Below, one piece after another: positions 1 to 64,000 of a stretch of DNA of 64,000 nucleotides. The notes below the pieces were generated by a model. That model saw only the letters and a list, made by a program, of their open reading frames with translations. It did no database searches and was not told the DNA's origin. Each line of letters begins with the position of its first letter. Positions within the stretch are counted from its first letter, which is position 1. The translations under genes and the position numbers were made by a program. This DNA comes from Sphaerolaimus hirsutus (taxonomy: Eukaryota; Nematoda; Chromadorea; Monhysterida; Sphaerolaimidae), in NCBI GenBank assembly GCA_964036195.1, contig OZ038460.1:13829504-13893503 (forward strand). The letters are read 5' to 3'.

Positions 1-730
1 GTCGACGTCATGCACACGGTGCACACGCTCAGGCGGCAGCGCGTCAGAATGGTTCAGACGCTGGTCAGTTCAAAGCCACCGAGCAATAGATGAAAAGTGA
101 AGCCCCGGCGGCACTAGGCGAAAGGAACCACTTTCAAAAACGGCGCTAGCAGCAAGGCAATCCCACGGGAGCCAGGTGCCAGTCCCGCAAGTTGGCAAGC
201 ACCAGGAAAGCATTTTAGGAGTGAGTAAAGTGTAAAAACAGTAAAATTAGCAGCGAAAAGATAATGAGAAGGAAAGAGTTGTGTATCCAAATCTTATGTT
301 CTTGTATTCAAATCTTATGTTCAATCAACATTTGCAAGATTTGCACACACAATCGACAACTCACTGGTTCCACAACTGGCAAAGCTACAAGTAAAGTTAA
401 GGTCAAAGTCAAAAGTAAAGTGCTTGTCAACATGAGGCACTGGCCCCAGGACACCCAAACTACTCGCAGCGCACTTATCAACACACGCACCCAACGCAGG
501 AGCAATACGCCATGCTGTACAAGTGCGTGGGGCTTCTAATCGAGCAGAGACTGTGCCGCTACCACGCAGGCCACCAGCGCAATGTGCCCAGCATCTGCGT
601 GACGCCTGTTATAGAAGACACGGGCGGAATAGCAGCATCGATAGCGTCGACGAGCGGATATGACAACCCCACGCTGATTGATAGCAGCGGCGCTACTACT
701 GATAGTGATGTGAACGAGATGAATATTTGA
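1..730 (+). CDS. Protein tyrosine phosphatase, last two exons (5' part outside window)
   Basis: Two exons join in phase. Positions 1-63 read VDVMHTVHTLRRQRVRMVQT plus Leu and end at a GTCAGT donor. Positions 500-730 start after the acceptor CCAACGCAG with EQYAMLYKCVGLLIEQR and run to TGA at 728-730. The order VDV...LR.QR..MVQT followed by EQY...Y is the C-terminal helix region of the classical PTP catalytic domain, so this is the end of a receptor-type or cytosolic tyrosine phosphatase that dephosphorylates phosphotyrosine proteins. The catalytic Cys loop lies left of the window. The tail after the domain is about 55 residues, rich in Ser, Thr and Asp, ending in NEMNI. Which PTP subfamily it is cannot be told from this piece. 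The intron 64-499 shows nothing else recognisable. The family call is strong; the orthologue is not resolved. Confidence 0.8.
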
Positions 731-1344
731 GGTGCTTGGTGTTTGATTGGCTCATGTTTGATTTTTTTGAAGGTAAGATTCGCGAATATAAACGTACAAA
801 TAAACGTGTGAAATAAATAAGAAACTGTACAGGCACAAATACGTACACAAATGTATCGAACAAAATTTGACTGAAATTACGTAAGCAGGTGCAAATTCCG
901 CAAGTGGAGAAGCAAAGCGTAATGGAAAGTGAAGCGAAATGGCAAGTAAAAAGTGAAGATGGCAAGAAAAAGTTAAAAGCGTTTTGACTTCGCACTTTGT
1001 ATTTGCTTTTCTTTTAATTTACTATGAATCTTATCTTACTATGAATTTAATTTTCATCTAACTTTTTGATTGCACTTTAACTTCCCACTTATCAATTGAT
1101 ATTTCTTTCAGCTTTTACTTAACATGTGAAAATTCTTTTTTTCTCTCATGTTTCCACCTGCGGAATTGATCCCTGGTTTTACATGAAAAGTATAGTACGC
1201 GCGTCGTTGCTCAAGGAAATACACATCCAAGAACTTTGTTCATCTGCGGAACCTACATAGAATGCGAATATTTGTGATAGATAAAAACTGATGTAGGCAC
1301 GCCAAATGCCAGGTATATGTAAATCTGACAAACAATAAATAGTA
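731..1344. other. Probable PTP 3' UTR and AT-rich intergenic DNA
   Basis: No coding frame with exon-like codon use is visible. The first part directly follows the PTP stop codon and is probably 3' UTR; AATAAA-like signals occur near 800-815. Confidence 0.4.
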
Positions 1345-1778
1345 TACCGTGTATCCTCTAATAAGTCCCCAGGGGGGTTATTTTTTGTCAGAGTTTTTGA
1401 GGGGGGAGTTTTTCAGAGGGTGTGTTTTTTTCCCACAGAAAGCTTGAAATTAATTCATTCTATGAATGAATTCTGTCAACTCGTGAAATCCATGTATTTA
1501 ACAGTTCAACAACAACAGCAAAAAGGTGTGTATACACTGCGTACATGTTATGTATCTGCTTCCGCTGCCATACATAGATATTCTTTTGTATTTTCATCGA
1601 TCGTTTTTGTAAATTTTGTAGCATATTTTTCACCCAGAGGGGGGAGTTATTCGAGGGGGGAGAGTTATTCGAGGCGGGAGAGTTATTCGAGGGGAGTTAG
1701 ATTTTCGTCCGAGCTTGTGAGGGGCGTTATATAAGGGGGGATTTATTCGAGGGGGTCTTATTCCGAGGATATACGGTA
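1345..1778. mobile_element. TA-flanked inverted-repeat element with CCCC / cctcgaat motifs
   Basis: The left end TACCGTGTATCC and right end GGATATACGGTA are inverted copies. Inside, G-runs recur next to ATTCGAGG (1641-1760). The same ends and motif recur at 36843-37978, 47040-47325 and 52240-52500. A TA at both edges fits a Tc1/mariner-type target duplication. No transposase is present, so it is non-autonomous. Confidence 0.5.
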
Positions 1779-2635
1779 CTTCCCCCCACGACACGTCTGG
1801 ACCTTAGGCAGATATCAACGGTATTTTCACCTCATGTTCTCCCAACCCCCCTGCTCCTATCGCAGAAATACCGCAATAATGATCTCCCGACGTGCTTTAC
1901 ACAAAAATCATCAAACTCATCAAGGTGCACAAGAATTAGCACAATATTTTTTGATGACTATGGATTAGTGTAGTAGTGGGACATAACGTTAAGGTCAAAA
2001 TAATACTAACACGAGTGTAAACCCCTATAAAAACAGGTAGTCTTTGGGTGAATGGAAAGAGGGCACTTTTGTCAGTGTTAATGTATTAGTCACGCGACCA
2101 CAACTTTGACAACAAAAAACCCTGAAAAACAAACAACCCATAAAATAATATTCAAATTATACGAAGGTGTCAATGTCATGACAATACCCCGTGACTAGAA
2201 AATAATGATTTGATAAATACAATGCAATTTGTATTAAAAATATAGTGATGAAAGTGACCCATGGAGTTATGTAGAGTAATGGGCATATTCATGTTGGTTT
2301 GATATAAATACAGGACTGGGTGACTAAACAGTGCCACCGTCGATAAGCACCATTCAATATTTTGCAGGGCAAGAGTCGAGGCTGACCTGCAATAATATAA
2401 ACATTACCCACAGACACTCAATTTAGCACACTGTACTGTGTAGTAGTGAAAGAAACACGTATTTTCAATGACCACGTTTAAAAATAAAATAAAACGTTTT
2501 TTATCCCAAGTGACCAGTGCCCAATTTTTCGTACAGCTCAGATTTTTACGTAACACGACAAGTAAAGTTTAAGATGCCACAATGAATTTACCAGAATCTC
2601 AATTTTTTACTTGCTATTTTACATAGGCATTGATT
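1779..2635. other. Intergenic DNA without recognised features
   Basis: AT-rich sequence with no supported exon and no clear repeat boundary. Confidence 0.4.
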
Positions 2636-3082
2636 CAGGGACGTATCCAGGATTTTTGAGCGGGGGGGGCTGCTTGTTTACGGGGGCCGGCGAACGGGGG
2701 GGGCTCAGCCCCCCCCCCCTAAAATTTTTTCCCTATATAAAGGCGGAAAAGCGTTTTGGCGCTAGCGCCATACAAAGGCGCCACGCCATGGCGCTATTGG
2801 CGTTGGCGCCAGCGCCAGGAACCGCTTTATATGTATGGAAATATGCATACATATGCAGCGAAATTCGCAAAAATGTGTTCATTTCCAAGGATTTTGGTTT
2901 ACAGGGACCGATCCACTGAAAATACAGTGCATGGGGACGAAATTGCGCGCTTGCGCGCAAAATTTTTCAGAAACATCGACACAAATATAGGAAAAGTTGC
3001 ATTTTCCGGTACTTTTTAGGTCTCACCCCGGGAAGGGGGGGGGCTGCAGCCCCCCCCGCCCCCCCCCCTGGATACGTCCTTG
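2636..3082. mobile_element. hAT-like non-autonomous element, CAGGGACGTATCCAGG termini
   Basis: Ends are CAGGGACGTATCCAGG and its inverted copy CCTGGATACGTCCTTG. The flanks carry a perfect 8-bp duplication, CATTGATT (2628-2635 and 3083-3090), as expected for hAT insertion. Subterminal G and C homopolymer runs surround an internal block of GGCGCC and GCGCCA repeats (about 2755-2822). No transposase frame is present. Truncated relatives are at 4434, 28121 and 35092. Confidence 0.75.
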
Positions 3083-3210
3083 CATTGATTTAAAAATGTC
3101 ACTCGATAATGGAGTGTAATTCGGCCCAGTTACATAACACAGCTTGGCAAAAAAATGGAAGCCAGAAAAGAAACTAACCCGACAAACAATGACAAATTGC
3201 ATCCGTCCTA

Positions 3211-4967
3211 TCAAGAAAACGTGGGCAAATCGTCGAATCCGTAGCCAGGGCGTCCGTACACGGCGCACATTATGTAAACCACGTGGTAAGCTACAAACGC
3301 AGAAAAGCGAAATTAGGCCAACATAATCGTGAGGAAAATTACATCAAAAATAAAATATACAATGAAAACGCTCGAACTCACCTCCGGGCACAAAACAGAG
3401 CAAGCCAACTGACAGGAAGACCCATCCAGAGAAGCCGCTGCTGACCGTTGCCAACACAACCACGCCGAATATTACGAGCCCTACAATTGCGCGCTTGAAT
3501 GCCAAGACACCGAAATACAATAGGGTTCAAACGGAATCCCGATCCCGAATTCCGGAAAATTTCGAGATTTGGAAGTTCCGATTCTGAAATCTAAAGAAAG
3601 AATCTCTATCCCAATCCCGGTCCCGAAAATATTCAAATCCCGATCGCGTGACCCCAATCCCGATCCCTAAATATTAATGGAAATGATAAAAAGTTACAAA
3701 AATGACTTTTTCACTGAGAAATGTGAACGGAGACTTCAAGTGTCCAATTTATGCCATTTTTATAGCATCCAGCACTACTTTTAGACGATTTTTGTGACAA
3801 TTCAGAAAAAAACCTTTAATATGATAACAACGTACAAAATCCAGATCCCGAAATCTCAAAAAACGAATCCCACCAATCCCGACCCCGAAAACTAAAAAAC
3901 AATCCCGATCCCGAAAAGTCAATCCCGTTTGAACCCTGAGATACAACACACAACGTCAACTGAACCGTCAACTGACCCAAGCCGACTAGCGTGAGCAGCA
4001 TGGAGCCCACTATCAATCTGTAGTTACCCTTGAGGCGGTGCACGCGCCACCACGACCGCTCCATCACGTCGTCCGCCGTCGCCATGTTCGCCTCGCTGTC
4101 CGACTGCGAGCGCCGCCGAGGGGGCTGCATAGAGAGCGATAGTTATGGGTCTGCGCAGAGAGCGATAGTTATGAAGCACGGCACACGGGCGCCACCAGAT
4201 ATAAAAAAAACATTTTTAAACGAACGCTGTTTTTCAAAAAAGCAACATAAAATAAAACCGTTTTTAAAAGCTCCCAAATATTGTTATGGGTCAGCGTATA
4301 CAGGTATAACAGACATGCCACCAGACATACACCAGTGGCATGGGATTTTTTTTCCAAAATATCCACTTTATGTTGATTCGTTAAAAATATCGTTTTTTGT
4401 AGAATGTTCGTGAAATTAAATAAAGTTAAACATGCAAGGACGTATCCAGGGGAGAGCGGGGGGCTGCAAACCCCCATTCCCAGGGTGAAAAAAGAAAAAT
4501 TAACAAAAATGCACTTTCAAATGAAAATGCAAAAATTGTACATTTCTCTCACATGCATCAATATGTTTTCGATATATCAATGGGCCAAAACATTTATCAA
4601 AAAGATCCAACAGTTACTCAAGCAAGAATGCACTAGCATTAGGGCCACCACACCAAACATAATCCATTGGCATCACGCCAATCAAACCCACAACATGATT
4701 CGACAAGCTCAAGCCCACTTCATCGAGACTCTGGTCATCAATGGGATGCGAGGGGCTGGCCATGCCGGGCGCGCTGTAGCTGGGCTCCACGTGCGGCAGG
4801 GCCGCGTCCGCCAACGGACCGGAGGGCCCGCGTACCCGCCCATCTCCCATCGGGTCAAACTCATAGGCCAGGTCCAAATCGTCCACTATGAGCGCCTCCT
4901 GCTGCGACCGCTGGCGCGAATGGCCGCGCCGCGCGTCCCGCGTATAGAACGTTGATAACGATGTCAT
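3211..4967 (-). CDS. TMEM134: TMEM134-like small membrane protein, four exons
   Basis: Exons on the minus strand are 4967 to about 4719 (or 4692, two in-phase donors), 4124-3977, 3480-3382 and 3290-3211, stopping at TGA. The three downstream junctions are phase-consistent, and the total of about 191-200 residues is close to the usual size of TMEM134. The order is a polar N-terminal half with DDLDLAYEF, a basic stretch ending VHRLKGNYRL, a first hydrophobic segment across the exon 2/3 junction (IVGSMLLTLVG then LVIFGVVVLAT), a second segment ending LLCFVPG, then AYHVVYIMCAVYG and a short tail GYGFDDLPTFS. Two membrane spans followed by VPG.YHV.FIYCAV is the signature of the TMEM230/TMEM134 family, whose roles are in membrane trafficking and are poorly defined. 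Exon 2 is preceded by two tandem copies of its acceptor region (4125-4170). The first exon and start codon are less certain. Confidence 0.8.
3521..3938. mobile_element. hAT-like element, TAGGGTTCAAACG termini, ATCCCG array core
   Basis: It lies in the last-but-one intron of the TMEM134-like gene. The left end is TAGGGTTCAAACGG and the right end CCCGTTTGAACCCTG. The 8-bp target duplication is AAATACAA/AGATACAA with one mismatch. The interior holds ATCCCGATCCCGA repeats on both sides of a unique middle of about 170 bp, in one orientation throughout. Confidence 0.8.
4191..4480. mobile_element. Remnants of two hAT-like families
   Basis: Positions about 4198-4320 resemble the AAACCGTTTTT-rich interior of the element at 45368-46205, including the phrase AAAAGCTCCCA. 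Positions 4434-4480 repeat the CAAGGACGTATCCAGG end seen at 2636. Both are truncated and lie in the first intron of the TMEM134-like gene. Confidence 0.5.
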
Positions 4968-6652
4968 GCCTGGGTGAGTTTAGGTTGAGAAATGTTTATG
5001 CAGTCGGACATGAGCGTCGCATGGACGACGCATGATCGCGGATTTGAGCCGAGAGACACTCGTACCAGGTTGCAAGTATTTGGATTAATTTAAAGATAAA
5101 ATGGTTTGACCCAGACATTTTCCTTAGTAATGTCACGTGCAGAACCATAGATGTGCTGTCAGAAAAACAACATAAGTTTGCTAATGTCGACAGCTTGTCA
5201 CTTTAGGTCTGTGGCTCAATGAATTACAATACTAGCTATCCATTATAACCAAATAAGTCCACTCAGCTTCTGCGAGAGTACAAAAGAGTACAGTACCGGC
5301 GGAAATTTCATTTTTGAAAATATACACACTCGTACCATTTTGACCCACTAACGTCTGAATTCGTCAAATTCTGAGTTCATAATATTTATGCCGATGCCTA
5401 TACACAAAAATTTGAGTTCCGTTCCTTTGCTTAACTGACAAACGCAGATCAAACGTTTGTAGTTACGCCGAAATAAAGATGCATTGTGCTTTTTCGAAAC
5501 GTTCGAACTATCCCGTTCCGACTGCGTAAAAAAATCGTGCGGACACACAACTAAAATTTCCAGTCCGTGGTGTTCCGTAAGGCGGGCGTCTTGAGGGACA
5601 CGTGGTTTCGCGTGCATCTGCAGTGCTCAAAACGTGTGCAGGCGACAGATTCAATTAAAGTGTAAGGCGCACGTAAGGCGGCCGACATCCCAGTATGCGC
5701 ATTAAATCGTGCGTGTAATTCTCCTTTTTTCAGCGTGGCCAGCGCCTTACGTTCGATTGTGATTGGATTAAGGACCAGGGGGCGAGATAGTCAACTTGCG
5801 GGCATCATAGGAGCCATAAATCACCGCTTCCCAACTTGTTGATTGCATGCTTTATCTCGCAGCTGGTTTATGTGTGTGCCAGCGCGCTTCAATTTCTCAC
5901 CTCCGTTATGAAATGAACTTGTTGTTTGTTGGATGAGTGGAATATAAATTTATTTGAGATCGTGGCACTGCCTTTTGCCGCTCGTTTGCCACCGATTGCG
6001 AGGATGATTTACGATGTTTTACAATATGCGATATTTTACTTTTGTTTTTACTGTAGGTATTTAGAAATATTGGCTCCGCCTTTCTGACACTGAAAATAGA
6101 AATAAACATGAAATTTCAGATATTTCTGTCGAAAACGGGCTTCTATCGCAATTTCCATCTGTTTCGGCGCATTTTGCAGATTCATCTGGCGTCGATTCAT
6201 CGCAGTCGATGGCATCTTGCCAGCAGCAACAGCCGTGCGCATCGATACTCCGCAAACCGCAAGCGAACAGCGGCAGCGTATCGCAGGAAAACACCGAACA
6301 GAATTTGCACAGGTCATTTTCCCTCGTCTATGGCCGACATTTGTTTTGCGCGGCGGCGCTTTTTGCCATTTCTGAGAGGGAATGCTAATGAGTATTGGTA
6401 TGGGAAAATGCGCCGTGAAGTTTGTCCGGCACCGGCACCGATTTATTTTACAGCGAGCCGTTGCTATTTTCAAGCCAAAAGCAGCGTGTTCACGCGTAAA
6501 ATCGGCAACTGTTGTTTTCGCCATAACCAAATTACGCGCTGCTTGAACGATTTGTTTGTTTTCCCTCCGCGTTCACTCATAGGTAAATAAGCAGTCCAGT
6601 GTGCTTAGCTGCCAGTTTGGGCAAGTTTAGAAATACATAAAAGTGATTTTTC
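4968..6652. other. Intergenic region between divergently transcribed genes
   Basis: It separates the minus-strand TMEM134-like gene from the plus-strand membrane gene starting at 6653, so promoters of both may lie here. Positions 6180-6420 are GC-richer with open frames on both strands, but no splice-supported exon was found. Confidence 0.35.
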
Positions 6653-9600
6653 ATGGCACGCAGTAACGGCGCGCTGGCTTCCGCAGTGTCACAAAGCGCT
6701 TCTTTTTGCGGCGACAGCCAAAGTTACAATGAGCAACATCAACCGCAGTTGCAGCGGCACGTGAATCGCGGTACGTGACAGTTTTGTTGAGATATCAATT
6801 AAATCAGTTGGTTGTTGAATTACTGTTGTGGTGTGCAGAAATATCATATTTTATTTTTGAGTTAAATTACTTTAATAACTCGCTGGTGTGAACGACATCG
6901 GGAAATCATCGTTCGAAAAAGTGTTTCCATTTTGCACCGTGACTATATTTCGTGTGTAATGCCGTTGTAGAAGAAAACAGCACCACGTGGTGGTGAAAAA
7001 TTACAAAGTTTTGACGCTGAGATTGGTTTATTGGGCTCATATTGCAAATTCGTGTCAACTCAATGTCAACTAAATAAAACTCAAATATTTTGTTAAGCAT
7101 CGCACTTAACAGAAACAAAGAAAGTTAAGTGTCAAGATGTAAGATTTACAATGCTGTATCAGATAGGAAAGTTAAAATCTAGTTGACACTAATTCAGTTG
7201 ACATCCAGCGTGTGTGGCGCCAATAAATATTCAAGTGAAGTGCACAGTGTACCCACTACTCCTAAATAACTCCCCCGTCAACTTGACAGATAAAAACACC
7301 CCGCATGTAGAACACACCCCGTCTACTCCCACAGAGCATAACATGCCCCAAATCCCTCAGACCTAGTCTCGCCCAGCGTGCGCGCGTTGTCGGCGGGCAC
7401 GAGCACCCCCCTGGAAACGAGCGCCTCGCCCGGCACCAAGCCGCCCGCCGCCAACCCGTCCATGGGCCAGCACGAAAACAACAGCGGGCATTATGATCGA
7501 CCGCAGAGTGTGAGAAATAGACTGAATGCTAATAATAGTCGAGTGAGTTTTGAGAGGTGGTTTGTTATGGTTGAGTGCGTTGTAAATAGAAATCTAATTG
7601 GAATTGTGGATGCAACTCAATGGGGATTTCTAAGGCCAATTAGAGGTGGCAAGCGATATTCTAAGCGATTTTTATAAACCCGGTTTTTTTATTAAAATTT
7701 TTTACTTAAAAAATCGCTGTCTAATATTTTTGGTAGTCATGCACTATTTAACTGCCAAAAATTTAGCGCGCAGTTTCATGCATGCAATACACTAGTTGCT
7801 TTTTTCATGGGTTTTATAGCAAATTTGGTGGTGTAGCATCCCTTTTTCATGTGTGCTTCTGCTTTGACTTCCGCGATTTTTATTTAAAATTAGATTTTTT
7901 AAATCAGGCAGCTTCAAAAAATGATTTTTTTCCAACCCCAAGCCCAATAGTAGCCTCCGGTAGCTTTGTCGTCATGATTCCGCCCTCAATTGCGAGTGAA
8001 TTTCTTTTATCTCATGGCTGCGGCAATTTTATTAGCGTCGGCACGAGGCCGGCTACTTTGGGTGAGTGGCTTGGCATCGTTATCTGAATACTATGCGTCC
8101 CAGATGTGGCTATTGGGTGTAGGAAACTTGTCGCAAAAAGTTGTGCTTGTGTAGTGAAGGTGAAAGTTGAGAGGATGGCCATATGAATAGTTAGGTTGTT
8201 GTGTATTTGTGTTGACTAGAGTGGAAGACTTTTTTACAGCACGGTACCTGTAATAAAGGATAAATTGATCTGTTTACCGCCGTTTTCATTACTAGGAGTA
8301 AATTACCGATAATAACCGTATCGCTTTGTTCTTTTAACTAAAACTGTATGTTACATATTTATTGTTTTCCCGCGCCAGCTCAAATAACCAAGACCTGCCA
8401 AGAACCAATGGGTATTGTATGGGTGACATGAAAAACTCTAGTCTGGTCCGTTGAACACCGACCGCATACAACCATCTGCAGTTTTTGCTGCCTTTGTGGT
8501 CGTGGGTGCACAAATATCCATGTGTGTCCATACATTTATATACAGGAGACTGTATATAAATTATGTAATGTATGTGCAACTTTTGCATTAGTTACAACTG
8601 TATTTAACTTTGTTTCATGGCCGCACAAGAACCTAATCAAGGAAGAAACTGACCGAGGTCATTTATATAGCTAATCAGTACGATGGTCATGTTAGGACTT
8701 TTTGCTGGGGAATAAATTGCCTGCTATTCATGGATTGCTATTTAAGTATTAGGTTGTAAACTAAATAACCTTAATTTTTTTGCGATTTCACATTCATGCA
8801 TCCCATTCTGTTGTACATTGGCGGATATAAATGCCGTTCGAGTATGTTGGGGTTTGGGGTTGGGGCTATGACGAAATCTTTTTGTTTCCTTGAATAATCC
8901 CCCAGTCCCGAGATAAGGGGGGTCTATAAAAACATGGTCATTTTGCATTGCCAACCTTGCTGATTGAGTTAGAAGCTTAATAACTCATTCATTTCTAGGC
9001 CAATTTGGACTGTTCAACACTTAAAATGATCGGGACAACCATCAGATTCTATTTTTGAGGTCGTATTGGTGATGCCAGAATTCCTTGTGCCGATTTGACT
9101 CAGTTTTTAGACTAGTAAAATAAAGTTAACTGAACATGCTATCGTTTACTTTACACCACAAGAAGTCGTATACCAAAAGAATGAGTTCAATATCTCTTTC
9201 CAATAAAAAGTTATAGCACTTCAAACTTTCGCCTCCCACCTAGGGTTCAAACGGGATTGACTTTTCGGGATCGGGATCGGGATCGGGATTCACTTTTTGA
9301 GATTTCGGGATCGGGATCGGGATTGGGGTTTCGGGATCGGGATCGGGATTGGTTTTTTGAGATTTCGGGATCGGGATCGGGATTGGCCGGGATTGGGGTC
9401 ACGGGATCGGGATCGGGATTGGGTTCTAGGGATAGATATTTTGGCCATTTTTCTGGCATTCACAGTTGATCATAAAGGTCTCAAAACACTGTTGGATGCC
9501 AGAAAAGTGGCATAAAATTGACGCTGGGGGTTTGCATCCACTTTTTTGCATGCAAAAGCGTCATTATTTCACTTTTTATAATTTCCACTAATTTTTCCGG

Positions 9601-12600
9601 GACTTGGGAGTTTCTCGGGATCGGGATCGGGATTTGAAAACTTTCGGGATCGGGATCGGGATTGGTATTTTTGAGATTTCGGGATCGGGATCGGGATTGG
9701 GGTTTCGGGATCGGGATCGGGACTGGTAAATCCCGGAATTTCACGGAATCCGGGATCGGGATCGGGATCCCGTTTGAACCCTACTCCCACCCACATAAAT
9801 AACCGCATGAAGAATGATGTGTGCAATGTCAAAACTCCAAATCCGTTTCTCAGCCGATTTTCACCGATGAACACTTAAAATGATCTCAATAACCTGGAGA
9901 TCCCATTGTGATGCTCAGGTTATCGCTATGCATTTTCAAAATGATAATTTCATACAAGAGTTCGCAATATTTTCTTGTATGGGAAATCTAATTAAATGTA
10001 CAGATGATCTGAAGGTTAGGCCGGAATTAGAGCTCAGCGTCGATTCGACGTGAAATGATGACGTGAAATGTTTTCGTGAAATTAATTACACGAGTGTGGA
10101 TCATGCTACGGGTCTACAATTTTCTAAGGATAATATATGAATCAATACCTTAATCGTGTCCAATACTGAGTGTTATCAGCCACAACTAGAGCGAATTGAA
10201 AAATTCAATTTTTATCATTTCACGTCATCATCATTTCACGTCACAGTGTCAGGGAACAACTTGACATTTCACGTCAGACTATTGCAAGCAAAAGTCTGAC
10301 GTGAAATGTCAAGTTGTTCCCTGACACTGTGACGTGAAATGATGATGACGTGAAATGATAAAAATTGAATTTTTCAATTCGCTCTAGTTGTGGCTGCTAA
10401 CACTCAGTATTGGACACGATTAAGGTATTGATTCATATATTATCCTTAGAAAATTGTAGACCCGTAGCATGATCCACACTCGTGTAATTAATTTCACGAA
10501 AACATTTCACGTCATCATTTCACGTCGAATCGACGCTGAGCTCTAATTCCCGCTTAACAATGGAATCTCCAGGTTATTGTGATCATTTTAAGCGTTGATC
10601 GACCCAGATCGGTCCAGAAATGGATGATGTACGGAGCTTCAAAAGATCCGCCCAACGTCCAGATCATCCGTTCAAAATGACAACTTTTTATAGACCCCCC
10701 TTATCTCGGGACTGGGGGATTATTCGAGGAAACAAAACAATTTCGTCATAGCCCCAACCCCAAACCCCAACATACTCGAACAGCATTTATATCCGCCAAT
10801 GTACAACAGAATGGGATGCATGAATGTGAAATCGCAAAAAAATTAAGGTTATTTAGTTTACAACCTAATATTACACGCCCAAATTATTCATCAACTATAA
10901 CGAATACACCGTTCTATCTAATATAAGAAAAACTTGCACTGACCAAAAAAATCAGCAACTTCAAATCTGCGACAAACATGATTTCTTATGCAAAACGCTG
11001 TGATTACTCTAGGGCACTTCCGCACAATGATGCGAAAATGAGCCGGTGAAAATCACTTTGGCGGGGCTGCACTCATGTCGCAGCTCATTAGACTGCTTCT
11101 CCGTTGACGTTAGGGTGGCAAACGGTACGGAGTTTCGGTAAGCGACACGGTACGGTAGATAATTTTTCGGTAAATAGTGCGGTATGGTAAACATTAATTT
11201 TTGCGGTAGAAAGTAGGTTAAATATGAAAAGTTTGGTAAATGGCACAGTTTAAAAGCGTTTAAAAGATGTTTTATTTTGTAAATCAATTTTTTCAAAGAT
11301 GGGTCATTGAAAAGTTCGTTCATTTCTAGTTCCCAGAAAAATTAGTGGCTTTGACATGCCAAAAAACACTGAAAACGATTCCGTTGGTCATGTTGTAAGT
11401 GAAATTGCTCATTTGCACAGCAGAAAATTTTAAATTAAGCATAGTAAATCGTTATTAAAGTGTTAACATTAAGCTAAATTTTCACTGTGATTATCGTAAT
11501 GTTTTGGTAAATGACTGCGGTAAACGTACAGTATATTAAATATCAGAAACTCATGTAAACGGTACAGTAAAACTCGTAAATCCGGTACGGTAAATTTTTA
11601 AAGTGTTCGGTTTCGGTACGGTAAGTTACGGTAAATTCTGCCACCGTTGTTGACGCGTCTTCGATGTAGCTGCGTTGCTCTCTCCGCTTTTTCTGCACCC
11701 AACCAACTTCCGCTCTTCAGGAAATTGTGGGTTTTCAATGTGCCGTTGCGCAACTCGGAATGCGTGTGTCTGTTTTGCATGTGACCTGTGATTAGCCTAT
11801 TGCTATTATATTGTCATGCATAAATACAATACCGGGAATTTTTCATGGTGTAGATTTGTGTGGAGTGTCTTGAGTGACTGGCTTGTAGGGTTCCTGGTTG
11901 CTTTTGGTTTGTCATTCCAAAAGAGTATATGTGCATCATTTTTACGATATTTATAGTGAATCCGGTGATGATGCTTGCGCAATATTCGCCATCCGGTAAA
12001 ATGTTTTTACAACCGGTGCATTTTAATGTGCTCAAGCCGCCAATTTGGCGCATTTGAACTGGCTTATGAACAGGGTTGGCAAAATCTCAGAAAAAAAATA
12101 AAAATAAAATAAAAATAAAATGGAATATTCAAGAATAAAATAAAATAAAATAAAATGGAAAATTTTATAATAAAAATAAAAATTGTATAAAAATTCGAAT
12201 TTTTGTAAAATTGTATAAAAATTCATATTTTTGTAAAATTGTATAAAAATTCATATTTTTTGTAAAATTTTGTCTCATTGCTTGAGTCTCTACCTGTTTA
12301 TTCATGGATCTGGGGGCAGTCCCAAGCATTGTAAAGTGTCAAATGTCATGTAAAATGTCATGCAAAGTGTCAATGTCATGACAAATGTAAAGTAAAGTGT
12401 AAATTGTCATGTCATGTAAAAATTAAAGTATCAATTGTCAAGCAAATTCTGTTCAAATCTCATGAATGCTACCCATTCTTATCAATAATTGTAACTTTAC
12501 ACTTGCAGCTAGCTAACAATACATACTGCATGCAACTTTTGAAAAGTAAGGGGAAAATTTGTTACAGGTTTTTCATGTATAGGTCTAATTATAACATTTT

Positions 12601-15600
12601 TCTGGCCTTGCATGCATGTTTCTGATTTTTTGTAAAATTTTTGTAAAATTTTTGTAAAATGTGTCATTTTATTTTATTAATGACTTTTGGGAATAAAATA
12701 AAATAAAATAAAATGAAACAAGAATAAAATAAAAATAAAATAAAATTTTTATACAATTTTTATACAATTTTACTAAAATGAATTTTTATAAAACCAACCC
12801 TGCTTATGAATCGTAATTATTAGATTATATTTACATTTGAATCAGAGTAATGTTAAATATTAGTGTATAAGCTCTTTTGGGTAGTTTGCGATAGTTTTGT
12901 TCTTACAACCGTACAGAGAAATCACCCCATTATCCCATGAAACCTGCAATAGCTTAGCACCTAGGGTTGGAAAAAAATCAATTATTTTTAAACGCCTTGA
13001 TTTAAAAAAAATCAATTTAAAAAAATGGATTTTTAAAAATTAAAATCAGATTTTTTTTAATTCGCCCAAAAAAGTTTGGCGTGTTTTTATAAGTTCGAAA
13101 TATAATACAGTGCCACAGTGCCATCATGATTTTGATAGAAAAACCGCCATGCTAACATTGTAGCCTAACGCAAAAACTGTCACACTTGATTAGCATCACA
13201 TAAAACCTTTTTTTGATGCAAATGACCATTTTACTAAGTCATTTGTCGTGTGTGACGCTAGCTTTCTGACACATACCATAGTAACGATTTAGGTATTTAC
13301 ATAGTGCATGGTGTTTGTTGGATACATGCGTGGGCTTTCTTCAACGTTTTTCGATTAAGGCGGTTCCAAAATAGTGGGTTCCATGATCGGTGAAATTCTG
13401 CACGTTGGTAAGCATGTTGGTCTTTCAAATAAGACTCAGCAGAACTTTGATAAAAAAACTATGTCCAAAAGTGACTGCGTTCTTTATCCGCAGTCGTAGT
13501 TCGAATAAATCATCGGGCGTCAATCACACCGTATTCTCATAAACTCGGCGGCTGCAAAGTATGCACAGAATCCTACCATAATTTAACGAATAAAATCATT
13601 TGATAAATTTCGTCATTAATAATTCCATGGTAAAAACAAAATATTATGATGAAAAACTGTAAGTTTTGGTTCATTATTCAGATGGGTTATGGTAAGTTTC
13701 CACACTAAGTGTGATGTCCGCCGAGTATACGCATTATTTTTACGCCAATTGGCTCCCATATTCACGCATTCAAGTCATGCATTTATATCAATCTGGACAC
13801 GCCTAACCACGCGCCAGCGTGTTTAACCACAACTCTCACATCAACTGTCAGCTAAAATCGCCTCCCACAATGCAGGACCTCCAGCCTCTATTAGCCTGCG
13901 GCGGGGCGAGCTCTCTGCGAACTGTCTACCTGCCGGCCGCGTCGCGGACGGCCACCACCGGCGAGCCCGGCACCGCCGCCGACCAGGGCTTCATGCGCAT
14001 CCGCCCCCTGTGCTACGCTATCGGAGTTGGCAGTCGAGCTACTGTTAGGTCCAACGGTGAGTGGCTGAAAATGGGGTTACTGTGTGGGGGCGGTGATGGG
14101 TCTGGGTTGTTTGGCTGGGGAAATTGATTTGCCCGGGTTCGGTCGCCGCGCACTGTTTATTTTCAGTGTGCTCATTTGAGAGTGCACCTAAATATGTACT
14201 CGAGTACCTGCGTAAGTATTTAAGTATATTAAGTATTTGTCTGTGTAACAAAGTTTGTGCTGCGCCGCGCGCCGTGCCCGACTACCGACGGCATTAGTAT
14301 GCGCTGATGCGAACCCTGAAAGTGGGCACTATTTTTAGCCTGGCTTGTATCAAGCGTATTTATTTGTACGCCTTTTACGCTTCAATTCAAAAGAAATATG
14401 AGCAAGGCGGCCAGGGACCTAGCCACCAGAATGAAATGCGTCCGCAAAAACGGCATCGACCATTCCTTCACCTACCCGATGGACGTATCATTGGCCTCTG
14501 GCACGTTGCCAACTGCATCGAAACATTCAAGCGACACATACATATTCTCGCCTATACGTCGCATCTCCATTGGTTGCGCAGCGCCGCTACTCGCGAACGG
14601 CGCGGCGACTCAACAGACTGAAGAAGCGCATCGGCGCGCCAGCCACCAGCGGCAAGTGTTCGATTTCGAGCCCTACGCCGGCGGGTTTTCCTGCAGTCCT
14701 TCACCGGTGAGTTGACCAATGTTCATTTTTGGGTTTGCAATGGTTTATGGGTGGGTGGGCTTGAAGGGTACTTTTGTAACGCAAATAGGTAGCGTTTTTT
14801 GGGCGCCTATCGACGTACGCCACTGAAATTTGGGAATCGCATAAATTTTTTTGAAAGCATTTGAGTTTACCAGAATGAGCAGTTTGTCAACTACTATTGA
14901 CGGTGATTCAAATTGATTCATTCTGGTAAGCTCAAATGTGTTCAAAACAAATTTAGGAGTTTTCCGAATTTAGATGGTGTGCTAGTGTGCGTGGCCACGT
15001 TGTGGTAAGTGTGTACAATCAGGTTTTCTTGGTATTACATTAAATATCGTGGAATGAGCACAGACTCGTTTATCTGATTTAATTATCATTGAATGCCAAA
15101 TTTTCATTTTACGTTCATTTTACGTCGATATTGCGGTCACATGCCGCGATTTTGCGCTTTGCGCCTTTACCGATTCACCGCACCGTATTGTGATTTCGGT
15201 GTGTCACGTCGCGACGCGGTGCGGCACTTTTCTTTGGGCCGATTTTTGCGTGGTGCCCCGCTGCGATCCCTATTACGCGCCCACATAATTCATCCTTCCA
15301 TCCCGAGTCCAAACTTGTTTCTTGTACAGCGAATCAATTTACGTTTGCTCGGTTGCATTGCGTGCAGCGACGCATTACGATCGAAAGCCGAACAGTAAAT
15401 AAATACGCTATTATTTTGTCCGACTGAATTGTGACCAGTCGGCTTTTAGAAAAAAACAATTCTGTTCACTCTGAAAACTCTCACTTTTTTTGCCAAAAAC
15501 CGGGCAGCGGCATGGACGGCTACGCGCGGCTCACGTACAGCCATTCATTTTGCAGCGAGCTCACGCAGGTATTGACGGCGTCGATTAGTCATGAAAAGTG

Positions 15601-18600
15601 TATTCAGGTCCAATCGTGCACTGTACCTTCCTTGTCAAGTGACAGAAAAGTTTCAACCTGTTTCATTTGGCGCACACATGGCCGCTCCACACACAACGAT
15701 TTTTAAAATAAGTTCCAACGTTTTTTGGCAAAGTATGAATACCGTATTTATTCTAATAGAAGAGCGCCGTTCTATTTTTTCTCGTCAACCTCCAATAGAA
15801 CGCCAGCTAAACAAGTTGACGAAAAAAATAAAGCGGCGCTCTTCTATTAGAAGAAATATGGTATTCCTACTTTGCCAAAAAACGTTCGAACTTATTTTTA
15901 AAGTCGCAGTGTGTGGAGCACCATTTGTGGTCATTTGACAAGGCCGTATGCAAGCTACCATTTATCTTCAATGCAACCAATCAATATCCTTCACCGCGCG
16001 CGCAGGAGCAGGCGGGCGCGTGCGGCACGCTGGCGTCGCTCGGCTCCGCGTCGGCGTCGGGCGGCAACAACAACAACAACGACGGCGGCCGGCGGTCGGC
16101 CAGCATGCCCATGGCGCTGACGCACGCACAGCACCAGCGGCACACGGCCGCCGCCGCCTGGCCCGTCGGCAAGGAGCACGTGTGCGCCGCGCTGCTCGGC
16201 CTCGCCATGATCATCGTGTCCAGCATGGGGCTGGCGGCCGTCGCCCTCGCGTTACTGCTCGTGCTGCAGTTTTGTGAGTGAGGTTGTTTTTTTTTGGGGG
16301 GGGGGGATTATTCGGGATTATGCTTTCTTTTGTTCTAAATTATTTAGCAATTGGTTGTGGCTTATTGTGCATTTGCGTTCCCTCATCCCTGGCTTTATTT
16401 CAGTTTCGCCTGTTTTCGGCAAAATAGTCACTATTGGTTCGTTGGTTTCATCATTGCATTGCTTTTCGCTTGCACTAACAGTACTACACTAATACGTTTG
16501 CAGTGATAAAAGTGATTTATACATGATTTAAAGTTTTTTAAGTTTAAATTTACCCATGCTAAAAGGGGTAAATTATAAAACTACACAAATACCTTTAAGG
16601 TACCTAATTACGGTATTTATGTAAAAAAATAAGCCCCTATCTAATCTTTCTCGTATACTCATGCACTGCGCAGACACGCAACAACTGTCCATCGCGAACA
16701 TGTCCAGGGCGGTTGGCGCGCACATGCAGCCGTGGTCCCCGGCGGTCGGCAGTTTGCATGACATTTCTTCCGTTACTGCAGGTCTGTACTTTACCTACTT
16801 TATCCAGTATCTTAAATACTTAGTCGCCCACGATCAATCGCCCCTTTGAAACACCAGCGTGTAAGCGAAACCATTTGGGATAAACCACTCGCCAGTGTGA
16901 ACTGTACAATTTGATTCCCTTGAAAACAAAAACAAATGAAGCATAAGACAACTGAGAAATGAATACACTTCGTTTCAATGAGTACAGTTGTTTTTGAGTA
17001 ATGGAATAGAAATCTCAGTGGCGCTTGTTTGTAATGAACTTCACGAAAAATTTTCATGAATAGTTCTCATTTCATTAAAATACCTCGCGAGTCGCGACTG
17101 TAACTCACCGCAAGTCTGCGCCGCAAAACTGTCTGTCAAAACGACCGGGGTTCATTCAAGAGTATCCAACTCCAAAATTAATCTCCAAAATCCCATCAAC
17201 CAATCATCACCCAAATTAGGGTTGGCACTTGATTTTTTTAAACTAAGTTTAATATAAAAAATCGAAAGGCATAATTTCTGGTATACATGCACTAGGTAAA
17301 TTTATGCGATTAAAAAATTATTTTTTTCCAACCCTGTCCCAAACACCTCACAAATATGTCTGTCCACATCTACAGGCCTGTCGCTCACGTGCAGCGTGTG
17401 CGCCTGGTGCACGTGCACCGTGCAGCTGTTCATGTGCCTGAAGACGCTAAAGTTCGCGCCCGAGCGCGCCTACGCCCGCGTGCTCCAGTACCTCCAGCAG
17501 GCGGCATATCTGAGATTTATAGCCGTGTTCTCGTTTTTCTTCAGCTTTCCACTCGTGATCATGAGTTTGTTTTGCGGGTTTGAGGATTTGTTTTGAGTTG
17601 ACGGGTTTGGGTGGGTGTGTTTGAAGACTTTTCTGTACTGGGGTGTAGATTTTAGGCTGGCATGTTCAAACAAGGAGGGAAAACGCTGTCTTTTTAACAG
17701 GCCACTAAAAATTGAATACGTTTTTTTACCGATGAAAAAGCTGGTCATCCCTAGTTCAAACGACCATTTTCTCAGTGATTTGGCCGTCCGCAATTTACCC
17801 TCTAATGATGTTCATGAGCCCGTACGAGATCAAAACCTTGATCAACCCTTAAAAGTCTTGAATGTATCAACACTCGCTCAACCCGCCCTTGTCTTCAGGC
17901 GTGCTGTGCGTGGTGCACCTGTTCGGCTCCATGTTCGGCTCGCTCACCGCCGCCGCCATCTTCTCCGTGGTGGCCGGCGCGGGCGTGCTCGTGTGCGGCC
18001 TGGTGCTCGGCCACGCCGCCTACTCGTGGCTCTACGGCCCGCTGGCCGCGCTGGTCGCGCTTAGAGCGGCGGCGCAGCATGCGTTGCAGCAGCAGGTTTG
18101 ATTGTATATGTTATGCTTGTTGGCGGTAAACAGACTAGTTGACACAAGTGTGTCAACTGGTTTGTGTCAACTGGTGTGTGTCAACTCAGATTTCGGCTTC
18201 ACGTGGCGCAAGGCGACCTCGAAATGCACAAATGTTGGATTGTGGCAATGTTGAAGAATAAATATATGGAAAATGCATTTGGAGATCGCTCTGCGACACT
18301 TGAAGTCGAAATCTTAGTTGACACATGCTAGTTGACTCATGCGTGTCAACTAGTGTGTGGGCCGCCATTGTTGCCGTTTTGGTTGTTAGTTAGTTTTTTT
18401 GCGCGTGCAGAACCGAATTTATGTAATTTTGACCACTGAAACCGTCAATATTTACTATTTCGTTATGTTTGTTTGTTTTTATTTTCCGCAGATGGTTATG
18501 CACGTGCACCAATGCAAATGTGAGACTATTGAATACGGGTCTCAATTACACAAATCTTGTTATTTGTTTAGTTAAGGTTTCTGTTTTTATCGCTTTATTC

Positions 18601-20264
18601 GCAGAATCGAGTGGACACCCTTTCAAAAAAGAATTTGGAGGAGACAAAGTATTCGATGAGCAGTGGCAAAAATCTATCCACGTTGGTATAGAAAAAATCT
18701 CACTATGGTTTCTTTTTCTGAAGTGCGCTGCGATGCGGGTGCGCCTTGGTATTATAAAGCGGCGTTTACACGGATTTGCTGTGACGACAAAAAACGAAAT
18801 TTTTATAACTGTTCTTGTGCAATCAACGTGAAATATATTACATGTGTGATACCTCAATTGATCGTGATTGTGCCAGCTTCACTGCCTGGGGCATACATCA
18901 AATTCCATAATTTCCCTAATCACGCACACTAGATCACACTTTTTTCATGTTGTCGTAGCTTTGTCGGAGGGTTTGTTCTACGCGGCCTCAAAAATACATT
19001 ATCTGTTGTGCATTATTGCAGAATCTATAAAAATTAAATATTGTTCCATGCAATGGGGTCGATCAAATAATGATCAATTGAGGCGTCCAATCTCTATACT
19101 TATTGGTTTTCACCCAAAAACATGGTTGACAAAATCACAATTTTTGTCGTCACAAAGAATCCGTGTAAACACCGCCTAACAAAAAACATATTTTGGTCAG
19201 TGATGGTATTTCATGTTGAATAATTGCTCGTTGTTTTTGTCGATCCGTAAATTGGCATACATTTTTGCATTTGTACAATTACACATTTCTAGGGAGATAG
19301 ATAATCTGGATAAAGATAACAATATTGTACCTATTTCTTTCATGTCTGTGATCCCGCGTGTTGTATAGGCTTGTTTTTAGTTGCGTTACGATTTTGGCGT
19401 TTCTTTTATTTTTAGATGAATATGTTTTCAAGACATTCTCGTGAATTCGGCGACCGGCGTCAATAAAATAAATATTAAAAAATACATTGATGGGATAATT
19501 GATGTGGGTATTAGCTTTGTTTGGTTTTGAAGCCTTTTTCTAGTATATCACTAATTACCTTAACAATACTCATAAATAATTACCAGTTGAAGAAGCTTAA
19601 GAAGTACCAAATATGGGTAAATTATCACAGATATCCGCGGTGTGCCATTGAGTTCAGTTCAGTGTTTCTCATTTACAGTCTGAGTCTGATCGCGCCGGGC
19701 CACCGATTGGGCAAGTCGAGCGACAGGCCCGTGTTCTCGTCCGTTCTCTCCCTGGGGGCAGTCCCAGACCCTGTAAAGTGCCCTGGAAAATTTCAAATGT
19801 CATGCAAGGTGTCAAAAGTCATGTAAAGTGCCCTGGAAAATGTAAAATGTCATGCAAGTTGTCAAACGTCATGTAAAATGCCCTGCAATTTGGCAACTCG
19901 GTTTTACAAAACTCCCGTCATGCATTTTACATTTTCAATAACAGCCATTTTCCTTGGCATTTTCCATGACTTTAACCACTCTGTTTGCCATTTGACATTT
20001 TCCAGTCCATTTTACAGCGTCCGGGACTGGCACCGGGTGCGCAGCCGGCCTCCCAAAGTGCCGCCGCGCAACCAGTTGCCGCCGTTGGGCAGCTGCAAGT
20101 CGCCGGCCCACTTCTGCCGCGTCGAGCCGCCGGCGCCCACGCCGATCCCGGTCAGGCTGCTCGCTCTGTTGGAGAGCGGCCGCAGCGAAGTGGGCACTGC
20201 CAGGCGCGTGTTGTATAGTTGGTTGGAGGAGCTGTCGCTGCCGCGCAGTCTGCGTTATTTGTAA
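6653..20264 (+). CDS. Multi-exon gene for an unrecognised multi-pass membrane protein
   Basis: Start ATG at 6653. Supported exons are 6653-6770, 7367-7509, 13876-14056, about 14423-14706, 15508-15568, 16006-16273, 17376-17564, 17899-18095, 18605-18681, 19679 to about 19738, and about 20018-20264 ending in TAA. All junctions are phase-consistent except 14706 to 15508, where an exon is probably missing, and the last junction, which falls in an inserted element. The N-terminal half is polar and Ser/Thr/Pro/Gln-rich. The middle has at least four hydrophobic segments: one ending exon 16006 (ALLGLAMIIVSSMGL), a Cys-rich pair in exon 17376 and a long one in exon 17899 (AAAIFSVVAGAGVLVCGLV). The tail is basic and Pro-rich, ending LEELSLPRSLRYL. 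High G/C at third positions supports the frames. I do not recognise the family; function is unknown. Confidence 0.55.
7641..7940. mobile_element. hAT-like element, TAGAGGTGGCAAGCGAT termini
   Basis: Termini are TAGAGGTGGCAAGCGA and TTTTTCCAACCCCA, with an 8-bp duplication AGGCCAAT/AGCCCAAT (one mismatch). The interior carries AAGCGATTTTT-type motifs. It lies in the intron after the second exon of the membrane gene and is related to 26048-27639. Confidence 0.65.
9241..9782. mobile_element. hAT-like element, TAGGGTTCAAACG termini, TCGGGA array core
   Basis: Termini are TAGGGTTCAAACGGG and CCCGTTTGAACCCTA with a perfect 8-bp duplication CTCCCACC (9233-9240 and 9783-9790). TCGGGATCGGGATCGGG arrays occupy 9265-9425 and 9612-9770. 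Both arrays point the same way although the ends are inverted. A unique middle of about 180 bp separates them. The long open frames here (RDRDRD and similar) come only from the repeat unit. Confidence 0.9.
10023..10550. repeat. Near-perfect 528-bp palindrome
   Basis: Arms of about 258 bp (10023-10280 and 10293-10550) pair almost perfectly around the loop ATTGCAAGCAAA. ATTTCACGTCA occurs repeatedly in both arms. The transcript would form one long hairpin. It lies within the composite element at 8747-10870, in an intron of the membrane gene. Confidence 0.85.
11111..11648. mobile_element. hAT-like element, TAGGGTGGCA terminus, CGGTACGGTA array core
   Basis: The left end is TAGGGTGGCAAACGGTACGG and the right end TACGGTAAATTCTGCCACC. 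The 8-bp flank is GTTGACGT/GTTGACGC. Motifs GGTACGGTAA and GGTAAA recur on both sides of the middle in the same orientation. A truncated relative is at 34015. Confidence 0.7.
12071..12802. mobile_element. hAT-like element, CAGGGTTGGC terminus, AAAATAAAAT core
   Basis: Termini CAGGGTTGGCAAAAT and AAAACCAACCCTG are flanked by a perfect 8-bp duplication CTTATGAA (12063-12070 and 12803-12810). The core is AAAATAAAATAAAA and TTTTTGTAAAATT repeats. Positions about 12306-12440 contain a partial copy (CTGGGGGCAGTCCCAAGCAT) of the introner-like family described at 41150. Confidence 0.85.
12962..13080. mobile_element. Truncated hAT-like element
   Basis: It begins TAGGGTTGGAAAAAAATCA and continues with AAAAATCAATTT repeats like 17217-17336 and 26048-27639. 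No matching right end was found. Confidence 0.45.
13529..13729. repeat. Inverted-repeat element, TATACTCGGCGGA family
   Basis: The right end reads GTCCGCCGAGTATAC and the left a degenerate AAACTCGGCGGCT. The interior around 13660-13710 is the reverse complement of the start of 48841-49047, so these are two copies of one family. Another copy is at 40594-40873. Confidence 0.5.
14848..14950. repeat. Small palindromic MITE
   Basis: TTTTTGAAAGCATTTGAGTT at the left pairs with CTCAAATGTGTTCAAAA at the right around TGTCAACTACTATTGAC. A second copy is in a chondroitin synthase intron at 39917-40013; 31126-31320 is a longer relative. Confidence 0.55.
15684..15920. repeat. Inverted-repeat element in membrane-gene intron
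   Basis: GCTCCACACAC at the left pairs with GTGTGTGGAGC at the right, and internal stretches such as GTTTTTTGGCAAAGTATGAA and TTCTATTAGAAGA also pair. The flanking exons are 15508-15568 and 16006-16273. Confidence 0.6.
17217..17336. mobile_element. Short hAT-like element, TAGGGTTGGC terminus
   Basis: A 120-bp element with ends TAGGGTTGGCACTTGAT and TTTTTCCAACCCTG; flanks ACCCAAAT/TCCCAAAC match at 6 of 8. It lies just upstream of the exon beginning at 17376. Confidence 0.6.
18130..18366. repeat. Inverted-repeat element, CACACTAGTTGACA family
   Basis: The left end ACTAGTTGACACAAGTGTG and the right end GTGTCAACTAGTGTGTGGGC pair, with inner pairing of CGGCTTCACGTG and CACTTGAAGTCG. Copies are at 31880-32092 and 43051-43213. 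Confidence 0.6.
19752..20036. mobile_element. Introner-like palindromic element, copy A
   Basis: The left end CTGGGGGCAGTCCCAGACCC and right end GGGACTGGCACCGG belong to inverted arms rich in AAAATGTCATG motifs. The left arm contains a GTAAAG donor-like site and the right arm a CATTTTACAG acceptor-like site. It sits between the last two exons of the membrane gene. Outside the element the reading frame continues in register (TCC before, GTG after). The real splice pair is uncertain; GTCCGT at 19739 with the acceptor ending at 20017 keeps frame. Confidence 0.7.
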
Positions 20265-20425
20265 ATGTTTGTGGAGTTTATGGAGCGGTTTTGGTTGATT
20301 GTTTTTGCTTGTGGCCTGACATGTTTATCGTAGTATGGTCTAGTATCGGAAAATGGGCCTTGAAACTTTAGTTTGCGCCCTGCTTCGAGCAGGGTTCGAA
20401 CAAAATTTTAACTTTAATAGTGTTT

Positions 20426-22961
20426 CTACCTCAATCTAGTGTGTCTACTATCAGTATCATCAGGTAGGTGCAGAATTTCCCCCAGCGGGGTGCGTCGCAT
20501 CAGTTTGGGCTTTCTGATACCACCCGCCGACTTGTCGCTGTCATGAAGGGCTAATCTCTGGTCGTAATTGTGCGACCGCAGCGGCCTACGCAGATTTGGG
20601 CGGCGCCTGTCGCGCGGCAGTGTGGGCCGTCGCATGGAATGTCCCATGGGCGTGTCGCTGGACACACTGCGGGTGGACAGTGGTCACTTTTTTATGATCA
20701 TCCCTGAGGCGTACCGTTGTTTTTGCAACCCACCCGTTTACTCTGGCGGGCATAATTTTTGGCGGTTTCATTTCAGGCAAGTCGTGAAGACGCCAAGGAT
20801 TTCCACGCGACAGCGACAGCGACTGCGGCGTTTCGAGTTGCCGGTTTATCAAGTTGGAGGGTTCCCCGCCGCCGAAAAATCGATTGATCGGTACGCTGGG
20901 TTGGCTGGGGGGTTTTGTTGTTGAATTTTTTGAAACTGTGCCAAATTTACCTTGTCCTCAGTCTGTCAGTGTTCAATGTTGGGGGAAGTCCAGACAAGGC
21001 CTGTTGCACGTTGGAAAATGGGTGCGGCGGCGGCGTTGACGTCTGAAAATATGTTTTTGTGTGGGTTTCCACTGCAAGTTTCATGCGCGCATATTTTGTA
21101 TTTAAGCCAATGTCAAAATAATGATTGCACCACCTTTGCCTGCATCGCATTCACGAGCCTCGCGAATTGACTATTTATACTAGTGGATGGATCTAAACTG
21201 GCCGCCAGACGCGGTTTGCCGCCATCGCCGATGTTTTCTGGCTGCGTTTCTTGCTGTTGCGGCTGACTCTTCGCCGGCGGCAGTGGCGGCACGTCGGCAA
21301 AATTCGTCAAAGTATCGAAAACTTGTGCATTCTGCCGCTGTATGCCGTTGAGCAGCTGAGTCTGCCTCCTGGCGGCGACAATAGCATCTTGCTGCAGTCG
21401 CGCGCGCGCGATCAACTGCGCCTGACGCTGGTGGTGCTGCAGCGCTTCCAGTTGCTGCAGCTGGGAGCGCGCTTGCGCGGGAATCGCGCGGCCCGGTCGC
21501 GCTGCGAGGATTAAATGTGTCAGTGCTGCACTGCAACTACACTGCTTTATCTTGGGTTTGCGTCACTCAGCGGTGTGCCTCGGCGCAAGTAAACTCTGAG
21601 CGGAAATAAGCTCTCAGCGCATGTAATCTACGCCCAGTCAGGGGGTTATCTAGTCAATTTGGACCCCACCGAGCTTACTTGCGCTCAGAGTTTCCGCCGC
21701 GTCACCCACCTGCACCCCTAGCTGCGGCACTGATTTGCGGCAGAAACTGCCGCATGAGTCCGCTGAGCATGTTGTTGAGGAACTTTTCCTTGCCTTCCTC
21801 TTGTTTCTTCTCCCGATAGCCCGGCTCCAAGCGTTCCTTGATGTTCTGCAGCTGCTGCTCGCTGGGAATGGGCACCGGGATGCCGTTCTTTTGCAGCACG
21901 TCGATGAACGTCTCGCCGTTGTTGCGTTGGACCAGTTGCGCTTGCTGAAGGTGTCGGTTAAGTTTTTCGAGTGTACATGGGTGAATTGTGTGCCGGGTAT
22001 AGTATTTCAAATGTATTTACGTTTATTCGGAAAATACGTATACTCGAGTACTGAGTAAATATTTACTTTTACGTTTCCTTCGGAAATAATACCTGTACTC
22101 AACTTCACGCGTACTTTTTGAAAGTACGCGAGTACAGGAAACGTCGACGAATCTCTTTTTTACTCACTTTTTTGTTTTCCTGAGTACAAAATCGAAAAAA
22201 AAACACTTGATATTACGTCATCCGTGTGTAAAAATACTGATTTTTACGTTTACTCACCTTTTACGCGGAGTAAAAGTAAAAAATAGTACTGTACGTTTTC
22301 TGTACTCAGGGGTGAGTGAAATTAAATACCTTCAGTCCAGTAAGAAAAAGTTCATACTTTTAACAACTCTGGTGCTGAGCTTACGTTCGATTGCAACGAG
22401 GCCACCTCCCTGGCGAGGCTGTCGATGGGCGCTGCACTGAGCTGCCTGGCGAAGTCAGGGTTCGATATTTCCAGTATGTCGATTTGTTGCTGTACAGCGT
22501 CGCGGGCAAATGCTGTTTTTCCCTCTTGCAACAGCCTGCGTGTTTCCGGTCTCGGTTTTTTATCGCAGAATGTGTATTCAATGGATCGTATTCTGTGCAC
22601 AGAATGTACCATAATTTGATGAATAAAGTCTGAGACATTTTTCACATGTCCAATAGTCCAATATATTTATTGCGTGGAAGAAAAATTATCAAACAGAATT
22701 TCAGTGGACAATCAGTTATAGTTGGCATGCTGCCAATGTGAAGGCATCAATTGCGCATCAAGGAAAGCCCCTGAGTAAATTTACGCACTAACCTGTCCAG
22801 CGCGCCGGCGCCCATCCGCTCGCCCATGAGCGGCAGCGCTTCAATAAACTGCTTAGCCAGTTGACCAGTGCGAGTGCGCTCCAAAAATTCATCCAACTTT
22901 TTCTGCCGCTGCTCCAACGAGGGCGTGGTTGGCAGCGGCGGCAGCGTGGGCATGCTCAAGC
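20426..22961 (-). CDS. Unrecognised Gln-rich helical protein, multi-exon, partial
   Basis: Minus-strand exons with phase-consistent junctions are 22961-22793, 22592-22385, 21944-21710 and 21501 to about 21144 or the stop near 21113. The tentative 3' exons are about 20868-20743 and 20667-20426 (stop TAG); their phases were not reconciled, so an exon may be missing or these belong elsewhere. The first exon enters with two bases of a split codon, so the start lies further right and was not found. The protein has charged helical stretches (SLEQRQKKLDEFLERTRTG; KERLEPGYREKKQEEGKEKF), then a Gln-rich coiled-coil-like region (SQLQQLEALQHHQRQAQL) and a basic C-terminal exon with RRPTLPRDRRRPNLRRP. 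No transmembrane segment or catalytic motif was seen. It is convergent with the membrane gene ending at 20264. Function is unknown. Confidence 0.5.
21990..22332. repeat. Element rich in GAGTAC and TTTACG motifs
   Basis: Short words ACGTTTACTC, GAGTAC and AAGTACGCG recur in both orientations in an intron of the minus-strand gene. This resembles the array cores of the hAT-like elements, but no clean termini were found. Confidence 0.4.
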
Positions 22962-23100
22962 CTGGGATTGTGAAAAGTGAGGGGATTGTGAAAAGCGGGT
23001 TGATGTTAGCGCTTGGCAGCGGCGGGCTGGTCGTTGCCGCCGTGCTGCTCGTGGTGTGGCCTGCCCGTGTGTTAGTTGTTGGTTAGTTGTTAGTGGTTAG

Positions 23101-23281
23101 TAGGGTTCAAGCGGGGCCACGGTCCTGGTAGATGGTTCGGCAAATTTCAGGGACTGAGGCGGTACCGGTTCCGGTACGATGCCCCAGTCCCGGTTTCCTT
23201 CCCGGTCCCGGCTTCCGTCCCGGTCCCGGTAAGAAAAATTTCTGGTCCCGGTCCCGAAAAACTGGTCGCGTTTGAACCCTA
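23101..23281. mobile_element. hAT-like element, TAGGGTTCAAGCG terminus, CCCGGT core
   Basis: Termini TAGGGTTCAAGCGGGGCC and CGCGTTTGAACCCTA are flanked by a perfect 8-bp duplication GTGGTTAG (23093-23100 and 23282-23289). The core is GGTCCCGGT repeats. It is related to 45780-45942. Confidence 0.85.
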
Positions 23282-25261
23282 GTGGTTAGTCAATTTGAGA
23301 AAGACGTGATGCTGCTTCTCAACGTCCATCTTACCATTGGTCCATTCCAGGCTGAGGAAAACTGTTGAGATCATGCGAATGTGCCACTTCATTTTGAGTT
23401 TGACAACTCTAGCTGCGGGGTCGATTCTGTCAATGGAGCATTGGTGCCACTGAAATCGTGCATCGGATGTGTCAACCTTCTTTGGCTATGCTATGACATT
23501 TTGTTCTGGGATTTCAGCTTTGCGACTAAATAGGTAGCTTTGAAAAATATGTCAACAATGAAAGTGAAAGCGAAAGTGGCCAGTGAAGTTGGGGCGAATG
23601 AACGTTGAGTGAAATGGCAAAAAGTGATCACAAGTGGCCAATTTGTTTGTCTAAGCCGAGCTCATGATGTCAACCAGGCGTGGGGGATGCGTCGCGGCGA
23701 CAAGTGCTTCAATGCGACAACCAGTCAGAACGCACGCGCGCATCACCCGCCGCGCAGTCGCCCCACGCACTTTTTGGCCCTATGTAGATTTATATTTCGT
23801 TGCGATTTCATAAAAACACTGGCCGCGCGATCCGAAGTTCAGTGGAAATGCATGGAAATGAGTCGCCTCTGACCCGCCGCCGAACATCATAAATGAAAAT
23901 TATTCGCCGCGGCGGAATGAGAATTGTATTGATTCAATGGATATCTGATCGGCGAGGGATGTGCACATTCTTTATCACATGCTCTATCTGTGTTTAGTTG
24001 TGTTTCAGGCGCGAGAAAAATAGCGTGTTTACAACTGTTTTTGTTGCAGTCGTGTTGAGTCGAGCCGTTCGCATTAGTCATGAGCTGGCGCGCACTACGA
24101 AAGAGCAACTTTTGCTTTCATTTGATTGCGTCATGCGTGCGAGATCGTTGTATTTGATTGCAATTACATTCGTGTAATGCATGTTGTTTGCGTGTAGAGG
24201 TCAATATCTGCAATGTTGTCGTTACAACAGCTTCTACTGCTATAATTTTCTGTTTGACATCCAGTGTGTAATTGTTGATCAAACGTGTTCTGAACTTCAT
24301 TTTGATTTGATAATGCCGCCAGGCATCAAATGCCCATCGAAGGGATCTTGTCTCGGTATTGGCAAGCTCTGTTATTTCCAAGCTAGAAAACATCGGTTTA
24401 GAAAAGTCATGGGTTTTCATGACGCGCTTTTATACCCCTTTTTTAACCCCTCTCAGTTAGAAACATGTTCCATGACAAACGGATGGCAAACGCAATGGGC
24501 AAACGAATTTGCAATGGGCACCGTTTCAAATACAAAGTCTTGGTGTTGTATGACAGGGTCCCATTGTAAGTAAAGAACCCCCCTGGGTTCATTCTGGTAA
24601 TGATAACTTTCCAGTGCATAAAAATGTATGAAAATATATCTTCCAACTTTTGCAGAATATAGCTCATCAGCACAAATACCTAGCTCAAAATTATGTCTCT
24701 GATTTTCATTATGGGGCAGGCTTTTTCCTTAAATTTAGTAGAAACATATGACTACTGGGGGAAATGTATGCAAGGGTTGCCAAAAGTGCCGGTCTGTTTG
24801 GATGTTATTGGAGCAGTATATTTTCTGAGCTATTAGTTTCGACAAAATTACTGGAATGTAATGTTGTAATCTTATAAGAACACTTCAGCTCTTGATATAT
24901 TATGAGTTTGAAATTTTCACGTTTTAATCTTGCAAAGAGCTACATAGTCGAAAGTGAAATAGCTTCTTGGGAACGCTGAGATATTGCAGCTTAATTTAGC
25001 ATGCCTACCTTGAATTACATATTATCCAGAAAATTGGTTTTGGGTATATTTTGGTATATGGGATTTTGGGATTTTAGCTCCACGTGAAGAATGCACCGCG
25101 TAAAAAAATGCTTTCGATCAGCAGGCGATCAACGAGGAAACGTGTCCATGGTTGGCGGTGGGTTGTGTTAGTTTAGGAATGTTGATGCAAATGCCTGATT
25201 TTTCTAAGACGTGCCAATATTTTCTTCTACATGGTGATAAATATAAAACAGGAGATGCGTC
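23282..25261. other. Intergenic DNA; GC-rich patch near 23680-23880
   Basis: No splice-supported exon was found. Positions 23680-23880 are CpG-rich and could hold the promoter and first exon of the minus-strand gene at 20426-22961, but nothing confirms that. The remainder is AT-rich. Confidence 0.35.
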
Positions 25262-26030
25262 TAGGGTTCAAACGATATATCGTATCGAATATCGGATATC
25301 GACCATTTTTTAATATCGAATATCGATATCGAAAATTTTGAAAAAATATCGAATATTGATATCGAAAATTTTGAAAAAATATCAAATATCGATATCGATT
25401 ATCGACCATTTTTTCGATATATCGAACCTGTATTGTGTCCCCAAATTTACTTTTCATTTACATTTTGAGATGTTTATGGTTGATCTGATGTGCTTATAGT
25501 ATTGTATTTGATGAGTAAAAGTACAGTATTTATAATGTCATTGTTGTTGGAGTGCTAAATCTGAAGCCAGAAAACGCTGATATACTTTTTTTTGCAACAT
25601 GCCCTTAAGCAATTAGGTTAGGATGAACTGTAATATCTACCAATTGTTATTTGTCTGATACACTTTGATTCATCATGTTTTTCTTCTATTTTCTACCATT
25701 GAGTGATGTAAAGCTTGTTAAAATCACTCGCACCATTCAAATTTCAGTAAAGAGATGATTAAACATGTGTGCAACCACATGAAAATACAATATGCCACTT
25801 GAAATATGCCTTGCTATACCAAAAGCATATCGCAATATCGAATATCGAAAATATCGAAATATCGAATATCGACCATTTTTCAATATCGAATATCGATATC
25901 GAGCTTCCATATCGTATCGATATCAAATATCGAGTTTCAGAAAAAAATATCGAATATCGAATATTGAAAATTTTGAAAAAATATCGAATATCGAATATCG
26001 ATATCGAAAAGTCATATCGTTTGAACCCTA
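25262..26030. mobile_element. hAT-like element, TAGGGTTCAAACG termini, ATCGAATATCG core
   Basis: The perfect 8-bp duplication is GATGCGTC (25254-25261 and 26031-26038). ATATCGAATATCGATATCG arrays fill 25275-25430 and 25830-26020 around a unique middle of about 400 bp. The middle is similar to that of 26325-27179, so the two are members of one subfamily. Confidence 0.9.
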
Positions 26031-26047
26031 GATGCGTCTGTTGGAAT

Positions 26048-27639
26048 TAGGGTTGGCAAGCGATTTTTTTTAAGCGATTTTTTTTTTTTTAATTCCGATC
26101 TTTTTAAAAAAAAATCGCAACCCCTGTACCGATTTTTTTAAAAAAAAATCGCTGGCAAAAATTTTGGTACTTAAGCCCTAGGTAAAATGCAAAAAATTTT
26201 GCGCGCAAGCGCGCAGTTTCAGATAAAAAATAACTTAATTTCTTGTTTTCACTGCTTATGCAGCAAATTTGGTCATGCAGCATCTTTTTCTGTATGCTTT
26301 TATGTGTGTAGCATAAACTATGAATAGGGTTCAAACGATATATCGTATCGAATATCGAATATCGGATATCGACCATTTTTTAATATCGAATATCGAATAT
26401 CGATATCGAAAATTTTGAAAAAATATCGAATATCGAATATCGATATCGAAAATTTTGAAAAAATATCGAATATCGATATCGAATATCGACCATATTTTCG
26501 ATATATCGAATCTGTATAATGTCCTTAATTAAGTTATTTTTGTTTTGAGATATTTGTGATTAATTTGATTTGCTTATAGTATCTAAGTTGATGAGTAAAA
26601 GTAAAGTACTTTATGTCGTCTTTGTTGGAGTGCTTACTCCACATTTCTTGTATTTGGCTTGGCCACATATTTACCTACTGAACTACCTACCTCAAATTTG
26701 AAGCCAGAAAATGCTGATATGCTGCTTTCTTGCAACATGCCCTTAATCAATTGGGTTATAAGTATGAATTGTAATATCTACCAATTTTTGTTTGTCTGAT
26801 ACAATTTGATTTGTCATGTTTTTTCTTCGATTTTCTCATTCTGACCATTGTAAACCTTGTTAAAATCAATTGTACTTTTCAGTAAAGAGATAATCAACCA
26901 TGTTTGCAACCATATGAAAATACAATATGCTGCTTGAAATATGCCTTGCTATACCAAAAGCTAAATATCGAATATCGAAAATATCGAAATATCGATATCG
27001 AATATCGATCATTTTTTAGTATCGAATATCGAATATCGATATCGAGGGTCCATATCGTATCGAATATCGATATCGAAAATTTTGAAAAAATATCGAATAT
27101 CGAATATCGATATCGAAAATTTTGAAAAAATATCGAATATCGAATATCGATATCGAAAAGTGATATCGTTTGAACCCTAACTATGAATCATTAGGGGAAG
27201 TATACACAGCTCTGTGATGTGATATCATCTCAAAAATCAATGCAAAGCCATTCATGTTCACTTCCAAAATGTTTTAGGCAGTGTTCTCAGTAAGAGCATG
27301 CATTTTCTACCAAGAAATTTGCAAATGGTCAATGAAATCTAATTCACACTGCAAATATAACAAATTATCCACCTTTAGAATTGAAAAAAAATGTTTCAAG
27401 CTTTTCCAAAGCCCTACAGGAGTTAGTTATACTTACACATAGGACATAACAGTACACAGAATATGATTTTATATGGCTTTTAAAGTTCATTTTTAGCCCC
27501 CTCAGGTTATTTAGACGAAAAATAGGGCTTATTTTGACTCCAGCGATTTTTTTTAATAAAAATCGATTTTTATTTAAAAAAATCGATTTTTTTAAAAAAA
27601 ATCGGGGTCGTTAAAAAAATCGATTTTTTTCCAACCCTA
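26048..27639. mobile_element. hAT-like element, TAGGGTTGGCAAGCGA terminus, host of a nested element
   Basis: Termini TAGGGTTGGCAAGCGATT and TTTTTTTCCAACCCTA are flanked by a perfect 8-bp duplication GTTGGAAT (26040-26047 and 27640-27647). Poly-T with AAAATCG words lies at both ends. The element at 26325-27179 is inserted inside it and is therefore younger. Confidence 0.85.
26325..27179. mobile_element. hAT-like element, TAGGGTTCAAACG termini, nested
   Basis: The perfect 8-bp duplication is ACTATGAA (26317-26324 and 27180-27187). Its ATCGAATATCG arrays and middle section resemble 25262-26030. Confidence 0.9.
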
Positions 27640-27647
27640 GTTGGAAT

Positions 27648-28120
27648 ATCCCCACAACCACAAACGGCCGTTCCTGTTAAATACCGCGTGGAAAAAATGT
27701 TTCACGAATTAGTCTTATTTCACGATCTGGGCTACCTTTTACACCGAAATTATATACACAATAAATAATGAAACGCAATTAGGATACCATGTTTTTGGTT
27801 TTTGTTGTTATCCCCCCAATCGGTAACCCACAAGTACTGTCCCAACAATTCTGGAACTGACTAAGTGAAGTTCACTATAGCAGCCAGATGGTGCAAAAAC
27901 GGTGCGAAAAAAAAAAAATTTACATTGCTAAATTGCCCGTGATTGATTGCCCGTCTACCCTGGCGAATTCCATTGCTAGTACAACAGCCGCACAAACGCA
28001 CCGCTGAAATTGTTGCATATTTAAATAAAATAGATAGCTTGCAGTGTGTAAGGACACGCTGGCGAAATTTTCCTTCTTGAACAATAAATTGTTTGAGGAA
28101 AAATTGTGGTAAAACAGAGC
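27648..28120. other. AT-rich intergenic DNA
   Basis: No exon and no clean repeat boundary is visible. Confidence 0.35.
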
Positions 28121-28541
28121 CGTATTCAGGGGGGCTGCAGCCCCCCCCCCCCCCCTTCCCGGGTCGAGACCAGAAAGTGACCGGAAAATCCGACTTTTTC
28201 AACGTCAGCGTAAAAAAATTTGCGCGCAATCTCGCATTTTTCACCACACATAAGGTATTATCATCAGATTTGCTCCATGTGGCTTAAAATCGTTATAAAT
28301 ACACTGAATGGTGAGCTTTTTTCTGCATTTGTATGTATATTTACATAGGTACATATACAGCGTTCCATGGCGCTGGCGCCAACGCCAATTGCGCCATGGC
28401 GTGGCGCCTACTAATGGCGGCAGCGCCATGACCACATTCCGCCATTCTGTAGGTAAAATTTTAGGTGGGGGGCTGAGCCCCCCCCCCCGCTCGCCGGCCT
28501 CCATAAACAAGAAGCCCCCCGCTCAAAAATCCTGGATTTTC
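28121..28541. mobile_element. Degenerate CGTATCCAGG-family element with GCGCCA core
   Basis: CGTATTCAGGGGGGCTGCAG at the left and AAAATCCTGGAT at the right resemble the ends of 2636-3082. The interior at 28365-28440 has the same GGCGCC and GCGCCA words as that element. Confidence 0.5.
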
Positions 28542-28559
28542 CCTGTGGTAAAATGTCTC

Positions 28560-28700
28560 AAAAATTGCTCCAGATTGGTAGATAGCTGGGCGATTTGGGG
28601 GGGGGGGCTCAGGGGATAGTAGCCAAAAAAATCCTCCGGGATAGATAGCTGTGCGATTTGGATGGGTAGCAACCCCCCGCCCACCCCCCCTTTTCTACCG
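28560..28700. repeat. GATAGATAGCTG-family repeat
   Basis: Two copies of GATAGATAGCTG with nearby G/C homopolymers. The same phrase occurs at 33960, 45290 and 46235, marking a dispersed family whose ends I could not define. Confidence 0.4.
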
Positions 28701-28731
28701 GTGCCCTAAAGTCATTTGCCGTTGCCGACAG

Positions 28732-29739
28732 TACGGTTAACACGAGATTGCTGCCTCGGTCTCGGTCTCGACAAAATATCGAGACTATACGGTCTCGGTA
28801 TCGACACTTGGTCTCAATCCAAAAATAAAAATTTCAGTCTCGGTCCGCGGTATTGGCACTGTTGCCGCCTGCTACCTTTTCGATTGCAACAATTTGTCAC
28901 CTTTAACGGTTGGTGCCCTCTCTCTGCTGTGCCATTTTCCCGGTGCTTCTCTATAACAATTCAAATGTCACATCACACTCTCGCCCGTCTTGAAGTATAC
29001 AATTGAGGCGTCCAATTCTAAAAGTCGACAAGTCCAAAATATGAAAATTTCGAGTTAGGCCCGGAAACGTCATCTGGTGCTACTGCTGCACATTTTTCAT
29101 TATTTTCCATAAATTTTTTGACCTCACATGCCCATATGGCAAAGTGCCAAATTTGACATATTTGGGGAAAAATGCAAAAAGTTTGGGCAAGAAGTCGACA
29201 AGTCCACTTATTTAGTTTTGGGCTTAAAGGCGACAAGTCCATCCTCCGCTTCCTTTTTTTATGGGAAAAAAACGCAAGAAATGTGATAAGTCCACTATGG
29301 AAACCGATTTCTAGAAGGCGACAAGTCCATAATTTTCCCATAAGGCAGCATCGGCTTCCCCGGGAACAAAAATGTTCTCGCGTGCAAGAAGGCGACAAGT
29401 CCATTTCCCTCCCCGAAACAGTTTTGCTCGGACCGAATGGAATTTTATGAACATCCCATTTTTCACACAGACGTTGAGAGCATGGGCTAAAAATTTGACA
29501 CTTTATTGTCAACATATGGAACTTTATGAGAGAGCCAAATTGGACATGCACCACGGGCCTGGAATTGGATCTGAAACTTAAAATGCGATTTACTCAAAAT
29601 CACATTTTATGGACTTGTCGACTTTTACAATTAGACGCCTCAAATGTCAGTTATGGTTATGATTTCGGTCGCGGTGTCATAAAATTTAGAATGTCAGTCG
29701 CAGTCTCGGTCTCGAAAAGCCAGTCTCGCGTGAACCCTT
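28732..29739. mobile_element. GGTCTCGG-core element with a nested insertion
   Basis: The left GGTTAACACGAGA and right TCTCGCGTGAACCC are imperfect inverted ends. GGTCTCGGTCTCG words occur at 28755-28850 and 29660-29720. Layout matches the TAGGGTTCAAACG elements, but a target duplication was not confirmed. Positions 29005-29641 are a separate insertion. Confidence 0.45.
29005..29641. mobile_element. Inverted-repeat element with dispersed CGACAAGTCCA motifs
   Basis: Ends GAGGCGTCCAATTCTAAAAG and TTTTACAATTAGACGCCTC are inverted copies. Inside, CGACAAGTCCA or a close variant recurs at about 29025, 29190, 29231, 29311 and 29390, and inverted near 29610. Confidence 0.6.
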
Positions 29740-29741
29740 GA

Positions 29742-30055
29742 TTTACCCTTCAACAGAACCCCATACGGTTCCAATGGACGGAGACTCCTCCTGGCCCATT
29801 CCAAGCATGCCGTATACTACACCTGATGTCTGGCTATGGTGTGCCTTGTCAGCTCTAGTATTTAGCATGTAAATAGTTTGGTATCCACTATCGTTTAAGT
29901 CTAATAAAACTACAGGGGGTAAATACGTATGTTGGATAATGTACACACATTTTATTTTCATGGAATCAAAGAAAATTTATAATAAACAAGAAATAATATC
30001 AGGTGTCAACAGGGATATGAATGGGGTTATAAACGGGGTATGAGATATATAGAAA
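29742..30055. other. Intergenic DNA
   Basis: No exon or repeat boundary is visible. Confidence 0.3.
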
Positions 30056-30259
30056 TAGTGGTGTAAAAGCGCCATGGCGCTTTTGGCGCTTGGCGCTTGG
30101 CGCCATGCCCTTGGAAAGCGCCATGGCGCCTTTGGCGCTTGGCGCTATTTTCGCCTGGCGCCAGGAACAAAATGCCTGGCGCTTGGCGCTGGGGGTCGAT
30201 AAAGCGCCATGGCGATTTTGGCGCTTGGCACTCAAGTTCTGACGCTTTTCACATCACTA
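30056..30259. mobile_element. hAT-like element with AGCGCCATGGCGC core
   Basis: Ends TAGTGGTGTAAAAGCGCC and CGCTTTTCACATCACTA; flanks TATAGAAA/TATATGAA match at 6 of 8. The core is TTGGCGCTTGGCGC and AGCGCCATGGCGC repeats, as at 32198-32521. Confidence 0.6.
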
Positions 30260-31125
30260 TATATGAATTGACAATTTCCAGGTAAATGTATGTTTTTCCA
30301 AAACTGCCACACAAATTAATGTGATTTGATCTTATAAATGGCTAGCTTCTCATAAGGTGTGTTCTTATAGTTACAGAGCATCAGAATTTTCATTTCTAAA
30401 ATCATTCAACATAAAAATGGGTCTTTTCTCTGGTGAAATGGTCAGTTAACATTTGATTTATCGGCCGCAATCCACTGCCTCCCCTCCTATAAATATACAA
30501 GTTTTTGCCCAGCTATAAAACGACACCCATCCACATGTAATACGTTCTTACATAGGTATATTTATTCTGTACGTTTATGTAGGTGGACTGACACCTGACA
30601 ACTTTCTCGTGGAATTGCCACTAGTTTTTCTTTTCAAAAAGAATGTTTCATCCACGTTAGCAACAGAGACTTTAATGGTACGGTTTGCCAAATACTAGGG
30701 GCACAGGTTTTCAATGGATGTATTTACAATTTTTGTGACCTGTCATTTCTGCCATATAATACCAGTTTTTTTTAAGTTTGATATTTTCCAACGGTGCGAT
30801 ATCTATTTATGTCAAAGTCAATTAATGGGCATTGCTCTGATTTTTCACTCCTCCCTGCAATCAGTTCTGTTTTTATATGCGTTGGAAATCAATTTTCAAA
30901 ACGCCCGCGTCTGCGTTCAAAGAGTTCACCCGATATTCGATTTTATTTATCAGATAAAAAACCGTCGATTGATTGGAAAATGGCTGCCGTAGATAACTTT
31001 TTCCGAATGTTGCGGATTCGCTCTTAACAGATTCCGATTCTGCGTACCGTAAATCCTGTAATAGCCTCAAGGGGAATCATTTTTTCGACAGAATTTTTCA
31101 GAAGACAAATATTTTTTGTAATGGC
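30260..31125. other. Intergenic DNA
   Basis: AT-rich; no supported exon. Confidence 0.3.
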
Positions 31126-31320
31126 CCTGCGCACACTAGTTTTCACACGTAATTTGGAAAACTCATAAATGAGCTTTGAACTTGTTTGAGTTTTCCACAA
31201 TGAGTCATTTTTAATCTCCGTCAACTGTAGTTGACGGCCACCTCATTGTAGAAAACTCAAATGCGTTCTAAGCTCATTTGTGAGTTTTCGAAATTGCCTG
31301 TGAAAACTAGTGTGCGCAGG
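31126..31320. repeat. Palindromic MITE, CCTGCGCACACTAG ends
   Basis: CCTGCGCACACTAGTTTTCAC pairs with GTGAAAACTAGTGTGCGCAGG in trimmed form, with inner pairing through GAGTTTTCCACAATGAG and a centre at GTCAACTGTAGTTGAC. Related to 14848-14950. Confidence 0.6.
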
Positions 31321-31344
31321 CTCAATGTGACATTTTTCCTACCC

Positions 31345-31432
31345 ATAAGAGTAGGGGAGTTATTCGAGGGAAGGAGTTATTTTTTCCTCACTCAGCAAAC
31401 AGGGGGAGGGGGACTTAATTGAGGATTTACGG
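31345..31432. repeat. Fragment of the ATTCGAGG / G-run family
   Basis: GGGGAGTTATTCGAGGG and GAGGATTTACGGTA match the element at 1345-1778. Confidence 0.45.
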
Positions 31433-31879
31433 TAATTACTCCCACTGCAATAGCTCTGGCGGCATATTTTCAAAAAAATGTTGTCGCCCGCTGCCAGTAG
31501 CCACCAACCACATGGCAGCGGTTGCTTCCTTTGCGCAATTTTATGACTCATTTTATAGACTTTTATTGTGCATATGTTTTCTTAGGTTCCTATGAAAACG
31601 GTTGGCTTTGTGGTTTTTGATGGCGTTTTCGGAACTTTACGTTGAACTAAAGATGAACTTAACGTACAGATTTTTTATCATATTCATTTTTGAGTAATTT
31701 TTCAGTCACGTGTCGCAAAGGATAATACATCGCATGACACAAAATAAAAGATTATATAAAGATTTTTGTGACCGAAAATCATTAAGCATTTCTCACCTTG
31801 ATAGTAGTTGTATTGATTACGGAGTGCTGGCGCGGTGTCACCGTGCTGGGTGATAACTTTTCGAACAGCGCACCGCGTT

Positions 31880-32092
31880 GGCGGCCCGCACACTAGTTGA
31901 CACAAGTGTGTCAACTGGTCTGTGTCAACTCATATTTCGGCTTCACGTGTCGCAGACCTTACCCCAAATGCGCATGCGGCAATGTTGGAAAAAAAATTTA
32001 CGCCAAGTGCATTGCAAGATCGCTCTGCGACACGTGAAGCCGACATCTTAGTTGACACAGACACACGTGTGCCAGTTAATGTGGGGGCCGCC
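31880..32092. repeat. Inverted-repeat element, CACACTAGTTGACA family
   Basis: GCACACTAGTTGACACAAG begins it and a degenerate mirror ends it; inner pairing of CGGCTTCACGTGTCGCAGA and CTCTGCGACACGTGAAGCCG in trimmed form is nearly perfect. Confidence 0.6.
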
Positions 32093-32197
32093 ATTGTCAT
32101 TTTATCTATTTGTTTATGCATAGGTAAATACTATTTATGTAGTAAAACAGTTTTCTTTATGACATGGAAACAGTTAACATCATGTAAACGTGGCGAC

Positions 32198-32521
32198 TAG
32201 TGATGGAAAAAGCGCCATGGCGCTTTTCCGTATCCCAACGCCAAGCGCCAACGGCGCCTGAGCTAAATGGCGCCAAGCGCCAGAAGCGCCATGGCGCTTT
32301 TTGCTTTGGCGCTCGCGCCAGGCGCCAGCGCCTGGCATTTTGTTCCTGGCGCCAGGTAAAAATAGCGCCAAGCGCCAAAAGCGCTATGGCGCTTTTTATG
32401 GGTGTGGCGCCAAGCGCCATTGGCGCCACTGTAAAGTAGCGCCAAGCGCCAAAAGCGCCATGGCGTTTTTTCCTTTGGCGCTAGCGCCAGGCACCACCGG
32501 CATCGCGCTTTTCCATCACTA
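32198..32521. mobile_element. hAT-like element with GCGCCA array core
   Basis: Termini TAGTGATGGAAAAAGCGCC and GCGCTTTTCCATCACTA; flanks GTGGCGAC/GTTGTGAC match at 6 of 8. The core is dense GCGCCAAGCGCCA and AGCGCCATGGCGC. Confidence 0.65.
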
Positions 32522-32794
32522 GTTGTGACATAATATTCTACTGCATAATCAAAGCATCACATTCAGCCCGCACCGCCGCTGCATACTTCTCTGCGTTTCT
32601 TATCAACTGACTTATCATTACCAATCATGTCAATTACTAACAACCAGTCTGTGGTCACTTTATTCGGAATATTTTCCACGCATTTCCAGTGTTCGAAAAA
32701 ATTCTCCAGGCTTTTACTTTGAATCTATCCGTCGTAGCTTCATGCGTGTCGCGTGATGCTGATTACCTTCCCACCTCGTATATGTGTCTTTCAA

Positions 32795-32945
32795 TACTCC
32801 CCGCGAATACCCCCCCGCGAATACCCCCCCCCCGAAAATACCCCCTCAGCGAATACCCCCAACCCGTGAATATTCCCCCCCCCCCGCCGCGAATACCCCC
32901 AACCCGTGAATATTCCCCCCCCCGCGAATACCCCCCCAACCCCTT
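32795..32945. repeat. C-rich GCGAATACCCCC microsatellite
   Basis: Imperfect tandem copies of CGCGAATACCCCC and CCGTGAATATTCCCCC. Confidence 0.7.
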
Positions 32946-33947
32946 CGAGAGTTTGTTAACGGAAAACAGCGATAATCGTCGATCTACCTGTGCACAGTAA
33001 CACTGGGGCAACTCTGTGCAAGCGTCGACGAGCGCGTCATTTTGGGGACATTTCCACGGCTGGCACGAGGCATTCGTGGCTGGCAGACGCGACGCCGCTC
33101 ATGTGCAACTGCGCCGGCGGCGCGCAGATTTTCCCTTTTCTCGTGCCGCGCGGCGCATTAATAAAGCGGACAGCTGACATTTGGGTTATGTATTAGCTGG
33201 CAGTTTCTCGGCTTTTATATGTTTACGTTGATCATTGGCGGGGATTGCGATATTTACGGCCGCCGGGTTTGAGGGGTCGGCTTAAGATAGACCCATGAAC
33301 ACTTTCCCAGCTGTGGCGCCATTTCTGCAGTGGTGGGTTTTTGTTACCGGCCCACTTACTTTCTCGGGCCGCATTACTCACCCCCAATGTGGCATTGTGA
33401 ACACGTGCCCAAGATGAAGTGTTCTGGTTGTATTTTGCTGCAGCTAGGAGGTTTTAATCTGACCCATCCCATCATGCACGCGCTTTTGTCAACCACCGGA
33501 CGTTGTGTATCTTTTTACATATTTTTCTCCATTCCATTGTGTACCGTTCTTTGTTGCGAAGTCAGTCCCCGGCGGCAAGTGATCAATATCTTTGCACTCA
33601 GCAAGCATACCGATTTCTCGAGCGGTTGTAAACTAGTAGTTTTCGCGGTTTATTTATTACAATCGATTAACATTTTTTTATAGTGATGAGTAATCGCGTG
33701 AAATGTTGCGCAGCCTTTACACCTTCATTTCCTTCAAGTTCGTTCACCAAATTGGTCGTTTTCCTTTTTACAAGAATTATTTACTTCCCTATGCCGTGTC
33801 GCGTCATCCAGTACGTAGTTCTGTGATGCATTTATACACAGATGTATATTCGGGGTTTGCGACGGCCGAGTGTGATCATTCTGACATACATCCACACTGA
33901 CATAACATTAAACTGGCGTGCCTGCAGAGGTCTTCTAGATTTTGACC
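32946..33947. other. Intergenic DNA
   Basis: GC-richer at 33000-33160, but no reading frame with both splice signals and exon-like codon use was found. Confidence 0.3.
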
Positions 33948-34140
33948 CTCCATGTGTCTGGGATAGATAGATAGCTGGAAAAAATTTGGGGGGGGTTGTG
34001 GGAGGGGTTGCGGGTAGGGTGGCAGAATTTACCATACCATACTGTACCACATTTTTGGGAAATTTACCGTATTGTTTACCGCACTTTTAGTAATTTATTG
34101 TACCATACCGCATACCGCACTTGATTTACCACAGAAAATG
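33948..34140. repeat. GATAGATAGCTG repeat followed by a truncated TAGGGTGGCA element
   Basis: TAGGGTGGCAGAATTTACC starts at 34015 and matches the right end of 11111-11648 read in reverse. ACCATACC and ACCGCA words follow. No right end is visible. Confidence 0.45.
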
Positions 34141-35091
34141 CAGTAAATTTTACTAAGATGGACCTTAAATATGGCAATTTATTGATGAACATTAATTTAG
34201 TGTTCTGAAAAAAATTTGCATGCAAGCACGCAAATTTAACAAATTATTTTCCTGCTTGAAGTCCTTCCATTTCTGCATGCACAATTGTTATAAGTCATGA
34301 TTTACATTAGTATAATGTGCTTTATGAAATCAAGCCATGTGCTTCACGATGCTCTTAAAGTGTGAAACATCACCCTTAATGTATTTACTTTTTATTTTGA
34401 GCTTATTTGTTGCAGTGATATGTTTTGATGTTATTATGTTTATTAGTACACATATTTATTTTTGGGGTGACTTGGATTAGTGGTGAACTAAATTGATTAG
34501 TAGAAGCCAATTAATTATGGCCCACAATTATATATTTCAGCTTTTATTGTGGTAATCAAATAGTTAAGGCATTAGTTAACGACCAGGAAATCATACAAAT
34601 TGATTAGAACCATCAAAATCTGAATTCCTGTTGGCTCACAAAATCTAGCCAATTTTCCACTAAAATCACAAGTGAAGTCTGTCCTAAAATGCGGGCAGAA
34701 AACGAAAATCAAATGATTCATACCTATTCAAAATAGGTGAGATTTACATAAAGGAAATGCATCTAAATACAAAGACATTCCTGGTGCCAGATAGCAAAAT
34801 ATAAATTTACCTACATGGCTAGAAAAGTATTAGGCAGTGGTGGGGAATCAATAAAATGTGTTACATATACAACAACATATGGTTATATACTCATTTTCAA
34901 CTATTGTCACCAACTTTCAGCTATTTTTCACCCACTTTTGACAATTTTTTCTCCATTTCTTCCTTCTACACATTGAATAAGCCCCTACATTTTGGGTAAT
35001 GTAATTTTATGCCATCATACTGTTATTGTGTTCTAAAGTCCATTTATCAGATTGTGTAATTGAATTTGGTGGCAATTAATCAACTAAGGGT
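34141..35091. other. AT-rich intergenic DNA
   Basis: No exon or repeat boundary was found. Confidence 0.3.
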
Positions 35092-35832
35092 TGTCTGTAG
35101 GTCCCATTTTTTAGGTCCCACCTCAGAAACGGGGGGGCTGCAACTAGGGTGTCAAATTTCCATTTTCCGTTTCCGTATTCCGCAGGCAATTATTTTCCGT
35201 TTTCCGTTCCGTTTTCCGGCTGCTGAAATTTTTTTTTCCGTTTTCCGGCAACTTTTTTTTCCGTTTCCGTTTTTCCGGCTCATTTTCCGTTTTCCGACTA
35301 AATTTTTAGTTTTTCTGCTTTTTTTCCATTTTCCACCTCAATTTCCAGTTTTTCCGCTTTTTTCCATTTTCCGCCTCAATTTTCCATTTTTCCACCTCAT
35401 TTTACCTTTTTCTGGCTCAACTTTCTTTTTTCTGATCAGCCAAACTGTTAAAAATTCATGCATATTGTCAATGATGTCAAAAAATTTCTGTTTCCAGCAA
35501 AATTACTGCAAATTTTTTCCACTTCCAGCAAAATTTTAGCAAATTTTACCCGTTTTCCGGCAAAATTTCAGCAAGTTTTTCCATTTCCGTGCAAATTTGA
35601 TTTTTCCGTTTCCGTTTTTCCGGCCTCTTTTTCCGTTTTCCGTTTTCCGGCCACTTAAATTTTTTTCCGTTTCCGTTTCCGTTTTCCGCCAAGTGCAAAT
35701 TTTTAGCCGTTTTCCGTTCCGTTTTCCGGCCGCTGAAATTTTTTTTCCATTTCCGTTTCCGTTTTCCGTAAAAAAAAATTTTTGACACCCTAGCTGCAAC
35801 CCCCCACCCCCCTGAATACGTCCTTGTGTCTT
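35092..35832. mobile_element. CGTATCCAGG-family element split by a younger insertion
   Basis: TTTTTTAGGTCCCACC with GGGGGGGCTGCAAC on the left and CTGCAACCCCCC with GAATACGTCCTTG on the right match the end of the 2636-3082 family. The element at 35145-35792 sits inside. Confidence 0.5.
35145..35792. mobile_element. hAT-like element, TAGGGTGTCAAA terminus, TTTTCCG core
   Basis: Termini TAGGGTGTCAAATTT and AATTTTTGACACCCTA are flanked by a perfect 8-bp duplication GCTGCAAC (35137-35144 and 35793-35800). TTTTCCGTTTCCG arrays lie on both sides in the same orientation, with a GCAAAATTTTAGC-rich middle. Confidence 0.9.
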
Positions 35833-36025
35833 AGTGGGTAATACGCGAGCATGATACTTATGCGCACACGCGTTCAAAAAAGGTGTCTTTTTAACTATTT
35901 GGTTTTTATTGATGATGACGTCATGGTGTGTTTCCTTATAAACTTGCATGGCTCGCCATTTCCCCCCTCACTGACACGTGTGCACTCTCCTGCATATTTT
36001 GACCTTCATTCACATTCTTCTGCAG

Positions 36026-36063
36026 ACAATAACCATCCCAAGCCAAAGAGAAAAGCCGCTTAG
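36026..36063 (+). CDS. Possible 3'-terminal exon ending PKPKRKAA
   Basis: A good acceptor (CACATTCTTCTGCAG) is followed by DNNHPKPKRKAA and a TAG stop. It could be the last exon of an unseen gene. No partner exon was identified, so this is weak. Confidence 0.2.
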
Positions 36064-36153
36064 ATTGGCCCAATTATTCTTCCCTGTGTGAATAAGTGCG
36101 ATCTGTAAGGTGGGAGGATGTCGTATTCTACGTAAATGGTCGGGCGAAATCTT

Positions 36154-36353
36154 NNNNNNNNNNNNNNNNNNNNNNNNNNNNNNNNNNNNNNNNNNNNNNN
36201 NNNNNNNNNNNNNNNNNNNNNNNNNNNNNNNNNNNNNNNNNNNNNNNNNNNNNNNNNNNNNNNNNNNNNNNNNNNNNNNNNNNNNNNNNNNNNNNNNNNN
36301 NNNNNNNNNNNNNNNNNNNNNNNNNNNNNNNNNNNNNNNNNNNNNNNNNNNNN
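36154..36353. other. Assembly gap, 200 N
   Basis: A run of exactly 200 N, a conventional placeholder for a gap of unknown size. The sides may not be contiguous. Confidence 0.99.
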
Positions 36354-36842
36354 CTTTCTTCGCCTTAGTGCACCTTCCGATTTCATACATTTGATATCTA
36401 TCGACTGCGAAATTTATGTAATGGATGCCATTCGATTTTTCGCCTCGTAACTCTACGCGGGCATGTATTTTGCGCATTGAAACGAGACATGCGAGACAAC
36501 AATTTATTCCGTCCACACATCTTTCATTAGATTCTGCCCTTGGAAAATTTTACTCGCGCCCGGGGTATCTGTCGCCGTGCCGCGTCTGAAATAATTGCAC
36601 CGTGGGCGGAATTAATTTTTGTCTTTCTACAATACTTCATTTTGTTATGCGGCTCTTATTTTTTTATTTCCGCAGAGACTACACAGTATAAATGCCTCGC
36701 AAAAGTGAATTTTCTGTAGATGAAAATAGCTGCAAATATAAATACTTTTGTTGCATGTTTGAAATCGGAGTACTTGCTGTTCACATTTGACACTTCCGAA
36801 ATGTGGCGATTCGCCACTGGCGAAAAGTGCTTTGCTACTGCC
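36354..36842. other. Intergenic DNA right of the gap
   Basis: No supported exon. Confidence 0.3.
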
Positions 36843-37978
36843 TACCGTATTTCCCCAAACTACCCCCCGGAGGGGTTAGTATTTTCAGTGGGGAAATTTT
36901 GAGGGGGGTTAAACGAGGTGGTATTTTTTCGCCAGAAATTTTTTGAACTCACAGTACTCATTTGTTGTGTGTAATGTGCGCAGACGTATGTGCCATATGT
37001 AAGAGTTTTGAGTAGGGCTCGAAACTCGATTTTTTTCAAACTCGAGTTCGAGTCGCAACCCCAAATTTTTTCCGGTCGAGTCGGCGAGTCGAGTCAGGCA
37101 AGCCAGTGAAAAGTCGAGTCGAGTCTCGAGTCGAGTCGGATGCATTACTTTTTGGTATGACCCTTGCAGAAATTTTTGATACTGGTTTCTCTTCCAATGT
37201 TTTCACACACACTTAATGAAGTCTAAATGCCAACAGTTCATTTAAATATCAAGATAAAGCAAAAATAGAACTTTTTATCACTCATCATGTGGCTAAAATA
37301 AAGTTGCAAAAATAAAATCAGCCTACGGATGGATAATTAACATCTTTTACAGCATTTTTTGGATCAGTGCCAACATTGTGCAATGCATTTGAGGTGGTGT
37401 GTATATCATGGATGGTGTGTGTATTTCATTATGTAGAATTGTATGGGAACAAGAAATTTGAGTTTTGACACTATTCAATACATACGCCAAGCCAATCGAC
37501 AACATATCATGCATGTGGTATGGAAATGCGCGCTCGCGCGCAAAATTTTTGAAAAATGTGTTAAAAAGTTCATATCAAAATTGATTTTTAGGACATTATT
37601 CAATGGAAACCCTGACTCGAATTTTGCCAAAATTTCGAGTCGAGTCAGGCAAAAACCTCGAGTCTCGAGTTTGGGCCATATTTTTCCGGTCGAGTCAGAC
37701 GAGTCGAGTCGGTACCCTGTTTTACCCTCGAGTCACGAGTCGAGTCGAGTTCGAGCCCTAGTTTTGAGACTATGTGGGCATGTAGATGGTATGTACCCTG
37801 TTCTAACTTAACACAGTCATTGTTTTAACGTGTGGTCACCATTGCTTGGATAACAAACCGCAGCTTTTGTCATTTACGTTCTGTTTACACTTAATTTGGG
37901 GGGGGGGGGGTGTATTTCGAAGGGGGGTTATTAATTCATAGTGGTCATTTTGAGGGGGTATTTCGAGGAAATACGGTA
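36843..37978. mobile_element. TA-flanked element, TACCGTATTTCC ends, split by a hAT-like insertion
   Basis: TACCGTATTTCCCC at the left and GGAAATACGGTA at the right are inverted copies; G-runs next to the ends match 1345-1778. The element at 37013-37760 lies inside. Confidence 0.6.
37013..37760. mobile_element. hAT-like element, TAGGGCTCGAAACTCGA terminus, GAGTC core
   Basis: Termini TAGGGCTCGAAACTCGA and TCGAGTTCGAGCCCTA are flanked by a perfect 8-bp duplication GTTTTGAG (37005-37012 and 37761-37768). CGAGTCGAGTC arrays flank a middle of about 450 bp and point the same way on both sides. Confidence 0.9.
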
Positions 37979-38603
37979 TTTACTTCCCCCAAACCGTCCA
38001 CGCGGCGCGGGTGTCATTATTATGTATAAATCTCAACTTCAATAATATAAATTTAATTGAATTAGCTGAGAACAATTATTTTCCAGTTTGCTTGAGTAGC
38101 CTTTTGTCTGAGCTGATTGTGGCGTTCGGCGGAAAAAAAAAACTATTTACTTGGGGATTTTGCGCAACTTGTTTGGGTAGTTAGCGACTAGGGATGGCCG
38201 GTATTTTTTTTCTTCAAAATGTTGTTGAAAAACCACTATACTCCAGTTACTTTACACCTTGCACCCGTGGTTCCCCCTGGAAGCGTGCCAACGATCTTTT
38301 ACGCATGCGATTTTCACAGAAAGATGAAAAAGTCAACTCTGTTATAAGGCTATTCTTTAACTTATCCACAACAATGATTTTTTCATCTTTTACTTCAAAA
38401 TCGCATGCTTTATCATCGTTGGCACGCTTCCAACGTGAGACATAAATGAGTGCGAGGGCAGAGTATCATGTCCGCCCAGTATACTAGCGACTAAATAAAT
38501 GAGAGCATCATGGCACTTGACCTCGGCTGGGCAACTTCTCGCCGCTGTTGTTGTATTTAGCTTGTTTGCATTACCTTGAATGCTTTACATTGTAGGCTTG
38601 TTC
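37954..38603. repeat. Segmental duplication, copy 1
   Basis: Matches 52463-52861 at an estimated 95% from GGGGGTATTTCGAGG to TGTAGGCTTGTTC, except for a 245-bp insertion at 38239-38483. The right edge is the point where the BEL element is inserted in the other copy. Confidence 0.8.
38239..38483. mobile_element. 245-bp non-autonomous element with paralogous empty site
   Basis: It begins TACTCCAGTTACTTTACACC and ends GTCCGCCCAGTATA. The duplicate near 52740 lacks it (CACTACTAGCGAC uninterrupted). TA on both sides fits a TA target duplication. A diverged copy is at 44073-44312. Confidence 0.75.
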
Positions 38604-39258
38604 GGGCTGCAAATATTTAAATGATTATATTTCTGTGTAGTGTAACTGAAAAGTGAGCTCGTATAATTTCATATAAAAAGTTTTACAAAACCAGCTTTGC
38701 AAATTCACGAAAGCGCAATTAAACTGTTCCACTCTAAAAACGTCAGGTTTTCACTGTGTAGCTTATCTAGGCAATTCGTGTTGCATCTATAATACCTAAG
38801 CAAAACTTCTCGAATGTGTTTTTTTAAAGTTCTCATATTCTGAAGGTTTGAAAACCACTGAGTATTGTGACAAATATGGATTGTTATATTGACAATTATA
38901 TCGACGTTTCAGGTGTGATCTAAGTACAAAAACGCTCTTTTCAACAACAATAGCTTCGATGAGATTTTTTTCTACCCCCGTGGTGTTTTCTTCCTTTTTT
39001 AATTGCAAATCAAAATATTATAAATACAAGCTTACCGCACACACACTATATCTCCTTCGCAGAAAAGCAAGCAATTATCGCCTACGGTGATAATCTACAA
39101 GCCACCAGACCGTAACCACTCAATCTCCGGTCTCGGTGCGGCACGGCCGCCGACTCGCAGTGAACGCTCGGCGGCAGCGGCAGCACCAGCGGCGCGCCCG
39201 AGCGGCGGTGGCGTGCGCCGGTAACAACGGCAGCGGCGGCGACGCCAGCTGCTATGCT

Positions 39259-42200
39259 ATGCCGCGCCGGCAGCAAGCCGGGCGCTACGCCGGCGGCGCG
39301 TCGTCAAAGTCCAAGTCGGGCGCCGGTGGACGCGGCCTCCTGTCGCCTAATGGCCACCACCAGCACAGATTGTACAGGTTGGCTAGCATGTTGGCGCGAT
39401 TGTGGCGCCGTTTTAGGGCTGCGCCAGGCCCCAAGGATGTCACGAAACCGTGCGTCACAACCCGGTACCAGATTATTTTTAACTCGGAACCGAAATTTGA
39501 ACATTTTGGAAGCGTTAGAACCGAACCGGAACCGAAACTCAGAACCGGAACTGATAACCGGAACCGAGAACCTATACCCGAACCGAAATCTTTTGGAACC
39601 GAATATCGAGAACTGTAACCGAAGACATTGAAATTCCCAACCCGGCCATAAATACATACAATTCCAACCAACCGTTCCCTCCCAGACTGTGCCAGTACGT
39701 CGCGCGACGGCCCGCGCTCGCCCTGTTCGTGTTCGGCGCTCTGTCGGGCATCGTGTTCAGTCTCGGCGTGCAGCTGGCGTCGCCGTGCGTCCAGGCGCAC
39801 CCCCGAAGCGCCCAGTGCACCTGGTGCCACAGTGCGGGCAGACCCGTCAAATTGGTCAAGCCGAATGAGGCACTCACTAAGAGGTTGGTTGTGTTGACTC
39901 GATCCGTGTTCGAGCTGTTTTGAAAGCATACGAGTTTGCGAGAATCAGACTGTCAACTACCGTTGACAGCTGTAAAAATAATTCATTCGGGTAAACTCAA
40001 GTGTGTTCAAAACAGATTTTCAGCCTTTCGAACAATTTGTTTGACTGCAAATATTTTAATGGATTATATTTCCCAAAGACGAGTTTTCCAAATTTTGACG
40101 GTGTGGGGTACTTGTGTGCGTGGCCATATTGTATCATGCCCACCAATCACAATGTGTTGGAATGAAGGGAAAGTCGTCGGTAACTTGTTGATATTTCGTT
40201 ATGCAGTTGTCATTGATTTCATTATGCAATCCCACACACTTTGTCTTACCCTATGCTATACTTAGTAATTAGTTAGATTATTAGATGTCTTGCCCTATGC
40301 ATTTCACTCTTTCAGGTGGCGCCGATCGACCATGTACGGCAGCGTGGGCGACTCGGGCACGTTGTTCAACGGCAGGCCCTCCAACCCGCAGCCCATTCAT
40401 TTCACCGGACGCGTCGCAGTCGGCGACGTCTACAAGAGCGACATCATGGGCGAGCGGCCGACGTGGGGCGGCGGCTTGCAGCTGCCCCAGAAGAGGAGTC
40501 TCATATTGGTGGGCGTCATGACGGCGCAGAAGTACGTGGACAGTCGCGCGTGGAATGTGTGGAGGACGTGGGCGCAGCAGGTGCGTGATATTGGTATACT
40601 CGGCGAACCGCAAAGTATGCGCCCAAAGCTATTTATGTCTTGGTCGATAACGCGCGAGCTAGATACTTATGTAATTATTTATGTATTAAAATATTAAAGG
40701 AAAAAGAAAAGGAAAATTAAAAAGAAAAAGGCGGAGTCGCGTACAAACGGAATGTTTTTTCACGCCATTTTAATTTATTTTTTTGCTGGGATTAATTTTT
40801 TTTATAAATGATGACGTCATGATGGAGTGTTTCCTTCAGAAAAATGCATAGCATGCGGTCCGCCGAGTATACTTGAATTGATTGTGTTGACGTCACAAAT
40901 GAGCATCGTTCACGCTAGTTCAGATCCCCGGCGAGGTGTTCGTGTTCGTGTCCGAGCAGACGGAAGTGCGCCCTGAGCACACTCTAGAGCTGCCGGTGAT
41001 CCGGCTGGCCGGCGTCGACGACAGCTACCCGCCGCAGAAGAAGTCGTTCGTCATGATGCGCGTCATGGCCGACTACGGCCTGGGCCGCTTCGACTGGTTC
41101 CTGCGCGCCGACGACGACCTCTACGTGCGCGCCGACAAACTGGAAGCCTTGGTGCCACTCCCAGACCCTGTAAAGAGCCCTGTAAAATGTAAAATGTCCT
41201 GCAAAGTGTCTAAAGTCATGGAAAATTCCCTGCAAAATGGCAAACGAGTTGCCATTTTGCAGGGCATTTTCCATGACTTTTGACACTTTGCATGACATTT
41301 GACATTTTACAGGGCTCTATACAGGGTTCGGGAGTGCCCCCAGCTCCGTTCGCTCGACCCCGCCGCGCCGCGCTACATCGGCCAGGCGGGGCTGGGCGCC
41401 GGCGCCGAGTACGGCATGCTGTCGCTGGCGCACAACGAGAACTACTGCATGGGCGGGCCGGGCGTCATACTGAGCAGCGCGGCGATGGCGCAGTTGAAGC
41501 CACACCTGGCCGACTGCCTGGCCAACATGTACACCACGCACGAGGACGTCGAGGTCGGCCGGTGCGTCAGGCGCACGCTCGGCGTGCCCTGCACTTGGAG
41601 TTACGAGGTTGGTGCGGCTATTGGTTAAGCGCTCTTTGAACATTCGAATTTCTATGGTAGTGAAGTGACTGATAACTGTAATCTGTATGTCTTATCCCAC
41701 CTGAATATGGGCAATTTTGTCACAACCCGCAACTCCCCATTATGCTCACACATTCTCATTACACTCATTCCAAGGGGGGATATCTCTAGGGAGAGTTTAT
41801 TCGTGGAAATACGGCATAATAACACATCTACGTTTGGCAAGTTACCGGTCTGTTAATTCTCGCGCGAATGAACGATTCAGATACGCGTTCATTTTCAAAC
41901 GTAGCCGTAAGTCCTCCGTTGCTGTGTTCATGCAATCCACATTCTCATCTGTGGGAAAACTCGGCAAAAAAGATGTCATCGTTCGGAATAAATATGATGA
42001 ACTGCGATTTTTCCTCTAGTCTGGCAAACCGACAGTGTTTTCATTTGTATGAACGGTGCACGGCCTTGATAATATTTTTTTGCCGCATCTGCGATTTGCG
42101 CATTTGTGTAAATAAGTGCAGATTCTTTTTGCTGTGTGAGTTGCAAACGTAAATATGTTACTCCGCATGGCGAATGTTTGCATGCCAAAATTTCGTATCT

Positions 42201-45200
42201 GATTAACTTGAATACTGATCTTGTTGTGTGTTTTTTGAGATCGAACGTATTTATTTACATCGATGTATTCAATTGATTTCGGCTTTTCTGCCAAATTTAC
42301 CACATTTTAAGGCTATTTCAAACAAATATTGGGTTTGAAAAAGGGAGGTAAAATGTATTTAGGTAGTCTGTACAAAGGATTAGCACACTCGATGAAGCAA
42401 TTGCGCAGTTGTTTTGCCTTTTGCAAGGCAAAAAAAAACATTAGATGTAATATTGCCGAAAATTTATGTTTCGCTTTGACGTGCAAATTAGCATGAAAAT
42501 CAAGAAAATGGTCGTCTGCATTCACATTGGTCACTGCCGCTGGGGCGACATAAATTTCTGAACATAATGGCGTAAAAATAGATAAGCTGAGCGCCACCTG
42601 CAATTTGCTAAGGTGATTCAAACGCATTCAAGCTCAAATGTCAAGTTTCGCCGGCCAAGAATCACCTGCACAAAGATCGTGTTCAGTTTTGTGTAGGTTG
42701 GCCGTGGGCGTGACACCAATTGAAGTGTAAACATTTTGCATTCATAAATATTTTGTCTCGCAAAAATGTCTGCGAAATGGCGGCATGACTGTGATTCGGT
42801 CCAGTGCCATTTATGCAAGATTCAAGGTGTTAAAATACCCGTCACAAAATAAATATTCACAATTTTAACCAATGGCGTATTTGACCTTGGCACATTTATA
42901 TCTTTAAATTGCTCATTAAAGGTTTTGTTTGACTAAGAAAATGGAAATAATCCTCCCGTAATCGTATGCGTTCACGGCCGTATGGAATGTGTTTGATTTG
43001 TGTAATTGCTGCAATGTGTGAATGTGGACGGAAGGAATGGATGGGATATAGGGCCCACACACGCTAGTTGACATCGACACCAAATGTCAACTGGTGCCGA
43101 TCCCGATCCAAAGCTTGCTGACGAATGGACGAACGACATTCAAACGCAATCTTTGAATTAGGAACGGAACCAGTTGACATTTGGTGTCGATGTCAACCAG
43201 CGTGTGTGGGGCCAGCGGGAAACGTCACGGAATTCGGGGCCAAAAATCTGATGAAAAAAAGCCGCAATTAGAAAAAATTAATAAGATTTAACGCTGCTCG
43301 CAGATGCAGAACATCTTCTACCAGAACCGGTCGTCGGCGGGCGCGTTCGCGGGCGACTTGAACGTGGCCGAGGTGCACACGGCCACCACGCTGCACCCGC
43401 TCAAGGAGCCGGCGGTTCGTTGTACTGCCAGTGTTAATTTTTGCTGCACGTCGACCGGTTTAAGTTTCGGATTCCGCTTTAAGTTTCTGCTCACTTGAAA
43501 TTTGCAACTGATTCTCACTTGACAGCAGACTCACCGCAAAAGTTGACGAGGGTGTAGCGGCCGTAATGAAAACCCGGCCGTAATGAAAGCCTGGACGTAA
43601 TGTATGCCCACCCGGCCGTAATGAAAGCCTGGCCGTAATGTAGGGGATGCTACATTCCGGCCGGGCTTTCATTACGACCGGGTAGGCATACATTACAGCC
43701 AGGCTTTCATTACGGCCGGGTTTTCATTACGGCGAAGCCCCCGCCAAAGTTGACAGTGGATGTCCAAAACATTTATGAATTTTGAAATGAAGCTTGCCTG
43801 AAATTGGCCCCTTGAAGGGGTGTGGATATCAATCGAATTAGCTGTCGAATCAGCATTCCAATTACATCACCAACTTTATTCTCCCCAACACCCAGGTGAT
43901 GATGCGCGTGCACTCGTTCATCCGCGGCCAGAAAACAGCCGACGCCCGTTTCCGCGTGGTGCAGCTGGCCCGCGACCTGCTCATGTCCAGTGAGCAACTG
44001 GAGCTGCTCGGCCATGCGCCCAATGAGGATGAACTGTTCAAGTGTTTGTTTAATTTAATTAATCTTCTGTGTTTACTCGAGTGACTTTACACCTTGCACG
44101 CGTGGTTCACGCTTCCACCGTGCCAATGATTTTTAAAATAATAACATATTTCATTAAAAAGTTGAATAAATAATCGCTGTTATATCGCCATACGTTAATT
44201 TGTTCACAACAATGATTTTTAATTTTTTACAAAAAAGCCATGCTTAAATTGTTATTGGCACGCTTCCAATGTGGGACATAAATAACTGCGCGTGCAGAGT
44301 ATCAAGTCCACCGTCTTACAATCGTGACTTCCCTTTGATGGTGCGCCTTATGTAACGCAGACGGCAACCTTGGAAAGATGCCAAGTATGCGCAAGTATGA
44401 ACCGCGCAGCACGGCCGACCTGCTCGTGTGGGACTATTTTTCTGGCTCTCCAAACATTCTGTTTTGCAGCAAGGCGCTCAACTGCCCTCGACACAATGTG
44501 GAGCACCACTGGAAGTACGCAATGAACGGCGCTGTCAGACAGGTTATCCCGGACCCTGTAAAATGTCAATTGTCATGCAAGTGTCAAAAGTTATGTACCT
44601 AAAATGCCCTGTGAAATGTTAAATTTTATTCCCTTCAGTTGACGTCTGACATTTTTCATAACATTTTACATCACTTTTGACACTTTGATAACATTTGACA
44701 TTTTACAGGGGGAGTTTACAGGGTTCGGGATTGACACCAGTAGTGCAGTCAAATCTGTAATTTACCTGCTTATTGTTGGACAATTAGGTTTAGGGTCTTT
44801 CAGACCGGTACAGGAGTCAACTGGTTAATTTATTGTGTCCGTTGTGACGAAGACATTGAATTGGATTGTAGCTTAAAAATAGGACGTGGGATGTGTAAAA
44901 ACATTAAAAACATTAAATTAATTAAAACATTATTTACATTAAACGTATTTGAGGTATATTGTGTTGCTCATATACCCCAAAATAGAACATCAATAACCGG
45001 AAGTGATTGTTACACAAGGAATATTACACGCACAACAATACTACATCATTGCGCATGCGCACACACATCCACTATTATGCAGATGTTCGACTATTTCAAT
45101 CGCAACGCTCGTTCGCGGGGGCGACTTTTGAGCTTCGAACGCGTCCAATACGGCTACATGCGCGTCGACCCGCTGCACGGCGTCGATTACATACTCGATC

Positions 45201-48200
45201 TGGTGCTCTTGTTCAAAAAGTTCAAGGTTAAATCTCCACTTTGAATGTTTTTTATCCCGGGTTACTCTAGATTTTGACTTTCCGTCGGGTTGGATAGATC
45301 GATAGCAAATCGCTCCAGATTGGTAGATAGCTGTCCCATGGGGGGGGGGGTGTTCAGGGAAAGTAGCTAGGGATGGCCAAAAAAAGGTTTTTTTCAACGA
45401 CAGTTTTTTTTAAATAATAAAACCGTTTTTTTCTTCAAAAAAGGGTTTAACCGTTTTTTTTCAAAAGCTCCCAGATATGGCCATGAGTCAACATATAAAC
45501 AGGTGAATAAGACAGGTGACAGTACTTTGTGATGTTATATATATAGCCATATAATGGCTGTGGAGTCATGGGATAGCATTATAAATGGTGAGTTCTGTCT
45601 AAAATATCCATTTTACGTCGACTTATTATGTATATGGCCTTTTGTCGAACGTCCATGATTTCAAGTGAAGTTGGTCATGGAAAAGTCCTTAAATAAGGTT
45701 ATAAGAGCAGGCTAACACATTGCCAGTAGTGTTTCACACTGTGCAAGTATGTCGGGGCACATTGGGTGTATATATATACTAGGGTTCAAACGGGACCGGT
45801 TTTTCGGACCGGGACCGGGCATGGCCTTTTTCAATTGTCGGGACCGGGACCGGGACTGGGGTGTCGGGACCGGGACCGGGACCGCCCAGTCCCGACTTTT
45901 TGCCGAACCATGTACCGGGACCGCGGTCCCGTTTGAACCCTAATATATACTACACTAGCATATCGTGGCTTATTATGACACAATAGCACAAACAAATGGA
46001 AGCTTTTACACTAAAAGTGCCGCAAAACCAATGAAAACAACCACAAATAGTCATGTGCATGTGAAATTGCGCACTTGTGCGCAAAAAATTGCAAAATACC
46101 TAGTGCTTAGTACTAAAAATTTTGGTCAAGGTTAAAAAAACGGTTTCGATGGGTTTTTTTTTAATAAAACGTTTTTTATTATAAAAAAAACCTTGGCCAT
46201 CCCTAATAGTAGCCAAAAAGCATTGCCTCTGGGATAGATAGATGCTGGGCGTTTTGAATGGGTGGGGTTACCCCCCACCCCCTATCCCATCCCTGTTACC
46301 ATCGCCAAACCACCAAAACCGAATGTTTTGCAGGGTCGTCGCGCGACAATCTCCGTGCGCCGGCACGCGTACGCGCAGCAGGCGTTCGCCCCAGCCGAGC
46401 TAGCCACCGAGCGGCAGTGGCGCCGCGTGGAGCGACTGGCCCAGCTGCACCACGGCGGCAATGCGACCGCGCAGAATAGCTTCCTGGTGGATCAGGTGCT
46501 GGAAGAACAGGAGCAGGATGAACAGGTGCTTGCCGCGGCTACTGTGCACTTTGTGCTGCCGCTGGCTGCTAGGTTGAACACTTTCCGGTTGGTGTGCTTT
46601 AGTGTGGATATTTGTGTGTAAACATGGGGTTTTAGATTTGCACATTTAGAAAAGGATTTTCAACGGTAGTTCCATTAGTCGACGGGTGTATTGTTATTTA
46701 TGTGTCAACGATCGATTTACATGCGTAGCAGTTGTTTGTGTCACGATATTTTGCTTCGCATCTATGCTTTTGCATATGCAAATAAGGTACAAGCTTCTAT
46801 GCTACCTCACAGCTCTTGTATTATGCTATTATACCTGCGTGAGTCTCGCAGGCGTTTCATGGACAACTTCGAAGATGTGTGTTTGTTGCCCAAATCGGGC
46901 GGCGGCACGGCCGCAGTGCTCACCGTGGTGCTGTTCCACTCGAATTCCAGCGCAGACGACACTGCTATCCGGTGGGTTTCGTGTGGCGTCATTGTCAATT
47001 GTGTTTGGTAGACATTTGTGTCAAGTAGTTTTTATCAAATACCGGGTTTGCTTGAATAATTCCTCCCATTGCTGGACGATTGAGGGAAAAATGATCCCAC
47101 CTTAAAAAATCCCCCGATAATGCATAGAACCAAATTGTTTCGTCCAATTGGAACTAAAAATGGGATGTTATTTAGCTAATAAAGCATATTTCGTGAGATG
47201 ACTTGATAGAAACATTCTTGAAAATTTTGAAAATAATTCCCCCATAGAATAGTTAGTTCCTCCATTAAAAAAGTCTGAAGAATAAAAATTCCCCTGGGGA
47301 ATTATTCGAGCAAATATACTAGAACCTCAACTGTCACATTCCTTCCCCTAAACAGCGCAACCAACCACTCAGGTCCATTCTGCTACAGTACGCGCGCAAG
47401 TACGGCAACGACGTGATCCGCTGGGTGCAGATGGACGCGGGGCAGCCGTTCAGCCGCGGCTTGGCGCTCGCCGAGGGCGCCCGTTCTGCCGCCGCGCGCG
47501 CAGAAGACCCGCTGCTGTTTTTTACGGATGTGGACATTGTTTTCGACGCTGACGCGTTGTACAGAATCAGGATGAACACGGTCAAGGGCAGATCTGTGTA
47601 CTATCCGGTGGTGTTCAGCGAGTTCGCGCCGCACACTTGGCATGGTTTGCTCGATAGCTACTTTGGTCCTAGATTATTTTTGGATAAAGGATTAATTGCT
47701 GCCAGTTTGCACCGCAGCTACACATAAATACCTAGATTAGTTCGTGTAGCCATCTACGTTGATATGTCGAAATGTATCCTGTTTTATCACGTTTATTACC
47801 AGTTTTGGGTATGAAAAAGCCTATCTTTATTACGATGCGTCTCGAAAATTTCTGGGGAAATAATAAACCCCCTCGAATAAGCCCCCTTCGAATAAGCCCC
47901 CCTCGAATAAGCCCCCCTCAAAATTTTCACTCATCTCCAAAAATGTCAAAATCTGCTCAGACGAAAACGCCGTGCCCGACCGGCCATCCCTAGACCCTTC
48001 AGCGCCAGGCGGCACGTGGCGCCAGCACTTGGGCAGGTGGGACACGCGCCGCGGCTACTTCAGGCACTTCGGCTACGGCATAGCTGGCATACACTACAGT
48101 GACTTGGTTTCTGTGGGTGGATTGAACACGGATATTAGGGGCTGGGGATTGGAGGATGTTGATTTGTTTGACAAGTGTCTTAAAAGGAGACCCCGGTTGA

Positions 48201-48703
48201 GAATTGTCAGGGCGGTGGATCCCTCGCTGGTTTGTTTGGCTTGTTTTGTGTTTTTGTTTGTTTTATAAATTTGTGAGTGATGGGTTGAAGCTAGTTTGTT
48301 TGCTATCAATTATTGAGCATCTAGCAATTTTTATAATTTTTTATTATGTCAAATATGACCATCCATATCGGAAACGTAGGCATGTAGCTGGTGATGAATA
48401 TGGAATATCTTTTTTAGTGTTTTTTTCTCTCTCAAAAATCAACATGAAAATGGTTGAAAAAATCGAATAGTTACGTCGAAATAAATCAATTTTACAACAA
48501 TAGTTGTAACTATTCACAATTCTCCACCAATCCCTTCGCAGGTGCACGTGTACCACCGCGTCCACTGCGACAGGAACTCGCTGCCCGACGCCCAGTACAA
48601 GATGTGCGTGGGCTCGCAGGCGGCCAGCTACGCGGCCACCCCCTGGCTGGCCGAACATTTCCTCCAGTTGATTCGAAGCCAGTCGCCCGTCGGCGCGGCG
48701 TGA
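39259..48703 (+). CDS. CHSY1: Chondroitin sulfate synthase, complete, 14 exons
   Basis: This Golgi type II membrane enzyme extends chondroitin by adding alternating GlcA and GalNAc. Exons: 39259-39377, 39686-39883, 40316-40580, 40924-41151, 41344-41607, 43304-43414, 43896-44043, 44361-44542, 45083-45226, 46334-46587, 46852-46971, 47373-47644, 47961-48229, 48542-48703 (TGA). All phases agree; the sum is 2,736 nt, 911 residues, somewhat longer than human CHSY1. A membrane anchor lies near residues 49-69 ([15 protein letters not shown]). The N-terminal transferase domain has [23 protein letters not shown] and RADDDLY (Asp 257-259), then NYCMGGPG and [13 protein letters not shown]. The C-terminal domain has [19 protein letters not shown] (DVD 730-732) and [10 protein letters not shown]. 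Both metal-binding motifs are intact, so it should be bifunctional. The end of exon 7 and the start codon are the least certain points. Introns carry many mobile elements, one of which is an entire intron. Confidence 0.95.
39459..39640. repeat. GAACCGGAACCG-rich element in chondroitin synthase intron 1
   Basis: GAACCGAAACC and GGAACCG words recur in one orientation. It resembles the hAT-like array cores, but clean ends were not found. Confidence 0.4.
39917..40013. repeat. Small palindromic MITE in intron 2
   Basis: GTTTTGAAAGCATACGAGTTT pairs, in trimmed form, with AAACTCAAGTGTGTTCAAAAC around TGTCAACTACCGTTGACA. Same family as 14848-14950. Confidence 0.55.
40594..40873. repeat. Inverted-repeat element, GTATACTCGGCGGA family, intron 3
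   Basis: GTATACTCGGCGAACCGC at the left and GCGGTCCGCCGAGTATAC at the right are inverted copies. It begins 13 bp after the donor of exon 3. Confidence 0.65.
41150..41343. mobile_element. Introner-like palindromic element, copy B: equals intron 4
   Basis: Arms 41150-41244 and 41249-41343 are inverted copies with termini TTGGTGCCACTCCCAGACCC and GGTTCGGGAGTGCCCCCAG. The donor GT is at 41152-41153 and the acceptor AG at 41342-41343, so the 192-bp intron is the element apart from two or three bases. Removing it joins LEAL to LRSL with no residue lost relative to the chondroitin synthase family. Words such as AAAATGTCCTGCAAAGTG fill the arms. Confidence 0.9.
43051..43213. repeat. Inverted-repeat element, CACACTAGTTGACA family, intron 5
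   Basis: GGCCCACACACGCTAGTTGAC and GTCAACCAGCGTGTGTGGGGCC pair in trimmed form; the interior pairs through ATCGACACCAAATGTCAACTGG in trimmed form. Confidence 0.65.
43557..43734. repeat. Palindrome built of GGCCGTAATGAAA units, intron 6
   Basis: Tandem units GGCCGTAATGAAAACCC, GGCCGTAATGAAAGCCTGG and GACGTAATGTATGCCC run to a centre near GGGGATGCTACATTCC, then repeat in inverted order and orientation. Confidence 0.75.
44073..44312. mobile_element. Copy of the 245-bp element, intron 7
   Basis: TACTCGAGTGACTTTACACC, GTGCCAATGATTTT, GGCACGCTTCCAATGTG and GAGTATCAAGTCC occur in the same order as in 38239-38483. Confidence 0.6.
44540..44740. mobile_element. Introner-like palindromic element, copy C: starts at the exon 8 donor
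   Basis: The left end CAGGTTATCCCGGACCCTG contains the donor CAG|GT of exon 8 (GT at 44543). The right end is GGGTTCGGGATTGACACCAG. The intron continues to 45082, so only the donor side is the element. Arms carry AAAATGTCA and AAAGTTATG words. Confidence 0.75.
45368..46205. mobile_element. hAT-like element, TAGGGATGGCC terminus, AAACCGTTTTT core, intron 9
   Basis: Termini TAGGGATGGCCAAAAAAAGG and CCTTGGCCATCCCTA; flanks AAAGTAGC/ATAGTAGC (one mismatch). It contains the younger insertion 45780-45942 and itself interrupts a GATAGATAGCTG repeat (45270-46290). Confidence 0.8.
45780..45942. mobile_element. hAT-like element, TAGGGTTCAAACG termini, GGGACC core, nested
   Basis: Termini TAGGGTTCAAACGGGACC and GGTCCCGTTTGAACCCTA, perfect 8-bp duplication ATATATAC (45772-45779 and 45943-45950). 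The core is CGGGACCGGGACCGGGAC. Confidence 0.9.
47040..47325. repeat. CCTCCC / ATTCGAG-family element, intron 11
   Basis: Ends resemble GAATAATTCC and GGAATTATTCGAGCAAATA. AATTCCCC and AAATCCCCC words recur. A related fragment is at 47850-47930 in intron 12 (CCTCGAATAAGCCCCC repeats). Confidence 0.45.
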
Positions 48704-48840
48704 AGATGTTTCTGTGATGCACTTGTCATGCCTGTGTGCTTCCGTCTCAGCTGAGTGATGCACCGCTGCTGGGTTGCAGGTATTTTTTTTTTCGTACGAA
48801 AATGCTGTGCGTCGTGACTGAAATACAAAATCTTCACGCC

Positions 48841-49047
48841 AGTATACTCGGCGGACATCGCACTTAGTATGGTAACCTACCATAACCCATCTGAATATAC
48901 CTAAATCTAAACCTATATCTATATCTGAACCAACAATTATACAGTTTTTTCTTCATGATATTTCGTTTTTACTATGTAAAAATTAATTACAAAATTTATC
49001 ACTGGATTTTTTCATCAAGTTATGGTAGGCACTTCCGCCGAGTATAG
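48841..49047. repeat. Inverted-repeat element, TATACTCGGCGGA family
   Basis: AGTATACTCGGCGGACATC at the left and TTCCGCCGAGTATA at the right; the inner TGGTAACCTACCATAACCC matches 13529-13729 in reverse. It lies about 140 bp after the chondroitin synthase stop, probably in the 3' UTR or just beyond. Confidence 0.65.
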
Positions 49048-50229
49048 CCATTTTTTCGTGCCTAATGGGTTGTTCTCTGGCGTATTTCCACCTAAGCATG
49101 TGGTTCCTGGTGCTGTAATAATTGTTTCACTGTGCCCCGTTCAGTTACGCATATTTTGTGCCAGCCCAATTCGCAATGATTCCAATCGAAAGCTGCCTTG
49201 TCATCGGTTGATTGTTTTTTATGTGATGTTGGGTATATCGCATTCACAATTACCTAATATTTTCATCATTTTTCATCGATTTATTTATGAATTTTGATTA
49301 AGATTGCCAGAAATGGCAGGTTTTCTGCGCAATAGAGTGCATCAACGTTTGCTGTGAATGTAGTGCGGTGTAATGTGTCTTCTTATGGCAATCACCACGC
49401 ACTTTTTCGATCAAAATGGTGCTCCCTTGTTGAATTTGCTGATTTAATAGTATTCTCACACCACTTCGCTAAATTCATTCGTTTGTCGTGCTTTCATACA
49501 TTGCTGTCACTACTTTTTACGTGGTTTTTTTGCATTTCGTTTTACGGAAATTTTATCCCGTTGTCACGTTTTGTCATGTCAAATTTATCAGTAGACAACT
49601 TGAAACGGCAGAATTTTACGCCGTGGTAGAAGCTTTCATGCTGCCGACTGTGACATTTGATTTTTTTCGAACAATGCTTTGCGTTTAATCGTTTTAATTT
49701 TTCTGTTAAAATTTCTATACAAATTCCCTTTCTTTGATTCGATTCCACCAAACGTTTTCTACCCAATTAAATGACATTACCGATTTGTAATAGAATCAAT
49801 TTCGTTTGTGGTTGGTAAATACGTTCCATAAGCAGTTTATGGCTCTCGGGCCCTAGGTACTTCTGAAACCCACAAAGTATATATTCTGTAAGGGCTGGAA
49901 AGAAAGTTCTAATGTCAGTTTCTAGAAACGAAGCGGGGTGGAGCATAAAAGCAGAGACTGACAGAACTTTCTTTCCAACCAAATAGAATTTTTACATCAT
50001 TCGAATGGTCAGTTCACATTCAATAATCAGCGATGTAAGGCGAATCAGTGATAATAACACTGTCACATTACGTTGACAACTAGCAGTAGCAAATAGCAGT
50101 AGTTGCAGCGCTTTCTTGAAAAATCGGAATAGATTATTTTCAATTCAAAATTCATCAGAATCTAGTTTCTCTCCTCTGATCGTTCAAGAAATACCGCTAA
50201 ACCAGTGGTGCCCCCGTGCCCACGTTGAT
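49048..50229. other. Intergenic region between convergent genes
   Basis: AT-rich, no supported exon. A small palindrome at about 49889-49980 (CTGGAAAGAAAGTTCT pairing with AGAACTTTCTTTCCAACC) is the only clear structure. Confidence 0.4.
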
Positions 50230-50851
50230 CTACTTATGCCTGGCCCTGTGGCTGTGGTCGTGGTGCCCCGCCGCGGAATGGTTGTTGTGCCGTTTGTTGT
50301 CGTCGCCGCGTACTGAGGGACGAATTTTAAGTGCGCTAATTATCATCAATTTCACTTGGTTTTGTCAATTGGCTCGGTTTCCAGTCACATTCACAATTGC
50401 GAAGGTGCCCTGGGGCGACTGACCTAGTCTCCACACGTTGAAGGGCACCTTGGGCGGGTCGTCCATGTGTGAAAGGAGGCAGCACTGCGTCCACGTGCTG
50501 CGAGACGCCAGACGTTGCTTATGCTTTGTTCTACGCGGCGCTGCTGGCGCAGATATCTCCTGGTGGCAGCCTCAGACCCTTCAACGTGCCCTGTAAAATG
50601 TCAAATGTCATGCCAAGTGTCAAAAGTCATGGAAAATTTCCTGCAAACTGGCGACTCGGTTGCCATTTTGCAGGGCATTTCACATGACTTTTGACACTGT
50701 CTGACATTTCACATTTTACAGGGTCTGGGATTGCCCCCTGGGCGTACTCACATGCACAGCACGTAGATCACCAGCATGAAGGCGACCAGGGAGGCGGGCG
50801 CGCCCAAGTAGTCGTACCAGTTTAAAGTTTGGATGATCATGACAATTGGCG
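50230..50851 (-). CDS. 3' exons of an unrecognised small membrane protein
   Basis: Minus-strand exons 50851-50752, 50497-50424 and 50312-50230 join in phase to a TAG stop. Donors are GTGAGT and GTCAGT; the last two acceptors are CTCGCAG and CCCTCAG. The first exon reads PIVMIIQTLNWYDYLGAP and a hydrophobic segment SLVAFMLVIYVLC, followed by TWTQCCLLSHMDDPPKVPF and a polar His-rich tail NNHSAAGHHDHSHRARHK. It is therefore the last membrane segment and cytosolic tail of a membrane protein whose start lies to the right. Upstream exons were not found before the gap at 51632. The weak acceptor of the first listed exon leaves its start uncertain. The family is not recognised. The intron 50498-50751 is mostly an introner-like element. 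Confidence 0.55.
50560..50741. mobile_element. Introner-like palindromic element, copy D
   Basis: Ends CTGGTGGCAGCCTCAGACCC and GGGTCTGGGATTGCCCCCTGG; arms contain ACATTTTACAGGG and its complement. It fills 182 of the 254 bp of the intron 50498-50751 of the minus-strand gene and begins 9 bp after that intron's GTGAGT donor end. Confidence 0.8.
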
Positions 50852-51149
50852 CTGGTTTTCAGTGGTCCAGTTGCTATTTATTTGCACCGCCAGTGGTCAG
50901 ACATCAGCTTTTATTAAGTATTCAGTTTTATTTCTCAGTCATTCAAGTGGCGATTTTGGATTGAGTTTGCCCTTGTTCCCTTACTTCAGTTGTTATTATG
51001 GAATGTGGAATGCGATTGCGCGTTCGTCGGCCGGATTTGTAAAATGCGTTTACATTGACTTTTTTGTTATTTAGTAAGCATGCAAACTGACGCAGTCGGA
51101 GGGATATTGCCGGTTTTTAGCAGAGTTGTTAGAATTACTGAACTTTTTT

Positions 51150-51631
51150 AAAAGTATATGTAAAGTCGTTTGGTCAGAGAATTTATATCTAGCACAGGAA
51201 TGCTGCCACTTAACAAACAATTCGAGGGTCTATGGACATATGAAAGGTCTAATGCTAAGTCCGCCATTGACCTTTGCTTCATGGATGGAGAGCTGGCATT
51301 GACAAAGGGGAAAATTGATGAATATGGGGAACTAAGTACCTTGCAATCGGATCATAATGCTATTGTCATTACCATGGACCATGTAACGCCGCTGGAGGTC
51401 ATAACATCCAGAACTTTACGGCCAAAATCAAACAAGGAAGAAGTACAGTTTCAGAATAAACTGCGTGGCAAACAAGTCAGGACATATGCTGATATAGTAT
51501 CAGTGATTGGGCAAGCTGCGACAGTTAGCGTAAATAACGTTTATACAAATAAAGTTCCAAAATTTATACAAAAACAGGGCAGGGCAATAGCCAAATTACG
51601 CCGAAAAGTGAAAACATGCACTGATGTGACT
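51150..51631 (+). pseudogene. LINE ORF2 fragment, end of endonuclease domain
   Basis: The frame from 51170 reads MLPLNKQFEGLWTYE, then SAIDLCFMDGEL and LSTLQSDHNAIVITM. GLWT, S.IDLCF and SDHN are the C-terminal motifs of the apurinic-type endonuclease of non-LTR retrotransposons; SDH carries a catalytic His. The fragment has no start and runs into the gap, so it is 5'-truncated and its reverse transcriptase is not visible. Confidence 0.75.
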
Positions 51632-51831
51632 NNNNNNNNNNNNNNNNNNNNNNNNNNNNNNNNNNNNNNNNNNNNNNNNNNNNNNNNNNNNNNNNNNNNN
51701 NNNNNNNNNNNNNNNNNNNNNNNNNNNNNNNNNNNNNNNNNNNNNNNNNNNNNNNNNNNNNNNNNNNNNNNNNNNNNNNNNNNNNNNNNNNNNNNNNNNN
51801 NNNNNNNNNNNNNNNNNNNNNNNNNNNNNNN
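51632..51831. other. Assembly gap, 200 N
   Basis: Exactly 200 N, a placeholder; true size unknown. Confidence 0.99.
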
Positions 51832-52019
51832 CTGTCCGATACGCACATTTCCCCGTTTTTTTTCACTTGACACTTTTTCAAGTGATTTTCAGATATAAGT
51901 GAAGTGAAAAAAGTTCACTAATGTCATTGCGCAACTTTTTTTCACTTTACTCATATCTGCAAATTACTTGAAAAAGTGTCAAGTGAAAAAAACGGGGAAA
52001 TGTGCGTATCGGGCAGATG
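51832..52019. repeat. Palindromic element with AAGTGAAAAAA arms
   Basis: CTGTCCGATACGCACATTTCC at the left pairs, in trimmed form, with GGAAATGTGCGTATCGGGCAG at the right; TTCACTTGACACTTTTTCAAG recurs inverted. The arms are about 80 bp. Confidence 0.7.
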
Positions 52020-52239
52020 TGCGTATCAGGCCTGCCCCCGATTTGCTATCTATCCAACCACTCGGAGGGTCAAAATTCAAGTTACCCCTGACACATAGAC
52101 TAGTTTGTGTAGCTATCTACGTTTTTATGTCCAAATATATCCTGTTTGGACACATTTATTACCTGTTTTGGGTGCGAAAATGCCTACTATTTACTATGAT
52201 CCTTACGACAATTACTGACGAAATAATAAAAAAAACCTC

Positions 52240-52462
52240 GAATCAACCCCCCCCCCCTCAAAATTTGCTGGCGAAATAATAAACCCTATGGGGGTATTTC
52301 GAGGTAATACGGTATGTTCTAATACGTCCTGTTTGGTGATGTTCATTACCAGTTTTGGGTATGTAAAAGCCCATTCTTTACTACAATATTCCCCCTACCA
52401 TAGAATAAGCCCCCCTCCCCTTGAAATACCCCCTCAAAATTTCCGCTTCGAAAAAAAACCCT
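52240..52462. repeat. Fragments of the CCCC / TTTCGAGG family
   Basis: CCCCCCCTCAAAATTTGC, GGGGGTATTTCGAGG and AATACGGTA recur, as at 36843-37978. Confidence 0.5.
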
Positions 52463-52861
52463 GGGGGTATTTCGAGGAAATGCGGTATTTACTTCCCCCA
52501 AACCGTCCCCGCGGCGCTGGTGTCATTATTAAGCGTAAATCTCATCTTCAATAATATAAATTTGATTGAATTAGCTGAGAACAATTATTTTCCAGTTTGC
52601 TTGAGTAGCCTTTTGTCTGAGCTGATTGTGGCGTTCGGCGGAAAAAAACTATTTACTTGGAGATTTTGCGCAACTTGTTTGGGTAGTGAGCGACTAGGGA
52701 TGGCCGGAGTTTTTTTCAAAATGTTGTTGAAAAAACACTACTAGCGACTAAATAAATGAGAGCATCATGGCACTTGACCTCAATCTGGGCAACTTCTCGC
52801 CGCTGTTGTTGTATTTAGCTTGTTTGCATTACCTTGAATGCTTTACATTGTAGGCTTGTTC
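52463..52861. repeat. Segmental duplication, copy 2
   Basis: Pairs with 37954-38603 and lacks the 245-bp insertion. It is cut at TGTAGGCTTGTTC, where the BEL element is inserted. Confidence 0.8.
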
Positions 52862-52862
52862 T

Positions 52863-53959
52863 TGTAAAATAATACGGAACTTGTTGAAGTGACTTGTGAA
52901 CCAGCTCCTATTCCTAACCGAGGAAGAGGACAAATGTGAACAAGTGTAAGTTGACGTGAAGCGTCGTCTCTAGTTGACGTTCCGTTATTTTATCAAATGT
53001 GATTAGTTGAGTTGAAGTGAATTGACGTGAGTTAGTGTGAAGCAAATTTAGATTGTTTACCAAAGGTTTTGACGAACGTTTTTATTTAGGCGATTAAATA
53101 CAAAGAATTAAATGTAAATAAAATATATATAAAAGTATACGTAAACAAAGGAATTAATTTACAACTAAATTAATTACTTAAATAAAACGTAAAAGAAGCT
53201 CTAATTACCGGAGAAATAAGGCAATTTAAAGAAGGCACTTAATTACGACAAAAGGCGAGAATTAAGTGGCGCGGTTGTGAATAAAGCACCTCAAACAGCG
53301 CTGGTGTGAAATAAAGCACTGAGGTGACTTAGAGCACCAAGCGTTAAACTTAGCACCAAAAACAAGCAACTTAATAAAGTGACTACGGCGCTTATTTAGA
53401 TCCTAGGAAGAGATTCGTGTGAAGTTGATGAGGTTGCAAACACTCCCGATTTTAGCTGTGAAATCGGCTTTTAAGGGCCAGACCGATGGCGATTGGTTTG
53501 GCGCCAATCGGTCGGCTCTAATCTCCGATTTTTACCCAACATTTCCAATTGTGAAAGTTCAATCCTTGCCCGCTCGCTTCTCCGATGAAAAGCGAGCTAA
53601 ACTGGCAAGATAGTGAAAATGTGAGACAAGCCAGACAACATTTGAAATGGCGCGCGGGCCCGGCCCCCCACTCGGGGCGGGCCCGCCGCTTAACATAAAC
53701 ATGACTGCGTATTTGTGTGCTGCTTGTCAAGGAAATGTGGCGGAATGTGAGCAATGACTAAGATCTAAATATGTGAGCGATGTGAAGCGCACGTTGTAAA
53801 CAACATCGCTTGAGATATTAATTGGTGAATGTGAAGATGTTAAAATGGGAATGTAAATATGAATGAAATCTTGACGAGTTGAATTAATTGAATATAAAAG
53901 AGAACATAAGAAAGTTAACTTAAATATTATAGGTTTTTACATTTTACGATAATGTTACA
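52863..53959 (-). repeat. BEL 3' LTR
   Basis: On the plus strand it runs from TGTAAAATAATACGG to ATAATGTTACA; on the element strand it begins TGTAAC and ends TTACA, a short inverted end. A purine-rich TTTCGGGAGTG just upstream on the element strand (53970-53960) is the probable polypurine tract. The exact inner boundary is inferred because the other LTR's inner end is outside the window. Confidence 0.75.
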
Positions 53960-54044
53960 CACTCCCGAAACTAGAATAAAAATTAAATTTAATTTAATTT
54001 TATCTCAGCCAATCTCGGCAAATTGATGTGAAACATAATCAAAA

Positions 54045-57000
54045 TCAAACGCCTGTGATACTCTCATCACTCCTGTGGTAGCAGATCGTCGGCGTCTTCG
54101 ACGCCGGCATTTTCCCGGCCCTCCTCATGATGCTCGTCCATGGGTTCGACGGCATCCTCCTCAGGCTGGCTACCTTCCCCGTGTCCGGGCGCCTGGTCTT
54201 CTGGGGCCCCCGCTGGTCGTCCCGGCCAGTTGGGGAGCTTCTCAGATTCCTCGGCGAGCCTCTCGAAGGCTTGTCGGAGCGCGTCGGTCTCGTCGACGAT
54301 CGCCCTCGACGGCTCGGTGGGCTGCCATTGCTCCGATGCTGCAAGCGGTTGGCTTGATAGCAAGGGGACATGGGAGGTTGTGAATGAGGTCGTACACTGT
54401 GAAGTGATTGAGTTGAATTGGTCAAATGGTACGGTGGGGGATCTAGTTCTTGATCGTGACTTTCTTCCATCTCTCCGAGCTCTATGTCGGACTGTGAAGG
54501 TGTTTGTCTGAGGAAGGTCACTGATCTTTTTAGATCGTTTAACTTTTGATTTGACCAGTTTTTGATTGATGTTATTGAATTTGTGAAAAGTTTGGGGTAT
54601 AAAGGAAAATGTTTTGTGTGACAATTTCTGCTCACCTGGGAGCCCTGCGACTCCAGCGAATCTCTTGAGTCGCTTTTGCAAGGGCTCGCGGTCAGGGATC
54701 GCGTCTTCCATTGTGACTTCCGTTGTGACAGGCTCGGTGACTGTGAGTCTGGCGTTTGGTGACGAGCTCTGCGGTTGTGACTCGCAGGAGGGTGCAGGTT
54801 TTGTGACCCGGCGCGCCCCCGTCTCCATTTCGATTTCTTCGGCGCGTTCGGTACTATAACCGATCGGGGGATCCGATCTAGGCTGTACCGTGCGTCCTGA
54901 AAGCCGTTTGAATGGAGAAACTCGTTTGAGGGGTGTGACAAACTTTGAAGGTAACTGTGACGAACTTGACGATTGTGACGATTGTGTGACAATTTGGTTT
55001 GACAAAGCGGGTTTGTTGAAACCGCTTGCCGGCTTCTTCTGGCGGTTACGTCGCCGTCGCTTACCGATTTTTCCTTGTTGAACGGGCGGGGGCCCCTGTT
55101 GTTTGGGCTTCTGTCCCTTCTGCCCTTTCTTCGGAAAAAGCCCTTGATGTCTGGCAGCATACCCCTGCCGGTTACGAGCCGCCACTGCATGTAAACATAA
55201 CCAATATACCCAATACAGGCGATTGTGAGAATAATGAGTATAATGTTCACAGCTGTTTGAAGTGGCCCAGTAAGTAACGTATCTAATGCAGACGCACCAC
55301 CTGTGACACTACCGTGAATGATGTGACCCAATTCTTTTCCTACACCTTCAAAATATGCACCAACCCCTTGGCCGATGCCAGCAATATATGCTTGCACTGC
55401 TTTAGGATCGTTGGATTTTGTTGCAATATAATCGACTGAACGTGTGACTTGTTGTTCGAGTCGTTGCAAATTTTGAAAGTGATGATGTGCAGCCATGATA
55501 CTGAATGCAATGTCAGTCATGCTTACACCTGGTGACCCGGAAACATTTAGTGTGAATGGTTTCCACGAGCCAGCCCAAATTAATTCGATTGGGAGTTTTG
55601 TGACGTGTAAATTCGTTGGTCCATTTTCGTTGGCCCATGAATTATCATTTAATTGATAATATTTGTGATCTTTCATGAGACAATGATCTATTGGTGAATG
55701 TGTGATCAGATCATTGGTGCCAGGAGCAACGAACATAATATGTGGGTGATTTGTGACCTTGACCGGCAGAAATTTATAACATGTATTGTTATATTCATGT
55801 TGAAAATAAATAATTTCTGCTGTGACTGGTTTACAATCCCAGAACATTAATATATCTCCATGCCATTCAGCATAGAGATTTTGACGTCCTAGCAATGCTC
55901 GTAAGCCAAGTGTGGGATTGAATGTGACAATTGCATGAATTATATCTAGTTGGGTCTGACGGATGTGACATAATTGTTGCCAGATAGATCCAAATTGTTT
56001 TTGTTCTAGATGTGCAATTTTGTCAACTTCGTATTGTTGACGGGCTGTGAGCAAGTGAAACACACCAACATCAAGATTTGGTGCGAGTTTGAAATGAAGA
56101 GGAGCTTTTTCGGTTGGAGGCTTTTTCAATTTCTTGAGTTGATATCGAAGAAATTGAATGAATGCCGAGCCCTGGTCAATATATTTTGCGTCTTTTGGCA
56201 CGCATTCTGCATTATTTGGGAATTGTTGTGATCTCCATGTAACAAAAAATGCAGCTTGCAATTTTTCCACTATGTAATGATTTTGTGAATATTGCGCATC
56301 AAATTGACCAATCTCTTGGAATGCGCACTGCTTGTTAAACGCGGTAGCATTCCATAAAGAGACGCCATTGTCGCTGTCATAACAATAGCCGGCTTGTGGG
56401 TTGCAATGTGATAGATCTTGAATTTCGGAAACTATTTTCTTTCCGTCAAGACTTGCGACCACACCTTCCTCTATGTGAAAGTTTATTACTGTGTTACTCA
56501 GGTTGTGACAAAAGTAACAATAATCGATGTGAAGTGATTTGTTAGTGCTCCACAATGCATGACCGATTTTTATTAAAGGTTCGCCTTTCCAAGTTTTATT
56601 TTGGTAGGCGATCATGCAATCGTAGGTTGTGACTCTGTGGTTTTTAATGATTTCTGGTGGTAGCATAGCTTTTCCGCCCACCAGGCTCATATACGTGACT
56701 ATAGTATGCTCTTGTTGAAAGCATCTATAAATTGGTGTCGTTTGCGGCTGAACACGCAACGTCCATATGGATACCACAATATCCTCTATGGCTGTAACTT
56801 GAGGAAAGTGACATGTTACTTTTTCCGGAAGTTGAATTGCGTGACCAGTGCGTGTTTTATGGCACAGATTGAAAGTTTTGTGATATTGATCTGTCCATGT
56901 GAGCGCGTTGGCTAATTTTGATTGTATTAGCAACGAGAGCGCCATTAAATGCGACACGTTTCCCCAGAACGAATATGTGCCAGTGTAGCGACATGTTCGA

Positions 57001-60000
57001 CGTGGGTTTCGACGTCTTGCATCTTGCTGTGAAGATTGTGATTGTTGATGTGATTGATCAGTTTGTGAATCGTCCCCCTTATCAGGTGGAGGTTGTGAAT
57101 TATCATCATCTTTTACCTCAGTGTCGATTTTATATTCAACACCGTCCTCTGTGTCGATTTCAAGAGGCACTAGGTTAGATGGGGATCTACGTGTGCGACG
57201 GCCGTTACTTGATAATACTGTGACTGCACGTATTTTGCCATCGCTTGACACGTGTATTTCGTGAACGCGGCCCATTTGCCACATGCCGCGTGGTTGTTTA
57301 TCATCTGTGATTAACACCACTTGGCCACGTTTGGGAGCTTCGTTGATTGTGCCTCTTTTCAAGCGTTGATTTTTAGCTCGATCTTTGAGTAGGTCAATGT
57401 ATTGACGTGACCACTTGTACCAAAGCACTTCCCGATTGTGACGAATTTGGTCCCAAAGTAATGTGATGTCATCTCTGTCCTTTTCAGGCACAGAATTGAG
57501 TGCAATTTCGTCGATGCAGTTGACGTCATTGACACGTGGGGGTGTGAGTGTGTAGGTTTTTTCGATTTGTGAGGGTGTGAGGTTGAAAGATCCATCCGTC
57601 ATTTTTTCCCATTCCTCTTTTGGAATTTTTCGCATGGGTTCAATCGTGGTGGAATCGAGTTCCAACTCACGTTTTTCATCCATGTAACATGGTGGTGGGG
57701 TGCCCCAAAGAAAATGTATTGGGCGCAGTATCGCTGCCCCAATGTCTGTGTTTGACAAGTATGACAATGGTCGCGTATTGACGGAGAATTCGACGTCAAG
57801 CATGACTGTGAGAAATTCATGCCATGTGAGACAACGTCGTCCGCATGCTTTTTTGAGCAAGCGTTTGACCAATCCTACCATGCGTTCGTACACGCCGCCC
57901 TGCCAAGGACTATTGGCTGTGATAAAATGCCATTTTACGTCCGGTAGCGTTTTGACGCAATTTTTGAATGCTGGGGCATTGTCGGACCAAATTGTGTCCG
58001 GCATGCCTCGACGTGAAATAAAACGATTTAGAGCCATAACTGTGTCGGCTGTCGAGACACTATTGGTTGACTCTAAATGAATGGCGCGTGTACTGAAGCA
58101 TGTTAGCAACAAAATGTGTTGACTGTGACGGGTTCCGTTTTGTGAATAAACTAACGGTCCCATATAATCAATGCCAATGTGTTGAAATGGCTTGATTTGT
58201 GATTGAGTTCGAGTGACAGGTAATGTGTGAAAATCGGGTAATGTGAATGGACCTCCTTCCGCCTTGCGGCATGTGACACATTTTCGCAAAATTTTTGCAA
58301 CTACCTGCTTGGCGCTTGACAACCAGCAGTGTTCGCGTAAATCTGCTAAAGTGTGAAGCATGCCACTGTGACCAGCAAGCTCATGAAAATGAGTGACCAC
58401 TAGCGTTGTTAACCACCCGGTCTTTGGCAAGTAGTAAAACAACGAAGGGTTTCTGTGTTCTTTGTGAGATACACGCGTGACACAATATAATAAATTATTC
58501 CACGCGTCCCATTTGAGCATGTGGTGTTTGCCAAGTTGCGCTTGTGAAATGCAACTGGCACATTCCTCTGCCTGTGAAATGCGCAACACATGTCTAAATG
58601 CTTCGTTTAAATCAGCTTGTGTGATGGGTTTTGATAAATATTCGCTTTCGCGCTTTGCAGCCTTGTGCATGGAGCGATTTAGCCAATATGTTTTGACACG
58701 AAGCAGGTATACGACAGTACGCAACAATTTTGACAGTGTTGAAAATCGTCGAATGTCGATTTCGAATGGATTTGAAGGGATGTGACGTTGTCGACTTTCG
58801 ACAAACGGATTTTGAGGAGTGACATTTTGTGACAAATTGGGGTCCAAGTTGACTGGTACTTGCTGTGCAAGAGCATTAGCTGGTTGTGAATCAGGCTGTG
58901 AAATGGGCTGTGAGGTTACTGCTCCAGCGTATAAAAATCGACTGATGTGAATGTCGCCTTTCGCAAGTTCTTCAGTGACAGGTTGCGCTTGATATTGCGA
59001 AATGTCAAGCATGGTTGATGTGAGAGGTTCAGCTAAAAATGTGGGTCCAGTGAACCACATTGTTTCGATCATTAGTTGATCAAAAGTACAACCCCGCGAC
59101 GCGATGTCGGCTGGGTTGTCTTTTGTAGCAACCTTGCAAATTTGAATGCAATGTTTTGACATTAGTGAATGGATTTTTGTGACCCGATTGTTGACAAAAG
59201 TAGCCAGCGGCTTTGCTGTATACAGCCAGCCGATGACAACTGTACTATCGGTCCAGAGGAAATTACTGTGAATTTTCCATCCACCCAGCTCAACGAGTTC
59301 ATGATGTAAATAATCGATGAGCTGTGCACCAATTGTGACACCTAGCAATTCCAAGCGTGTGATTGTGAGGGGTTGACCTTGTTTTGACGGAAGTGGGGCT
59401 AGTTTTGTACGAGCTGTGAGGAAACCACTAAAATATCGGTCATCTTCATAACCATATTCGTCGGGTGAAATCGCTTGTTGACGCAAATAAGCACAAATGG
59501 CGTATCCATCTTTTGAGGCATCACAAAACACATGTAATTCTAATGGTCGTGTGACAGCTTTGACGTCGATGCCAAAAGAATGAAATGAGCGCGGGAATTT
59601 GATTTGACTTATGGACGAGAGATGTCGTTTCAAATCGTCCAGTAAGTCATCGGCCTCTGGGTCTTCGATGAGTTCATCCCAGGTTGTGATATTGCACCTT
59701 TGAATTATTTGTGACACGCGAAATTTCAACCGAAATAGCGCGGGTGCCGTGACGCCAATAGGATCGTACGTTGAAGCCAGCAATTTGTTTAAATTGCGGC
59801 GTGTGGCTGTGACAATGAGCGTGAAATCTTTTTTGGGAGCTGGCACTGCAATGGTGTCTTCAATGTGATCGTAAACGAGACCCATTACTTTGATGTATTG
59901 TGACTTTTTCGGGTTGAGGTCATCGGGTTTGATTTTTTCCGAGACCATAGGCGAATTTGTCATCCATTCGCGCATGTTGAAATTTGCTCTGGCAAAAACA

Positions 60001-63000
60001 GCTTTAATTAAACGATAGAGCTGTATTGCATATTTGTCATCATCTACGCTGATAACTAAATTATCAACGTAAATGCTGTTGAGCAACAGCTCCAGTTTCA
60101 TTCGTTCATTGGTTTCAGCGGGATGCATGTGAGCTAATTCCTCTTCTAGGTGATATTTGATGACAGTTGACAAAATGGATGGACTGCATGTGAGGCCAAA
60201 CAGCACCCTTGTGAATTGCATCATTTGAATATTGTCTTCATGTGACGGAATGGTGTCATCACGCAGCCAGTAAAATTTTGTGAAAGCGCGTGATTTTGGG
60301 TGAAGAGCAATTTGTAAAAATGCTTTTTCAATATCTGCTAATAACACCACTTTTCCGGCTCTGAAGCGAAGCATTAATCCGAGCGCCAGGGGTGTGAGAA
60401 CTGGGCCTCGAAATAAGCAATTATTGAGACTTGGCTTGCCTGCAGAACCATCATACACTATTCGACATGTTGTCGATCTGCCAGGTGTGAGGACAGGTTG
60501 GTGAGGTAAGATGTGTTCTTGCAAACCATCTTGTGAACCATAGACGGGTTCTATGACCCCCTTGTGAAGTTGATCTGAGATGACTTTCGCGTATGTAGCG
60601 AATAAATCGGGATCTTTTCGAAACCGTTTCAACAGTGACAGAAAGCGACGAAATGCTTCTGCATTGTTAGTTGGCAATTCTTGAATGGTTGATTTGAATG
60701 GCCAATCCACGCTATAGCGACCAGTTTCTGGATCAAGAGTAATTGATTCCAGAATTAACTGTTCAGCTATGTCGTCATCATGTGATAAGGGATCATCTGT
60801 GATACCTATTGACTCGAGACTGTGAAATTGAAATAATGTCTCTTGGCCAACAGCAACAGCTGATGAAGCATGTGAACTGCATGAAACCATGAATTGATGT
60901 GGGGAAATGTCGGGTGTTGTGACGAATGATTGTGAGGACGCATTTCCGCCTAACATCAACCCAAGTATTGATTTGACTATGATCAAGCCAGATGGGAGTT
61001 CGATTTCTGTTGGTCGAATATCGAACTTCCAATAATAGTCTTGACCAATGACTACATCTGGTTGACATAGTTTGTGACAAAACTCATCAGTCATTTCGGT
61101 CAATTCAAGCGGTTCCGCGAATTGTTCTTGTGCATGTTCACCGTACACAATATAAATGACTGTTTTGTCGTCTTGTGACAAAGGAGGTGGGCATGCATAT
61201 GTTGCCAAATTATCCACTGCACGTAAGGTGAGCGGAATTTGTAACATATTGCCCTTATTGTCGACGTGTTTGTAAATAGGCATGACAGCCTCGACCAAAA
61301 ACGTATTGACTGTGACGGGCGTTTTTGTCGCAAACACGTTCATTTGAAGAACAACATCTCCTTTGTTTTCAAAGTTATACTCATTTGCCACGGATGCTTT
61401 AATGTATGAATATTCGCATCCAGTGTCAAAGAATATTAACAAAGGGTCTGTGACTCGGTTTAATTCAGCGTCTTTATTAATTAATGAAGCCTGGGCCACT
61501 TGCAAACGAACAATAGGTGCAAAATCGAACTCACATTCTTGTTCGGCCTGCTGCCTGGTAGCGGGGTTGGGGTTACCGTAACCCGCCTGTGCGCTCAGCA
61601 CTTCCACCGTGGGCCTGTGACTAGGTTGAAGTGGCACCGACGATGACATTTGATTCGGGTTGAGGTGTGGGTACACCTCGTACCGTTTTTGTTGGAAGCC
61701 GCGGATTTTGGCCTCGACGGTCTCCATATCTGTGCCTTCCTGGATGAGGTTGGCACGGAGCGTCGTCCACAGCTCGTTTTCGCTGTGATATTTGCGGGCT
61801 TCCTCTTGAGCTTTCGCCTGTTGCGCGTTAGCGGGCCTCGGCCATTCACCCATGTCGAGCGGGCCGTCCATGTCCAGCTGGTACAGCGTGTTCTGTCTCC
61901 ACCGGAAATCGTTTTCATCCGGTGGGATGACACACACGCTCATAGGTTCCGTTTGTGAGGGCGGATACGATGGCGGTGCATGTGACGACGCCGCGCCCGT
62001 TGTGATTACCTGACGCCTAGCGGGTGCCTGTCTGGTAGGACAGAACGCCCCGTGATGCTGACCAATCTGGCGACAGTAGTAGCAACTCAATTGTTGAGTG
62101 CACTGTGCCGCTTGATGGCCTCTGCGCGTGCAGCGCGTGCACACATCGCCCAAAGCTCGCAACCGTTCCGTGCGCTCCCTCGGTGTGACGTATTGAGGGC
62201 AGTCGGTTGTGTAGTGCTCTTTGATGCCGCAGAACAAGCACTCGAATTTCGGCTTGCGATAGTCAGCAGCAGGTTGTGAGGGCTGCTTTTGACTCATCGC
62301 TCCGATCGCCGGAGTTCTGACGACTGTGAGTTCGGTGTCGCCGGTTACAGCGGTGCGCATCGAATTCCGGTGTTCTTCTGTGACGGCAAGAACAATATTA
62401 TCGGGAAGATAACCACGAATTATTCTTAACACTGCACCAGAATCGACACTTTCACCCCTTTCTTTAAGTTGATTGAGAGTTGACAAAAGGGTTCGTGTGA
62501 AATTTGTGAGAGAGTCTCCTCTTGACGAAGGTTTTTCAAGTGAATACAATTTATCCCACAGGGCTGCTTGTACCCGATGCGTTTCACCAAAATTTGATTG
62601 TAACATGGTGACCGCTGTGATGTAATCTCGACCATCACCTTTTAATCCGGCCAGCAGTTCTGCTGCTGGACCGGTAAGGCTGAGCTTGAGGTATGTATAT
62701 TTCATACCCATTGACAAATTAGCTTGGTCGTGAATTTGAGCTCGAAAAATCTCCCACCAAGCTGCCCATTCTAACGGATCACCGCTATATTTAGCAAGCT
62801 CGATTTTTGGTAACTTTAACAAAGTTTCCGGTTGTGAAGGTTGAGAACTACTTCCCATATTGTCATTGTTGTAAGGGGGTTGTGAAAGGGGTTGAGTAGT
62901 TAAATCAACAGTGGACTGACCTTTCAAGGAAAGTATCAACCTTTCCGCGGATTTGATGTGCGCTTGGGCGGACGCAATCCTCGATTCCAGCTCATCCATG

Positions 63001-63425
63001 AGCATCATCGCGTTGTTCGAGCCAGAGTAGAGCGCGCGATCCAATTTTGCGTTGGCGCTCTTTATCTCCTCGGCCGCTCCGTCTTCGTCTCTGTCTAGGC
63101 TTGTGATGTAATCTTGGACAGTGGTTGTGAATTTGTCCATAGCCGTAGACAGGTCCGAGCGTTTCATCTCGGCCTGGTAGCCGTAGGCCTGAAGTAGTTC
63201 TAATACTTCCTCCGCCGCCCGTATGTTGACGGCGGCGGGTTGTGACTCGTCTTTGACGATTTTAGGAATCGGTTTGGATGTGAATCGCAGCACTCCGTTG
63301 CGCACTCCGGTCAGCGCCCGGCTATGCTGAGTCAACGGATGAGCTGTGTCGAACTCCTCAACGTTGCTCGCAGGCATAGCTGCGGCGGCGGCGGCGCGCT
63401 GAGCGCGTATGCGTTCGTCGGCCAT
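54045..63425 (-). CDS. BEL/Pao Gag-Pol-Env polyprotein, 3,126 residues
   Basis: One uninterrupted frame. Gag occupies about residues 1-460 and ends in three CCHC zinc knuckles (395-460). The aspartic protease has DTG at 667-669. Reverse transcriptase has LLADIEKAF near 1030 and YVDN at 1119-1122 in place of YVDD. RNase H follows from about 1300 (VFCDASKDG). Integrase has an HHCC zinc domain at 1676-1722 and D, D, E near 1752, 1815 and 1846, then a BEL-type C-terminal domain at about 2030-2090. From Met 2161 there is a hydrophobic leader, a Cys-rich ectodomain, a Gly-rich pre-membrane segment (GIGQGVGAYFEGVGKELG) and a membrane anchor at about 2726-2747. This region is envelope-like; its Gly-rich membrane-proximal segment resembles class III fusion glycoproteins of the chuvirus type, by inference only. 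A cytoplasmic tail of about 380 residues with PPPY follows. Env is probably made from a spliced mRNA. Confidence 0.92.
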   Translation of the reverse strand: MADERIRAQRAAAAAAMPASNVEEFDTAHPLTQHSRALTGVRNGVLRFTSKPIPKIVKDESQPAAVNIRAAEEVLELLQAYGYQAEMKRSDLSTAMDKFTTTVQDYITSLDRDEDGAAEEIKSANAKLDRALYSGSNNAMMLMDELESRIASAQAHIKSAERLILSLKGQSTVDLTTQPLSQPPYNNDNMGSSSQPSQPETLLKLPKIELAKYSGDPLEWAAWWEIFRAQIHDQANLSMGMKYTYLKLSLTGPAAELLAGLKGDGRDYITAVTMLQSNFGETHRVQAALWDKLYSLEKPSSRGDSLTNFTRTLLSTLNQLKERGESVDSGAVLRIIRGYLPDNIVLAVTEEHRNSMRTAVTGDTELTVVRTPAIGAMSQKQPSQPAADYRKPKFECLFCGIKEHYTTDCPQYVTPRERTERLRALGDVCTRCTRRGHQAAQCTQQLSCYYCRQIGQHHGAFCPTRQAPARRQVITTGAASSHAPPSYPPSQTEPMSVCVIPPDENDFRWRQNTLYQLDMDGPLDMGEWPRPANAQQAKAQEEARKYHSENELWTTLRANLIQEGTDMETVEAKIRGFQQKRYEVYPHLNPNQMSSSVPLQPSHRPTVEVLSAQAGYGNPNPATRQQAEQECEFDFAPIVRLQVAQASLINKDAELNRVTDPLLIFFDTGCEYSYIKASVANEYNFENKGDVVLQMNVFATKTPVTVNTFLVEAVMPIYKHVDNKGNMLQIPLTLRAVDNLATYACPPPLSQDDKTVIYIVYGEHAQEQFAEPLELTEMTDEFCHKLCQPDVVIGQDYYWKFDIRPTEIELPSGLIIVKSILGLMLGGNASSQSFVTTPDISPHQFMVSCSSHASSAVAVGQETLFQFHSLESIGITDDPLSHDDDIAEQLILESITLDPETGRYSVDWPFKSTIQELPTNNAEAFRRFLSLLKRFRKDPDLFATYAKVISDQLHKGVIEPVYGSQDGLQEHILPHQPVLTPGRSTTCRIVYDGSAGKPSLNNCLFRGPVLTPLALGLMLRFRAGKVVLLADIEKAFLQIALHPKSRAFTKFYWLRDDTIPSHEDNIQMMQFTRVLFGLTCSPSILSTVIKYHLEEELAHMHPAETNERMKLELLLNSIYVDNLVISVDDDKYAIQLYRLIKAVFARANFNMREWMTNSPMVSEKIKPDDLNPKKSQYIKVMGLVYDHIEDTIAVPAPKKDFTLIVTATRRNLNKLLASTYDPIGVTAPALFRLKFRVSQIIQRCNITTWDELIEDPEADDLLDDLKRHLSSISQIKFPRSFHSFGIDVKAVTRPLELHVFCDASKDGYAICAYLRQQAISPDEYGYEDDRYFSGFLTARTKLAPLPSKQGQPLTITRLELLGVTIGAQLIDYLHHELVELGGWKIHSNFLWTDSTVVIGWLYTAKPLATFVNNRVTKIHSLMSKHCIQICKVATKDNPADIASRGCTFDQLMIETMWFTGPTFLAEPLTSTMLDISQYQAQPVTEELAKGDIHISRFLYAGAVTSQPISQPDSQPANALAQQVPVNLDPNLSQNVTPQNPFVESRQRHIPSNPFEIDIRRFSTLSKLLRTVVYLLRVKTYWLNRSMHKAAKRESEYLSKPITQADLNEAFRHVLRISQAEECASCISQAQLGKHHMLKWDAWNNLLYCVTRVSHKEHRNPSLFYYLPKTGWLTTLVVTHFHELAGHSGMLHTLADLREHCWLSSAKQVVAKILRKCVTCRKAEGGPFTLPDFHTLPVTRTQSQIKPFQHIGIDYMGPLVYSQNGTRHSQHILLLTCFSTRAIHLESTNSVSTADTVMALNRFISRRGMPDTIWSDNAPAFKNCVKTLPDVKWHFITANSPWQGGVYERMVGLVKRLLKKACGRRCLTWHEFLTVMLDVEFSVNTRPLSYLSNTDIGAAILRPIHFLWGTPPPCYMDEKRELELDSTTIEPMRKIPKEEWEKMTDGSFNLTPSQIEKTYTLTPPRVNDVNCIDEIALNSVPEKDRDDITLLWDQIRHNREVLWYKWSRQYIDLLKDRAKNQRLKRGTINEAPKRGQVVLITDDKQPRGMWQMGRVHEIHVSSDGKIRAVTVLSSNGRRTRRSPSNLVPLEIDTEDGVEYKIDTEVKDDDNSQPPPDKGDDSQTDQSHQQSQSSQQDARRRNPRRTCRYTGTYSFWGNVSHLMALSLLIQSKLANALTWTDQYHKTFNLCHKTRTGHAIQLPEKVTCHFPQVTAIEDIVVSIWTLRVQPQTTPIYRCFQQEHTIVTYMSLVGGKAMLPPEIIKNHRVTTYDCMIAYQNKTWKGEPLIKIGHALWSTNKSLHIDYCYFCHNLSNTVINFHIEEGVVASLDGKKIVSEIQDLSHCNPQAGYCYDSDNGVSLWNATAFNKQCAFQEIGQFDAQYSQNHYIVEKLQAAFFVTWRSQQFPNNAECVPKDAKYIDQGSAFIQFLRYQLKKLKKPPTEKAPLHFKLAPNLDVGVFHLLTARQQYEVDKIAHLEQKQFGSIWQQLCHIRQTQLDIIHAIVTFNPTLGLRALLGRQNLYAEWHGDILMFWDCKPVTAEIIYFQHEYNNTCYKFLPVKVTNHPHIMFVAPGTNDLITHSPIDHCLMKDHKYYQLNDNSWANENGPTNLHVTKLPIELIWAGSWKPFTLNVSGSPGVSMTDIAFSIMAAHHHFQNLQRLEQQVTRSVDYIATKSNDPKAVQAYIAGIGQGVGAYFEGVGKELGHIIHGSVTGGASALDTLLTGPLQTAVNIILIILTIACIGYIGYVYMQWRLVTGRGMLPDIKGFFRRKGRRDRSPNNRGPRPFNKEKSVSDGDVTARRSRQAVSTNPLCQTKLSHNRHNRQVRHSYLQSLSHPSNEFLHSNGFQDARYSLDRIPRSVIVPNAPKKSKWRRGRAGSQNLHPPASHNRRARHQTPDSQSPSLSQRKSQWKTRSLTASPCKSDSRDSLESQGSQVSRNCHTKHFPLYPKLFTNSITSIKNWSNQKLNDLKRSVTFLRQTPSQSDIELGEMEESHDQELDPPPYHLTNSTQSLHSVRPHSQPPMSPCYQANRLQHRSNGSPPSRRGRSSTRPTRSDKPSRGSPRNLRSSPTGRDDQRGPQKTRRPDTGKVASLRRMPSNPWTSIMRRAGKMPASKTPTICYHRSDESITGV
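54067..55185 (-). CDS. Overlapping 372-codon open frame behind the envelope membrane anchor
   Basis: This frame is on the same strand as the polyprotein, offset by one base, with ATG at 55185 just after the membrane anchor and a stop 22 bases before the polyprotein stop. The N-terminus is strongly basic (KKGQKGQKPKQQG, GKRRRRNRQKK), the middle Ser/Thr-rich, and the C-terminus acidic with a helix-like segment (LRQAFERLAEESEKLPNW) ending EDADDLLPQE. No family is recognised. A stop-free run of this length in a second frame, beginning at a domain boundary, suggests a real accessory protein or an alternative envelope tail, but GC-rich low-complexity DNA could also produce it. Confidence 0.45.
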   Translation of the reverse strand: MAARNRQGYAARHQGLFPKKGQKGQKPKQQGPPPVQQGKIGKRRRRNRQKKPASGFNKPALSNQIVTQSSQSSSSSQLPSKFVTPLKRVSPFKRLSGRTVQPRSDPPIGYSTERAEEIEMETGARRVTKPAPSCESQPQSSSPNARLTVTEPVTTEVTMEDAIPDREPLQKRLKRFAGVAGLPGEQKLSHKTFSFIPQTFHKFNNINQKLVKSKVKRSKKISDLPQTNTFTVRHRARRDGRKSRSRTRSPTVPFDQFNSITSQCTTSFTTSHVPLLSSQPLAASEQWQPTEPSRAIVDETDALRQAFERLAEESEKLPNWPGRPAGAPEDQAPGHGEGSQPEEDAVEPMDEHHEEGRENAGVEDADDLLPQE

Positions 63426-63686
63426 AGCAAAGTTTGATCAATTTATTGCTTATTAGCAAAGTGGTAGCTAGCTGTGAACGAAATAAAATAATAAAAATAA
63501 ATATTTCGAATCTTGTGACTTGTACTTGTAAAATCGTAAGTATTTATGCACGCGCTACTAACGATTTTGCGTCCAAAACCGTATTACCGTAACCCCGTGC
63601 GTGTGACTCAGGCTGTGAAAAGCAATTTCCAATGAAATTTCGCGCGAGACGACTTAATTAGAGTGACCAATTAGTTTTAATTAGTC

Positions 63687-63704
63687 ACCCTGCTCGCTGC
63701 GCCA
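63687..63704 (-). promoter_or_regulatory. tRNA primer-binding site
   Basis: Directly inside the 5' LTR, the element strand reads TGGCGCAGCGAGCAGGGT. TGG complements a tRNA CCA end, and the rest would pair with a tRNA 3' end CCCTGCTCGCTGCG. A serine tRNA is possible, but this was not matched to a known tRNA. Confidence 0.75.
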
Positions 63705-64000
63705 TGTAAAATAATACGGAACTTGTTGAAGTGACTTGTGAACCAGCTCCTATTCCTAACCGAGGAAGAGGACAAATGTGAACAAGTGTAAGTTGACGTG
63801 AAGCGTCGTCTCTAGTTGACGTTCCGTTATTTTATCAAATGTGATTAGTTGAGTTGAAGTGAATTGACGTGAGTTAGTGTGAAGCAAATTTAGATTGTTT
63901 ACCAAAGGTTTTGACGAACGTTTTTATTTAGGCGATTAAATACAAAGAATTAAATGTAAATAAAATATATATAAAAGTATACGTAAACAAAGGAATTAAT
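63705..64000 (-). repeat. BEL 5' LTR, truncated by window edge
   Basis: 296 bp, matching 52863-53158 base for base as far as I can read. The promoter-bearing end lies beyond the window. Confidence 0.9.

Follow-up and report, generated by a model that had tools for sequence, protein, structure and literature searches.

Genomic context and host gene model

The stretch of DNA analyzed here, a window of 64 kb, contains a chondroitin sulfate synthase gene that harbors two members of a family of short inverted-repeat elements, one of which coincides with an intron (Table 1). The gene model, once spliced, is open across 791 codons, and residues 52-780 of its product match human CHSY3 (chain 9q8z_B) with an E-value of 1.4e-183. 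Among 8000 scored candidates, 711 homologues were over the threshold, and the 120 listed ones were aligned. Seven of the 11 exon junctions, including that of the c3 intron and that at the donor of c4, are clean in all or all but one of the 120 listed homologues; the other four are less certain, because all 120 listed rows have indels there. In a scan for relatives of the gene, 17 stretches of genome_contigs and 40 of viral_contigs fitted a pattern, and confirmation was obtained for none of them.

The 11 donors in the model (40581-48230) read GTT eight times, GTG three times and GTA never. The introns of the gene also hold a palindrome at 43051-43213, clear of its junctions, which has AGTTGACA-like sequence in common with a palindrome at 18121-18367, and another at 43560-43733, composed of GGCCGTAATGAAAGCC-like units, which lies in the intron 43415-43895 and touches no junction.

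Elsewhere in the window, a palindrome at 10015-10558 has arms of 271 nt that are 99% complementary and 2 nt apart, and is far longer than c3. An open frame of 3130 codons on the minus strand (54045-63437) presumably represents a polyprotein resembling those of BEL/Pao-type retroelements. Weak domain matches, all under the cut-off, were obtained for membrane-protein exons at 15994-18100 on the plus strand (Jiraiya, PF15038, E 0.0006), which show no obvious GT donor after about 17500, for an exon at 3951-4139 on the minus strand (TMEM230/134, PF05915, E 0.0002), and for positions 51164-51559 on the plus strand (endonuclease-reverse transcriptase domain, PF14529, E 0.0003).

Table 1. Host gene and element copies in the 64-kb window (a slash marks a splice junction; triplets are given left, then right)
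Feature	Positions	Strand	Length (nt)	Description
Chondroitin sulfate synthase gene	40317-48703	+		12 exons, 11 introns; model built by eye, upstream first exon(s) outside the model
c3, intron	41152-41343	+	192	GT...CAG intron in the chondroitin synthase gene (phase 0)
c3, element (inner limits)	41152-41340	+		Flanking triplets TTG (41149-41151) and CAG (41341-41343)
c2	19752-20033	-	282	Predicted donor CCG/GTGCCAGTCCC, predicted acceptor TGCCCCCAG/GGAG; triplets CTG and CGG; internal expansion
c0	176-449 (locus 173-449)	+	274	Candidate donor CAG/GTGCCAGTCCC, candidate acceptor CCCCAG/GACAC; triplets CAG and CAG
c4	44543-44740	+		Triplets CAG and CAG; the intron 44543-45082 (540 nt) has its donor, CAG/GTTATCCC, at the left end of the copy
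c5	50560-50740	+		Triplets CTG and CTG; antisense to a putative minus-strand gene
c1	12310-12407	+		One-ended fragment with terminus CTGGGGGCAGTCCC; blastn match

An intron composed of a palindromic element

The two arms of c3 (41150-41243 and 41249-41342) are 94 nt each, 90% complementary and separated by a spacer of 5 nt. The fold reaches a z-score of -18.25 as DNA and of -19.36 as RNA, with none of 200 shuffles equally stable in either case. The GT at 41152-41153 lies three bases inside the left terminus at 41149, and the CAG at 41341-41343 forms the end of the intron. Among GT...AG pairs with spacings of 186, 189, 192, 195 or 198 nt and starts at 41130-41174, 41152-41343 is the sole one present. 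Its excision gives DKLEAL/LRSLDP in phase 0, a junction with no indel within 5 residues in 119 of the 120 listed homologues. All 192 nt of the intron are element sequence, and the number of non-element nucleotides is zero. The c3 intron is made end to end of a palindromic element, its splicing being predicted from the sequence.

When c3 is left unspliced, the reading frame (ORF 40903-41283) runs into a stop within the element. This in-frame stop, together with the fact that splicing is predicted here from the DNA, would also suit a recent unspliced insertion that disrupts the gene, as an allele or in a pseudogene. We consider such an insertion very improbable: the 12 modelled exons are open across their whole length, exactly the sequence of the protein family is regained by the single GT...AG excision whose length fits, and additional copies abut splice sites.

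The earlier note on this DNA had described palindromic halves at 41150..41343, an exact 192-nt intron with its GT three bases inside the left end and a final CAG as acceptor, and a LEAL-LRSL join without gain or loss; all of this was borne out. The terminus that it quoted, CTGGTGCCAGTCCC, is not the exact end of c3, which reads TTGGTGCCACTCCC, but occurs nine times in the window with up to two mismatches, as against 0.24 expected; some of these occurrences belong to the ends of other copies, and others are probably due to chance.

Other copies in the window

With c3 as query, blastn returned matches at 12310 (one end), 19752-20036, 44554-44740 and 50560-50723, and the ends of the copies were subsequently refined by eye. 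An nhmmer profile, for which nine half-elements were taken from c3 and its blastn loci, returned over the window its own nine halves and one internal repeat; it gave no new locus because it had been built from the halves that it later found. The copies recognized in the window comprise five with two ends (c0, c2, c3, c4 and c5) and one fragment (c1), which has no recognizable gene in its surroundings. Exact family strings were found neither in viral_contigs nor in genome_contigs, and a comparison with Rfam at the gathering threshold gave no match.

The copy c2 is probably a second exact intron, as predicted from the coding potential of its flanks. It shares family sequence with c3 as far as both splice sites and has a fold z-score of -7.25. 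The best frame has a coding log-odds of 49.8 on the upstream side (next best 12.3) and of 16.2 on the downstream side (next best -0.8), the downstream value being reached at 1.2% of 91,500 unmasked positions, and the two best frames join in phase across the copy (phases 2 and 1). A search for homologues of its host gene found none under the threshold.

The copy c0 was reported as a family member by neither blastn nor nhmmer. It has the same terminus and geometry and about 30 terminal nucleotides in common with the family, while its interior is unalignable. Its termini show 24 inverted-repeat identities over 34 positions, with 5e-5 of random pairs being as good; in a control by local alignment, 0.4% of random pairs score as well. 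The fold is weak (z -2.84). The downstream exon has a coding log-odds of 21.0, a value that 0.9% of positions reach, and the phases (1 and 2) fit. Because the upstream coding score is about zero, c0 is graded only as possibly a third exact intron.

Two further copies are associated with splice sites in a different manner. The copy c4, which is of the GT type at both ends, starts at the homology-anchored donor VRQ/MFDYF, and the acceptor used lies at 45082, not at the right end of the element. The copy c5 lies in reverse orientation relative to its putative gene, for which a homologue search found none under the threshold. A GTGAGT, a probable donor, starts at 50751 (minus strand), and the triplet of c5 follows 11 nt later. 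As an exact intron c5 was ruled out, the highest-scoring coding frames to its left and right being out of phase. An open stretch at 50752-50858 (minus strand), ending TLNWYDYLGAPASLVAFMLVIYVLC, resembles the Pfam family Nlp36 weakly (E 0.0004), short of the curated cut-off.

The five two-ended copies in 64 kb include one firm (c3), one probable (c2) and one possible (c0) exact intron. Only c3 has homology-anchored junctions at both of its ends, those of c2 and c0 being predicted from coding frames.

Flanking triplets and element ends

When the start of the element is set at GT or GGG, the triplets that flank the five two-ended loci agree in 12 of 15 letters, compared with at most 4 of 15 at ten other offsets. 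Three of the five pairs are perfect, that of c2 has one mismatch and that of c3 has two (Table 1). In random draws, an agreement of 12/15 came up at a rate of 3e-5 when the offset was fixed and of 2.4e-4 when the best of 11 offsets was taken. The left triplet is preceded by C in four of the five loci and the right one is followed by G in three, and the duplication can alternatively be read as one of 5 bp, C-CWG-G (19/25 letters); random draws matched this 0 times in 200,000, a control that looks better than it should because the G and C at the element ends are constant. A 5-bp duplication of this form is not reported for NuwaI in the available part of the description of that family (PMC4482050). 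A symmetric CTG...CAG insertion without duplication is less favored, as it would add a codon that is absent from the protein family.

Ends of the GGG type are present in c0, c1, c2, c3 and c5, the other ends being of the GTG type (GTT once). The element ends read CWG/GTG at the donor and CCC/CAG at the acceptor, and in c0, c2 and c3 the GT end is gene-upstream and the GGG end gene-downstream. Both copies in the chondroitin synthase gene (c3 and c4) begin at donors that are clean in 119 of the 120 listed homologues; two random placements in this gene would both start at donors in 2 cases per million. A random element of the length of c3 would start at a donor and end at an acceptor with a probability of 1.3e-4, a figure for which the target is the c3 pair itself.

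This geometry bears on whether the element made the intron or entered it. An older intron at LEAL/LRSL could have been colonized by a MITE and then trimmed until the MITE alone was left, a history suggested by c4, with which a longer intron opens, by c5, which is near a probable donor, by the 11 modelled introns of the gene and by the imperfect triplets that flank c3. We regard this history as unlikely, given that no non-element nucleotide is retained in the c3 intron, that the same geometry occurs again at c2 and possibly at c0, and that the duplicated triplets lie exactly at the splice junctions. We infer that the insertion of c3 created its intron rather than colonized one.

Phylogenetic position of the host

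An unrooted maximum-likelihood tree was constructed for the chondroitin synthase and 38 of its 120 listed homologues. The query together with a nematode clade of 20 rows (5 of them without a name) is separated from the other 18 rows with support of 100/100, and the 20 nematode rows are separated from the query and the remainder with support of 100/99. If the tree is rooted on the split between the vertebrates and the rest, those nematodes form the sister group of the query. Forcing the query into a group with 10 arthropod-side rows, five of which are named arthropods, lowers the log-likelihood by 90.4 units (p-AU 1.5e-95). The chondroitin synthase groups with nematodes; its branch is long and its composition odd, and long-branch attraction might have influenced this placement. 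The weak Nlp36 match does not prove a nematode host. The placement would be compatible with a nematomorph or with a nematode from outside the clade sampled.

The earlier note had proposed an intron-creating transposon in an arthropod. The transposon part of this proposal is well supported in the window, because there is a repeat family with CWG duplications, the ends coincide with splice sites at several places in the window, and the protein is restored exactly. The arthropod part was rejected by the tree and the AU test, with the caveat of long branches. An arthropod case would not have been a first in any event, because copepods are already named among the carriers of introners (PMC9860276, in the part available).

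Comparison with known elements and introns

The closest likeness of the element ends is to NuwaI of the PHIS superfamily, described as restricted to animals, with a 5'-CWG-3' target-site duplication and TIRs of 12-61 bp that usually start with GGG; its autonomous copies carry a DDE transposase and a Myb/SANT ORF, and the reported hosts are fish, beetle, crustacean, mollusc and anthozoan (PMC4482050). The c3 family shares with NuwaI the CWG duplication (present here in 12 of 15 letters, as expected of NuwaI) and an animal host. In the TIRs the likeness is partial: GGG opens one TIR and GTG the other, and the inverted repeat of c3, at 94 nt, exceeds the range given for NuwaI. The elements of the c3 family are too short to encode a transposase themselves, and no transposase (DDE) or Myb/SANT ORF was detected among the 10 unassigned ORFs, of 73 listed, that were scanned against Pfam. 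A role of NuwaI in introns is not described in the available part of the source. A NuwaI-type transposase presumably moved the c3 family.

A link of Harbinger elements to new introns is not in itself new, because PIF/Harbinger (PHIS) sequence has been recognized within recently gained introns of fungi (PMC8476143). In contrast to the case presented here, those introns are fungal, and the available part of that report describes neither a CWG duplication nor splice sites flush with the element ends.

Introners with TIRs and/or TSDs have been reported in algae, fungi, copepods and other eukaryotes (PMC9860276). As in the window, they are similar introns flush with the splice sites, with TIRs and TSDs in a part of the families; certain families bring one splice site along and obtain the other from the duplication, and most keep the length of the mRNA. 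The c3 family differs from those described in the available part of that survey by its CWG triplet duplication, its near full-length hairpin and its nematode-side host, the count of copies here being limited to the 64-kb window. Comparable in part is the copepod Eurytemora affinis, an invertebrate with many lineage-specific intron gains, whose idiosyncratic introns differ in host, in their non-canonical GA/GG donors and in that no element was identified (PMC5714493).

The symmetry of c3 is reminiscent of the internally symmetrical sister stwintrons of Hypoxylaceae, in which the halves are inverted repeats, hairpins are predicted and insertion at new positions is seamless (PMC8469720). Symmetrical stwintrons of this fungal kind, with terminal inverted repeats of 45-55 nt, give some substance to the idea that c3 is an introner spread through an RNA intermediate by reverse splicing, its symmetry being a feature of the RNA. 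We find this quite improbable. The stwintrons are fungal, their repeats are about half as long as those of c3, and in the available part of the report they are functional on the coding strand only and no flanking duplications are reported, whereas in the window three of the five two-ended copies are flanked at either end by perfect CWG triplets and one copy is in the opposite orientation. On the same observations, identity of the family with symmetrical (stw)introns of the fungal type was rejected.

A literature search, with most subscription journals outside its scope, found no earlier report of an introner for a nematode-side host.

A model for intron creation by insertion

In our assessment, the 192-nt intron is probably a NuwaI-like palindromic non-autonomous MITE that inserted in an exon and is spliced out, that is, an introner. 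Insertion would duplicate a CWG triplet. The TIR that opens with GT directly after the left triplet would provide the 5' splice site; the other TIR would close in CCC, and the right copy of the triplet, if it is CAG, would provide the 3' splice site. With the donor in the TIR and the acceptor in the duplicated CAG, splicing would therefore restore the exact original target. The 94-bp stem may juxtapose both splice sites in the RNA, and we infer that c3 is spliced in this manner. With its CWG target, the family appears almost pre-adapted to this process: landing on CAG would make the donor CAG/G and the acceptor CCCCAG/, so that a single G-to-T change in one TIR would convert a palindromic transposon into a directional, scarless intron.

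Several observations count against this model, among them the 5-bp reading of the duplication, the coding score of about zero upstream of c0 and the negative result for a transposase in the ORFs scanned. Moreover, the triplets of c3 represent an imperfect duplication, for which two changes after insertion at a CTG target have to be postulated. The original target may have been CTG, with TTG arising by a silent change; this is suggested because the homologues point to a codon for Leu or Phe (among the 120 listed homologues, the position preceding the junction has F 97 times, L 21 times, I once and a gap once, and never Q). A CTG target would not immediately supply the AG acceptor of c3; the present CAG would have needed one mutation, or a different acceptor may have served first. 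Finally, c4 and c5 are examples of copies located in larger introns.

Implications

The same intron-making process may operate genome-wide. We give about even odds to the idea that a family of NuwaI-like MITEs is at present an active source of new spliceosomal introns in this animal, a nematode or an ally of the nematodes. The origin of new introns is a long-standing question. A 2022 survey of intron change in nematodes discusses, in the part available, that the sequences from which introns were gained have escaped identification (PMC9169325). The c3 family suggests a concrete source together with a rule, namely a CWG target, a GT-bearing TIR and a duplicated CAG as acceptor. It also suggests a reason why certain groups of transposons turn into introners and others do not. 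If active seeding is true, this nematode-side lineage would be a place to watch the birth of introns, the sources of which were previously unfound.
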